Assembly (NCBI GenBank): GCA_026075535.2
Contig: AP026539.1
Location: 7,564,001-7,628,000, forward strand
DNA length: 64,000 nt
DNA from: Tricholoma matsutake
Lineage: Eukaryota > Basidiomycota > Agaricomycetes > Agaricales > Tricholomataceae
Reading direction: 5' to 3'
The notes beneath the pieces are model-generated. The model made no database searches, had not been told where the DNA came from, and saw nothing but the letters and a program-made list of their open reading frames with translations. Position numbers and translations under genes: made by a program. Shown here in pieces: positions 1-64,000 of the stretch (its first letter is position 1; every line of letters begins with the position of its first letter).

Positions 1-14
1 GAACCTCCACATAC

Positions 15-721
15 TGTCAAGAACCGTTCCTCGCCCGATCAGAACCTGCATCCATCTGATCCTTTTCTGCACCTCAAACCCGACTTTTGTCTATGCCTTC
101 TGATTTGTTCCCGGCCACCTTGCACTGCCCACACTGCTGTGCACCAGGCCGCCTTGTACAGCATCCATGGCTGCCTTCCCAGGGCTGCCGTCTCTATTGC
201 AAATTCAACTACGGATTCCTGTGCGGCTCCCGCTAGATAATTTATCTATGCAGTCAAGACGCTGCCGCAGTCTTCATTCCTGTTCCGCATTATTCCAGAC
301 TACAGTATTTAAGCTTAGTTAGTTTCACCTTGTACTCCTCAGTTCGTATATCGACATAGACTCAACTTTAACTTGTCAATCCAAATCTCATTCTACTCCT
401 ACCTCTGTCCTCTAAGAGTCTGAACTCCATTCGACTTGACCTCTAGTCTCCCTCTGAAGTTCTAACCTCACCTGAACTTAAAACTAAAGTCCCTCTGTAC
501 TCCTCCCCACGTTTACCTGCACTTTCCCGCTCCTACCTCTAAACCCTTGACTTGAAAGTAGGACACCAGACGAGGTGAAGGGCACAGCTTCTTACAAGCT
601 GAAGCCAAGTCCTTTCTGTTTCCCCTCCCACAGAATCCGCATTGACCTGACAATCTCCCACTATCATCACCCACAGTGTCCAGTCAGATTCCGAAGTGGC
701 CTCTAGGATCAGTTCTTAATA
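15..721 (+). repeat. Solo LTR of family A
   Basis: A 707-bp LTR begins TGTCAAGAAC and ends GTTCTTAATA, where a CA end has become TA. It is flanked by the 5-bp duplication CATAC at 10-14 and 722-726, and no internal region is attached. It is the same length as both LTRs of A1 and is nearly identical to their reverse complement, so it is plus oriented. Removing it restores the reading frame of the surrounding family B pol. It is therefore a solo LTR left by LTR-LTR recombination after insertion into B. Confidence 0.93.
306..351 (+). promoter_or_regulatory. LTR core promoter with predicted transcript start
   Basis: A TATTTAA box lies at 306-312. The motif AGTTCGTATAT at 341-351 sits about 30 nt downstream, where transcription would be expected to start. 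The same motif is complementary to the sequence just inside the 5' LTR of A1 and A3, as expected if the first nucleotides of the RNA act as the reverse-transcription primer. Element E's LTR conserves the pair (TATTTAA at 25345, AGTTTGTAAAT near 25379). The start site is inferred. Confidence 0.55.
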
Positions 722-726
722 CATAC

Positions 727-3700
727 AATGACAAGGAGGTATCAAAAGGAATCAGGAGATTCGTTTATGAATACGCCACAGTAGTGGATCGAATCCTAAC
801 CAGATTTATAATGGCCAGCATAACCGCATCCAGATGGAAGACTATACTAGCTACCCCAAGGCTGGGTGTGGTCGGAACAATCGTATCTAGGGATGGTTGG
901 CACTTGGCCCACGGTTTGATATCGAAGATCCTCAATTGGCCTGAACCACAGAATCTGACTGAAGTTTGTGGATTCCTCAGGACTGCAGGAGTTGGATGAA
1001 AATGGATAAGAAATTTTTCACTCATTGCGAAACCACTCATGCTTCTCACCAGACAGAGTGATCAGGACTTCTTTGACGACGATGCTGCCCGTGATGCTTT
1101 CAGCAGAATGAAAGAATTGGTATTGAGCGCCCCCATGTTGGTGCATCTCGATTATGAAACAGCAAAACTAGTCACTCCCCAACCCAGAAACACCAATGAA
1201 GGGCTGGTTATCATCGCAGTTGACTCATGCTCCAATGGTGCCGGCTGGGTTGTTTATCAAAATGTGGAAGGAGAAAAACATCCGACCATGTACGGCTCCT
1301 GCACGTTCAATGAAGTTGAATCTCGGTACTCACAGCCCAAATGTGAACTATATGGCGTATTCTGAGCGATAAAGGATTTATGACATCAAATCTGGGGTAT
1401 ACATTTCTGACTGGACGTGGATGCTAATTCTTAATAGAAATGATGAGGTCCCCTGACCTCCCAAATGCACCTATGACCCATTGGGTAATGTACCTCTCCC
1501 TCTTCAGTTTCAAAGTGAAACATGTTGCAGTGGATAAACACATGGTGCCTGATGGACTTTCATGCAGAAGAGGATCTGCAGAAGACTCAGATGACAAAGA
1601 CATGGAAGAATACCTTGATAAATTCATAGGGAGTTCATGATGCATCCCCTCACAAGTATCCTCCTCTCTTTCATCACCCGAAGCGCTGACCAGAGTGGTG
1701 AACAATATGCTCCTCAGCATGGGAACCAAATCGCCTTCTCCTCTGACCACTCAATTTGGTGACTACGAGATGCCCATGAGCCTGGCAAATATTACTGTGC
1801 CATGGTTCAACAACTTGGACATCGTGCACAATGAGAGTGTAAAGTGCATCAGCCAGTTTGATGGCTTCAACTTCGACCCCTCCATGGCTATAGCAACCCA
1901 AGCCAGAGAAGGCCTGGTATTTTCATCACTACTCAGATGTACAGATTCCCTGATGTACACAGGACACGAGTTCAAAAACCGGAATACACCTGCTTACAAG
2001 GTGGTTGAGGTCTGCCTGGGTGAGGAAAGATTTGAAGTGGAAATCGTGGTATACAGATATGAGTACATGACAAAACTAACTGAAGGTGCACCCTGTCCAA
2101 CAATATCGTGCTCTGGGAGTTGCCTTGGGGGGTTATGCTCTTGCCAACGGTGTGATACCCATCGGGACTATAGAGAGGTCAATCTGAAAGGTTACATAGC
2201 CTGTGCCTCACACACTTATGGGGTGAAGGATTTTGAGTCACCAGAACTTTGGGAGGAAATAAAAGCCTATCTCAAGGATAGTGTTCTCCCAGCTCGCTGT
2301 GGTAATTAGAAGGAACGCAGACAATTTGTGTCGAGGACACGCACATTTGTTGTTCACAACAAACATATTTGGAAAGTGGGGAAAGGCAGGAAGAACCCAC
2401 AACTACTGATAATTGATGTCGAGAAGTGCAAATCCCTTCTAGCACAGGTACATAACAAGGTAGGACACAGAGGACGCGACAATACTTACAAACTGCTAGC
2501 AGAGCGTTTCTACTGGTCAAACCTCTATGATGACGTGGCTTACTTTGTGCAATCCTGTAATGGATGTCAGCTTCGATCGAAATTGCACCCCAAGATCCCC
2601 TTCTCCCCAATGTGGAACACAGCAATTCTACGGTGCTTCCATCTCGACACTGTACACATGCCAAAGGGCCGAGATGGGATGCACTACCTACTGCAAGGAG
2701 TGGAACTGGCAATAGGTTGGCCAGAGGCTCAGGCAGCAAGAAAGAATGATTCGGAAACTTGGGCAAGATTCATCTAAGAAGACATTATCTGCAGGTTTGG
2801 ATGCATTCCCTATTGTGTGGTTGATAATGGCTCTGAGTTCGAAGGCGCTGCAAAGATTCTTTTTGAGAGGTACAAAATAACAGTAATATTCTCCTCACCA
2901 TATCATCCTCAGGGTAATAGTGTTGTGGAGCGAGCACACCAGGTGATTGTCAACGTGCTTTTCTGGGTTGCCGGCTCCCAACCAAAGGATTGGCCATTTT
3001 TTGTTTACGCGGTCCTCTTGGCAATCCATTGCACTGTTTCTCGCATGACAGGGTATATGCCCTATTATTTACTCTATGGCCATAACCCTCTCCTAGTATT
3101 TGATATATTGGACCGCACCTGGGAAATGCTAGAGTGGGACAAAGTGATCACTATGGAGGACCTAATAGCGACCTGCACACTTCAGATTGGCTGTAGGGAC
3201 AGAATTCTGAGCGACACTCTCGAGCGGCAAAAATGGGAGCGCCAACAAGCCATTGACAACTTCAATGAGAAGTATGGAAAGTATTTTGTTGATAACTACT
3301 TTGATATAGGCACCTGGGTACTTCTGCACAAGATTTGGCTGGACTCACAGCATGGCAACAAGGGGGCACCCCATTGGTCTGGGCCTTTTGCAGTGTACCA
3401 GAAGCTGAGTGACCATTCATATCGACTCAGGGAAATTGATGGCATGGTGAAAAGAGGAAAAGTGGTGAAAGACCAACTGAAAATATTTTATTATAGACAG
3501 GAAAATCAGACAATCAAATTGGTGAATATGACTTCAGCTGCATATCCTTAGCCAGTAACCACAGTTCCACTGGACGGTCCCATCTGGCATGAGTACTGGA
3601 TGATACCTTACAACAACAGTCTCATCAAGCATCCTATATTTCACATTGGCCGGCATTTGGAGTTGGCCAGTTCAATGATTGGTGAACTTGACAATTTGCT

Positions 3701-3788
3701 CAACACCCTGGATGCAGATGAGTGTATACTGCTAGACCCCATGTTCCCAGTGCCACTGCCATACATTGATACTGCACAACGTCTCTGA
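727..3788 (+). pseudogene. Family B Ty3/Gypsy Pol: RT C-terminus, RNase H, integrase (degenerate)
   Basis: Consecutive frames encode the RT thumb/connection (776-1000), an RNase H-like block (1039-1365), a long tether region (1440-2309) and an integrase (2328-3551). The integrase has an H-x3-H and C-x2-C zinc motif at about 2450-2580. It keeps its three catalytic acidic positions: D in LDTVHM, D in VVDNGSEF and E in NSVVERAH. A TAG at 3549 splits off a C-terminal extension that runs to 3788. Stops at 1363 and 2307 and frame changes make it non-functional. The organisation matches a Gypsy lineage common in agaricomycetes. The N-terminal RT, protease and Gag lie left of the window. The solo LTR at 15-721 interrupts the same frame, which starts at about position 3. 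Confidence 0.8.
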
Positions 3789-4204
3789 TCTGATACAGAT
3801 GTTGGATCTCTTCTTGGGTTCTGCCGTGAGTCGGCTGTGCTAAAATCATTCTGTCATAGTTTTTCTTTAGGTTTCACCGGCATGATAAGGGCATCATGCT
3901 AAGTTCCCCCCACTTGTGGATGGGTCGGTTGGCCTGTTCACCAACTTACCCATTCCTGGGAATTTCATTGCAACTGTGCCATCATGCACCATAATCCACA
4001 GGTTACCGTATATGTTTACTCTCTTTTGTTTTTATCAATGCTTCACACCTCTAACCTCATTAAAATCCCTTATAGCTTCAATTTATAGTTTGAGATTAGA
4101 CCAAGCCGAGACCTCTTCATGCAATGCATACATCACATGCTAAATCATGTTTCGGTGCTTCCTCAACTTTTGTGCCAACAGCTCTGCTTCCAATGAGACA
4201 GAAT
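3789..4204 (+). other. Family B 3' non-coding region, first part
   Basis: No convincing coding sequence is visible after the B pol stop at 3788. The stretch is split from 11740-12715 by the insertion of A1. It probably contains the 3' untranslated region and part of the B 3' LTR, but no second LTR copy is present in the window to define the ends. Confidence 0.4.
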
Positions 4205-4209
4205 GGTAC

Positions 4210-4916
4210 TGTTAAGAACTGATCCTAGAGGCCGCTTGGGAATCCAACCAGACACTGTGGGTGATGATAGCGGGAGATTGTCGGGTCGATGCGGATTCTG
4301 TGGGAGGGGAAACGGAAAGGACTTGGCTTCAGCTTGTAAGAAGCTGCACCCTTCACCTCATCTGGTGTCCTAATTTCAAGTCGAGGGTTTAGAGGTAGGA
4401 GTGGGAAAGTGTGGGTAAATGCAGGGAGGAGTACGGAGGGACTTAGGTTAAGTTCAGATGAGACTAGAACTTCAGAGGGAGACTAGAGGTTGAGTCGAAT
4501 GGAGTTCAGACTCTTAGAGGACAGGGGTTGGAGTAGAAGGAGGTTTTAGATTGGCAGGGTAAAGTCGAGTCTATGTCAATATACAAACTGAGGAATACAA
4601 GGCAAAACTAACTAAGCTTAAATACTGTAGTCCAGAATAATGCAGAACAGGAATGAAGACTGCGGCAGTGTCTTGACTGTGTAGATAAATTATCTAGCGG
4701 GAGCCACACAGGAATCCATAGTTGAATTTGCAATAGAGACGGCAGCCTTGGGAAGGCAGCCATGGATGCTGTACAAGGTGGCCTGGTGCACAGCAGTGTG
4801 GGCAGTGCAAGGCGGCCAGGAATGAAATTGGGAGGCATAGGCAAAAGTCATGTTCGACGTGCAGGAAAGGGTCGGATGGATGCAGGTTCCAATTGGGCAA
4901 GGAACGGTTCTTGACA
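4210..4916 (-). repeat. A1 3' LTR
   Basis: 707 bp. On the plus strand it starts TGTTAAGAAC and ends GTTCTTGACA, with inverted terminal matches. It is nearly identical to 11028-11734. The polypurine tract abuts its inner edge at 4917-4931. Confidence 0.95.
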
Positions 4917-4931
4917 GTATTTCCCCCTTAG
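4917..4931 (-). promoter_or_regulatory. A1 polypurine tract
   Basis: On the element's sense strand the sequence directly before the 3' LTR reads CTAAGGGGGAAATAC. The same tract precedes the 3' LTRs of A3 (31691-31705) and E (25118-25132), so it is the plus-strand DNA priming site. Confidence 0.8.
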
Positions 4932-5053
4932 TGCCAAGCCTACGAGGCACATGAGGGTTTGAGTCTGAATGAGGAAGTTGGTTGAATTTTCTGAATGTGG
5001 TAATTGGTTAAAAAAATTTTCATGTTCTTTCCTTCTCCCATCAACTATCAATT

Positions 5054-5420
5054 ATGTCCCCTCCAGCAGTATCTGCGCAGATCAAATTGGCTGTGATGAG
5101 GGCCCAACACGAACAGAGGGAGCAGGCGATGAAGAAGCAGATGGAATGGGAGATGAAGGAGCTGGAGGAAGCAGCGAGGGAGACAAAGAGGTGGAGCAGG
5201 CAGTGCGAGAGTCCCGGCAGGAAAGACGCGGGATCCAAAAATCTGGAGATGACTGGGAGGCCTTCCAGAGATATCTGGAGAAAAGGTGAGCTGATGATGA
5301 GGAGGAGAGTGAGGATGAAGAAGAGGGTAAGGAGGGTGAAGAGAAGGATGAGGGTGGAGACGCAGGCAAAGTTGGGGGAGAGGGAGATGAAGATGGCAAG
5401 GGAGAAGCGGTGGTAGTGTA
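5054..5420 (+). pseudogene. Antisense accessory gene of A1, deleted for its Zn2Cys6 domain
   Basis: The ATG at 5054 opens the same N-terminus as the A3 antisense gene (MSPPAVS, then a Glu/Lys/Arg-rich helix). At about 5180-5187 the sequence jumps to the acidic C-terminal part. Compared with A3 about 0.58 kb is missing, including the NLS-like stretch, the intron and the whole zinc cluster. The junction also shifts frame, and a TGG-to-TGA change follows at 5286. The ancestral stop is at 5418-5420, and AATAAA follows at 5459. It converges on the pol stop at 5511. This is a broken copy of the gene described for 51251-52097. Confidence 0.75.
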
Positions 5421-5458
5421 GGGACCCAGTCGGGTCCAAAAAAGTCTTTTTTTTTTTC

Positions 5459-5464
5459 AATAAA
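5459..5464 (+). terminator. AATAAA poly(A) signal of the antisense gene
   Basis: AATAAA lies 39 nt after the antisense stop codon. It is kept at the same place in A4 (30674-30679) and A3 (52146-52151). It is absent from the opposite strand here, which supports it as a signal for the antisense transcript. Confidence 0.5.
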
Positions 5465-7348
5465 ATTTGTTCTGAGTTTGGACTGAGTGAATAAGTAACG
5501 TGAATAGTCTTTAAGCGGGTAACGGTCCAGGTTTCTGTGGGTAGTGGGTGTGAAAATCTGCAAGGAGTTCTTGGGCATGGTCAAGTTCTGTAACAGGTAG
5601 CCAGGAAGTCTCTTCGTCGGTTCCCTGGTAACCTTCCCATTGGACGAGGTAGAGAATCTTGCAGCAATGTCGGTTGTTGACTTTGGAGTCGAGGACTTTG
5701 GCGATCTCATATTCGAGCTCGTCATCAATGGTGATTGGAGGAGGTGGGGGTTGTACTTGATTTGGAATTGTGTTTGGGGAGTGTTTCTCTAGTTGAGAGA
5801 CATGGAAAACAGGGTGAATGGCCCACATGTGATCCGGGAGCCACAGGGTGACTGAGTGAGTGCCTGGGCAGGCAATGATTTCAAAGGGGCCATGGTGCTT
5901 TTCGGAAAGTTTCTTGGAAGGACGTGTGGTGCAGATATTTTCTACAGTGACATAGGCAGAATCACCAATGTTGAAGTCGGGTGCAGGTGCCCAATGTTTG
6001 TCCGCAGGACCTTGATAACGCTCTTGAGTGGCCGCAAGTTGTTTCTGAAGCTCCTGATGAAGGTTGTCTAAGTCGACAATGAACTCGTGGGCGCGCTGTG
6101 AAGCTAAGTCATGTTCTGGAAAGACGGAAATGTTTGGGTGATAGCCTTTGTTGGCAAAGAAAGGGGATACACATGTAGAGGTGGAAGGAGCATTGTTGTA
6201 GGCAAATTCACCCAAGGGTAAGAGGTGAGACCAGTCGTCCTGCTGATAGTTGCAGAAGATCCAGAGGTACTGCTCCAAGGTCTGATTAAGTCATTCTGTC
6301 TGACCATCACCTTGCAGGTGATAACCGGAAGTGAAGTGGATCCACATGTCGAGTGCTTTTCCGAGGGAGTGGAAGAAATGGGAGACAAACTCGGATCCCC
6401 AGCTGCAAGTGACGTGCAATGGAACACCATGCTTGGAGAAGACGTGGAGGACAAACAGGTTGGCTAGTTCTTGGGCTGTGATCTCATTGACAGTTGGGAT
6501 GAAGATGCCTTGCTTGGTGAGATGGTCAACGATGACCAGGATAGCAGTGTGACCATTGGAGTCGGGTAGTTGTTCAATGAAGTCCATGGAGATGGAGTTC
6601 CAAGGTCGTTCTGGAACTGGAAGTTGCTTTAGAAACCCGTAGGGCTTGTGTCAAGGTGACTTGGATCATTTGCAAGTGGTACAGGTTTTGCAGAATTCCT
6701 GCACAAAGGTGCGGAGGTTTGGCCAAACATATTCCCAGCGGACAAGCTGCTGGGTTTTGTTTTGTCCGAAGTGGCCAGAGAGGATGTGATCGTGTTTGTA
6801 CTGAAGGACCTTGAGGCAAAGATCCGCAACGTCTGGAACATAAATCTGGTCAAAGTGGCAGAGAAGACCTGCCTCGTCTATGGTCCAGTTGGGGTCGGTG
6901 GGTGTCGGAAGATGTGCGGATGAAAAGGGGTCAAGGGGTAGGGAGGTGTAGATGTCGTGGTGGAGTTTCTCAACATCCATGATTACTGCTTGTCAAAGAA
7001 TGGGTGTGGCAAAATAGGTGGCATGGAGGGAAGAGGCAAGCTGTTCCTGTGTGAATACAGGTCAGAAGTTGGTTGGGTTTACGGAGGCAAAGTTGCTATT
7101 TCCCCCTTTATGGTAGATGTCCCAATGTCTAGTGAGTGCATCTGGCTTGGCCCCTAGTTTTCCGGGGCGGAAGTGGATGACAAGATTGAATTGGGAAAGG
7201 TACTCAGACCAATGGGCCTGGCGGTGGGTGAGCAACTTGGTAGTGCTGAAGTACTCAAGATTTTTGTGGTTGGTGACCACATCAACCGGGTTTGTGGAAC
7301 CCTCGAAGTACTGCCGCCAGTGTTTGAAGGCTTCGAAAATGGCCAAGA

Positions 7349-7774
7349 TGTAAGGGGACTAGGGGGGTGCCCTGTGTGTTTTTCCTATTTTTTATGTTCG
7401 TCCCATATTTTTCCCCACCTCATTTCCTTCTATTCTTCATTTTCTATGATTTTTCCGGATTTTATTACTAATTTTCCCTTGCTATCATGTTTGTATATGT
7501 TGACACTTTTATATTTAGAGGCGGAGTACCCCTTCCGACACATACCCCTTGGTATGATGTCACTCGGCAGCCTTGATCCACCTATCTCCGCCTTTTTCTA
7601 TTTTTAGGTTATATTTGATTTTTGTCGTCTTCACATATACTGGGCATCAGCAAGGGGATCCTTAGAGTTTTCTCTTCAGATTTCCCTTTGCTAGGTGCGC
7701 CCCCAATCCCTGTATTATGTAGCATAATTTTAACTTCAGATTTCCCTTTGCTAGAGGCTTAGGTTGCCCTTATA
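7349..7774 (+). repeat. Solo LTR of family G inserted in A1 RNase H
   Basis: This 426-bp block interrupts the A1 RNase H coding sequence exactly where A3 is continuous (54035). It is flanked by CAAGA at 7344-7348 and 7775-7779. It begins TGTAAGGGGA and ends CCCTTATA. If the CA overlapping the duplication is counted, the ends are TG...CA. A reverse-oriented relative lies at about 27643-28082. It contains TATATTTAG and no coding sequence, so a solo LTR of an element not otherwise present is the best reading. Confidence 0.8.
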
Positions 7775-9627
7775 CAAGAGTTCCTTGTCATGTGTGTCAT
7801 AATTTAGTTCAGCAGGATTGAAGGAGCAGGAATGAAAAGCTACTGGATGGATTTCTCCATCCGCAGTGTAAACTGAAAGGATAGCCGCTAGGGCATAGTC
7901 GGAATCATCGGTTTTGAGTACCATCTGTGAGTCAGGTACCCATTGCATTAAGACAGGGGCATGGGTGAATTCTTGTTTGAGCTTTTCAAAAGTGTTGCGG
8001 CACTTCTTGTTGAAGTCCCATGGTGCAGATTTCTGCATCAAGCGAGTGAGTGGGATGACAATGTCTGAATAGCCGTTAATGAAGTGGCAGTAAAAGTTGC
8101 AAAAGCCTAAGAAGGATTGATTATCCTTAACTTTCCTAGGCTTGGGCCAGTCAAGCACGGTTTTGACTTTATCCTTGGACATCTGCAGTCCATCTGGTGA
8201 AAGGATGAAACCCAAATATTCGACGGTGTCTTTGTGGAACTCACATTTCTGTGGAGAGGTGTAAAGTCCATTTTTCTGGAGATGGTGGAGGACTTCTTTG
8301 ATGTGAGCCCCATGCTGGGACTTGTCGTCGGAATAGATTAGGATGTCGTTGAGGTATACAATGACACAAACATCCAGCATGTTGCTGAAGATGTCATTCA
8401 TAAACCGCTGGAAAGCTGCAGGTGCATTAGTGAGCCCAAAGGGGACCACCAACCACTCGAAGGATCCGTAGTGGGTGTGGAAAGTAGTTTTCCATTTGTC
8501 ACCATCTGCAATGCAGACTAAGTGGTAAGCGTGCCACAAGTCTATCTTGGTGAACAAGCAGGCTTTTTGGGGAGAGTTGAGGAGGTCAGAAATGAGAGGA
8601 AGGGGATAGCAGTCTTTCTTTGTAAGATGATTGAGTCCTCAGTAGTCGACACAAAGTTGGAGACTACCGTCCTTCTTCTTGATGAAGAGAATCGGAGCAC
8701 CATGCAGAGACTTAGATGGGCAAATGAAACCTGAGTGGACATTTTCATCAATAAAGACTTGTAAGGCTTCTAATTCAGAGGGGGAGAGAGAATACATGCG
8801 GCCCAGAGGCGGAGGAGTATTGTCTTCTGTCTCTATCTTGAGGTTGTAAGACCGATGCAGAGGAAGGGTATCTGCTTTAGTCTTATTAAAGACATCAGTG
8901 AATTTGTGATACTTGGGCGGAATATCGGAGAGGTCAGAGGAGTTAGCGGAATGGGCGGAGTGGGCAGATAACCCTTCTGGAGCGAAGGTCATCTGAAAAG
9001 CTATTGCCCCAGGAAGTTTGCTAGCATGCGCATAAGCAGCAGCGTTGATGAAGGAGATGTCGGGAGGTGTAAACTTAGGAGGAATGGGGGGTTTGGAAAG
9101 TGCGGAAGAGTCAAGGATTTCTACTGGAAGATTCGGGGACAAAGGTGACATCAGGGGTGCTGGACCTCTATGATCTGCAAAGCAGAAAGCGAGTTGGCTT
9201 GAAGACCAGTCAATCAATGGATTGTATTGCTTCAGCCAGTTATGACCAAGTACGGTGGAACAGGAAGAGTCAAGTGAGGTTACATAAAATGACAAATTGA
9301 ATACTTCACTGGCAGGGAAGGTGACCAGAAGTTTGACGATCTGAGTTATGGTGGAGTTGCAAGTTCCATCAAAGAGTCGTAAACTGATTGGGTTAATGGA
9401 TTCCATGCTGAGTTGGTTATTCAACACAAAAGAGGAGTCAAGGAAGCAGTGGGAGGAGCCAGAGTCAATAAGGGTTCGGAAAGGGGCAGACAAGTTGGGA
9501 AAGGTTAAAAGAATGGTTAGAGAGTCAGGGTTGGAAAGAGCAGACACATTGAGATGAACGTAGGCAGCCAAGTGGGTAAGGTCAACCCAACCCCCAACCC
9601 CAATGGCTGTATCCTGAGGGTTGCAGA

Positions 9628-9637
9628 CTATTTTTCC
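9628..9637 (-). promoter_or_regulatory. Candidate -1 frameshift site between Gag and Pol (A1)
   Basis: Sense strand GGAAAAATAG: the Gag frame reads GAA AAA TAG and stops, while the protease frame is -1 to it and open through this point. The same site and arrangement occur in A3 at 55875-55884. A -1 slip on the A-run would fuse Gag to Pol. The site is not a textbook X-XXY-YYZ heptamer, so the mechanism is inferred. Confidence 0.45.
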
Positions 9638-10806
9638 GAGTCCGTAGTCTTGGGAACGACAGTGGATGCACGGGCTTTTGCGGCTTTGGATTTCAGGCAG
9701 TTTCCTGCTACGTGCCCTTCCTCACTGCAGTAGAGACAAAGTCATTCTCTCATGCAACATTCTTGTTCCTCCCCAGTAAGCTTGCCATTCTTCCCCAACT
9801 TATCGGAGATGGATGACTTGGGCTTGTCCCGGGAAGTGTTCTTTGTCGCAGAAGACTGCTGGTTGGAGGTGTTACCGTGAGCGGAGTTTGAAGTGGCTTG
9901 GTTTGTCGGCAGGGAAGAGTCCTTCCAACTAGAGTTACTGGAATTCTTTGTTTCGAAATGGGATTCATCCTCCTGCATCCAATAGATATTGTCACAGTCC
10001 TGTGCTTTCAAGCACAGTTCTGCAAGGGTGTCAGGTTTACCACCCTGAAGAACTTCTATGCGAAGTCAGAGCAGAAGACCATGGAAATAGCGGTCACAAA
10101 GGGCTGTTTCATTCCAGTTGACCCTAGAAGCTAATTCCCAGAAGTCAACATTATATTTCATGATGCGACCACCTTTCTTCATTGCTAAGTCAGAGAGAGC
10201 TTTTTCCGCATCTCTGACTGGGTCGTGCGGACCAAAGTTGCTTTCCAGCTCAGCAAGGAAAGCTTCATAGTCCCACATCCAGTGTGCGGAATCTGTTGGG
10301 TCATTCAGACCAGGCTCAAACCAACTGAGAGCTGATCCTTTAAGATAAGAAAGGATAAATATGATCTTTTTCTCATCAGAGGAAAATATGTGCGGACAGT
10401 CGCAGAAATGAAGATTACACGAGACTAGAAAGTCTCTAAGTTTCTTTAGGTTGGAGCCATCGAAAGTGTTGGGATTGCAAACTTTGATTTTCTCGGTCTT
10501 AGGTGCATTGTTTTGTCGGAGGGTGTGGATACTCTCTGAGAGGTTGTAAAGAACATCTATGAACCTATCCCCTGGATCAGGGTTTCCCCCTGCGGGAGGT
10601 TGATCGTCAGGATCATTGGGATTGGGGTCACCCCCAGGGCCGTCTGGACTGCTAGGGTCATTGGGTCCGCTGGGAGGTCCGTCCTCTAGACCACAATCTT
10701 CCAACCCATAGGGTTCAGGCTGGTCGATGCCCCCTACGTACTCAAGGGGAGTTCTTGATCGAAAACCTTCTGGGTTGCTGGAAGGTTGCGGGGCACGGGT
10801 GGACAT
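9628..10806 (-). pseudogene. A1 Gag, 393 codons, two in-frame stops
   Basis: The ATG at 10806 (MSTRAP) begins a Pro/Asp/Gly-rich N-terminus. A capsid-like domain follows, with VCNPNTFDGSNLKKLRDFL and SALSWFEPGLND, typical of the retrotransposon Gag family. A linker leads to a CCHC zinc knuckle, CLYCSEEGHVAGNC, at about 9690-9735. TGA codons at 10066-10068 and 9742-9744 replace CGA codons still present in A3. The natural stop is the TAG at 9628. The capsid packages element RNA in the cytoplasm. The start codon agrees with A3 (57028). Confidence 0.88.
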
Positions 10807-11014
10807 GAGATTGGCACTGATTGAAGGGGCTCCTGAGCTGATTTGTCAGAATATGTTTGAGGGTCTGGAAGACACTCCAAAAGTAGTAGCAGGTCGAGGG
10901 TCAGAAAGGGTGGATCGCTGGATTGCAGAGATCCCTGGAATAGTGGGAATTCCTGGTTGTGCACTGGCAAGTTTCAGTTGGGGTCATAAGAGGAGAAGAG
11001 ATGAGTGAAGTGAG

Positions 11015-11025
11015 AGTTCGTATAT
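11015..11025 (-). promoter_or_regulatory. A1 self-priming site next to the 5' LTR
   Basis: Two nucleotides inside the 5' LTR the sense strand reads ATATACGAACT. This is complementary to AGTTCGTATAT in the family A LTR (341-351 in the solo copy). A1's own LTR copy is AGTTTGTATAT (11397-11407 on the plus strand), one CpG change away. No TGG-type tRNA site is present. Elements of the Tf1/sushi group prime with 11 nt from their own RNA 5' end, and this arrangement matches that. Confidence 0.65.
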
Positions 11026-11027
11026 AC

Positions 11028-11734
11028 TGTTAAGAACTGATCCTAGAGGCCGCTTTGGAATCTGACCAGACACTGCAGGTGATGATAGTGGGAGATTGTT
11101 GGGTCGATGTGGATTCTGCGGGAGGGGAAACAGAAAGGACTTGGCTTCAGCTTGTAAGAAGCTGCACCCTTCACCTCATCTGGTGTCCTAATTTCAAGTC
11201 GAGGGTTTAGAGGTAGGAGTGTGAAAGTGTGGGTAAATGCGGGGAGGAGTATGGAGGGACTTAGGTTAAGTTCAGATGAGACTAGAACTTCAGAGGGAGA
11301 CTAGAGGTTGAGTCGAATGGAGTTCAGACTCTTAGAGGACAGGGGTTGGAGTAGAAGGAGGTTTTAGATTGGCAGGGTAAAGTCGAGTCTATGTCAATAT
11401 ACAAACTGAGGAATACAAGGCAAAACTAACTAAGCTTAAATACTGTAGTCCAGAATAATGCGGAACAGGAATGAAGACTGTGGCAGTGTCTCAACTGCGT
11501 AGATAAATTATCTAGCGGGAGCCACACAGGAATCCATAGTCGAATTTGCAATAGAGACGGCAGCCTTGGGAAGGCAGCCATGGATGCTGTACAAGGCGGC
11601 CTGGTGCACAGCACTGTGGGCAGTGCAAGGCAGCTGGGAACAAAATTGGGAGGCATAGGCAAAAGTCATGTTTGATGTGTGGGAAAGGGTTGGATGGATG
11701 CGGGTTCCGATTGGGCAAGGAACAGTTCTTGACA
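11028..11734 (-). repeat. A1 5' LTR
   Basis: 707 bp, with the same ends as the 3' LTR. The outer edge abuts the target duplication GGTAC at 11735-11739. The inner edge is followed, in the sense direction, by GT and then the self-priming site. Confidence 0.95.
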
Positions 11735-11739
11735 GGTAC

Positions 11740-12715
11740 CGGGTTTTTCATTTATCTTATTTTAGTTGTTACTTGATATCAAATTAACAAGACTCAGCGA
11801 TGATCTGGCAGTTGGCCCAGGAATTCCTGCTTGGCTAGAAGACATTCAACCCGACAGGTCTAGCAACTGGATGGTAGGGTTGAGAGGATTCATTCGGGTG
11901 CTCTCCGCGCTTGCTGGGGGCACAGGCTGTGTAACAACAATAGAGAGCCTCGAAGATAGCTACTCCCCAAGTCATTCCCAGTTGCAAAACCTCAAGATGA
12001 AGATTCAGCAGTGCCACCATCTGAAGACTTCTTGCATGAACAAACATCCTTCTTGGACTTCCACATCACACTCCATATTCAAAGAATTCTTTCCCTTTTT
12101 TATTCTACTTCTTCTGGTTGCATGGACAGTCGGCACAAGAGAACATGCGCAATCATTTTTCACTTTGTAGCTATGAATGATTGTATTTAGGTGACTCCCC
12201 ACCTTTTGAATGAGACTGTCCGATTTTGACTCAATCTTAACATTCCCTACTAAGTTTCTCTCTCAAGTCCCTCAAGTCTCCAAGATTTCTGCACACTAAG
12301 ATGTAGAGTTTAAGTTAAGTACTCAAGTTCACTGGACTCCCAGTCAAGTTTGTCCAGGTCCTCCCATACTCCCATTGTTATAAGTCATTTACAAAGTAAA
12401 GTGGTTCATTTTAATACCTTTCACACTGATTCTTGAGCTGTCCCACTCTTGACATGACCAATCTTCTCTTTCGGCAATGTGGACACGTGACTTCATAGAT
12501 TGCCTATGCATCTGTTGCCCTGTACCTCTCCTAGTGCATGTATTACAACAGGCCAGGACTCACATCCAATTTACTTCCCATCAACTAACAAAAAGGGTAG
12601 ATGAACAAGTATTTTGTTTTTCTCTCACCCTTTTTAGTGCTCGCTTACTTGACCTCCTGCAACTTGATGACTTGGTCAATGGACTGCCAGCAGACCTTAA
12701 ACCCTGCCACACCAG
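11740..12715 (+). other. Remainder of family B 3' region, probably LTR
   Basis: This continues the B sequence after the A1 insertion. No protein similarity is recognised in any frame. An LTR is plausible from position, but no second copy occurs here. The right limit is where similarity to the C elements begins, at about 12716, an abrupt junction that implies truncation of C1 or a rearrangement. Confidence 0.4.
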
Positions 12716-14862
12716 AAGGTCTTCGGGAATATCTTTGTCAATGTTCGAAGTGTTTCAAAGTTTTTCAAGATGTTTGGAGTTGATATCAAGGAAGTTCAGT
12801 GGCAGGGGAATTGATTTTTGTGCAAAATAGGGAAGGAGTCGGAAGGCTGTGACTGGTCAATGAAATACTGATCCATCGAGTTCACAGATGATATAGGCTC
12901 CTCCATAGTTTCAAGTGATGACAATGAGGGGACCTAAATATTGAGGTCGCATCTTGTGATTGAGAGATTTCTCAATTTGCATGTTGTGAAGTAGGACCAG
13001 GTCGCCTTTTTCGAAGTGATAGTCATGCATTGTTTGTTTGTGAATGAGTTCGAAATGTTTTGCAGCTTCGAGTCAAGCAGTATAGACTTTTGAATAGAGA
13101 ATTTCAAGGTCGGATGATTGTTTCTGTAGTGCTATTGCTCTTTGAGCGATGAGATCAGTTGTTGATAAGATAGAATTGGGAGGGGGTTGCAAGTATGTTG
13201 CTTTGGAGATGTTGAGCAGGATTAGGGGATGTGATCCTGTAATTGCAAAGTAAGGAGAGCAACCCATGTGACTACAAACCATAACTCGTTCTGCCCAAAA
13301 CACCGAGTGTGCTCCAGCTGACCATTTGCTCTGATCTCCATCAACTGCTTTGAATAACAATTGTCAAATCTTGAAGTGAGCTCATTTGATGATTCCATTT
13401 GCACAAGAATTGTAGCCGCTAATTTAAATGTGGTTAATGTGATATTGTTTCGAAAGGTATTCCAATGCTGTGATGAAAGCTGATCCATTATCACTCACAA
13501 TTTCATATAGCAAACCCCATCTACAAATGATGTCTTTGAAGATCCAATCCCTGAGGGTTGTGGCATTTTCTCATCGAAGATTTTGCCATTTGGGATAAGT
13601 CATTAGTGAACATCGACCTTGTATGATATACTTGAATCCGCTCCAAGGAGGCATTTGCATGGTATCAATGTAGACTTTGCCGAATAAAGGTGTGGGTGTG
13701 GCAACTGTAGGTGGGACAAGGAGATTTCGAGTTTGTTGTACTTGGCACAGGTGGCAAGTGTGAATATACCATGCGATGTCTGCTTTCATGTTAGGCCACC
13801 AGAATCATAGGGAAATAATGGCTTTCATTGTGAAGACCATTTTGTGTCCGATATTGTTGTGAGCTGCATGAATAACTTTGAGACGACGCTCGGGAATTGT
13901 GACAATTTTGTGAGCTCCATGAGAATCCTTCCTCCAAAGTTTGCTGCAATCTAAGAAGAATTCGGTGCAATATCGAACGAAGGTAGCATATTTGGAATCT
14001 GATAAATCTGGAGGTCATACCAAATCCTCTAACCACTTTTGAACATGAATTAATCTTTCGTCTTCCTTTTTCACATTGTTCGTTCATGGGACATCGTTGT
14101 AGGTCAGATCCTCCCCCTTAATGAGATCTGAAGAGAGGGAGAGTGTTGAAACTTGATAGCAAGTGAAGGGTCAAGTCGTAATGGGATTGATTTGGTGTAC
14201 AAAACTGTGAAGACGGTCAATCCAGTCTCCGAAATCATTTTTGTTATCAAACTGGTCATCTTTGTCTTGTGGAGGACATCTCGAAAGTCCATCTGGACCA
14301 TGATGATGTGAAGTGAAAAGTGAGAATCAAGATGATCCATTGATTGATGCTAGCACTAGGTGTGATATCAGGATTCAAGAGCATGCCTTTGATATACCTT
14401 GTGTCAACTTCGACAATGAGGTTTCAGACCCCTATTAGATACAATCGAAGTGCTCTGAGAGCACAATATAGACTGTAGAGTTGGAGTTTTGCTTGCAAAA
14501 ACCGGGATTCATGGTCATTAAGCATGATCAAGCCAAATCGACTGTAATATCGTTTTTGAGGGTTGTCAGGATTGCATTGTGCAAGAAAGAAACCAATAGC
14601 AATGTATGAAGTATCGACTGATAGGATAACTGGGGCATCAGATGAGTAGTCAATAGCGCAAATTGCTGGGGAATTGATGAGTGCTTGCTTCAGGTCTTCC
14701 TGTGCTGCAATTTGTTTCGGTCTGAATTTGAAAGGGACATCTTTTCGTGTAAGGTGTATTAAAGCTGTAGCACATTGAGTGAAGTTTCAAATAAAGATAC
14801 AACAAACTCCAATAGTCCCTAAAAATGCCTTGACTTTGGTAAGGCTTCGACAAGGTCCCCAT
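12716..14862 (-). pseudogene. C1 RNase H and integrase (degenerate)
   Basis: RNase H fragments lie at 14104-14862. The integrase follows, with zinc-finger remnant HLCQ near 13760, the core start VYIDTMQMPP near 13670, and a C-terminal core (ELWFVVTWVALL region) near 13260. Stops and frame changes occur about every 200-300 nt. The tail to 12716 matches the end of C2 pol. No chromodomain is visible, unlike A and D. Confidence 0.78.
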
Positions 14863-14869
14863 TTGCTAA

Positions 14870-16105
14870 CCGCTGCAATGTGAGTGGGATTGGCCATATG
14901 ACCTTCAATATTGCATCAATGACCTAAAATGATTATTTCGGGGATGCAAAGGTAGAGTTTCGGACCAGAAAATGTTCCTCCGCAATACTTCATGCATTGG
15001 ACTATACAATTTAGATTCCCGAAATGTTCCCAAACGAAGTGTTGAATGCCTGGATTATTGGTGATCATTTCATAAGATCCTCCGATAGTTCGATATTCTG
15101 ATTTTGGACCCTTAACTGGTGTGTCGTCAATGTAAGGGATGGTGATATGAGGGATTTTGGGTTGTAGGATGAATGTTACATCATTGTGTAAGATTGGAAC
15201 CAAGTTCGTTCAACCCATTGGTAGGGTGACTATTCAAAGCACTCCAAAAGGTGTCTGAAATGTTGTTAGATCTCGAGATGTTTCTGCGACTTTCCTTTCG
15301 TCAAATGCAACATATAGGTCCAACATTCCACTGCAAGCACGTCCCCAAAACTGTTCAGCTAGATGCTCGGGGATCAGGATGACACCAGAGTGCTGAATTG
15401 TTACTTGATTAAGAGGTTCGAGACTGTGGACAATTCGAAGTGATTTTGCGTCTTTCTTGGCAACACAAAACCATCATGATCAATACGACAAGTTTGATGA
15501 CTCGTATACTCCTTCTTCTATCTTCTTTTTCAGCATTTCACAGATCTGTTCATACAGACCAGGAGGTATAGGGATATTATGTTCAACCCATGGAGTGTGA
15601 GGAATAACATGGAATTCAATAGGAGGAAAGAAGTTGGGGCAAAAGCTTCCTCGTTCTTGTTTGGTCCATGCAAAACCCGTTTTGTGATTTCAGATAAAGT
15701 TGTGCATAAGCTTTCATTCTTCTGGCCATAGAAAATTGCCAGGATGGTTTTTGTCAATAATAGCTTTGCATTAGAGTGTATACCAGGGAGAAGGGACGAA
15801 CGATGGGGGTTGAGGATTAAGTTTTGGCATTTTCTCAAGGGGGTCACCAGTGATTGTTCGAATAATGTGAAATCAATTGGGTAGTTCAGTAATAACGGTT
15901 GAACTTTCTGTGCAACTGGTTTGTATTTCTTCTTCGAGGCTGCAAAGATTGGGTATATAGAGTCAGTTGACGAGACATGGGGAGGGGAAATGATAGTGGA
16001 GTCAGGCATAGAGGTGGCCGTCGAGGCCAATAAGGACGTTGCATACTGGTGGCTAGCCATTAAATATAAGTTCACAAGAATCAAGGAAAAGGAAAGGGTG
16101 TTCAA
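14870..16105 (-). pseudogene. C1 reverse transcriptase (degenerate)
   Basis: The leader HTPWVEHNIPIPPG and RT finger region lie at 15530-15700. The palm has PYIDDTPVKGPKSEY at about 15105-15140, so both catalytic Asp residues are kept. KAFLGTIGVC-type connection sequence follows near 14830. C2 and C3 have the same domain order. Several stops separate the pieces. Confidence 0.85.
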
Positions 16106-16289
16106 AGAGTTCGAGGAGTCAATATCAGGAATAATTGCAGTGTACTCAATAGTTATAGAGGAATTAGAGTGGTCAAAAGAAATAATGAGGGTGCACTGGT
16201 TATTCTCTGAGATGTTATCCTCTAGTTGTGAAAATCCTTGTGAACTACTCTTCTTCGATGATTAGATCGGGGGATAGTTGGAATAGTGC

Positions 16290-17094
16290 AGGATCATGTT
16301 GAGTTCAGATCAAAAATAGTTATTGTTTGTGCTTTGTTTCAATAATTCTTTACCATACTCTCTGTGAGAATGCCAAATGGTTGTCCAAGCAGAATGTCAT
16401 AGGCTGGATTGTGGATGATGTGTATTTGCATTTAGAGGGTGATGCTACCAACTTTGCAAGGTATGTTCCATGCCAAACCTAGACTCTGGTCAATACCACC
16501 ATTAGCTGATTGTAGAGGGATGTGTATCAAAGGATCATATGCGAGACGGAGTTCGTGACAAACTTCTTCCAACATTGCAATGATCAATGAACCCGGATCA
16601 ACTACACTTTCAACTGGATTTCTGCCATTGACATTCATAATGACCAATCTAATAGAGTGTGATTCCTTGGCTGCAATAAAAGGTTCAGGTATTTCTCCAG
16701 GGTGAAGACTGCTAATATATGTTTTGTAAGGGTCGTCAATTATGAAAATGTCATTGTTAAGGAGATTCATAGTGTTATTTCCTTTGGGTTGCTGGATACG
16801 ACGCGCTGTGACCTGTTCCTCCCATGTCATACAAACTTCAGGTGAGAGTGAAAGTAATTCTTTGGGGGTTAGAGTGATAATCAGCATTTTCATTGATCAA
16901 GTGAAGATGTCTTCAGTGATTTTGTCCTTTTGAATGGGGGCTTGGGTATGGTATGATGGGCCTTCTTTTGCTTTTCCTGTCGATGCAAAGTTGTGTTCGT
17001 GGGGAGGTAGGTACAAATTCTCTTTAGTGCCATTGTAGGGATGCATTACCAGATGTGATGATTTCTTGGAGGTCAAAGATGGTGCCGAATTCAA
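16290..17094 (-). pseudogene. C1 protease region
   Basis: The frame has SVVDPGSLIIAM near 16590, a retropepsin-type DxG motif, and PAYDILLGQPF near 16380, which corresponds to the conserved LLG element of fungal Gypsy proteases. Stops follow the ITL segment at 16432. The same block is at 38157-38984 in C2 and 60578-61120 in C3. Confidence 0.8.
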
Positions 17095-17099
17095 ATTAG

Positions 17100-18381
17100 G
17101 TAGGTTGGTTGCTGTGGACGATATCGATGGTGCTGGTGGTTGTGGGACAAATCATTTGACTGGTGCAGGGATCTGTGGGATTGAAGGCCGTGAGGTAGGA
17201 ACTGTTGACACATTTGAATCAGTTTGCGCAAAAGGTCTACTACTTCGCAGAGCATATATCTCTTGTTTGAGTTGTGTGATATGATCTTTGGCCATTGTGG
17301 ATAGGTCAGTAATTTGGTAGACACCTCTGGATGGCATTGAAGAAACTGTTGAAGGTGCGATATTATACATTAGCAAAGGGGTAACCTTAGATGGAGGGTT
17401 TTGTCGAGTCCATTCGTCAATCCTGTCCTTGATAAAATGACTGGGGATGCTTTGAGGAGTGAATTGACCATTTGGGAGAACAATTTTGCCTTCAGTGTTC
17501 TTCTTACACTTTCCTTCATTGATATATGACTGGCAAACCAAGCAATCACTAATGAAATGTCCTGTAAGCCCACAAAAGATGCAAACTAAAGTTTCAAGCT
17601 GGTCTGAATGAAATCCACTGTTAGGTCAAGTAGTGTTCGTGGTCTTCAAACCTGCTAAAGCAGTTATGAGAGTGGCTGCAAATTTCTCAAGGATTGCCAT
17701 AAGATCTTCCGATTTAATTTGAGGCAAAGATGCTGAGGTTGTTGGGATTGCTGAAGGTGCAGAAGAATGCAAACTGAGTAGCAATGTCAAATCCGAGCTG
17801 ATAGATCCTGCTAAAACAAATTTTGCTGCTGCATGAATATCGTCGAGTGGGTAGGGGTCGTTGGGGTAGTGATCGGGGAGTTTTAGTTTGAGTCATCGAG
17901 AGATTCTAGCCCATAAACCTGGTTGGAAACCCCAAATGAAGGCTCTGCTTTGTTCAGCATTGGAAATCCTGCCTTTAGTAGATAGAAACTTTGTGATGTT
18001 ATAGAATGACCAAAAGTATAATCCCAAATCGCTTGCCTTGTAAATACCTATGTGAAGTTGTTTGCCAACAAGTTTGTCCATGTCCAAAATTGACCATTTT
18101 TGATCATCTTTGGAACCAGGGTACAGTTGGTGAATACCAATGTAAAAATTCTGGAACAAAATGCTGGCATCGTATTCTGGAATTGATTCCCAGAGTTCGG
18201 AAGTGTCAATATTGAGGTAGCGACAAGCGTGCTTCTTCATTTCTTCTGAGTTTGTGACATTGCATGCTGAAAAAAGCAATTCAAGCTTGTTAAAGTATCT
18301 GCAAAGTTCTTGCGGCTGGGTAGGGTTGAATTTTGGAGCCATGGAATGACCACGAGCTGGCATAGTTGCTTGTGTAGTCAT
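17100..18381 (-). pseudogene. C1 Gag with CCHC zinc knuckle
   Basis: Start chosen at the ATG at 18381 (MTTQATMPARGHS), which C2 (49832) and C3 (58862) share. The frame upstream is low-complexity Ser/Thr without an ATG. The capsid domain includes CRYFNKLELLFSAC and AEQSRAFIWGFQPGLW, characteristic of agaricomycete Gypsy Gag. A knuckle, CIFCGLTGHFISDC, lies at about 17542-17583. Stops occur around 17893 and in the linker. Confidence 0.85.
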
Positions 18382-18693
18382 GAATGCGATGTTTCTAGGG
18401 GTAGGGGTTAAGACTTGGGTGAATGATGGTAGAGGAGTCGAAGTTGTTGGAAGGATGAATGAAGAGGTAGATGATGAAGATGAAGAAGTAGAGGATGATG
18501 TTGAAGGTGATGAGATTGGTGAAGGGAATAGTCGACAATGAGTCGATTCCACTTCAGAAACAGGGATTAGAATATCTCCTGATTGTTAGAGAGATTCAAA
18601 GGCATGGTGAGTGTCAATTTGTAGGTTTCTAGCTTGTGTTGGCCTAAGCTGGGAGATTTGAGATGGATTAGGCAATGAAATGATTTAGAAACC

Positions 18694-18710
18694 CCTTGTG
18701 GTGGGCTCCA
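18694..18710 (-). promoter_or_regulatory. C1 primer-binding site, TGG type
   Basis: Three nucleotides inside the 5' LTR the sense strand reads TGGAGCCCACCACAAGG. This starts with the TGG expected to pair with a tRNA CCA end. C2 (about 50145-50161) and C3 (58535 onward) keep it. The tRNA is not identified. Confidence 0.6.
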
Positions 18711-18713
18711 AAA

Positions 18714-19729
18714 TGATGATACTCGACCAGGAAACCCAAACAAAACCCACAATAAGGCCTTGAATGGTATAACACTAGTTAGAGGAAGGATGCAAGGTGG
18801 TACTAAATATCACTGCTGTTACCCAAGGTTAGGGAAACAACTTTAGAGAGGGTCTGATAAAGTTTGATGAGGTTTGAGAGTGTGCGAAGCGCTGCGATAA
18901 TGTTTGAGGAAAGTTTAAAGAGGTTCAAAGATGTTCAAAGAAGTTTGAGGGGCTTATAGAGGACGAGGACGATTTCGATGATGACTGAGGATAGACTATA
19001 GGGATGTAGAAAGGCTTTCGAGAGGGGATAGACAATAGATGATTGTTCTGAGAAGCTAGTATGAAGAGTTTGAAGAAGTTCAGCATTAAACACTGAACTT
19101 TGAGACTAAGTCAAGAGGCTTGGACTCAAGAGAATTGCTCTTAAATCAGACGATTCCTGTGAGAGGATGATCTATTCTGTCATTCTAAGTAGCTAATACA
19201 AGGCTATATATGTTTGGGAGAGGTGGTACTTAAAAGGAAATAGAACATGAGGAATACATGAGGCAAGATATAAAACAATAAAGAACTTCACAAATCATAA
19301 GATAAATGAAAGATGATAAGAAGGGAAATATATAGAGTCACAATTTATTGCGGGTACCTGTCCTATTGATCCAATATATCATCAAGACCTCAAAGCACCA
19401 CAATCGTGTCCTAGAATCCTGTCATTGTGTCTTCTCGTGTCTGGTGGTGCTCGATATGCGATGCACTAACTCATACAAGGTGTGCTGGGTGTGTCTGAAG
19501 GGCTGTGCAATAACCATACAGTGGCCGACGGCATTCGAGGTGCTGCAAAGTCATTTGAACTTGCTCAAAGTTGTTCAAAGTTGTTCAAAATCATTCAAAG
19601 TCATTCAACGTAGTTTTGGAGCGGTCTCACAGGGTTTGTAGGGGTTTGTAGGGGTTGGGAGCATGTGTGTTGAAGTGTCGATGCATTTGGAGACATTCCC
19701 AGAGCTTGGAGCACACAGTGGACCTATCA
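18714..19729 (-). repeat. C1 5' LTR
   Basis: 1016 bp, beginning TGATGATACT and ending GGACCTATCA on the plus strand. It matches the C2 LTRs at 31899-32967 and 50165-51250. Sense-strand CATATATAG at about 19204-19212 is a TATA-like box. There is no partner LTR on the left. Confidence 0.88.
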
Positions 19730-21565
19730 CCACTCTTTCTGATCCTGAATCCCTTACCATCCTACTATCTCTGTCCAAGCATTCCCTAGAAATCTGAACT
19801 CTTATCAACTCTGGTTCCTCACATTGTTTCCTAGATTCATCATTTGTGTGGGACAACCAACTTAGTACCAAAATCATTTCTCTGGTCAGACTCTGACTAT
19901 TTGATGGAACCTGCAACTCCACCATAACCAGGTCATGAAACCTCCAGCCACTTTTCCATCTGGTGAAGTGTTCAATCTGACATTTTATGTAACCTCGCTG
20001 GACTCTTCCTGTTCTGCAGTTCTTGGTCATAACTGGCTGAAGCAATACAATCCATTGATTGACTGGTCTTCAGGCCAAATAAATTTCTGCTCTGCAGCTC
20101 AAAGAGGTCCTGCCCCCTCAACATCTTCCGACTCTCCTAGCTTGTGTGAGTCACTTACACCTCTGAACCTTCCAGCAGAAACCCATGAAACCCCTGTGGT
20201 CTCTAAATCCTCAAAACTCATACCTCCTGAAATCTCTTTCATCAATGCTGCTGCTTATATGCGTGCAAGCAAACTCCCTGGGGCTATGGCCTTTCAGATG
20301 ACATCCTCCCCAGAAGGACTGATGGCCAAATCTTCTGTAATGTCCAGAATGCCTCCGGATCTTTCAGATGTTCCAGACGAATATCACAAATTTGCAGATG
20401 TCTTCAACAAACAAAAAGCCGACACCCTTCCTCCACACCGTTCCTATGACCTCAAGATAGAGACAGAGGATAATGCTCCCCCACCTCTGGGTCACATGTA
20501 CTCCCTCTCACCCTCTGAACCGGAAGCTCTCTGAATATTCATTGAAGAAAATGTCTGTTTGGGCTTCATCTGCCCCTCCAAATCCCCTCACAGCACTCCT
20601 ATACTCTTTGTCAAGAAAAAGGATGGAAGTCTCTGATTGTGCATTGACTACAGGGGACTCAACTGCATCTCAAAGAAGGACCACTACCCACTTCTGTTAA
20701 TCTTGGATCTTCTGGACTCTCCAGGAAAAGTCCGCATGTTCACCAAAATCGACCTCTAGCATGATCACTTAGTTCACATTGCTGAGGGAGATGAATGGAA
20801 AACCACTTTCCACACATGTTACAGCTTGTTCAAATGGCTGGTGGTTCCATTCAGGCTCACCAATGCACCTGCAGCTTTCCAATGCCTCATGAACGACATC
20901 TTCAGTAACCTTCTAGATGTCAGCATCATTGTCTACCTCAACGATATCCTAATCTACTCCAAGGACATGAGTCAACATAATGCTCACATCAAGGGAGTTC
21001 TTCAGAGACTCCAGGAAAATGGGCTCTATGCTGCTCCACAGAAATGTGAGTTCTACAAAGACAGCATGGAGTACTTAGGGTTCATCCTCTCTCCTGATGG
21101 GCTCCGGATGTCCAAAGATAAAGTCAAGACCATCCTTGACTGGCCTGAACCTCAAAAGGTTAAGGATATTCAATCCTTCCTTGGATTCTGCAACTTCTAC
21201 CAATGTTTTATCCACAGATATTCTGACATTGTCATCCCTCAACAAATTAAAAGAAGAATTCACCCATGCCCCAGTACTCACTCAATGGCTACCAGACTCC
21301 TGCATTATCCTGGAGACAGATGCTTCAGACTACGTGCCGGCAGCTATCTTGTCAATCTATACCGCAGACAGAGAAATCCATCTGGTTGCATTCCACTCCT
21401 GCTCCTTCAACCCAGCTGAACTGAACTATGACACCCATGACAAGGAACTCTTGGCTATCTTTGAAGCCTTCAAACACTGGCAACAGTACCTCAAAGGTTC
21501 CAGAAATCTGGTAGATGTGGTCACAGATCACAAAAATCTGGAATACTTCAGCACCATGAAACTCA
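19730..21565 (+). pseudogene. E protease, RT and RNase H (degenerate)
   Basis: Starts inside the protease, where LINSGSS replaces the DSG active site, followed by VLGHNWLKQYNPLIDW near 20030. RT follows, with YLNDILIYS near 20934 in place of YLDD. RNase H runs to HKNLEYFST near 21540. A TGA at 20532, other stops and an approximately 75-bp deletion near 21238 compared with A1 disrupt it. The sequence breaks off at about 21565. Confidence 0.88.
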
Positions 21566-21753
21566 AGTACTTTACACTCCCCCACCTATTCCAGTTGGAT
21601 TCCAGTTTGTCTGGCTGGAATTTCTGTAATTTCTGGAATCTGGTAGAATTTTTTTGTATGAAGTTCTCCCTATGCAGCACAATTCTGGTCAGAATAAGCA
21701 TCAAATTTACACCTGGAATCCCTGGAATCTGACCAGACTCATCACAACTGGAC

Positions 21754-21780
21754 TAACTGGAATAACTGGAATAACTGGAA
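21754..21780 (+). repeat. Three perfect copies of TAACTGGAA
   Basis: A 9-bp unit is repeated three times without error. More CTGGAAT copies occur on either side (21600-21735). On the minus strand these lie downstream of the tRNA-like head, so they may belong to a SINE body or tail. Confidence 0.7.
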
Positions 21781-21821
21781 TGCACATGCTTTCCCAAATA
21801 AAAGTTCATCATACAACAAGA

Positions 21822-21883
21822 ACTGAACACTCGACCTTGGGTCTGCACACATAACCGGATGCTTAACCACTGAGCTACCAAGT
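21822..21883 (-). repeat. tRNA-derived SINE-like head (boxes A and B)
   Basis: On the minus strand TAGCTCAGTGGTTAAGC (21861-21877) matches a pol III A box. GGTCGAGTGTTC (21825-21836) is a degraded B box about 25 nt further on. The stems do not form a proper tRNA, so a decayed tRNA-derived SINE promoter is more likely than a tRNA gene. The 3' end is undefined. Confidence 0.5.
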
Positions 21884-22161
21884 AATTATTCCTCTACATA
21901 CATTTAATACTTTTATTACCCAACTAAGGTGTGTAGTTAATCACAGCCATTAACAGAATAATTAATAAGTATGCATACATGCATTGCATGACATGTGACA
22001 TGTGACTGCCAGCTCACAACCACCACCACCACCGTTGTCAATGCCACCTCCTCCTCCTCTCCACTCTACCACCACCACTGCATGTGTATCCACCACCACC
22101 ATTCCCATGCCCACTGCCACCATCACCACCACCTTCAAACAAGCTGAATGGATGGAATGGG

Positions 22162-22192
22162 GGCCCAAATGATGGCAACTGTCATTTGGGCC
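22162..22192. repeat. Perfect 11-bp inverted repeat
   Basis: GGCCCAAATGA (22162-22172) and TCATTTGGGCC (22182-22192) are exact reverse complements with a 9-nt loop. The role is unknown. Confidence 0.7.
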
Positions 22193-22749
22193 ATAGATAA
22201 GTTTTTTTCTTTTTTCTTTTTCTTTTTATCAATCAACTAATTGTAATTTATTGCTTTTTAGGTTGTATACTACTGGGCATGACCTGCCATGATGAAAAAT
22301 GCGCAACACACACCCACAGCCACCCAATCCCCTCCTCCCCTTTCAAATGGGGTGTGAGGCTGTCAACATGGGCTAGGTGGGTGCAGAGGGATGCCAGGAG
22401 ACCCCAGAAGGGGGATACCTACCTAGTAAGCACCCACCAACCCCAGTAAGTGCGCCATGTCGCACTGATGCACCCCAACCCCCACAAACAGAAATCCATG
22501 ACAACACCGACCTACCACCCACTCCCACTGCTGCAAGCGCCTGCTTGCAGGTTGGGTAGGGTGAGTGGATGATGGTAGGCACTGATGACAACAAAGAATG
22601 AGCACCAGGGCCCCACCATGACAAGGAATGGCCCCAGGACCCACCACGATGACCCAGATGCTGATGCCAACACACCACCCACCTCCAGCCCCATGAGAAA
22701 CTGCTCATGGGGTGGATGACAGGTGGAACAACACTGGTGATGATGACGA

Positions 22750-24094
22750 CTTTGACCAGATTTACATCCCAGATGTCGTGGACCTCTGTCTTAAAGTCTT
22801 ACAATACAAGCATGACCATATTCTCTCAGGTCACTACAGACAAAACAAGACCCTTCAACTCATCCAACGTGATTATGTTTGGCCCAACCTCTGCACCTTT
22901 GTGCAGGACTTTTGCAAGTCTTGTACTACATGCAAACACTCCAAATTGCCCTGACACAAGCCTTATGGATTTTTGAAACAACTTCCAGTCCCAGAAAAAC
23001 CTTGGAACTTGATCTCAATGGACTTCATCAAACAGTTATCAAATTCCAATGGGCACACTGCCATTCTGGTCATCATAGACCGACTCTCCAAACAGGACAT
23101 CTTCATCCCCACAGTAAATGAAATCATGGCACAAGAACTTGCTAATCTATTTGTCATGCATGTCTTCTCCAAGCATGGTGTTCCATCTCATGTCACCTGC
23201 GACTGGGGTTCCAAGTTCATTTCCCATTTCTTCTGCTCTCTTGGACAGGCCCTGGATATGAAAATCCACTTCACTTTGGGTTATCATCCCAAAGGTGATG
23301 GACAGACTGAACGCCTCAACCAAACCCTTGAACAGTACTTGCAGATTTTCTGCAACTACCAACAGAATAACTGGTCCCAGTTACTATCTTTGGGGGAATT
23401 CACTTACAACAATGCTCCCTCAGCTTCCACCAGAGTTTCACCCTTTTTTGCCAACAAGGGTTACCACCCAAACATCACGGTTTTCCCAGAGCACAAACTA
23501 GCCTTGCAACATGCGCATCATTTTGTGGTCGACCTTGATGACCTCCACCAGGAACTGTGGAAACAACTCACAGAAGCACAGAAGCACTATCAAGGTCCTG
23601 TGGACAAATGCTGGGCTCCCGCTCCTGACTTCAATATTGGTGACTATGCTTTTGTCAAAGGCAAACACTTACACACTACTCAACCCTCTAAGAAGCGCTC
23701 AGAAAAGTTCTATGGACCTTTTGAAATCATTGCCTGCCTGGGTATCCACTCAGTTACCCTTTGACTTCTGGATCACCTCTGAGCTGTCCATCCTGTGTTC
23801 CATCTCTCCCAACTGGAAGAAGACACCCCCAACACAATTCCTAATCATATACAACCCCCACCTCCTCTGGTCATTATAGATAATGAACTAGAGTACAAGA
23901 TTGCAGAAATCCTTGACTCAAAGATCAACAACCACTGCTGATGCAAGTTACTCTATTTCATGTGGTGGGAAGGTTACAAAGGAACCAATGAAGAAACCTC
24001 CTGGCTTCCAGCTACAGAACTTGATCACGCCCAGGAACTCATTGCAGACTTTCATACTTGTTACCCAGGGGAACCTGGACCTCTTTCCACTTAA
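22750..24094 (+). pseudogene. E integrase and chromodomain (degenerate)
   Basis: An HHCC finger (HDHILSGHY and CKSCTTCK) lies at 22800-22940. The DDE core keeps its acidic residues in SMDFIKQL, CDWGSKF and GDGQTERLN at 23010-23310. A C-terminal chromodomain spans about 23880-24060, with SWLPATELDHAQEL near its end. TGA stops at 23762 and 23939 interrupt it. The frame ends at the TAA at 24092-24094, convergent with the antisense gene that starts its 3' end at 24181. Confidence 0.88.
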
Positions 24095-24180
24095 AACTTG
24101 TTCACTCTGAAACCAATCCACATTCATTCAAAAAATCAACCAAAAAAAAAATCTATTATTGTCAGATCCCTGCAGGATCC

Positions 24181-24994
24181 CTACTCCTCCCTCACTTCCT
24201 CACCCTCTGCTTCCTCTGCCAGTCCTGGCAGCTCCCCCTTTACCTCTTCATCCTCCTCATCATCCTCTTCCTCCTCAGACTCTTGCCTCCACTCTGGATC
24301 CAATGCCCCCTGGATATCTGACATCAAATCCTGGAGGGCCAATATTCCCTCGCTAATGACCTGGAGCTCCCCAGAGCTCCCACAGTTCTTTCTTCACTCC
24401 CTTCACTGCCCCCAAAAACTCCTTAAGCAATTCCATCACTCCTTCATTATTCCCCAGCCCAGATTCTCCTGGCAACTCCTGCCCCTCCCACACTACCTGC
24501 TCACACCTGTGCTTCGCCTTTGTGCAGGGCTCACACACATGACCCTGGGTCCCCATCCAGAAACATGACAACTTTTGATTAGAACATCTACTGGAAGTCA
24601 GCATTGAACTGCAACAAGAAGAAAGGGGAACTTACCTTTTACAAGGGATGGCAGCTTGTAGCTGCACAAGGGCTTCAGTTTTGGGCACCTCTGCCTGCAC
24701 TTTTCCTTTTGCCTTCTTTGTGGGAAAGGTGCTCCCCTCAGCCTTGTTGGGCTCCACTTCCCTGGCTTTCTATTTCTTTTCTGCCCTCTTGGTGGCAGCT
24801 GCTTTCTTCTGCTCCTCCTCTGCAGCCTTCTTCTCTGCCTCCACTCTAGCTGCCTCCACTCTGGCAGCCTCCTCTGCTGCTCGGTGCTCCTCAGCCTCTC
24901 TAGCCTCTTCTTCCAGCCAGAGCTCTTCCATCAACTGCTCCTGCTGGGTCTTGATGGCTGCTATCTTTTCTGCATATGAGGGGACAGAGGACAT
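24181..24994 (-). pseudogene. E antisense accessory gene: Zn2Cys6 protein with intron
   Basis: Exon 1 (24994-24636) starts MSSVPS and encodes a Glu/Ala/Lys-rich helix, a basic stretch (TKKAKGK) and QAAIPCKR. The intron (24635-24588, 48 nt) has GTAAGT at its donor, CTGAC as branch point and TAG as acceptor. Splicing gives C-x2-C-x6-C-x9-C-x2-C-x6-C, the exact GAL4-type binuclear cluster spacing, followed by VVWEGQE. The C-terminus is acidic and contains ALDPEW, as in A3. A TAG in exon 1 (about 24770) and a frameshift near 24358 break this copy. By family analogy the cluster would bind DNA in the nucleus. The role in the element is unknown. Confidence 0.72.
24588..24635 (-). other. Predicted 48-nt intron inside the Zn2Cys6 codons (E)
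   Basis: It splits the Arg codon between the first two cysteines at the same position as the A3 intron (51524-51574) and A4 intron (30041-30092), although the intron sequences differ. Conserved phase and position across families argue for genuine splicing. Confidence 0.7.
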
Positions 24995-25117
24995 GTGTGT
25001 TGAAGGGAGTAGGGTGGTGGTGGTTGTAGGAAGACCTGGGAACCCCATCAAAATCAACAAAAAAGAAATAATTTCCCAATTTGGATTCAAACCTTCATGT
25101 GCCTTGTAGGCTCAGCA

Positions 25118-25132
25118 CTAAGGGGGAAATAC
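25118..25132 (+). promoter_or_regulatory. E polypurine tract
   Basis: CTAAGGGGGAAATAC immediately precedes the 3' LTR and is identical to the tract of A1. Confidence 0.8.
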
Positions 25133-25729
25133 TGTCAAGACCAATTTTCTCGACTGGATTTCTGATTGTTTTCTGCCACCCTTCCCAGCCGCCTTGCATC
25201 ACAGCCCACCTCCTATCAGCAGCACTGCCTAGAGTTGAAATTCTCTCGTTTCCAATTCGATGAAACAGTTTCAGGATATTTGCCTTGGAGGCTGTTTTGC
25301 AAATTATCACAGCCTCAGAAACTCTGATCACCTCTGGCCTTTAGTATTTAAGCTAGCTACTTTTGTCTTGCATTAGCCAGTTTGTAAATCAACCAAGTCA
25401 CCCACTTAATTCCAACCCAATTATGCTCCAAATATTCTCTTAAGTTTATCTTGAACTTTAGCTCATCCTCTCCAGGAATTTCCTGGACCTCTGGTCTTCC
25501 TCTTTACCTTTGTCTTGAAATTAGGACACTTGATGAGGAGAAGGGCACAACTTCTTATAAGTTGAAGCCAAGTCTGTTCTGTCCCCACTCTTGGTATGGC
25601 ACTTCAAGTAAACCTTGCCCTGGAATCCTGTTGGGTTCCCTGCCCTGCTTGATCCATCCTTATCAGCTCTTACCATCTGGGTACAACTGGAAATCTGATG
25701 ACTTCCTTCCTCCAGCTCAGAACTTAACA
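25133..25729 (+). repeat. E 3' LTR
   Basis: 597 bp from TGTCAAGACC to CAGAACTTAACA. TATTTAA at 25345-25351 and AGTTTGTAAAT at about 25379 parallel the promoter/start motif of family A. It is followed directly by the interrupted protease of element F. Confidence 0.82.
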
Positions 25730-27650
25730 ATGGCATTCTTGTCTGGCTTCCATGAAACAAGTGCGACAGTGGGATGGACACCAGCTCATTGTAACCTCCC
25801 CAGTATGCCAGTTGACCTCTGGGTTATGGTCTCAAAGCCATGGATAGCCCAAGATCACCTTCTGCTTTCCTAACTGAGTGACAGCAAAAAGGGCATGCTC
25901 ACTATGATCTTTGTAATGGAGGACCAGGTCTACAACCTCTCAGATGGCACCAGCTTTGTTTGGGGACCCATCCACATTATAAACAGGTATCGGATGCAAG
26001 AGTGAGCAAGTATTCAGGCAATGTTGTTGTGTGAGATGGGCATTAATGAAGAGACCAGTTGCACCAAAGTCCAGGAGCCCAGAGACACCGAGTATCTGTC
26101 CAGTGTCAGTGGTCTGTAGTTTGATTGCTAGGTTCAAGGAATGTGTAGAGGGAGTGGATGCGATGATATATTTGCATGGTAGTTTGCACTCCCATGATTT
26201 AATTCTGGGGCATGGGGCAGAGGGAGAGATAGAAAAAGCAGGTACATCTTCAGCCAACTTTGAAGGGTCAGAGAGGGGAACAGTCATAGAATTAGATTCA
26301 TCCTCTGGGAATTCAACTGACAAAACTTCTCAAAGTGGTTATGGACAGGCAGTGAGGGCATACAATTCACTCATTGCAAATAGAAAAATCCTGCTCCTCT
26401 ACAACTTCTGACTTGATCTCCTCTGCAACCTGGTCCTTTGCTTCCTTGACATCTACAAGCACCAACAGGTCCTGGAGAAGTTCATCTCACCCCTCAGGGG
26501 TGAGCATGTGAATATCCTGATGATGGGGACATGCTCTGGCCATGTGTCCAGTTTCCCCACAGTGGTAGCAGAGATCCAACCTATGCACATGGCTACAGGC
26601 TCCATCAACATCCATTGGTAACAGGACATTGATGGCTGGTGCAGAAGTCTGACAGACAGGAATGGGGGTTACACTGGGGAAGGGTTCTATTGAAGGTGTA
26701 GGGCACCTGAGTGGTAGTTGGAGCACAGAATGCAGCATTAAACATTGCATTTGTGAGTCAGTTCTCATCACAGAGTGAAGCAGCTTCATACCAAGTGTAG
26801 ATATCATCATCTGCCTGTGCCCTTCCAACATCTGTGCAATCTGGTCCTGAATCTCTCAATTGAGGCCCCGTTGGAACTTCACCACAACTGGTAGCCCATT
26901 CCCATATCCTGCCATATCCACCAAATCCTTAAACTCATTGATATAATCATCCATGGATCAATGTGCCTGATGGTAAGAGGATGACTCAAGCCATGTCACT
27001 GCTCAGTGGCACTCGTTCAGGGGATAGAAGTGGCATACAAACTCTGCTCAAACATCACCCCAAGTGGAGAATGGTAGAGAACCAAGCTCTTTAGTTTGGT
27101 ACAGAATACAGTCCATGTAGAGATAGGCACATTCAGATTTCATGTATGTAAAGGCCCAATGAAATTTTTGCAGCATTGTCGATGAATTGATGCAACTGGA
27201 GACTGATGTACAACTCACAGGCATTAAGGAATGCATGCCCCTGTGCACATGCACCATTAAATTTGGTGGGGGGGACAGTTTGATCTGGGCATGCTCCTTA
27301 GTGGGCATGTTAGGTGGTGCATCGTTATTGGGCACGCTTGGAGTCGCAATGGGGGAAATATTGGTTGTGGAGCTAGTCTGAAGGGTTCTGACAAAGTTTT
27401 CGATTGTAGATTTAAGCAAATTGATTTGCGCGTGCATTCTGGTAATGTTGCTTTCAAGCATGTCAAGGCGTTCTGATGCGTCCATGGTGCTAGGAGGCAC
27501 ATTAAGCAAAAATGGTGGCATGCTGAAGGCGGGACTGTTGGGAACAGTGTGTAGGGAGTCCATGGAGCTTTGGGAAGTGTTGTCCACTCCATACCTGCCT
27601 ATCTTTGGCAGCACATTCACGATGTCAGGCCTTAGGAGAGAGTTAGGCAA
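25730..27650 (-). pseudogene. Element F: Gypsy Gag and protease relic
   Basis: Reading leftward: a Gag N-terminal region with a coiled-coil-like segment (27048-27650) and capsid remnants. A CCHC knuckle, CYHCGETGHMARAC, follows at about 26515-26560, preceded by PMDVDG, as in many agaricomycete Gypsy Gags. The protease has LLDFGATGLFI near 26050 (expected DSGAT) and VILGYPWL near 25855. RT and later domains are absent because E ends at 25729. Frames shift several times. The Gag start is not clear: the frame opens with TTG at 27650 and the upstream part is displaced by a G LTR. Confidence 0.78.
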
Positions 27651-28082
27651 CCTTAGAGGCAGGCCACTTAATTAATAGACTAGCAAAGGGAAATCCAAAG
27701 TTAAAATTATAGTACATATTACAGGGATTGGAGGTGCACCTAGAAAAGGGAAATCTGAAGAGAAAAATCTAAGGACCCCTTTGCCAATGCCCAGTATATG
27801 TGAAGACTGCAAAAATCAAATAATAACCTAAAAATAGAAAAGGTAGAGATAGGCAGATCAAGGCCAACACATGACATCATACCAAGGGGTAGATGTCCGA
27901 AAGGGTACTCCACCTCTAAATATAAAACTGTCAACATGCAAAAAAGTGATAGAAAGGAAAATTAGTAATAAAATAAGGAAAATCATAGAAAATGAAGAAT
28001 AGAAGGAAATGAAGTGAGGAAAAATATAGGACAAATGTAAAAAATAGGAGAAACACACAGGGTACCCCCTAGTCCCCTTACA
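27643..28082 (-). repeat. Second family G LTR, diverged
   Basis: Reverse complement of the 7349-7774 sequence. The right end reads CTAGTCCCCTTACA, giving TGTAAGGGGACTAG on the minus strand. The left end is rearranged by about 20 bp of unrelated sequence, and no clear target duplication is seen, so the left limit is approximate. Confidence 0.7.
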
Positions 28083-28197
28083 ATGACCAGGTCAACCAGA
28101 TACATTCACCAGCATCATGTCCTGCATGATATTTCTGCAATGATAGTGTTTTTACCAGAAACAATATTGGAAAAAAATTGCATGCAAACTGAGATGT
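28083..28197. other. Short non-coding gap
   Basis: Lies between the G LTR and the DUF6589-like relic. I see nothing identifiable in it. Confidence 0.5.
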
Positions 28198-29388
28198 CTA
28201 TATCTTCTTGATGTTGAAAAGAAGATGTAGAATTTTGGATGCATAGTTGTTGGACCCAGCAACACAGGAGATGCATGCAAGGTCAGAAAGAATATCTTCA
28301 ATTTGTCCAAAGTCCCCATCTGACACAGCATGGACCAGCTCTAGCATGTAAAGTAGGTCTCTAATTAGCTGAATGACATTTTCATGAGTGGTGTCCAAGT
28401 TGAATTCACTTTGATGTTTCCCTGGCACTGGTGGCATCATCATTGGAAGCATCAGACCCAGAAGCACCATTTTCACTGGAGGAGTCATCAGTTGTAGGCT
28501 GTGATGTTGTTTTCTGAGCTTTTTATGCCTTGGGCTTGGGCTTGGGCTTCTCACTCAGTTCCATCTTCTCAGTAGAAGTAACATATTTTTCCAGGATATC
28601 ACTTGCCAGTTTCAAGATTTAATCTGTAATAGGCCATGACTCTGCAAATGCATCCAAAGATGAGAATCCACAGACATCTCGCCAAGGATTAATAATGAGT
28701 CCATCAAGAATTTGGGTGAGCGCAGTTAGCAGAGCATGAAAGTCTGGATGATCAGCACCCAGTTGAACCTTCTCAAGAACTGTGAAGAAGTGTGACAAAG
28801 TGCCATATTTGTTTATCATGCCTCAGTGAACATGAAGTAGGGCCCAGACCAAATTCATTGTCAAATGAAAAGTTCCAAAACCTAGCTGGAAGATTTCATG
28901 ACAAGTCCATGGGGTGAGGTCTTCATTTTGCATTGCTTGGCCCCCACAGATACATGCATTTGTAAGTTATCATTGAACGTCGGAATTGCATACTTGTCCA
29001 AGTTTTCTGGTGCATGATCTAGCAGGACCAGATATACATTGTCATGAACCAAAAGATTTACCTTGATTGATGCTTCTTCGATCATTGAGGCTCTGAGAGG
29101 ATAGAATTTAGTCATGTGTTCAGTGGGAGTAGATGGTGTGGAATATTTTGAAATTCTTTGCAAGTCTGGTACTCAGTGAATCCTTTCAAATATTTGAAAA
29201 GAATTTTCGAGATATTGATGTTGTTTTGTGTGACATATGACCGCATGGATACCCATGAAAGGACAAAGATTGGACATTTTGACAGGGGATGAGTTCTTCA
29301 AGTTCTTTATCATGGGTGTGAGTGCCATATCTTCCAGATGAGTATTGATGAGCTCATAGATGACAGCAAACATTGATAGTTGTGTCAT
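28198..29388 (-). pseudogene. DUF6589-like protein relic
   Basis: Four collinear fragments on the minus strand (29388-29173, 29163-28882, 28819-28619, 28554-28198) form one broken gene. The last has the sequence GDFGQIEDILSDLACI followed by AGSNNYASKILHLL. This resembles the conserved GDFGR...DLACMF...GSNNY region of the DUF6589 family, a multicopy agaricomycete family of unknown function often found among transposons. Assignment is from memory of that motif. Stops and frame changes show it is dead. No terminal repeats were found around it. Confidence 0.5.
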
Positions 29389-29819
29389 GTATTATTGTTT
29401 ATTCACACACATGTGACTACATGGTCTGTGCGCATTTTTGGGTATATAAAGGCTCCCACATTCCATCAACTTTCCTTGGGCTTGCCCCCAATCTTTCCAC
29501 ATTCAATTTTTGAGTGTTTTATTACTAGTATAGCATTATTAGTGACTGGAATTCATTAGTACAGCCTTAGTAGCCTACAAAATTCATTAGTTTAGCTTTA
29601 GTAGTCTACAAAAGTTCAAGGTGGTATGTACTATGTATATAGACCAGTTGCAACTGACTACAACCAGTTTTCATTGGTTTTAAATAAATGTTCAATCTGT
29701 AGAACTGCAACTGACCATCAGCAAAATCCAAGGCAACCACAACCAAAAAAAAACTGGACTGAGGTTCAGTTCAGTTTGGTTTTGGTTTTTTTCCGGTTGC
29801 GTGAACTGGACCTTCAAAC
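29389..29819. other. Non-coding stretch with a TATA box
   Basis: GTATATAAAGG at about 29440-29450 is a good plus-strand TATA box, and the downstream sequence is AT-rich. No protein is recognised. The right edge (about 29820) is where fragment A4 begins within its antisense gene, so this could drive transcription into A4, but that is speculative. Confidence 0.35.
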
Positions 29820-30630
29820 ACTAGCTGCAAAGGCTGAGGCAGTGCGCCAGGAGGCAGAGGTGCGGAAGAAGGAAGCGGCGGCCACAAGAAGAAGCGGGTG
29901 GCTGTGGCCACGGGTTTGGGGGAAGAGGCTGAGGGGAGCAAGTCCCCAAAGAAGAAAAAGGTTGCCAAGTTGAAGGCGAGAGTGGGATTGGAGGAATCCA
30001 ATGGCCCGGTGCAAGTGCAGGCAGCTTTGTCTTGCAAAAGGTAGGGTTTTTGTTTTTACTTGTCCTTTGTCCTTTACTGAAAAGTGGCACAGATGGAAAT
30101 ACCAGAAAATTTTGTGTTTCAAGATGGGCATGCAGGGATGTGTGTGCGACAATTGCACATGCATCAAGCACAAATACAAGGAGGTAGTGTGGGAGGGGCA
30201 GGAGGCCCCTGCAGCAAAAATGGCAGGAATGGCAGGGAATACCAGGGAGATCATGGAGCTGCTGCAGCAGCTGGTGAAGATGGTGAGGAAAGGGTTTGGG
30301 GAGGTCGCAAGTATGGTGTGGGAGTCAATGGAGGAGGTTTGGGACACATTAGACCCAGAGTGGGAGGAGGACAAAAGCGCTGGGGAGGAGAGTGACAAAG
30401 AGGAAGACAAAGTCGAGCAGGTGGTGAGGGAGTCCAGGCAGGAAAGATGCAGAATCTGCCAGTCTGGAGACAACTGGGTGGCATTCCAGAAATATCTGGA
30501 GAAGAGGCAGGTGGATGATGATGAGGAGAATGAGGGTGAGGAAGAGGGTGAGGGTGAGGAAGAGGGTGAGGGTGAGGAAGAGGGTGAGGGTGAGGAAGAG
30601 GGTGAGGCAGAGGCAGAGGTGGAAGTGTAG
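29820..30630 (+). pseudogene. A4 antisense accessory gene, 5' truncated, zinc cluster mutated
   Basis: Exon 1 is truncated on the left and frameshifted near 29890, but keeps SPKKKKV at about 29945-29970. The intron is 30041-30092 (52 nt). Exon 2 (30093-30630) is open to the TAG at 30628. After splicing the first-pair second Cys is Trp and the last Cys is Tyr, so two of six zinc ligands are lost. The tail has LDPEW and about four copies of an 18-bp repeat encoding EGEEEG (30532-30606). AATAAA follows at 30674. It converges on A4 pol, whose stop is at 30729. Confidence 0.72.
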
Positions 30631-30728
30631 GGATCAGGTTGGATCCAAAAATTCTTTTTATTATTTTTTGTTTGTAATAAATTTGTTTCTGAATTGTGGC
30701 TGAGTGAATGAGTAATGGTGAAGAGGAA

Positions 30729-30972
30729 TTAAGTGGATAATAGACTGGGTTTCTGCGGGTAGCAGGTGTGAAAATCTGCAAGGAGTTCTTGGGCGTGATT
30801 GAGTTCTGTAGCAGGTAACCAGGAGGTTTCTTCATCAGTTCCCTGGTAACCTTCCCATTGGATGAGGTAGAGTATCTTGCAACAATGTTGGTTGTTGACC
30901 TTGGAATTGAGGACTTTGGCAATCTCATACTTGAGCTTGTCATCAATAGTGATAGGAGGAGGTGGGGGTTGT
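30729..30972 (-). pseudogene. A4 Pol C-terminus: chromodomain
   Basis: Encodes YEIAKVLNSK through SWLPATELNHAQELL to a TAA at 30729, matching the chromodomain tail of A1. It stops at 30972 because A3 inserted there (5-bp flank GTTGT at 30968-30972). The rest of A4 pol must lie beyond the right end of the window. Confidence 0.82.
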
Positions 30973-31690
30973 TGTTAAGAACTGATCCTAAAAGGCACAT
31001 CGGAATCTGGATGGACCCTGCAGATGTCGATAATGGAAAGTTGTCAGGTTGTAGCGGGTCCTGCGAAGGGGAACAGAAAGGACTTGGCTTCAGCTTATAA
31101 GAAGCTGCACCCTTCACCTTGTCTAGTGTTCTAATTTTGAGACAAAGGTTTGGTGGTAAGATCGGGGAAGTGCAGGTGAATGTGGGGAAGGAGTATGGAG
31201 GGACTTTGGTTAAGTTCAGATGAGACTAAAGCTTGGAAGGAAGAACTGGAGGTTGAGTCAAATGAAGTTCAGACTCTTCGAGGACAGAGGTAGAAGTAGA
31301 ACAAAATTTAGATTGGCAAGTTAAAGACAGGGCTTTGTTGAGTCTATGTCAATATACAAACTGAGGAATACAAGGTGAAACTAACTAAGCTTAAATATGG
31401 TAGTCCAGAATAAAGGCAGAACAGAAGCAGAGGCTGTGGAAGTGTCTCGACTGCATAGATAAATTACCTAGCGGGAGCCGCACAGGAATCCATAGTCAAA
31501 TTTGCAAAAGGGACAGCAGCCTTGGGAAAGTGGCTGTGGTTGCTGTACAAGGCAGCCTGGTGCACAGCAGTGTGGTCAGTGCAAGGCAGCTGGGAATGAA
31601 AGTGGGAGGAGTTGACAAATGTCGGGTTTGAGGTGCGGAAAAGGGTCAGATGGATGCGGGTTCCAATCGGGTGAGGAATGGTTCTTGACA
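30973..31690 (-). repeat. A3 3' LTR
   Basis: 718 bp from TGTTAAGAAC to GTTCTTGACA, similar to the A1 LTRs but with more CpG decay. The start motif AGTTTGTATAT is present in the sense direction near 31350-31370. Confidence 0.9.
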
Positions 31691-31705
31691 GTATTTCCCC
31701 CTTAG
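31691..31705 (-). promoter_or_regulatory. A3 polypurine tract
   Basis: Sense CTAAGGGGGAAATAC, as in A1 and E. Confidence 0.8.
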
Positions 31706-31826
31706 TGCTGAGCCCACAAGGCACATGGGTGTTTGAGTCCAAATAAGGAAGTTGGTTGAAATTCGGAATGTGGCAATTGGTTGAAAAAATTTTCATGTTG
31801 TTTCCTACTCCCACCACCTATCCAAT

Positions 31827-31898
31827 ATGTCCCCCCCAGCAGTCTCTGTGAACATCAAATTGGTCACAATGAAGGCCCAACATGAACAGAGGGAGCAG
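31827..31898 (+). CDS. A3 antisense Zn2Cys6 gene, first 24 codons
   Basis: The ATG at 31827 begins MSPPAVSVNIKL. The frame is cut after 24 codons by C2, with the 4-bp target duplication GCAG at 31895-31898, and continues in the same frame at 51255. The start codon is supported by the identical position in A1 (5054). The main description is at 51251-52097. Confidence 0.75.
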
Positions 31899-32967
31899 TA
31901 ATGATACTCGACCAGGAAACCCAAACAAAACCCACAATAAGGTCTCAAATGGTATAACTCTAGTTAGAGGAAGGTTGCAAGGTGGTACTAAATATCACTG
32001 CTGTTACCCAAGATTAGAAAAATGACTTTAGAGAGGGTCTGATGAAGTTTGATGAGGTTTGAGGGTGTACAGAGTGCTATGATGATGTTCAAGGGAAGTT
32101 CGATGAGGCTCGAGGGTGTACGAAGTGCTGTGGTCATGTTCAAAGAAAGTTCAAAGAGGTTCAAAGATATTTGAAGAAGTTTGATGAAGTTCGAAGGGTT
32201 TACAGAGGACGAGGATGACTTCGATGATGGCTGAGGATAGACTATAGGGATGTAGAAAGGCTTTCAAGAGGGGATAGATGATAGATGATTGTTTAGAGAA
32301 GCTAGTATGAAGAGTTTGAAGAAGTTTGGCATAAAACACTGAACTTCTAGACTAAGTCAAGAGGCTTGGACTCAAGAGGATTGCTCTTAAATCAGACAAT
32401 TTGTGTCAGAGGACAATCTATTCTGTCTTTCTAAGTAGCTAGTACAAGGCTATATATGTTTGGGAGAGGTGATACTAAAAAGGAAATAAAACATGAGGAA
32501 TACATGAGGCAAGATATAAAATAATAGAGAATCTTTGCAAATCATAGAATAAATGAAAGAAGATGAGAAGGGAAACATATAGAGTCACGATTTATTATGG
32601 GTACCTGTCCCCATTGATCCAATATATCATCAAGATGTCAAAGCACCACAATCACATCCTAAAATCCTGTCGTTGTGTCTCCTCGTGTCTGGTGGTGCTT
32701 GATATGTGATGCACTAACTCTTACAAGGTGTGCTGCATGTATCTGAAGGGCGGTGCAATAGGTATACAGCGGCCAAAGTCATTCGAACTTGCTTGAAGTG
32801 TTGCAAAGTCATTCGAAGTTGTTTGAAATCATTTGAAGTAGTTCAAAGTAGTTTTGGAGCGGTCTCACAGGGTTTGTAGGGGTTTGTAGGGGTTGGGAGC
32901 ATGTGTTTTGATGTGTCGATGCCTTTGGAGACATTCCCAGAGCTTAGTGTGCACAGTGGACCTATCA
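31899..32967 (-). repeat. C2 3' LTR
   Basis: 1069 bp from TAATGATACT (ancestral TGATGATACT) to GGACCTATCA. A purine tract (sense AGTAAGGGGGAGGA) abuts it at 32968-32981. Confidence 0.9.
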
Positions 32968-32981
32968 TCCTCCCCCTTACT
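32968..32981 (-). promoter_or_regulatory. C2 polypurine tract
   Basis: Sense AGTAAGGGGGAGGA immediately precedes the 3' LTR. The related sequence AGTAAGGGGGAGGA recurs internally in C3 near 63157, and CTCCCCCTTACTGAGA is at 35963, which suggests a second, central purine tract. Confidence 0.6.
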
Positions 32982-33115
32982 GAAATCCTGACAGTCCCAG
33001 TCAGCTGATCAGAGTCACGTGCGAAATGTGTGATTGTGTTGAAGCTGTAAACAAAACTTGAAAAAACTTCTCGTTCTCCTTCATCAACCTACACCCTCAA
33101 TACTAGCTTTTCATC

Positions 33116-34436
33116 ATGTCTCTCCTTGCCAAACTCAATACCAACATCTTCAACTACGCCAAATTGATGCCCGAGCACAATGCTGCTGAAGATTTGGACT
33201 TCAAGGTGTGGGAGAAGGGTTTTGTGACAGAATGGTATGTTCCTGCATTCATTTTGTTGTATGGGTGGCTAAAACGTTTGGTCTTAGGCTGAATATGATG
33301 AGCTCACTGATGATCTGGGTGAAGAGTGTGATCCAGCTGTTCAAAAGGTTATTGATGAAGTTTTCAAGTTGTATCAACCATTGGCCCAGCATGAATGGCT
33401 TTCATGGGGTGCCAAGCTATTATTTTTGGAGTTGCGCAAAGAGGTGGAATGCAAAGATCAAGAAGCTGCTGAGGCAAAAGCATGGGCAGAGGCCAAGGAA
33501 GAGGCATTCAGGAGGAGGAGGAACTAGCTCAAGAGGCGGCAGCTGCTGCTAAGAAGGTGAAACTGGATGATCAGAGGGCCACTCTTGCCGAGGCTCGCAA
33601 AATGGCGCTGGGTGAATTTCACGCCAAGACCCTTTCGAAGGCCAAGTTGTTGCGATGAAATGAGCAACTAGTGGCCAAAGCTAAATAGATCAAGGAGGCC
33701 AAGGCAGGGGTCAGGACAAGGACAAGGAGGAGCTACCCGTGGTGCAGGTGACAAAATGAAAGGTAGTGGAGATTGAGGGAGGCGAAGATGGGGAGGATGA
33801 AGTCGAGGACTCCATGGAGTCAAAGTGAGCAAAGCAAGCAACAAGCAGACTGCTCAATTTTGAGGGTCCTGTGAGTTTGTGTTTTGGCTTCGAAGGTTTT
33901 TTGGAGTGCTAATCGTGTTGTAGTGTGATCGATGTCCTGGGATGAGATCCCAGCCATGCTGTGTGGTCGAAGAAGGGGCCCCAAAGTGTGTCAGGTGCAC
34001 CGACACGCTGCAGGGCTGTTATTGGGAGGGGGTGTTGAGGAAAGGCCTTCAAAAAGGTTAGGGGAGGAAATTCGGGGCTGCGAAAGACGTTTTGCAGTTG
34101 AAGCCAGGTGCATTTCTTGTTCAGACTTGTTGCGAACTTTTCTAACTTTCTGATCAGATTATTTTAGCTCTTTGCATTTGAGTTGTCAGGCTGGTTGAGC
34201 CAGAGGAGACGGTTGTGGGACTGTCAAAACTGTCTATGCCAAAATTGAAGCACACAAAGCGGTCGAAAGGGAAAGGCAAAGCAAAGGAGGTATCATCGAA
34301 TGATGATATTGAGGTCATTAGCAATGAATGGGTCATTCAATGGAAGATGCTTGTGGCCAAATTGGTACAGAAGAAGGTGGAGATGGAAGTCCTGGGTAGG
34401 GAGATAGAACTTTTAGAGGTTATGATAGAGGAGTAA
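33116..34436 (+). pseudogene. C2 antisense accessory gene with Zn2Cys6-like cluster
   Basis: The ATG at 33116 begins MSLLAKLNTN. Long Glu/Ala/Lys-rich coiled-coil-like sequence follows, then an acidic stretch (EGGEDGEDEVEDSMESK near 33780-33830). A predicted 53-nt intron (33871-33923, GTGAGT to TAG, CTAAT branch) precedes CDRC, a further Cys pair (CC) and C-x2-C-x6-C followed by YW. That is a Zn2Cys6-like array with a 7-residue first gap. A basic KHTKRSKGKGKAK segment and a helical tail end at the TAA at 34434-34436. An intron near 33235-33288 is likely. A frame change near 33510 and several stops break it. It converges on C2 pol, as in A and E, although C is a different lineage. Confidence 0.6.
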
Positions 34437-34437
34437 A

Positions 34438-34660
34438 AAAAGGACTTCATTGTATTTTTGTATTATGGTTTTTCTTTTCAATTTAAATCTTGTGAGTCTC
34501 AAAAAAGTAGTGAATAAAAGTAGAAGAAAAAGAAAGAAGAATAAAGAGAATAAGGGAAAGGCTCAGTAGATCATCATGGCCAAAAAACCCTTTTGGAGTT
34601 TGCATGACCACACTATAATGCAATATCGCGACTTGTATTGTACACTAAAAGAAATTGAGG
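34438..34660. other. Convergent gap between C2 antisense gene and pol
   Basis: AT-rich non-coding sequence containing GTGAATAAAAG on the plus strand near 34510, a possible poly(A) signal for the antisense gene. Confidence 0.4.
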
Positions 34661-36500
34661 TCATAGGTAAGTGATCATGAACAAAGAAAGGGGATAATTA
34701 TTTGTCTTCAAAGTCTGGAAGGTTTTCGGGAATATCTTCATTGATGTTTGAAGTGTTTCAAAGTTTTTCGAGATGTTTGGAGTCGATATCAAGGAAGTTT
34801 GGCAGCAGGGGAATTGATTTTTGTGCAAAATAGGGGAGGAGTCAGAAGGCTGCAACTGGTCGATGAAATACTGATCCATCAAGTTCGCAGATGATGTAGG
34901 CTCCTCCATAGTTTCAATCAATGATGATGAGGGGACCTAAATATCGAGGTCGCATCTTGCGATTGAGAGATTTCTCAATTTGTGTGTTGCAAAGTAGGAC
35001 CAGGTCGCCTTTTTCGAAGTCGTAGTCATGCATTGTTCATTTATGAATGAGTTCGAAATGTTTCACAGCTTTGAGTCGAGCAGTATAGACTTTCAAATAT
35101 AGAATTTTGAGGTTGGATGATCATTTCTGTAGTGCTATTGCTCTTTGAGCGATGAGATCAGTTGTTGATAAGATAGAATTGGGAGGGGGTTGCAAGTATG
35201 TTGCTTCAGAGATGTCAAGCTGAATTAGGGGATGTAATCCTGTGATTGCAAAGTAAGGAGAGCAACCCATGCATCTACAAACTGTAACTTGTTCTGCCCA
35301 AAACACCGAGTGTGCTCCAGCTGACCATTTGCTCTGATCTCCATTGACTGCTTTGAATAATGATTGTCGAATATTGAAGTGAGCTCATTCAATGATTCTG
35401 TTTGCATGAGAATTGTAGCTGCTAATTCAAATGTGGTTAATGTGATATTGTTTTGAAATGTATTCCAATGCAGCGATGAAAGCTGATCCATTATCGCTCA
35501 CAATTTCATATAGCAAACCCCATCTACAAATGATGTCTTTGAAGATCCAATCCCCAAGGGTCATAGCATTTTCTCAGCGAAGATTTTGCCATTTGGGATA
35601 CATCATTAGTGAGCATCGACCTTGTATGATATACTTGAATCCACTTGAAGGTGGCATTTGCATGGCATCAATGTAGACTTTGCCAAATAAAGGTGCGGGT
35701 GTGGCGACTGTAGGTGGGATAAGGAGATTTTGAGTTTGTCGTACTTGGCACAGGTGGCAAGTGTGAATATACCATGCGATGTCAGCTTTCATGTTAGGCC
35801 ACCAGAATCATAGGGAAATAATGGATTTCATCATGAAAACCATTTTGTGTCCGATTGTTGTGAGCTGACGAATAACTTCAAGAACCATTTTTGAATGCAA
35901 ATTAATCTTTTGTCTTCCTTTTTTGCATTGTTCATTTGTGGGACATCGTCGTAGGTCAGATCCTCCCCCTTACTGAGATCTGAAGAGAGGGAGAGGGTCA
36001 AAATCGATAGGAAGTGAAGGGTCAAGTCATAATGGGATTGATTTGGTGTATGAAACCATGAAGATGATCGATCCAGTCTCTGAAATCATTTTCATTATCA
36101 AACTGGTCATCTTTGTCTTGTAGAGGACATCTTGAAAGTCCATCTGGACCATGATGTGTACCTGCAACATGAACTAATGTGAAGTGAAAAGTGAGAATCG
36201 AGATGATCCATCGATTGATGCTAGCACTAGGTGCGATATCAGGACTCGAGAGCATGCCTTTGATATACCTTGCATTGACTTCGATGATGAGGTTCCAAAC
36301 CCCTATTAGGTACAATCAAAGTGCTCCGAGAGCACAATATAGACTGTAGAGTTTGAGTTTTGCTTGCAAAAACCGGGATTCACAGTTGTTAAGTGTGATC
36401 ATGCTGAATTGACTGTAATATTGTTTTCGAGGGTTGTCGGGATTGCATTGCATGAGAAAGAAACCAATAGCAATGTACGAAGTGTCGACTGATAGGATAA
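34661..36500 (-). pseudogene. C2 RNase H and integrase (degenerate)
   Basis: RNase H C-terminal part with HHGPDGLSRCP near 36135, then a linker. The integrase has a zinc finger (HLCQVRQTQN) near 35760, a core start VYIDAMQMPP near 35665, and FWAEQVTV near 35290. The frame ends at about 34661. It is colinear with C1 and C3. Stops and small deletions (for example about 35870) disrupt it. Confidence 0.82.
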
Positions 36501-36519
36501 CTGGGGCATTGGATGAGTA

Positions 36520-37718
36520 GTCAATAGCGCAAATTGCTGGGGAATTGATGAGTGCTTGCTTTAGGTCTTCCTGTGCTGTGATTTGTTTTGGTCCAAATTC
36601 GAAAGGGACATCTTTTCATGTAAGGTGTATTAGAGCTGTAGCATGTTGAGCAAAGTTTCAAATAAAGATACGACAAACTCCAATAGTTCCTAGAAATGCC
36701 TTGACTTTGGTAAGGCTTTGACAAGGTCCCCATTTGCCAACTGCTGTGATGCAAGTGGGATTGGCCATATGACCTTTGATATTGCATTGATGACCTAAAA
36801 CGATTATTTTGGGGATGCAAAGGTAAAGTTTTGGACCAGAAAATGTTCCTCCACAATACTTCATGCGTTGGACTATACAATTTAGATTCCCGAAATGTTC
36901 CCAAACAAAGTGTTGAATGCCTGGATTATTGGTGATCACTTTGTAAGATCCTCCGATAGTTCAATATTCTGATTTTGGACCCTTAACTGGTGTGTCGTCA
37001 ATGTAAGGGATGGTGATATGGGGGATTTCGGGTTGTAGGATGAATGTTATGTCATCATGTAAGATTGGAACCAAGTTTGTCCAACCCATTGGTAGGGTGA
37101 CGATTCAAAGTGCTCCAAAAGGTGTCTGAAATGTTGTTAGATCTTGAGATGTTTCTGTGACTTTCCTTTCATTGAATGTGACATATAGGTCCAACATTCC
37201 ACCACAAGCACATCCGCCAAATTGTTCAGCTAGATGCTCGGGGATCAGGACAATGCCAGAGTGCTGAATCGTTACTTGATTAAGAGGCTCAAGACTGTGG
37301 ACAATTTGAAGTGATTTTGCATCTTTCTTTGCAATGCAAAACCATTGGGACTGATACAAGGAGTTCGATGACTTGTATACTCCTGCTTCTATCTTCTTTT
37401 TCAGCATTTCACAGATCTGTTTGTACAGACCAGGAGGTATAGGGATATTATGTTCAACCCATGGAGTGTGAGGAATAACAGGGAGTTCAATAGGAGGAAA
37501 GAAGTTGGGGCAAAAGCTTCCTTGTTCTTGTTTGGTCCATGCAAAACCTGTTTTGTGATTTTGAATAAAGTCGTGCATAAGCTTTCATTCTTCTGGCCAT
37601 AGGAAATTGCCAGGATGGTTTTTGTCAATAATAGCTTTGCATTCGAGTGTATACCAGGGAGAAGGGATGAACAATGGGGGTTGAGGATTGAGTTTTGGCA
37701 TTTTCTCGAAGGGGCCAC
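36520..37718 (-). pseudogene. C2 reverse transcriptase (degenerate)
   Basis: FFPPIELPVIPHTPWVEHN near 37470 leads into the RT fingers. The palm has YIDDTPVKGP at about 36985-37010 with both Asp residues kept. The connection has KAFLGTIGVC near 36690. Several stops interrupt. Confidence 0.85.
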
Positions 37719-38156
37719 CAGTGATTGTTCGAATAATGCGAAATCAATCGGGTAGTTCAGTAATAACTGGTCAAACTTTCTGTGTGACTGGTTTGTATTT
37801 CTTCTTCGAGGCTGCGAAGATTAGGTATATAGAGTCAGTTGACAAGATGTGGGGAGGGGAAATGATAGCGGAGTTGGGCATAGAGGTGGCTGTCAAGGCC
37901 GATAAGGACGTTGCATACTGGTGGCTAGCCATTAAATATAAGTTCACAAGAATTGAGGAAAAGAAAAGGGTGTTCAAAGAGTTCAAGGAGTCAATATCAG
38001 GAATAATTGCAGTGTACTCAATAGTTATAGAGGAATTAGAGTGGTCAAAAGAAAGAAGGAGGGTATTCTCTGAGATTTTATCCTCTAGTTGCAAAAATCC
38101 TTGTGAACTACTCTTCTTCGATGATTAGATTGGGGGATAGTTGGAATAGCACAGGA

Positions 38157-38984
38157 TCATGTCGAGTTCAGATCAAAAATAGTTATTGTTTGTGCTTCGT
38201 TTTGATAATTCTTTACCGTACTCTCTGTGAGAACGTCAAATGGTTGTCCGAGCAGAATGTCATAGGCTGGATTGCAGATGATGTGTATTTGCATGTAGAG
38301 GGTGATGCTACCAACTTTGCATGGTATGTTTCTTGCTAAACCTAGACTCTGGTCAATACCACTGTTAGCTGATTGTAGAGGGATGTGTATCAACAGATTG
38401 TATGCAAGACCAATTTCATGACAAACTTCTTCCGACATTGCAATGATCGATAAACCCAGATCAACTACACTTTTGACTGGATTTCTGCCATTGACATTCA
38501 TAATAACTGATCTAATAGAGTGTGATTCCTTGGCTGTGATGAAAGGTTTGGGTGTTTCTCCAGGGCAAAGACTGCTAATATAGGTTTTGTAAGGGTCGTC
38601 AATTACGAAAATGTCATCGTGAAGGAGATTCATAGTGTTATTTCCTTTGGTTTGCTGGATACAACGCGCAGTGACCTGTTCCTTCCATTTCATACAAACT
38701 TCGGGCAATAGTGAAAGTAATTCTTTGGGAGTTAGAGTGATAATTGGGGTTTTCATTGATTGGGTGAAGATGTCTTTGGTGATTTTGTCCTTTTGAATGG
38801 GGGCTTGGGTATGGTATGATGGGCCGTCTTTTGCTTTTCCTGTTGATGTGAAGTTGTGTGCATGGGGAGGTAGGTACGAATTTTCCTTAGTGCCATTGTA
38901 GGGATGTATTACCAGTTGGAATGATTTCTTGGAGGTTGAAGATGGTGCTGAATTTGAATTAGGTTGGTTGGTTGGTGTGGACAA
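38157..38984 (-). pseudogene. C2 protease region, 275 uninterrupted codons
   Basis: The longest open piece of C2. SVVDLGLSIIAMSEE replaces the DPGS active-site sequence seen in C1 and C3. PAYDILLGQPFDVL lies near 38240. The N-terminal part is Ser/Pro/His-rich linker continuing from Gag. Loss of the small residue after the catalytic Asp-x-Gly suggests an impaired enzyme. Confidence 0.82.
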
Positions 38985-39014
38985 TATCGATGGTGCTGGT
39001 GGTTGTGGGACAAA

Positions 39015-40084
39015 TCATTCGACCGGTGCAGGGATCGAGGGCCATGAGGTAGGAACTGTTGGCACATTTGAATCAGTTCGTGCAAAAGGTCTACCACTTC
39101 GCAAAGCATATATCTCTTGTTCAAGTTGTGTGATACAATCTTCAGCTGTTGTGGATAGGTCAGTAATTTGGTAGACACCTCTGGATGGCATTGAAGAAAC
39201 TGTTGAAGGTGTGATATTATACATTAGTGAAGGGGTAACATTAGATGGAGGGTTTCATCGAGTCCATTTGTCAATCCTGTCCTTGATAAAATGACTGGGG
39301 ATGCTTCAAGGAGTGAATTGACCATTTGGGAGAATGTTTTTGCCTTCAGTGTTCTTCTTACACTTTCCTTCATTGATATATGACTGGCAAACCAAACAGT
39401 CGCTAATGAAATGTCCTGTAAGCCCACAAAAGATGCAAACTAAAGTTTCTAGCTGGTCCAAATGAAATCCACTGTTAGGTCGAGTAGTGTTCATGGTCTT
39501 TGAACCTGCTAAAGCAGTTACAAGAGTGGCTGTGAATTTCTTGAGGATTGCCATAAGATTTTCCGATTTAATTTGAGGCAAAGATGTCGAGGTTGTTGGA
39601 ATTGCCGAAGGTGCTGAAGAATGCGAACTGAGTAGCAATGTCGAATCCGAGCTGATGGATCCTGCTAAAACAAATTTTGCTGCTGCGTGAATATTGTTGA
39701 GTGGGTAGGGGTCATCGGGGTAGTGATCAGGGAATTTTAGTTTGAGTCATCGAGTGATTCTGGCCCATAAACCTGGTTGGAAACCCTGGATGAAGGCTCT
39801 GCTTTGTTCAGCATTGGAAATCCTGCCTTTAGTAGATAGAAACTTTGTAATGTTATAGAATGACCAAAAGTATAATCCCAAATTGCTTGCATTGTAAATA
39901 CCAATGCAAAGTTGTTTGCTGACAAGTTTGTCCATGTCAGAAATTGACCATTTCCAATCATCTTCGGAACCAGGGTACAGTTGGTGAATAGCAATGCAAA
40001 AGTTCTGGAACAAAATGCTGGTGTCATATTCTGGAATCAATTCCCAGAGTTTGGAAGTGTCGATATCGAGGTAATGACAAGCGT
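39015..40084 (-). pseudogene. C2 Gag, C-terminal part
   Basis: Contains the end of the capsid domain (AEQSRAFIQGFQPGLW near 39790) and the knuckle CIFCGLTGHFISDC near 39395-39436. It is broken at 40084 by D, which duplicated AGCGT (now AGCGT and AGCAT). The N-terminal part is at 49677-49832. Confidence 0.85.
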
Positions 40085-40844
40085 TGTTAAGGGCAAAGCC
40101 TCAACTACTTGATCTAGTCAATGTCATCCAACAAGGTGCTTCCTCATTGAGTTGTTTGGTGCTAGTCTTACTTGGAGCATCCAACATAAGATGATAGTAC
40201 ACCTCTAGCAGGGCTTCTGCATAGAGTCATCTGGGTTCACGCACTAAGGGGCTTCCTTAGTGGTTTTGAGTGAGTTCACGTACTAAGGGGAATCCTTAGT
40301 AGTTTCGAATGAGCTTGCAAGTTAAGGCTGTAGATTGCCTAGATCTAAACTAAGGACATCCCTACTACAAATCACAGTACTTATACTAGCAGGGAGATCC
40401 CTATCATCCAATCGGAATGGTAGATGTGTATCAAGTAACAATAGAAACAGTAAGCCTCATGACTTGCATGAGGCATCCGATGTCGCAGAGTGCTGCAGCG
40501 CAGCATGTCAGGAAACAATAAGAGATAAGCCTCATGCCTAGCATGAGGCATCCGATGTCATGGATCTGATGTCAATTGTGAGAGTCCAACATCACAGACC
40601 TCATGTCAAGGGGCTGTCGTATCACAGCATGTGTGGGAGTGGGTTCGGGTGCATGGAGTCACCATGCGTCAAGGGTGCCTTCCATGGGAAGGGGATCAAA
40701 TGCATGTTGTTGGCATGCATAGTGTGTGTGTCTGGTGTCAAGGGCATGCCTCAGGCATGAGTCAGGGAGTGCCTCCTGTCTGGAGGGGATCGTTGGGTGT
40801 GTTGGGTCAGTCAGGTTCCATGAGTTACAAGGAAAATTGTAACA
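40085..40844 (-). repeat. D 3' LTR
   Basis: 760 bp. It is shorter than the 5' LTR because the latter has an extra segment near 49340-49410. It contains two hairpins (40454-40474 and 40529-40549). A purine tract (sense AAGGGGGTAA) abuts it at 40845-40854. Confidence 0.92.
40454..40549. repeat. Paired hairpins in D LTR
   Basis: Palindromes at 40454-40474 (8-bp arms GCCTCATG/CATGAGGC) and 40529-40549 (9-bp arms GCCTCATGC/GCATGAGGC) are each followed by ATCCGATGTC. The 5' LTR has the same pair at 49235-49255 and 49310-49330. Confidence 0.8.
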
Positions 40845-41009
40845 TTACCCCCTTGTTATGGTTGAAAGTTCCACACTTTGAGCTAAATCTTTGTCTCTCC
40901 TCTGCAGTCTGAACGGTTGTGGTCTGGATATGTGGGCAGGTCAGGGTCGAGGGGTGCAGTGGAGGAATAATTCATGTGAGAACTTGGACCATGATCAGGT
41001 TCTTCTGGT

Positions 41010-41978
41010 TCATGCTGCCCTAGGCAGTGGTGTCAAGGAGTCAGTGGTGTCATTGAAATGGGTTCGTTGCAGGATGGCAAATTCAATGTCTGTAATCGGG
41101 GGTTCGGGTCTTGGTTGGAAGATTGTGTAGAGGCAAAATGCAAAGCTTAGGGCTGCTGCTGCTGCCAGGGTTGTGCCAACAATGATGGTGAGGATTGTGA
41201 TTCCTGAGAGCATGGGTGTGTTCTTGTCATGCCATCGTTTTGGCCTTGCTTCTTAAATCCTTCCGAAGGGTTCTCCCATCATGTTTCCCATCGCATCATC
41301 ATCAAAATTATCATATCCTGAGTCAAAGAAGAGCTGCTGTCTGCGCTCAACTTCTCTCTGTTCGATCTCTCGATCTTTCCAAGGTTTCTCCCAGCAGTTC
41401 ATCCTATAATGTCCAGGGCCTTGTTGTTTGCAATATCTGCAAACATATCATTGGCAGATCAGGCCGAAGTGGCCTATCTGCTGGCAGATGAAACATCTGG
41501 CATGTCTCATGTGTGGGGGGGACCAAGGTGGTTGGGTGGTCTTCGGTTTGGGTTCAGGGGTGGTCAGATCAATTATTTTGGGTGCCCTAGGCATGATCTT
41601 CGGGTTCTTCATAGAATGGGAGGACTCTCCAGAGGGAGCTCGTCATTCATCTCTGTCGCTCTGCTCGCTGAATGGTGAGAGCAAGGTTGGTGGTCATCTG
41701 TGTCAATCTAAGGGGGTGTGAGGTCTCTCCTCAGCTATTCTCAGTCTGTCTAACCGCGGTGCAATCATTTCCTGGATCGTCTGTTTGATCCCCAGGGCAT
41801 CTGCATCGTTCATCACTTCTTCTAGATTTTGTTCCATCTGTTCGATTGTGCTCGCATAGTAGAAGCACATCCTGGCAAGATGGTATTTTGGTGGGTTGTG
41901 GGTGAGGTGAACGTGAAGGGCATCAGCATTCGATCGGTTTCATAGGTACTCTCTGGTGAATCATCGTTCAGCAGGCAT
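41010..41978 (-). pseudogene. D third ORF: tandem zinc-knuckle protein with C-terminal membrane segment
   Basis: The ATG at 41978 lies 4 nt after the pol TGA (41983-41985) in the sense direction. One frame of 322 codons runs to 41010. It has a helical N-terminal part, a Pro-rich linker and two knuckles (CFICQQIGHFGLIC and CRYCKQQGPGHYRMNC, about 41390-41500). An acidic stretch with DSGYDNFDDDAM comes next, then a hydrophobic segment ITILTIIVGTTLAAAAALSF near 41135-41205 and about 35 residues of tail. Stops in the frame are TGA or TAA at positions where CGA or CAA is the simple ancestor. It sits where env would be but shows no signal peptide or env features. I do not recognise a family. Confidence 0.65.
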
Positions 41979-41982
41979 CTTT

Positions 41983-44900
41983 TCAGAAGTGTTGTAGTGG
42001 GAAAGGGGGGTTTTTTGGGTTTTTGTCAGAGGTGGTACCTCTTCTTATATCTGTTAGGATCTCAGGGGCATTCTTCAAGTTTGATTCAGGTTCCCATGTG
42101 TTTTCGGATGTCAGGTAGTCAACCCATTTCATGAGGTAACGGTGTGTCTTGCCATGCTTCTTGTGTGTGATGATCACTTCCACCTCGTATTCATTTTCTC
42201 CTTCCACAAGGCTGGGTGGTGGAGTCAGGAAGTTTCGCCCATGAGTGTCATTCTCATGGTATTGTGTGAGTAAAGCTGCATGAAAGACTGGGTGGATCTT
42301 CCATCTCGGCAGCAGTTTTAGTTGGTATGTCGTTCTTGACAGGGCATCTTTGATTGTGAAGGGCCCTTCTCATTTTGGCACCAATTTTCTCGTTGGGTAG
42401 CCAATCTTCAGGTTCTTGGAGTCGAGCCATACTTGCTCTCCAACCTTGAATGGTTTGTATCTTGCCTTTTTGTTTGGGCGGCCATAGCCTGTCTGGCCAG
42501 TTCATGTGCGGCAAGAGCTTCCCTTCTTGCAGAGAGAAGTTCTTGGATTCTCTGTTCGGCGGCCAGCATATTTGTCTTTTTGTAGGGGGTGGGGATAGTG
42601 CATGGTTGATATCCCATCATCAAGTAAAACAGCAAATGTTTTACTGTGGAGTGCATCTTCTGGTTATGTGCGAATTCTGCTGTTGGGAGACAATGCTCCC
42701 AATCTTCTGGTTTGTTCAAACAGAACATGGGGAGGTAAACCTCTAGCTTCTGGTTTACTCACTCCGTTTCTCCATTGGTCTGGGGGTGATAGGCGGTGCT
42801 CATGGATAGCTTGATCCCGAGCAGTTGTCCGAGTTCTCAGAAGAGTTTGGACATGAATCAAGGGTCTCTGTCTGAGATGATTCTTCTGGGGAGTCCAAAT
42901 CTTGTGTATACATGGCACAGGTAGAGGTCTGCAGTGCCAAGTGCATTGATCATCAAGCGCAAGGGATAAAAATTACCCCCTTTGTAAGACCATGGTCTAC
43001 CACGACCATGATTGAGTCAAATCTGTTTATTACGGGCAGGTCCATAATGAAATCTGTCGTTACCAGCTTGAATGGTCTACTGGCATCGGATGATATTGGT
43101 GGGTGGGGTCATTGGGTGTGTGTTGATCTTCATTTGCTGGCATTTTGTGCAGCCTTTGATGTATTTCTTTATGAAATTGGCCATTCCTGGCCACCAGTAG
43201 TCTCATTGGATCAGTTTGATCATTTGCCATTGTCCAGGGTGCCCTGTGGTGATGCTATCATGGTATTTCCATATGATCACTTGGCGGAGGGTTTTGTCCT
43301 GTGGCATGTAGCATCTGTCTTTGAAAAAGAGCAGACCATCTTTGAATTTCCAGTCCTCCAATGCAGATTTGATTGGGGGAGTTCTGTTGTTTTTCAGGGC
43401 TTGTAAAGCTTCATTTACGAGGTTGTCCTTCATTATTGCTGAGACCAGGGCTCCCTGGAGTTCAGCATCAATTGTTTTCATGAATAGTTCATTGGTGAGG
43501 ATGGTCTTGTCCTCGTTATTGGTGTCTTCTTTGGCTATATGATCTGCTCTCCTTGATAGGGCATCAGATTGTACCATCTGTGATCCTGGTACGTGTTGTA
43601 GCTTCAGGTCGAATTGTGACAGGTAGATGCTCCATCTAGCCTGTCGTTGGTTCAGTTTCTGTGCCTGATGGAAGCACATCAGGTTCTTGTGATCGGACAG
43701 TACCATCACAGGGAACAGCATCCGTAGTTCCCTGTCATATATCTCATAATTTCTCTCCGCTTCATTGAAAGAATGTGAGATGTAACCACATGGGTGCCAG
43801 TCTCCATTGGCATCCTGTTGTCTGAGTACCATGCCTGTTGCAAACTTTGAGGCGTCGGATTCCACCACAAATGGCTTCATTGCATCTGGCATCAGGGCTT
43901 CATTGACTTTTCTTTTCAGCACATTGAACAACTGCTGACAGTCATTCATCCATTTGAATTTCTGGTTTTTCTTTGTCAAATCATTCAGTGGTCCGGCCAG
44001 ATCCGCGAAGTGTCCGATGAATCTTCGATAGAAATTTCTGAATCCTAGGAAGGATCTTATGTCCTTCACTGTCCTTGGCATGGGCCAGTCCTTGATCCCA
44101 GCCAGTTTTGTGTTGTCCATTGCAAGTTTGTTGGGCCTGATGATCATGCCCAAGAAGTCAACTTCTTGCACATTGAACTTGCACTTCTCTATCTTCAAGT
44201 AGAGATTGCATTGTTGTAATCATTTGAGGACCCTTTCAGTCCTTATCCGGTGTTCTTCTTCCATCTTTGAGAAGATCAGGATGTCGTCCATATAGATGAC
44301 AAGCCATCCTTCATCCATCATATCTCGGAAGAGATCGTTCATCATTGCCTGGAATGTCGCCAGTGAGTTGCACAGCCCAAAGAACATCACCATTGGCTTG
44401 AATAGCCCTCAGTTAGTCTTGAATGCTGCCTTCCGCTCGTCTCCTTTCTTTATCTGCACATTATGATATCCCCATCAAATATCAAGCTTTGTGAAAAATC
44501 TTGCTCCCTTCAGCTTGTCTAAGAGGTCTCCAATTAGTGGTAGGGGGTAGTTGTTCCATATTGTTCCTTTGTTCAGATAGCGATAGTCCTGGCAAGGTCA
44601 TAGAGTGTCAGAGTCCTTCTTCAACACAAAGAAGAATGGGGATGCCATGGGTGATTTTGATGGTTGGATGTATCCTTTCTCCAGGTTTTCGTCTAGAGAC
44701 TCATTGAGTTTCTCTTGTTCTTTCGGTGTCAGTGGGTCAACTTTGCAATCCTTTGGTACAAAGCCTTCCTTCAAGTCGATCACATGATCCCAAGGTTTCA
44801 ATTCTGGGAATCGCTCAGATGTGGCTTTCTCAAATACCTGTCTGTATTTCTGGTATTCCAGTGGCAGTAGATCATCCAGGGTCTGTTGGCTAGTTTCCTT

Positions 44901-46209
44901 TCCCTCCTCTTGTTCATGTGCTAGTCATTGAGATATGGATGTCTTTGCTCTGATCCATATGTCTGAGTTGAGTAGGTACCATGGGGAGCCTTTGCTCTTT
45001 GTAAGCCTGTTGATCGTGTTTGTTTTTGGATGTACTTGTATCTCAGCTCTCGATGTTCCTCTGTCAGGGGAAGTTCTATATCTGGTCTGAATAGGCCAAT
45101 GACCAGTTCACCTCATACATATGTGATCAATACCAAGTCGTCCTCAATTGCATCTCGTTTGGGGATCTGGTTTGTTGCTTGTATTTCCATGCCTGTGTCT
45201 GCCAATAGTTCTTCATTGGGTACCTCTTTGATCTTTACTTGAGGGGGGGTCTCCCTGGGTATTGGTACTCTGGTGTCAGTAGTACCATAATCTGGGGTTC
45301 TGTAATTGCATATTGGGGTAGCCCCCTGATGAGGGTCTTTTGTTCTGTTTTGTAATGCTGTTTTCAAGTTTCATTTGCTGGTGCTTTCCTCCCCTGTGGA
45401 GGTCAGCGAGTCTTTTATCTTCCACAGGATTTGTCATGTCTTGTCATGTTTGTTGTGTTTGCCCTTTTCCAGTTGCTTCTTCTTCTGGTTTTCTTGGGTC
45501 TTGGCAACAGCACATCATGCTGCTTTGAGGTTTCTGGCTTCTTTAGGAGTGCTGCTGCTCCTGGTCTTTGCAACAGCTATCTGGGCAGAATTCAGTTCTT
45601 TGGCTTTCTTTTTGGAAAGCCTTTCCTTTGTCTTTGCCATGGCCAGTCGTGCTCGGGCAAGGTTTCTCTCCATCTCTTTGGAGAGTCTTTCTCTTGTTTT
45701 TGCCACAGCCAATCTGGCTCAGGCAAGGCTCCTCTCTTTCTCTTCAAAGAGCCTCTGTCTTGTCTTGGCCACAATGTGTCAAATTTGTGCCATTCGGTCA
45801 TTGGGCGCCTCCTTCCCTGTGTTGACCCTGGGAAGGTTTAGGGTGTTTGGGAGGGCCCATTCAGCTCTTCTTGTCTTCTCCAAGATTCATTGGATTTGAG
45901 CCCATCGTTCTTCGTTTTGGAACTAAAAGTTCCCTTTTTCCAGTCGATGATCGGGTTTATCTCCCGCAGCCATGGCAGGCCCAGGATTACCAATTCTTTG
46001 CCTAGTCTGGCGACTAGGTATTCCATTGGGTAGTTCCTTCCGTTGATGTGGAGTCTCCCTTTCATGCATCTCATGATTGTTCCCTGCTTATTCAGGGTTC
46101 CATCCACGTTTGTGGCCTGAATGGTGTGGCCAGGGTATGTCCTGATCCCTTCCTGTTCGATGAATTTTGAGTCGATAAAGACTCCTCCTGCTCCAGAGCC
46201 GAGGAGCGC
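41983..46209 (-). pseudogene. D Pol: protease (part), RT, RNase H, integrase, chromodomain
   Basis: Protease C-terminal half near 45838-46200 (LGSGAGGVFIDSKF at the LTR junction, VILGLPWLREINPIIDW). Then a Lys/Arg/Glu-rich linker (45515-45800). RT from about 44800 has VIYMDDILIFS near 44290, so the catalytic pair is kept. A 331-codon open stretch (43203-44198) covers RNase H to the integrase finger. The integrase core has TTDFIMDLP and SDRDP. The chromodomain is YEVEVIITHKKHG to LKNAPEILTD at 42050-42190. The stop is TGA at 41983. Frameshifts and TGA codons inactivate it. Fully typical chromovirus order. Confidence 0.9.
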
Positions 46210-47515
46210 TGATGATGCTCAACCCAGAAACCCAAACAAAACCCACAAAATGGCTTCAGATGGTATAACACAAGTCAGAGGAAGGTTGCGAGGCCCTCTA
46301 GATGTCACCTGTCAGACCGACCGTCAAATAGTCATAGAATAACTGCTTGTCGAAGCAGTTCGAGGCTAAAAGAATGTATTTCGAGGCCTTGCGATGATTT
46401 TCGAGATGTTGCAATATTTTTCAAAGAAGTCTCAAGGAATTTCGAGTGCGCAGATATGTTTGGATGCAAGATTGGGGGACTAGACGAGTAGTAGAAGTGA
46501 AGAAAAGGCTAATCAAGGGAAGAGAGAGCAAAAATAGCATAATGCGAGGAATTTCAAGGAAGTTTAGTGTAAAACACCAAACTTTGGACTGAATAAGACT
46601 AAACTGAACTCTCAAATCACTGTGATCTGGGAGGAAGATGACGACTTGTTTTTCTTTGTATCTAGTACATCTTTTTATATAAAATAAAGAAAGTACCTAA
46701 AAAGGCTAGAGAACATGAGGCAAACATGTGGAAAACTCAAGGCAAAAGACAATATAAGTATATGAGAACAATAAAGCGAGCCTAGAAGGGGTGAATATAA
46801 CACATGATAAGAAATAATAAGAAAGAATAGCTAAAACTGGACTGTCCTTGTTATAAATTGAATAAAAGATCGGAAACTGCTTCGAGCTGGATTGTATGCA
46901 TGCACATGCAGTTGAAATGTGTTCAATATACACGATATAGTGTCCCATGTGTCCAGCATGCATCCGAAGATTGTTTGAACAGGAAATACTGTGTCCAACG
47001 ATGTTTTTTGAGGTTCGATGTTTTTTGAAGATTTTTGAAGATTCTTCAGACTTCGTTTGTGGCCCGATATCGGTGCAATATTGTTTGACAATGGTAGGGG
47101 ATACATCTGGCATGTGTGCAATGAGTATTCAGATAGCAATATAGTGTCCGATGTTGATTTGCGATGTTCAATGATTTTTGAAGTCAGTCAAGGAAATATC
47201 GGACTTGTTCAAAGGCCGATATCACTGCGATATTGCTCGATACTGGTTCGGAACTTATTGACGATGCTCCAAGTGTATATCCTGAGCTGTCCAAAGGTTG
47301 GGGGAGTTGTACTATGGTGGCCGAAGGCATACAAAGAATTTCGAGGTGTTGCAAAGAATTTCGAAGCATTTTCGTGACTTTGTAGAGCTTTGTAGAGGTT
47401 CATAGAGCTTCAGAGGGGTTCGTAGAAGTTCGGAGGGGTTCATATGGGTTTGTAGAGCTTCGACAACGATTGTAGATGTGATTTTCTGAGCTTGAATGAC
47501 AAGGTGGACCTATCG
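46210..47515 (-). repeat. C-like solo LTR, long subfamily, inserted in D protease
   Basis: 1306 bp from TGATGATGCTC to GGACCTATCG, flanked by GCGC at 46206-46209 and 47516-47519. The ends and the first 100 bp match the C LTRs, while the middle is longer and diverged. Removing it rejoins the D protease around ATNALL and GSGAG. There is no internal region, so it is a solo LTR. Confidence 0.82.
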
Positions 47516-47656
47516 GCGCATTCGTTGCAGCGTCTTTCCTGTTGTCTGACTCAGCTACCCAAATAGACAGGCACATAGATTGTCTATTCATGGTAGCTAA
47601 GAGTACAGATCCTATGGAGACTACAGCAGTGACTGGTGTTGCATCAGGCTGCTGTT
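47516..47656 (-). pseudogene. D protease N-terminal part
   Basis: The frame with SMCLSIWVAESDNRKDAATNA joins, across the solo LTR, to the LGSGAGG active-site loop. The expected Asp before SGAG is Gly here. Confidence 0.65.
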
Positions 47657-48820
47657 CTAAAAACCCGATTCCTCCATGAGGTTGAGGGCTTGTTCCTTTT
47701 CTTCTTTGTCCAGTTCATCCAGCATTGTGTGGATCTTCTGGTAGGTGTCCACCCCAGTCTTCTTCTGGGTGAAGCAGTTTTGGTAGGAAGGGGGCGCTGA
47801 CCCCATTTGAGTGGGGTTCTTTCCATCCCTGTGGTAGGACAATCGGTGTCCCAGTTGGTGGCAGATGAAACACAATCCCTTTCGGAGGTGTTCCATGCAT
47901 TCTTGGTTTGTCAGTCGGTTGATGTCAAGAGAGGGCTGTCCTTTCTTTGTCGTTTCATTTGTCTTCTGGTTCTGCCTGGTCTTTCCCAGGATTGCCATGG
48001 CCTGTTTCCATTGGCCTTCATATTTTGAAGCTGCCTTTATCCAGCCTTCAAGAGTATTGGGTACTGTCTCCATTGTGTGTACCCTCTTCAGTAATTCAGG
48101 GTGCAGTCCATCCATGAAGTACTTGATCATGGCTGCATCTTCTGTGATTCCCGTCCTGTCTTTCAGGATGCGGAAGTTTGCCACATATTCTTTGAGGTTC
48201 CCTGAACCTTGTTTGAGATTCTTGATCTCAGTCTTTGCCATTCTGGCATTGTCGATCAGTGAGAAGGCTTCTAGGACCTTCTGTCTGAAGTCTGCATATT
48301 CTCCAAGTCCCTTGGATTGGTGTTGGTTGACAAATGCCTGCACCCAGGCAGCTGCTGTCCCTCTATTCATGAAGGACAGCATGAAGATAATCTTCTTGTC
48401 GTTCGTGTCATAGACCTGGTCATTGATTCACAGGTATAGGTCCATCTCCTGCAGGCAGTCTTGGTCCGCTCTCCTGAGAAGTCTGTGGGTGATCGGATTT
48501 GAATGTCCTTCATGGACATCATAGGTGTGGTTGCAGCGGGTTCAGACATCTGGTTATAGAGGTTGTTGATTTTGTCTGTTAGGAAGTGGGTAGATGTTTT
48601 GGGTGGGGGTGTGTGTGGTTGTTCGAAGTCTTTGTCAGTGAGGAAATCTCCTCTTTGTCTTTCAGTTGATCTGTAGAACCAACACTGTGCTGGGGTCAAG
48701 TAATGGACTAGTCTTCCATTGTATGGGTACCAAGATGAACCTGGCTGTGATTCCGCTTCTCTTGGTGGTTGGTCTGGGGTTTGTCTAGACCCAGGTCATT
48801 GTGGTGTGCTTTGAGACATA
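47657..48820 (-). pseudogene. D Gag with degenerate zinc knuckle
   Basis: The ATG at 48820 (MSQSTPQ) starts an N-terminal region that needs a 1-nt shift near 48760 to read on. IRSPTDFSGERTKT opens the capsid domain, and FMNRGTAAAWVQAF and LEAFSLIDNARMAKTEI follow (47657-48382 is one 241-codon open stretch). The knuckle CFICHQLGHRLSYH has lost its last Cys. TAG at 47657 ends Gag. The capsid domain is typical of fungal chromovirus Gag. Confidence 0.85.
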
Positions 48821-48851
48821 TTGCCTACACCTAGGTAGGTGGGCTAGCAGA

Positions 48852-48861
48852 TAGTTTAGAT
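48852..48861 (-). promoter_or_regulatory. D self-priming site next to the 5' LTR
   Basis: Four nucleotides inside the 5' LTR the sense strand reads ATCTAAACTA. This is complementary to TAGTTTAGAT in the D LTR itself (plus-strand ATCTAAACTA at 49124-49133). The LTR site lies about 34 nt downstream of sense TATAAG (plus 49161-49166). There is no TGG site. The arrangement is Tf1-like and matches A1 and A3. Confidence 0.6.
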
Positions 48862-48865
48862 TGTA

Positions 48866-49676
48866 TGTTAAGGGCAAAGCCTCAACTACTCAATCTAGTC
48901 GATGTCATCCAATGAGGTGCTTCCTTGTTGAGTCATTTCATACTAGTCTTACTCAGAGCATCCGACATAAGATGATAGTACACCTCTAGCAGGGCTTCTG
49001 CATAGAGTCATCTGGGTTCACACACTAAGGGACTTCCTTAGTGGTTTTGAGTGAGTTCATGTACTAAGGGGATTCCTTAGTAGTTTCAAATGAGCTTGCA
49101 AGTTAAGGCTGTAGATTGCCTAGATCTAAACTAAGGACATCCCTACTACAAGTCACAGTACTTATACTAGAAGGGAGATCCCTATCGTCCAATCGGAATG
49201 GTAGATGCATATCAAGTAACAATAGAAACAGTAAGCCTCATGACTTGCATGAGGCGTCCGATGTCGTGGAGTGCTGTGGCACAGCATGTCAGGAAACAAT
49301 AAGAGATAAGCCTCATGCCTAGCATGAGGCGTCCGATGTCATGGATCTGATGTCAAGGATCTGATGTCAAGGATCCAATGTCAAGGACATGCTGTGGCGC
49401 AGCATGTCAATCATGAGAGTCCAACGTCACAGACCTCATGTCAAGGGGCTGTCGTATCACAGCATGTGTGGGAGTGGGTTCGGGTGCATGGAGTCACCAT
49501 GCGTCAAGGGTGCCTTCCATGGGAAGGGGATCAAATGCATGTTGGCATGCATAGTGTGTGTGTCTGGTGTCAAGGGCATGCCTCGGGCATGAGTCAGGGA
49601 GTGCCTCCTGTCTGGAGGGGATCGTTGGGTGCGTTGGGTCAGTTAGGTTCCATGAGTTACAAGGAAAATTGTAACA
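48866..49676 (-). repeat. D 5' LTR
   Basis: 811 bp, with the same ends as 40085-40844. It contains the paired hairpins at 49235-49255 and 49310-49330 and an additional ACATGCTG/CAGCATGT palindrome near 49386-49407. Confidence 0.92.
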
Positions 49677-49832
49677 AGCATGCTTCTTCATTTCTTCGGA
49701 GTTCATGACATTGCATGCAGAGAAAAGCAATTCGAGCTTGTTAAAATATCAGTGAAGTTCTTGCAGCTGGGTAGGGTCAAATTTTGGAGCTGTGGAATGA
49801 CCACAAGCTGGCATTGTTGCTTGTGTAGTCAT
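49677..49832 (-). pseudogene. C2 Gag, N-terminal part
   Basis: The ATG at 49832 begins MTTQATMPACGHS and continues to KKHAC, where D interrupts. The rest is at 39015-40084. The upstream Ser/Thr-rich leader (49850-50030) is in frame but has no ATG. Confidence 0.8.
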
Positions 49833-50144
49833 GAATGCGATGTTTCTAGGGGTAGGGGTTAAAACTTGTGTGAACGATGGTAGAGGAGTCAAAGTTGTTG
49901 GAAGGATGAATGAAGATGTAGATGATGAAGACGAAGAAGTAGAGGATGATGTTGAAGGCAAGGAGATTGGTGAAGGGAATAATTGATGATGAGTCGATTC
50001 TGCTTTGGAAACAGGGATTAGAATATCTCCCAATTGTTTGAGAGATTTGAAGGTGTGGCAAGTGTTGATTTGTAGGTTTCTAGCTTGTGTTGGTCTAAGC
50101 TGGGAGATTCGAGATGGATTAGGCAATGAAATGATTTAGAAACC

Positions 50145-50161
50145 CCTTGCGGTGGGCTCCA
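50145..50161 (-). promoter_or_regulatory. C2 primer-binding site, TGG type
   Basis: Sense TGGAGCCCACCGCAAGG lies three nucleotides from the 5' LTR, the same as in C1 apart from one CpG. Confidence 0.6.
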
Positions 50162-50164
50162 AAA

Positions 50165-51250
50165 TGATGATACTCCACCAGGAAACCCAAAAAAAACCCA
50201 CAATAAGGTCTCGACTGGCATAACTCTAGTTAGAGGAAGGTTGCAAGGTGGTACTAAATATCACTGCTGTTACCCAAGGTTAGGGAAATGACTTTAGAGA
50301 GGGTCTGATGAAGTTTGATGAGGTTGGAGGGTGTACAAAGCACTATGATGATGTTCGAGGGAAGTTCAATGAGGTTTGAGGGTGTACAAAGTGGTGCAGT
50401 CACATTCAACGAAAGTTCAAAGAGGTTCGAAGATATTTGAAGAAGTTTGATGAAGTTCAAAGGGTTTACAGAGGACAAGGACGACTTTGATGATGGCTGA
50501 GGATAGACTATAGGGATGTAGAAAGGCTTTTGAGTGGGGATAGATGATAGATGATTGTTTAGAGAAGCTAGTATGAAGAGTTCAAAGAAGTTCAGTGTAA
50601 AACACTAAACTTCTAGACTAAGTCGAGAGGCTTGGACTCAAGAGGATTGCTCTTAAATCAGACAATTTGTGTCAGAGGACAATCTATTCTGTCTTTCTAA
50701 GTAGCTAGTACAAGGCTATATATGTTTGGGAGAGGTGATACTGAAAAGGAAATAAAACATGAGGAATACATGAGGCAAGATATAAAACAATAGAGAATCT
50801 TTGCAAATCATAGAATAAATGAAAGAAGATGAGAAGGGAAACATATAGAGTCACAATTTATCATGGGTACCTGTCCCCATTGATCCAATATATCATCAAG
50901 ATGTCAAAGTGCAATCGCATCCTAAAATCCCATCATTGTGTCTCCTTGTGTCCAGTGGTGCTTGATATGTGATGCACTAACTCTTACAAGGTGTGCTGCA
51001 TGTATCTGAAGGGTGGTGCAATAGGTATATGGCAGCCGAAGTCGTTTGAAGTTCTGCAAAGTTGTTCAAACTTGCTCAAAGTGTTGCAAAGTCATTTGAA
51101 GTCATTTGAAATCGTTTGAAGTAGTTTGAAGTAGTTTTGGAGCAGTCTCGCAGGGTTTGTAGGGGTTTGTAGGGGTTGGGAGCATGTGTTTTGATGTGTC
51201 GATGCCTTTGGAGACATTCCCAGAGCTTAGTGCGCATGCTGGACCTGTCA
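50165..51250 (-). repeat. C2 5' LTR
   Basis: 1086 bp from TGATGATACT to GGACCTGTCA. It abuts the GCAG target duplication at 51251-51254. Confidence 0.92.
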
Positions 51251-52097
51251 GCAGGCGATGAAGGAGCAAATGGAATGGGAGATGAGAGAGCTGGAGGAGG
51301 AAGTGACGAGGGAGGAGGAGCAGAGGACGCAGGAGGCGCAAAGAGCAGCAGGGGTGTGGAAGAAGGAGGCAGCTGCTGCAAGACAAGCAGAGAAGAAGTG
51401 GGTGGCTGTGGCCAAGGGTAGCAAGTCCCCAAAGAAGAAGAAAGTCACCAAGTCGAAGGCGAGGGTGGGGTCAGAGGAGTCCAAGGGTCCAGTGTGGGTG
51501 CAGGCTGCCTTGCCCTGCAAAAGGTGAGTCTCTTGTTTTACTTCTCAGCCTTCTTTTACTGATAAGTGGCCTAGATGCAAATATCAAAAATTTTCTTGTT
51601 TCAAGATGGGCATGAGGGGACGCATGTGCGATAACTGCATGCATGTCAAACACAAGTGCAACAAGGTAGTGTGGCAGGGGCAGGAGGCCCCTGCAGCAAA
51701 AATGGCGGGAATGATGGGGTCAATGGGGAATAGCAGGGAGAATGCAGAGCTGCTGCAGCAGCTGATGAAGACAGTGAAGAAGGTCAGTGAGGTGGCAACT
51801 GTGGTATGGGAGTCCATGGAGGAGGTCTGGGATGCATTGGACCCAGAGTGGGTGGAGGACGAAAGCGCTGGGGAGGAGAGCGACAAGGATGAAGACAAAG
51901 TGGAGCGGGTTGTGCGAGAGTCCCGCTGGGAAAGGCGCAGGATCTGCCAGTCTGGGGATGACTGGGCAGCTTTCCAGAGATATCTGGAGAAAAGGTGGGC
52001 AGATGATGAGGAGGAGGAAGAAGATGACAATGGTGACAACAACAAAGAGGGTGCAGGGAATGAAGAGGGTGAGGGAGATGTGGAGGTGGTAGTGTAG
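51251..52097 (+). CDS. A3 antisense accessory gene: spliced Zn2Cys6 protein, 287 codons open
   Basis: This continues the frame from 31827-31898, interrupted only by C2. Exon 1 ends at 51523, intron 51524-51574 (51 nt, GTGAGT donor, CTGAT branch, CTAG acceptor), and exon 2 runs to TAG at 52095-52097. With C2 and the intron removed the frame has 287 sense codons and no stop. Order: a charged helical N-terminus, SPKKKKVTK (SV40-like NLS, about 51430), QAALPCKR, then the zinc cluster with exact C-x2-C-x6-C-x9-C-x2-C-x6-C spacing created by splicing. A Gln/Leu helical region, ALDPEW and a strongly acidic tail follow. Zn2Cys6 proteins are fungal DNA-binding regulators, so nuclear action is inferred. 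It is antisense to, and convergent with, A3 pol (stop at 52199). Confidence 0.72.
51524..51574 (+). other. Predicted 51-nt intron in the A3 antisense gene
   Basis: Splicing joins AG and A into an Arg codon between the first two cysteines (C-K-R-C). Without splicing the frame stops inside the intron. E and A4 have introns of 48 and 52 nt at the identical codon position. Confidence 0.72.
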
Positions 52098-52145
52098 GGA
52101 TCTGGTTGGATTCAAAAAAATTCTTTTTATTTTGTTTCTGTTTGC

Positions 52146-52151
52146 AATAAA
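52146..52151 (+). terminator. AATAAA signal of the A3 antisense gene
   Basis: Lies 49 nt after the stop, inside the 101-bp convergent gap before the A3 pol stop. Conserved in A1 and A4. Confidence 0.5.
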
Positions 52152-52198
52152 ATTTGTTTCTGAGTGCTGACTGAGTGAATGAGTAACGTGAATAGGCT

Positions 52199-53345
52199 TT
52201 AAGTGGGTAATGGACTGGGTTTCTGTGCGTAGTGGGTGTGAAAGTCCATGAGGAGTTCTTGGGCATGGTCAAGTTCCATAACAGGTAGCCAAGGTTTCTT
52301 CATCGGTTCCCTGGTAACCTTCCCATCAGACGAGGTAGAGAATCTTGCAGTGGCACCGGTTGTTGACCTTGGAGTTGAGGACTTCAGCGATCTCATACTC
52401 AAGCTCGTCATCGATAGTGATAGGAGGAGGTGGAGGTTGTGCTCAATTTGGAATTGTGTTCGGGAAGTGTTTTTCTAGTTGGGAGACATGGAAAACAGGG
52501 TGGATGACCCGCATGTGGTCCAGAAGCCACAGGGTGACTGAGTGAGTACCCAGGCAGGTGATGATTTTAAAGGGACCATGGTTCTTTTTGGAAAGTTTCT
52601 TGGAGGGATGTGTGGTGCTAATATTTTCCGCAGTGATGTAGGCAGAATCACCAAGGTTGAAGTCGGGTGTGGGTGCCCGATGTTTGTCCGCATGGCCTTG
52701 ATAATGCTCTTGAGCAGCCGCAAGCTGTTTCTGAAGTTCCTGATGAAGGTCATCTAAGTTGACGATGAACTCGCGGGTGCGCTGTGAGGCTAAGTTGTGT
52801 TTGGGGAAGATGGAAATGTTCAGGTGGTAGCCTTTGTTGGCAAAGAAAGGGGATACACCTGTAGAGGCAGAGGGAGCATTGTTGTAGGCAAATTCACCCA
52901 AGGGTAAGAGGCGAGACCAGTCATCCTGCTGATAGTTACAGAAGATCCAGAGGTACTGCTCCAGGGTCTGATTAAGTCGTTCCATCTGACCATCACCTTG
53001 CAGGTGATAACCAGAAGTAAAGTGGATCTGCATGTCGAGCACTTTTCCAAGGGAGAGGAAGAAATGGGAGACAAACTCAGATCCCTGGTTGCAAGTGACA
53101 TGCGATGGGACGCCATGCTTGGAGAAGATGTGGAGGACAAACAGGTTGGCTAATTCTTGGGCTGTGATTTCATTGACAGTTGGGATGAAGATGCCTTGTT
53201 TGGTGAGGCGGTCAACGATGACCAGGATAGTGGTGTGGCCGTCGGAGTCGGGTAGTTGCTCAATGAAATCCATGGAGATTGAGTTCCAAGGTTGTTCTGG
53301 AACTGGAAGTTGCTTCAGGAACCCATAGGGCTTGTGTTGAGGCAA
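52199..53345 (-). pseudogene. A3 integrase core and chromodomain (degenerate)
   Basis: A 300-codon open stretch (52443-53345) holds the DDE core: D in SMDFIEQL; the second Asp is Asn in CNQGSEF; E in GDGQMERLN. The chromodomain (52199-52440) is interrupted by a TGA and a frameshift near 52300. The stop is TAA at 52199. Confidence 0.9.
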
Positions 53346-55884
53346 TTTGGATCGCTTGCAAGTGGTACAAGATTTGCAGAATTCCTAGATGAAGGTGTGG
53401 AAGTTTGGCCAGACATATTCCTGATGGACAAGCTGCTGGGTTTTGTTTTGTCCAAAGTGGCCAGAGAGGATATGATCATGTTTGTACTGAAGGACCTTGA
53501 GGCGGAGATCCACAACATCTGGAACATAAATCCGGTCGAAGTGGTGGAGAAGACCTGCCTTGTCTATGGTCCAGTTGGGGTCAACAGGTGTCGGAAGATG
53601 TGCGGATGATAGGGGGTCAAGGGGTAAGGAGGTGCAGATGTCATGGTGAAGTTTCTCAACATCCATGATTATTGCTTGTCGAAGCATAGGTGTTGCAAGG
53701 TAGGTGGCATGAAGGGAAGAGGTGAGTTGTTCCTGTGTGAATACAGGTCGGAAGTTGGTCAGGTTTACAGAGGCAAAGTCACTATTTCCCTCTTTGCAGT
53801 AGATGTCCCAATGTCTTGTGAGCGCGTCTGGCTTGGCCCCTAATTTTCTGGGGCAAAAGTGGATAACAAGATTGAACTGTGAGAGGTACTCGGACCCTCT
53901 GGCTTGACGGTGGGTGAGCAATTTAGTAGTGCTGAAGTACTCCAGATTTTTGTGGTCCGTGACCACATCGATTGGGTTTGTGGAACCCTCGAAATATTGC
54001 TGCCAATGCTTGAAGGCTTCGAAGATGGCCAGAAGTTCCTTGTCATGTGTATCATAATTCAGTTCAGTGGGATTAAAGGAGTGGGAATGGAAAGCAACCA
54101 GATGAATTTCTCCATCCACAGTATAAACTGAGAGGATAGCTGCTAGGGCATAGTCGGAAGCATCGGTTTCCAGAACCATTTGAGAGTTGGGTACCCATTG
54201 AGTGAAAATGGGAGCATGGGTGAATTCTTGTTTAAGCTTTTCAAAAGCATTGCGGCACTTCTTGTTGAAGTCCCAGGGTGCGGATTTCCACATCAAGCAG
54301 GTGAGTGGGATGACAATGTCTGAATAGCTGTTAATGAAGCGGTGGTAAAAATTGCAAAAGCCTAAGAAGGATTGAATATCCTTAACTTTCCTAGGCTCAG
54401 GCCAGTCAAGCATGGTTTTGACTTTATCTTTGGACATCTGCAGCCCATCTGGTGAAAGGATGAAACCTAGGTATTCCATGGTGTCTTTGTGGAACTCACA
54501 TTTCTGAGGTGAAGCATAAAGTCCATTCTTCTGGAGTCTCCGAAGAACTTCTTTGACATGAGTTCCATGCTGCAATTTGTCATCAGAGTAGATCAGGATG
54601 TCATCAAGGTAGATGATGACACAGACATCCAGCATGTTGCTGAAGATGTCATTCATAAACCACTGGAAGGCTGCAGGTGCATTAGTGAGGCCAAATGGAA
54701 CTACCAACACTCGAAGGATCCGTAGCAGGTGCAGAAAGTAGTTTTCCATTCATCACCATCCGCAATGTGGACTAGGTGATAGGTGTGCTGCAAGTCTATC
54801 TTGGTAAACAAGCAGGCTTTTTGAGGGGGGTTGAGGAGGTCAAAAATGAGTGGAAATGGGTAGCAGTCCTTCTTTGTGAGATGGTTGAGGCCTCGGTAGT
54901 CAACACAAAGTTGTAGGCTGCCATCTTTCTTCTTGACAAAGAGGATGGGAGTGCCATGTGGGGATTTAGAGGGGCAAATGAAACCTGAGTGGACATTTTC
55001 ATCAATGAAGACTCATAAGGCTTCTAATTCAGAGGGAGAGAGGGAGTACATGCGACCCGGAGGAGGGGGAGCATTATCCTCCATCTCTATCTTGAGGTCA
55101 TAAGGGCAATGTGGAGGAAGGGTGTCCACCTTAGTCTTATTAAAGACATCAGTGAATTCATGATACTCAGTGGGAATGTCAGATAAATCTGGCGGGTGTA
55201 AAGATTGAGCAGAGTGGGCAGATAATCCTTCTGGAGCAAAGGTCATCTGGAAAGCTACTGCCCCAAGAAGCTTGCTACCATGCGCATACACGGCAGCATT
55301 GATGAACAAAATGTCGGGAGGAGAAAACTTAGGTGGGGTTCTAAAGGTGCAGGTGAACCACGGGTATCTACTGGAAGGTTCAGGGACAAAGGTGATGTCT
55401 GGGGTGCTGGACCTCTATGATCTGCAGAGCAGAAAGCGATTTGGCTTGAAGACCAGTCAATCAATGGATTGTATTGCTTCAGCCAGTTATGACCAAGTAA
55501 GGCAGAACAGGAAGAGTCTAGTGAGGTTACATAAAATGACAGATTGAACATTTCACTGGCAGGGAAGGTGACTGGAAGTTGGACAACTTGAGTTATGGTG
55601 GAGTTGCAAGATCCATCAAAGAGCCATAATCTGATTGGGTTGATGGATTTTGTGCAGAGTTGGTTATCCCACACAAAGGAGGAATTGAGCAAGCAATGGG
55701 AGGAACCAGAATCAATAAGAGTTTGGACAGGAGCAGATTTGTCAGGAATGGTTAAAAGAGTGGTCAGGGAGTCAGGGTTGGAAAGAGTGGATGCATTGAG
55801 ACAAACGTAGGCAGCCAAATGGGTATGGTCAATGCAACCCCCAGCCCCAATGGCTGTTTCCTGAGGGTTGTGGACTATTTTTCC
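53346..55884 (-). pseudogene. A3 protease, RT, RNase H, integrase finger
   Basis: Protease with LIDSGSSHCLL near 55700 and LLGHNWLKQYN near 55480. RT with intact IIYLDDILIYS near 54600. RNase H near 54050-54250 is uninterrupted here, which defines the G insertion in A1. An HHCC finger lies at 53360-53470, with a TAG at 53385. Frame changes occur near 55300 and 54720. The 454-codon stretch 53385-54749 is the longest open pol piece in the window. The protease frame is -1 to Gag. Confidence 0.92.
55875..55884 (-). promoter_or_regulatory. Candidate -1 frameshift site between Gag and Pol (A3)
   Basis: Sense GGAAAAATAG with the Gag stop and -1 pol frame, as in A1 (9628-9637). Confidence 0.45.
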
Positions 55885-57028
55885 GAGTCCGCAGCATTGG
55901 GAATGACAGCAGAAGCATGGGCTTTTGCGGCCTTGGATTTTGGGCAGTTTCCTGCTATGGGCCCTTCCTCACCACAGTAGAGGCAAAGTCGTTCTCTCAT
56001 GTGACATTCTTGTTCCTCCCCAGTAAGCTTGCCATTCTTCCCCAACTTATCAGAGATGGATGGCTTGGGCTTGTCCTGGGGAGTGTTTTTTGTCGTGGAA
56101 GACTGCTGGTTGGAGGTGTTACTGTGGGCAAAGTTCAAAGAGGATTGGTTGGTAGATGGGGAAGGACTTTTGGAAGTGTCCTTCTGACTAGGGTTAGTGA
56201 AGCTACTGGAATTCTTTGTTTCAAAGTGGGATTCATCTTCTTGCATTCAGTAGATGTCGTCGCTGTCCTGCGCTTTCAAGCCCAGTTCTGCAAGAGTATC
56301 AGGTTTACCACCCTGGAGAACTTCTATGCAAAGTCGGAGTGGGAGACCATGGAAATGGCGGTCATGAAGGGCTGCTTCATTCCAGTTGACCCTAGAAGCT
56401 AATTCCCAGAAGTCAATGTTATATTTTGTGATACGACCACCTTTCTTCATTGCTAAGTCAGAGACAGCTTTTTTGCATCTCCAACTGGGTTGTGTGGGCT
56501 GAAGTTGCTTTCCAGCTCAGTGAGGAAAGCTTCATAGTCCCACATCCAGTGTGCAGAATCTGTTGGGTCATTAAGACCAGGCTCAAACCAACTAAGAGCT
56601 GATCCCTTAAGATAAGAAAGGATAAATATAATCTTTTTCTCATCAGAGGAAAATACATGTGGGCGGTCATGGAAATGAAGATTACATGAGACTAGAAAGT
56701 CTCTAAGCTTCTTTGGGTTGGTACCATCGAAAGTGTCAGGGTCACAAACTTGGATTTTTTCGGTCTTGGGTGTGTTGTTCTGACAAAGGGTGTGGATGGT
56801 TGTAAAGGACATCTATGAACCTATCCCCTGGATCAGGGTTTTCCACTGTGGGAGGTTGATCATCTGGATCATTGGGATTGGGGTCACCCCCAGGGCTGTC
56901 AGGTCCGCTAGACCAGGATCTTGCAACCTGAAGTGTTCAGGCTGGTTGATGCCCCCTACATACTCAAGGGGAGTTCTTGATCAAAAACCTTCCAGGTTGG
57001 TGGAAGGGTGCGGGGCATGGGTGGACAT
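55875..57028 (-). pseudogene. A3 Gag (degenerate)
   Basis: ATG at 57028 (MSTHAP). The capsid region VCDPDTFDGTNPKKLRDFL near 56730 is open, then shifts frame near 56465. The zinc knuckle is CLYCGEEGPIAGNC, with His replaced by Pro. Stops include codons at about 56985, 56815 and 56247. Most stops found in A1 are still sense here and the reverse also holds, so the two copies decayed independently. Confidence 0.87.
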
Positions 57029-57247
57029 GAGATTAGCAGTGATTGAGGGGGCTCCTGAGCCAATTTGTCAGAAGATGTTTGAGGGTCTGGAAGATACTCT
57101 GAAAGTAGTGGTGGGTCGAGGCTCGGGAAGGGTGGATCACTGAATTGAAGAGATCCCAGGAATAGTACCAGCACATTGGGAATTTCTGGTTGTGCACTGG
57201 TGGGTCTTGGTAGGGGTCATAGAGAGGAATGAGATGAGTGAAGTGTG

Positions 57248-57258
57248 AGTTTGTATAT
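57248..57258 (-). promoter_or_regulatory. A3 self-priming site
   Basis: Sense ATATACAAACT, two nucleotides from the 5' LTR. It is perfectly complementary to AGTTTGTATAT in the A3 3' LTR. Confidence 0.65.
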
Positions 57259-57260
57259 AC

Positions 57261-57375
57261 TGTTAAGAACTGATCCTAAAAGGCACATCAGAATCCAGTT
57301 GGACCCTGCAGATGTTGATAATGGAAAGTTGTCAGGTTGTAGCAGGTCCTGCAAAGGGGAACAGAAAGGACTCAG
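57261..57375 (-). repeat. A3 5' LTR, inner 115 bp
   Basis: Starts TGTTAAGAAC. It matches 30973-31087 and is then interrupted by the C3 LTR after GGACTCAG. The remaining LTR lies beyond the window. Confidence 0.85.
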
Positions 57376-58530
57376 TGATATGTTGTCTCCTCAGCTCAAA
57401 GGCTGATTCACCACTTTAACCACATTCTAATCACATCGGCTAACTCCTACAATGTCCCAGACACAGCGCAACCCAGTCTATCGATTGCGATATCATATTG
57501 ACTGCATTGAAACATCACCAGCGACATTGATTGTACCAAGAAACCACATTGCACAACCTTAGGACTACCTCAAAAGCCCCTAAGATCCCTCTAAATGACC
57601 ATCAAACATCCCCGATCAACTTCAAACAAACCATGACTGCGATTGAACATCATCGACCATTATTGAGCGCTATCAATCGATATTGAGAGACTATGAGTGA
57701 CATCGGGTGCCACATTCATTATCTAAATGGTGGAATACCATGCGCCAGGAAGTATTCCAACTCGTGCTCAAACCTGCTGATAATAGGTCAGCCTCGTTCC
57801 AAGTCCCTATCGCATACAGAACCTGCTGGACAGATTATTGCGAGACTTAGCGCAGTTTATACACAAAGGACAGTCCCTTTTTAGTTCTATACCCTTTATT
57901 ACTCTTTCATCATATGATATATCTCTTTCTTGTTTGGATTCCAGTCTCCTTTTTGGCCTCGTGCCTTAACTCATATCTTTTGCCTCATGTTCTACACATG
58001 TTTCTTGTACCATTTTAGGAAATTTCTTTTAAAAATATATAAAACTCTGTAGTATCTACTTGAAAATAACAAGAAATCATCTTCACCTATCGTCTTGTAT
58101 AAAGTTCTAAGAATCAGATCTATCCTCTAAACAATTGAAGCTTCTATGAGTTTTCTCGATTGACGAGAAACCTCTGCAATCATCCTCATCCTTGATCCTC
58201 TATTGACCCTGTCATTGTTGGCACTAGTAACCATCCTGACACTTTGTAGCCATTGGCTATAGCCTTCATATACTATCGACCTATCGAAAGGTCCCCAGAA
58301 TTCACACATCGTTCGCTGTCAATCTTGTCAATCGTCCTCAATATCGATCAATACTTGATTGGACCACACCAAACACCTTTGTCTCCTATAGCACTACCTT
58401 CACAACTAGTACCAACTAGTTGTCTTCCCATAGGTTGGACCATGAACATTTGGAACATCTCACACCCTTCCTCTGACTCATGCAAATATCATCAGCCGTT
58501 TTGGTGGTTTTTCTGGGTTGAGTATGATCA
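57376..58530 (+). repeat. C3 5' LTR
   Basis: About 1155 bp, from TGATATG to GAGTATGATCA. The last 120 bp align with the C1 and C2 LTR ends, while the body is diverged. It keeps more CpG than C1 or C2, which could mean a different subfamily or younger age. Confidence 0.75.
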
Positions 58531-58534
58531 TTTT

Positions 58535-58551
58535 TGGAGCCCACCACGAGG
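58535..58551 (+). promoter_or_regulatory. C3 primer-binding site, TGG type
   Basis: TGGAGCCCACCACGAGG, four nucleotides from the LTR end, is shared with C1 and C2. Confidence 0.6.
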
Positions 58552-58861
58552 GTTTCTGAATCATTTCATTGTTGGACCAAGCTCGACTTCCTTGGCTTAG
58601 GCCAACACAAGCGAGAAACCTTTGTATCGATACTTGCCACACCTTTGAATCTCTCGAACAATCGGGACACATTCTAATTCCTGTTTCTGAAGCAGAATCT
58701 ACTCATCGTAGACTATTTCCTTCACCTATCTCATTGCCTTCCACATTGTCATCTACTTCTTCATCCTCATCATCAACCTCTTCATTCATCCTTCCAACAA
58801 CTTTGACACCTCTACCATCTTTCACACAAGTCTTAACCCCTACCCCTAGAGTCATCGCATT

Positions 58862-60050
58862 CATGACTACACAAACTGCTATGCCAGCTCATGGGCATTC
58901 GACCGCTCCGAAATTTGACCCTACTCAACCTCGAGAGCTCCGACGATACTTCAAAGAGCTTGAACTATTGTTCCTGACCTGCGGCATCACTGAATTGAAC
59001 CTGATGAAGAAACACGCTTGTTGCTACCTTGACATTGACTCTTCCGAACTCTGGGAATTGCTTCCAGAATATCAGCCAGGCACTTCATTCAATGAATTTC
59101 GAATGGCAGTACATAAACTCTATCCTGGCTCGGAAGATGAATGCTAGTGGAACATATTGGACATGGACAAATTAGTGGGAGAACAGCTATGCATTGGGAT
59201 ATTCGATGCAAACAATCTAGGAATGTATTATCAGGCATTCTACAACATTACTCACTTTTTGCAAGCAAAGAATAGGATCTCGGAAGCCAAGCAAAGCAGA
59301 GCTTATGTTCAAGGATTCCAACCCAGCTTATGGACTTGAATTGCTCAACGACTCGAACTCAAATTCCCCAATCATTATCCCGATGATCCATATCCGCTCG
59401 ATGACATTCACAACATGGCAAAATTTGTACTAGCAGGCTCTAACACATCAAACTTGGTAATACACCAATCGGCTTCTTCATTGCACTCGACATTGAACGT
59501 TGGAAATATGGTCACCTCGTCACCTGGAACTATTACGATCAAAGCCAAAGATCTAAATGCAATGTTCAAATGATTTGCTAGCACCATCGCTACACACATT
59601 GCAGGTACTAAAAATCCTCACGCTAATTCGGCAGACAGACAGGCACATATTGATGCACTTCTTTGCATATTTTGCAGTTTATTGGGACATTTTATCCCTG
59701 ACTGTATGGTTTGTCAGTCGTACTTGAATGAAGGGAAGTGTAAGCAAAACATGGAAGGAAAGATCGTACTTCCAAATGGTCAATTCACCCCTCAAAGTAT
59801 TCCTGGCAGGTTTATCAAGGAACGCATCGGCAAATGGTGGAAACGTAACCCAGACGCAATACCAGCAGCCACATTTTTATTCAGCATCGCACCATTGGCA
59901 CTTTTGACTTCAACTAATTCAACCTTGGCTGCGATCACTTCGATAATGGAGTCCAATGCAGTTTCTACATTGGGATCAGAAATGAAAGGCATTTATCATA
60001 ACTCAACGTTGACCGCTGACTCCAAAGATAGAATAGCAGCTCTCGAGTGA
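58862..60050 (+). pseudogene. C3 Gag (degenerate)
   Basis: ATG at 58862 (MTTQTAMPAHGHS). The capsid domain has RRYFKELELLF and AKQSRAYVQGFQPSLW. The knuckle CIFCSLLGHFIPDC lies near 59665-59706, followed by CMVCQSYLNEGKC. Stops occur at 59145 (TAG), 59337 and 59571 (both TGA). The same frame continues into a Ser/Thr/Pro linker. Confidence 0.87.
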
Positions 60051-61120
60051 GAGATATTTGCACTTTGAAGTGGTCAACCATTTTTGTGTCTGAACAAAGA
60101 GGTTCAAAGTCTGGTTCCAGCCATGACAATCCCCGTTCCTGCATCCTTGACATCTACTGCTCCAGTACCAGCACCCTCGACATCTTCATTGACAACAGTC
60201 AACCCTTCAACTTCAACTACAGCTCCAACATCGGCATCAACATTGACTTCTCCCACATCGACCACTTCGTCATCGACAACCATACCCCCAACACAAACCT
60301 CGGTACACCCCTACACATCAGTCAGGGAGAATGCCTATTTGCCACAACATGAAAGGAACTTCGCTGGCACATCGAAGGGTAAGGAGAAAGACAGACCATC
60401 ATATGTGACACAGGCACCCGACAAAACAAGAAAATTGCCCACAATATCTTTTTGCACTCAATGAAGATGGCAATCATCATGCTTACATTGGAAGAACTAC
60501 TCTCGCTATCACCTGAGGTTTGAACAAAATGGAGAGAACAGGTCACACTGAAGCAAGTACCACAAACCGGAAACAACATGATGAACATGTTTAGTCCTGA
60601 CATGATTATTGTGCCTGACCTGTACGAGACCTATATTAGCAGTCTCAGACCCAGTGAAATCCCTCAGCCTTTTGTCGTCGCTAAAGAAACTTTATCAATC
60701 AGATCAGTTATTATGGATGTCCATGGTAACAACCAGGTAGAAAGCATTGTCGATCCCGGTTCCTTGATCATATCAATGGCCAAAGATGAACTTGGTCTAG
60801 CATACGACTCCTCGATTCAGCTTCCAATGCAGTCTGCCAATGGCACTGTAGATGAAACACTCAGTTTAGCATGCAACATGCCCTGCGATCTTGGTGGAAT
60901 CACCCTATATATGCAGATACATGTTATTCAGGACCCAGCTTATGATATTCTACTTGGACGACCTTTTGACATCTTAACAGAAAGTGTCATTAGAAACTAT
61001 AAGAATGAAGCCCAAACCATTATGATATGCGATCCTAACTCAACTTGGACCCCTACCATTCCCTTGATCCCTAGATCACACCGTCGTCAAAAGGTTGTTC
61101 ATGAGGATTTTCAGCATTAG
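60050..61120 (+). pseudogene. C3 linker and protease
   Basis: Thr/Pro/Ser-rich linker to about 60470, then the protease with SIVDPGSLIISM near 60750 and PAYDILLGRPFDIL near 60935. The 180-codon piece 60578-61120 is open and keeps the DPGS motif, so it is the best-preserved C protease here. Confidence 0.82.
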
Positions 61121-61494
61121 AGAATGAAATTTTATGACAGTGCGCTTTCATCATTTTGTTTGACTCTTCTGACTCCTCTATATTTATTGAACGCACTGCA
61201 AATATCCCCAAAATCGACTCCTCCGAAGAATTATCCACAACACTTTCTGACCTATATTTATCTGTGTGCAACAAGTTCCACATTCCTTGAAATGCCTTGA
61301 TGGTGTTTATACCTATGCAAACCTCTTATTCATATGTTTCCCCTTCCTCAGTTATTTCTGACAATCGCCAGTCTAGTTATTTATCAATGAAGAAGAAGTA
61401 TAAACCAGTTACACAGAAGGTCCATCCAATCATGGCCAAACTACCTGATCAATTTTGAATTATTCAACACATCAAGGGTGATCCTCTCAAAGAC

Positions 61495-62340
61495 ATGCCT
61501 CCACTGAATCCCCATCCTCCAATATTCAAACCAACTCCCCAATATAACCTCGAATGCAAAAACATCATCAATCAAAATCATCCAGGTGATTTTCTATGGC
61601 CTCAAGAACGAGATCTCATGCATGACTTCATTCGAAACCAGCAAGTGGAGTTTGCATGGATGGAAAACGAACAAGGAAGGTTTCAACCAGATTTCTTCCC
61701 CCCTATTGAGTTTCCAGTCATCCCTCACACTCCTTGGGTCGAATGCAATATCCCCATACTGCCTGGTTTGTATGAACAGATCTGTGAGATGCTGAAAAAG
61801 AAGATCGAAGCAGGAGTCTACAAGTCGTCGAACTCATCTTATCGATCACGATGGTTTTGCATTGTGAAGAAAGATACAAAATCACTCCGAATAGTCCAGT
61901 CTCAAGCCGCTAAATCAAGTTACGATTCAGCACTCAGGCGTCATCCCAATCCCCAAGCATTTAGCCAAACAGTTTGGAGGACGTGCTTGTGGAGGGATGT
62001 TGGATTTATATGTTGCATTCGATGAAAGGCTCGTATCTGAATCTTCTTGAGATCTAACAACTTTCCAGACCCCATTTGGCACACTTCAAATCATCACCCT
62101 ACCAATGGGTTGGATGAACTCAGTTCTGATCTTACACAATGATGTCACTTTTTCCTACAACCCGAAGTCCCTCATATCATGATCCCTTATATCGACGACA
62201 CACGAGTGAAGGGTCTGAAATTGGAATATTGAACAATTGGTGGGTCTTACAAAACAATCGCCGACAACTCAGGCATTCGACAATTTGTATGGGAGCATTT
62301 TGAGAACCTGAATTGCATCATCCAGTTTAGGTAATCGATG
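61495..62340 (+). pseudogene. C3 reverse transcriptase (degenerate)
   Basis: FFPPIEFPVIPHTPWVECN near 61700, RT fingers, then the palm with YIDDTRVKGLKLEY near 62190-62230. Frameshift near 61900 and stops at about 62025 and 62230. Confidence 0.83.
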
Positions 62341-63160
62341 CAATATTCAAGGTCAGATGGCTGATCCGACACATATCGATAAGATTCAGAAGTGGGGTCC
62401 ATGTCGTATGCTCATGGAAGTTAAGGCATTCTTAGGAACGATTGGAGTTTGTCAAATTTTTATTCAGAGTTTTGCACATCGAGCAGCTGCGCTAATCAAC
62501 CTTACTCAAAAAGATGTGCCCTTCAAATTCAGCCCATCTCAGGTAGCAGCGCAAGAAGATCTCAAGCAAGCACTCCTAAACTCACCAGCAATTCGAGCAA
62601 TCAACTATACCTCAAATGCCCCAGTCATCCTCGCAGTCAACACATCAAGCATTGCAATCAGCTATTTCCTAGCGCAATGCGACTGTGATAATCCTCGAAA
62701 ACAATACTACAGTCAATTCAGCTCAATCACACTTAACGACTGCAAATCCCAGTTCTCGCAACCAAAACTTGAACTTTATGGTCTATATTGAGCCCTTGGG
62801 GCACTTTGTTTATATTTGATCGGGGTATGAAACCTTATCGTTGAGGTCGATGTGAGGTATATCAAAGGCATGCTCTCAAATCCTGATATTGTGCCTAGCA
62901 CTAGCATCAACTGATGGATTGTTTCCATTCTAACGTTCCACTTCACGCTAGTTCATGTTGCAGGTACACACCATGGGCCGGATGGTCTTTCACGACGTCC
63001 TTGACAAACCGAAGATGACGATATTGAAGTAGAAGAAGAATTCGGGGACTGGATTGACAAACTACATGGTTTTGTTCACCAAATCAACCCAGTTTCGATT
63101 CAACCTTTCCCCACTCATGTGACATATCCGACTTTTGCCCAAGCCTCAGATTTCAGTAAG
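62341..63160 (+). pseudogene. C3 connection and RNase H
   Basis: KAFLGTIGVCQIFIQ near 62425. The RNase H-like segment to SQPKLELYGLY ends at 62791, and HHGPDGLSRRP follows near 62970. Stops at 62789 and 62910. Confidence 0.8.
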
Positions 63161-64000
63161 GGGGAGGATGTTTTGTACAAAGACATACCTCGATTGGACA
63201 AAGCAAAGAAAGAAGACAAACGATTACTGCTCATTCATAGATGGTTAGATGATATGGTGTGACCCCCAAATCTAACAGACACTGAGTATGCTACCTTCGT
63301 GCGATATTGCACCGAGTTCTTCATAGATTCCAGAAAACTATGGCAAAAAGATCATCACAGAGAACACAATATCATTGTGATTCCAGAACGTCACATCGAT
63401 ATTATCCAGTCATCACATGACCATATCAGCCACAAAATGATCTTCGCCACAAAGTCTCATGTCGCCCTACAATTCTGATGGCCCAACCTGAAAGCCGATA
63501 TTGCATGGTACATCCGAACATGCCACTACTGTCAGTTGCGACAAACTTGAAATCTCCTTATTCCACCAATCATCGCCACCCCCGCCCCTCTATTCGAAAA
63601 GTCTACATCAACACAATGCACATGCCGCCTTCTGGTGGATATCGCTATATAGTACAAGGTCAATGTTTGATATCATACTGGCCGGAATTCAGGATGCTTT
63701 GCAATGAAACAGTGAAGACCATGGGCAATTGGATCTTTGAAGAAATCATTTGTCAATGGGGCTCACTTTATGAGATCATTACTGACAATGGCCCAGCATT
63801 TCTTGCTGCTCTCAAATACTTGTCGAAGCAATATCACATCAATCACATTCGGATAAGTGGCTACAATTCTCGTGCCAATGGCCTCATCAAACGAGCCCAC
63901 TTCGATGTACAACAGTCACTCTACAAGGCCATCGATAGCGATCAAACTCAATGGTCAGTTGGGACCTACTCGGTCTTTTGGGCAGAACGTGTAACAGTTC
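63161..64000 (+). pseudogene. C3 integrase, partial
   Basis: Zinc finger with HDHISHK and CHYCQLRQT at 63418-63545. The first catalytic Asp region is VYINTM (Asp to Asn) near 63600. The second is ITDNGPAF near 63780. NGLIKRAH near 63885 has Lys where the catalytic Glu is expected. The sequence runs off the window within FWAERVTV. Confidence 0.82.

Follow-up and report, generated by a model that had tools for sequence, protein, structure and literature searches.

A conserved, intron-containing antisense gene with a predicted Zn2Cys6-like product in chromodomain Ty3/Gypsy elements of Tricholoma matsutake

Two related families of chromodomain Ty3/Gypsy elements (chromovirus lineage) in the genome of Tricholoma matsutake, here named A and E, carry a two-exon gene located between pol and the 3' LTR on the strand opposite to pol. 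The gene is present in hundreds of matsutake element copies, its purifying selection is about as strong as that in the pol of the A elements, and we have very little doubt that it is a conserved protein-coding accessory gene of this chromovirus lineage. An earlier note, made from the letters of one stretch of the genome, had proposed such a gene, and the analysis bears it out as borne by the elements, containing an intron and subject to purifying selection. Judging from the motifs of its sequence, the product is probably a nuclear protein that binds nucleic acids, and the best explanation as a whole, which we hold with moderate confidence, is an accessory gene of the element giving rise to a nuclear product that would act in trans.

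The window and its elements

The window, that is the whole stretch of DNA analysed (64,000 nucleotides), covers positions 7,564,001-7,628,000 of contig 2 of the T. matsutake assembly (161,040,721 bp, 13 contigs) and consists of LTR elements nested in one another (Table 1). Repeats are given as 71.6% of the T. matsutake genome in the portion of PMC10211490 available. Chromoviruses are recognized by gag, protease (PR), RT, RNase H, integrase and a C-terminal chromodomain, and all of these are found by Pfam in A1 and A3 taken together. A1 matched Retrotrans_gag, an aspartyl protease, RT/RNase H, a Tf2-1-type SH3 and Chromo (29.7 bits), and the pol of A3 matched RT, RNase H, Integrase_H2C2 and Chromo, with the integrase core (rve) below the cut-off. 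The frame of the A3 chromodomain is broken and was read by hand, with one stop written as X. The A3 gag region, within the last row of Table 1, was placed by alignment to A1 alone, and the final ~0.1 kb of that row reaches into the 5' LTR. In the window copy of E, whose pol lies on the + strand and ends near 24105, RT was matched and a degraded chromodomain scored 24.6 bits, just below the cut-off. Family E had been regarded as separate, and it is indeed distinct, albeit as a diverged sister and not as an unrelated element, since DNA identity between A and E is ~74% over the end of pol.

A3 appears to be inserted in A4. Inside exon 1 of its antisense gene there is in turn a nest of 19.35 kb of LTR repeats, bounded by an apparent target duplication, AGCAG, at 31894-31898 and 51250-51254. 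A further Gypsy-type element could be seen at 40085-49676 (gag at 47660-48424, RNase H/integrase at 43206-44216), with possible LTRs at 40085-40844 and 48866-49676; tblastn did not find the antisense gene in this element.

Table 1 Features of the window that bear on the antisense gene and its host elements
Feature	Position	Strand	Evidence or detail
A1 LTRs	4207-4917 and 11025-11735		
A1 gag, PR, RT, chromodomain		-	Pfam
A1 gene remnant, start MSPPAVSAQIK... and C-terminal part	5054..5421	+	
E gene copy	24220..24994	-	exon 1 24994-24636, intron 24635-24588, exon 2 from 24587
A4 gene copy	29889..30630	+	exon 1 remnant to 30040, intron 30041-30092, exon 2 30093-30630
3' LTR assigned to A3	30973..31691	-	80.9% identity to A1 11028-11735
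A3 gene, first 24 codons, ATG at 31827	31827..31898	+	tblastn with L015/L018/L028/L044
Nest of other repeats inside exon 1 of the A3 gene	31899..51249	.	
A3 gene, remaining exon 1: charged helical part, SPKKKKV, first Cys	51250..51523	+	
A3 intron, 51 nt	51524..51574	+	GTGAGT ... CTGAT ... TAG
A3 exon 2: second to sixth Cys of the six-Cys motif, ALDPEW, acidic tail, stop	51575..52097	+	
AATAAAA past the A3 stop, candidate polyadenylation signal of the A3 gene	52146..52152	+	
A3 chromodomain region, end of pol	52188..52443 (approximate limits)	-	PF00385, E 8.9e-7, 29.2 bits, cut-off 25.1
A3 integrase, RNase H, RT, protease	52443..57372	-	Pfam

As the earlier note had described from the sequence, a short intron interrupts one common codon in A3, A4 (52 nt) and E (48 nt), its removal yields C-x2-C-x6-C-x9-C-x2-C-x6-C in A3 and E, and both SPKKKKV and ALDPEW are found. 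The interrupted codon is one for Arg. The A3 copy had been placed at 51251..52097; there is a gene there, although not the whole of it, as its first 24 codons lie beyond the nest. A1 carries the gene only in part, with the start and the C-terminal part retained and the intron and cysteine region lost by deletion. In A4 two cysteines have been lost (the second, C2, to Trp and the sixth, C6, to Tyr), and its acidic tail is repeated (window 30500-30630). In the E copy exon 1 is interrupted by an in-frame stop and exon 2 by a frameshift. All four copies of the window are therefore damaged, so that the evidence rests on the remaining copies in the genome.

Copies in the genome

A protein search with exon 2 of A3 gave at least 150 genomic matches with E < 1e-55 (150 of 795 candidates scored), and at least 150 were also obtained with exon 2 of E (150 of 779 candidates scored). 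Furthermore, a 23-nt motif spanning the branch, the acceptor and the start of exon 2 has 314 genomic matches at two or fewer mismatches, and its reversed control has none. From the match lists we picked 20 A loci of 9.4-9.5 kb (out of the upper part of the list), 20 short loci (19 E and one A) and four longer E loci for study.

In 19 of the 20 A loci pol was found on the opposite strand past the 3' end of the gene, the exception (L026) having no pol, and in all four longer E loci integrase lies on the opposite strand at 340-380 nt from the gene. A pair of LTRs (80-94% identity) encloses gene and pol in half of the A loci (10/20). Five of these ten elements have exact 5-bp target duplications, one has 4/5, one 3/5 and one none, and the remaining two were unjudgeable. 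No enclosing LTR pair was seen for gene and integrase within the 9.4-kb stretches of the four E loci. A 10-nt LTR terminus starts 139-147 nt upstream of the ATG in all nine A copies compared, placing the edge of the LTR at 129-137 nt from the ATG, and the 420 nt ahead of the ATG contained no TATA[AT]A in any of these nine. At the other end, AATAAA was found 33-56 nt past the stop, near the end of pol, in seven of ten A elements. The identities of gene and integrase among A copies are weakly correlated (Spearman 0.15, p 0.048, 170 pairs), so copy-by-copy co-descent is not established.

Searches of public proteins yielded none among 1582 candidates, one among 7983 and one among 26, both times the same 218-aa protein, P0001, in a collection that may hold few fungi, and among 199 pattern matches in viral contigs there was no relative. 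P0001 is encoded by a 970-bp contig and reads ...ISCKRCMGQKLSCF... straight across the predicted junction, which would be an indirect sign of a spliced antisense transcript; the contig may stem from cDNA or from DNA of a copy that has no intron. Among the genomic matches listed (150 of 1217 candidates scored), the best piece of P0001 has 72% identity; given that no close match is among them, it probably comes from another genome.

A single conserved intron

Of the 21 A copies, 18 have GT-AG where it is expected (in L009 it lies away from the usual exon end), as do 17 of the 19 E copies; CTRAY, the branch motif, occurs in 19 of the A and 18 of the E copies. Apart from L009, intron lengths range from 45 to 52 nt. 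Among the E introns similarity is concentrated at the ends (0.91 at the donor and 1.00 in the last three bases against 0.62 in the middle). In A the last 20 bases reach 0.98, and the donor (0.81) is no better conserved than the middle (0.85).

Both readings of the site, spliced and unspliced, were compared in the 34 copies that remained once L009, L012, L019, L022, L034 and L042, which have no usable donor or acceptor, were left out. When spliced, 30 of them are open over at least 100 codons. The unspliced reading was rejected, as it runs into a stop within 48 codons in 33 copies, L010 being the exception. With a single conserved intron, its removal is needed to keep the frame.

The commonest donor in A, GTGCAT, looks weak. 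Exact matches to the test pattern, genome-wide and for family A, were 83 for GTGCAT, 18 for GTGCGT and 22 for GTGTGT, and GTGCAT and GTGTGT are the pattern that would be expected from CpG decay of a consensus GTGCGT donor. Such donor variants look as if nature had recorded here, on a small scale, how methylation damages splicing.

Coding evidence and selection

Exon 2 was compared in 43 copies (23 A and 20 E, including three window copies), and the median pairwise dN/dS was 0.32 within A, 0.24 within E and 0.34 between A and E, values biased downwards by the choice of copies through protein matches and, between the families, affected by a dS near saturation; 15 of 190 E-E and 73 of 460 A-E pairs gave no usable dN/dS. 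In the cysteine block the values fell to 0.20, 0.15 and 0.25. All are well below 1, not near 1 as the earlier note had named for the contrary case. For pol of the A loci, three pieces gave a dN/dS of 0.28, 0.23 and 0.42 when treated alike (19, 19 and 16 loci). The second to sixth cysteines are kept in 42, 40, 41, 43 and 41 of the 43 rows. Nine copies (4/21 A and 5/19 E) have a spliced frame running from ATG to stop as they stand, and seven of these nine retain all six cysteines.

A control that is less affected by the choice of copies is the comparison of the six reading frames, in 41 rows (WE and L047 were left out). The gene frame is free of stops in 38 of them, against 0, 0, 14, 2 and 2 in the other five, and its pN/pS (0.39/0.39/0.60 for A-A/E-E/A-E) is the lowest of the six. 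The next-lowest, on the pol strand, had 0.53/0.48/0.73 with stops in 39 rows, and the remaining four ranged between 0.90 and 1.32. The wobble positions of this next-lowest frame plausibly coincide with those of the gene. An env-like reading on the pol strand was considered and discarded, the other five frames having more stops and a higher pN/pS. As to chance, the unspliced six-Cys pattern was found neither in the six frames of the window nor in 100 random sequences of 64 kb drawn from a first-order Markov model, a test that covers unspliced frames and leaves freely chosen introns outside. The idea that all this is an artefact, with an antisense ORF open by chance across non-coding or pol-strand DNA, could appeal to the weakness of the Pfam matches described below and to the lowered pN/pS of that one stop-ridden pol-strand frame, but it is contradicted by P0001 and by what frames, stops, dN/dS and splice sites show, and we give it practically no credence.

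Architecture of the product

The nine intact products have ~250-320 aa and a common order of parts: a charged N-terminal helix, a PKKKKV-like basic stretch, the six cysteines, a part with ALDPEW and an acidic tail. AlphaFold modelled residues 1-50 of P0001 as a long helix with pLDDT 84-98; over the cysteine region, with an alignment of four rows, pLDDT was 34-41 and there was no confident fold. In exon 1 of one copy (L032, C7:7111950-7113350) a unit that encodes RGAPGC, as the frame was read, is repeated several times in a row.

The earlier note had called the cysteine region a GAL4-type binuclear zinc cluster. The spacing part of that claim stands. Zn2Cys6 clusters follow C-x2-C-x6-C-x5-12-C-x2-C-x6-8-C, and the spacing x2, x6, x9, x2, x6 found in A, E and P0001 lies in this range. 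Membership of the Pfam family is not borne out, and the Zn_clus (PF00172) search that had been suggested for the spliced product returned no full-score match. The A3 product had no Zn_clus match at E<=10 and P0001 none at E<=1, and in the nine full-length intact copies Zn_clus appeared in three (best E 0.12) beside GAGA_bind in three (best 0.01), Fer4_12 in two (best 0.0096) and CobT in one (0.0048). No bZIP family came up in the Pfam scans of the A3 product and these nine copies. When the 43-aa domain was isolated, 11 of 13 members matched Zn_clus, with a best E of 0.0043 and 17.6 bits, where the cut-off is 21 bits; in the member shown, the second half of the domain aligns to the first half of the profile, so that half of the profile is covered. 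Six host Zn2Cys6 domains used as controls all matched Zn_clus, and a profile comparison with them was colinear, with the six cysteines in register and 36.5% probability. Profile searches of the PDB gave nothing significant (with the domain profile, E values were 0.31 for Ski-like, 0.35 for PPR1 and 0.36-1.3 for HIV-1 nucleocapsid chains). GAL4-type or Zn_clus membership was thus not accepted, the scores being below the gathering cut-off and other families scoring as well or better in full-length copies, and 'Zn2Cys6-like' is a fair description of the predicted product. A host zinc-cluster locus (L004, C13:2924082-2924168) has two Zn2Cys6-like motifs ~0.36 kb apart in different frames.

Possible function and alternatives

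The gene would have been present already in the common ancestor of A and E. We picture its transcription as starting from an antisense promoter in or adjoining the 3' LTR, with the transcript being spliced by the host; the product may reach the nucleus by its PKKKKV-like signal, pair through the N-terminal helix and bind nucleic acid (DNA being the likeliest) by way of a zinc-dependent Zn2Cys6-like cluster. There it might act in trans on the LTR transcription, chromatin or integration of its own element, as HBZ does for HTLV-1. This last step, regulation of the element's own LTR, is put forward tentatively, a little short of an even balance.

A protein that binds nucleic acids could also be a nucleocapsid-like or chaperone-like binder of RNA or cDNA, one that does not regulate transcription and serves instead in packaging, in reverse transcription or in bringing the pre-integration complex into the nucleus. 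The HIV-1 nucleocapsid chains among the weak PDB profile matches, beside PPR1, would fit such a role, and the basic stretch and long helix are compatible with either. CCHC knuckles, however, differ from Zn2Cys6 spacing, and it is the latter in which the six conserved cysteines are arranged; Zn_clus is also the family matched by most of the isolated domains, and a long acidic tail would be unusual for RNA chaperones. Roles of this type are mentioned for products of antisense ORFs in the available part of PMC7264820, and we consider this one unlikely for the matsutake product. Still more improbable is that the antisense transcript acts mainly as RNA, through dsRNA with the gag-pol transcript, small-RNA silencing or self-limitation, with the protein being secondary. 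Gene and pol are convergent, and antisense-RNA roles in other elements are discussed in the accessible text of PMC7264820, but the codon-level purifying selection, similar to that of pol, and the near-invariant cysteines across A and E indicate that a selected protein is needed.

Finally, the product might counter host silencing (H3K9 or DNA methylation, RNAi) by binding to element chromatin or to host factors. At 45 CpG-variable sites the A copies have 213 CG, 353 TG, 288 CA and 118 other dinucleotides, which together with the donor variants counted above suggests that the copies are methylated and are probably under strong pressure from methylation. A chromodomain is, in addition, carried by the element. 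A role against silencing is thus a live variant, although it overlaps with the main explanation and as a separate reading we rate it low. The reading that we prefer remains a nuclear product acting in trans on its own element.

Comparison with known systems

Retroviruses and Gypsy elements of plants are known to carry antisense accessory genes next to the 3' LTR, and one fungal element carries an antisense gene; few of these genes have an assigned function. The one described here is common to two families, is selected about as strongly as pol and has a conserved intron and a readable architecture. With these features, whether LTR elements encode nuclear regulators of their own becomes a question that can be put to a direct test in a fungus both edible and ectomycorrhizal. 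A genomic parasite may thus make its own nuclear protein of DNA-binding type, as some human retroviruses do. Annotations of genomes like this one may also include transposon genes that resemble host zinc-cluster factors. In the literature searched, with subscription papers mostly outside the search, we found neither a basidiomycete element with such a gene nor a cysteine-cluster antisense gene in LTR elements, and the matsutake gene is probably undescribed. Somewhat less than an even call is the view that a spliced antisense gene provides a basidiomycete element lineage with a zinc-cluster regulator of its own, acting in trans, an independently evolved fungal counterpart of HBZ that would tune LTR or chromatin; if this is true, hundreds of copies tie the element load to a diffusible factor.

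Compared with fungal Zn2Cys6 proteins (PF00172), the cysteine spacing of the matsutake product is in range and the profile alignment colinear, whereas its scores stay below the Pfam cut-off. In fungal Zn2Cys6 regulators the helix usually comes after the cluster, and here it is ahead of it. Furthermore, the K-x-K run stands before the sixth cysteine and not before the third, and the consensus has no loop proline.

HBZ of HTLV-1 is a bZIP protein, spliced and with a role in transcription. The likeness lies in an antisense accessory gene near the 3' LTR, a functional analogue with no homology implied; the matsutake product has a six-Cys cluster and an N-terminal helix in place of the bZIP. An antisense promoter in the 3' LTR and a nuclear product are described for HBZ in the parts of PMC7264820 and PMC11963269 available.

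Among fungi, the nearest case by description is that of brtn in Boty-like elements, which like the matsutake elements are fungal chromodomain Gypsy elements with an extra antisense gene, in that case with an ascomycete host; the comparison is by description alone. The gene was reportedly described by Zhao et al. (2011, Virology) in Boty-like Gypsy elements of Botrytis cinerea. The earlier note knew of no fungal Gypsy element with a gene of this kind, a statement that has to be qualified, as these Botrytis elements have a chromodomain and the antisense gene brtn according to the available portions of PMC7264820, PMC8365987 and PMC4227169.

In plants, Gypsy elements with antisense ORFs between pol and the 3' LTR are described in the accessible parts of PMC7264820 and PMC11963269; the product of gene23 is nuclear and TRP28 is proposed to bind DNA. 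The hosts are different and Retand belongs to a non-chromovirus lineage, no six-Cys cluster is mentioned in the accessible parts of these papers, and the word 'intron' is absent from PMC11963269. In place and orientation, as far as these texts go, the plant ORFs are equal to the matsutake gene, and like it they are kept in many copies.
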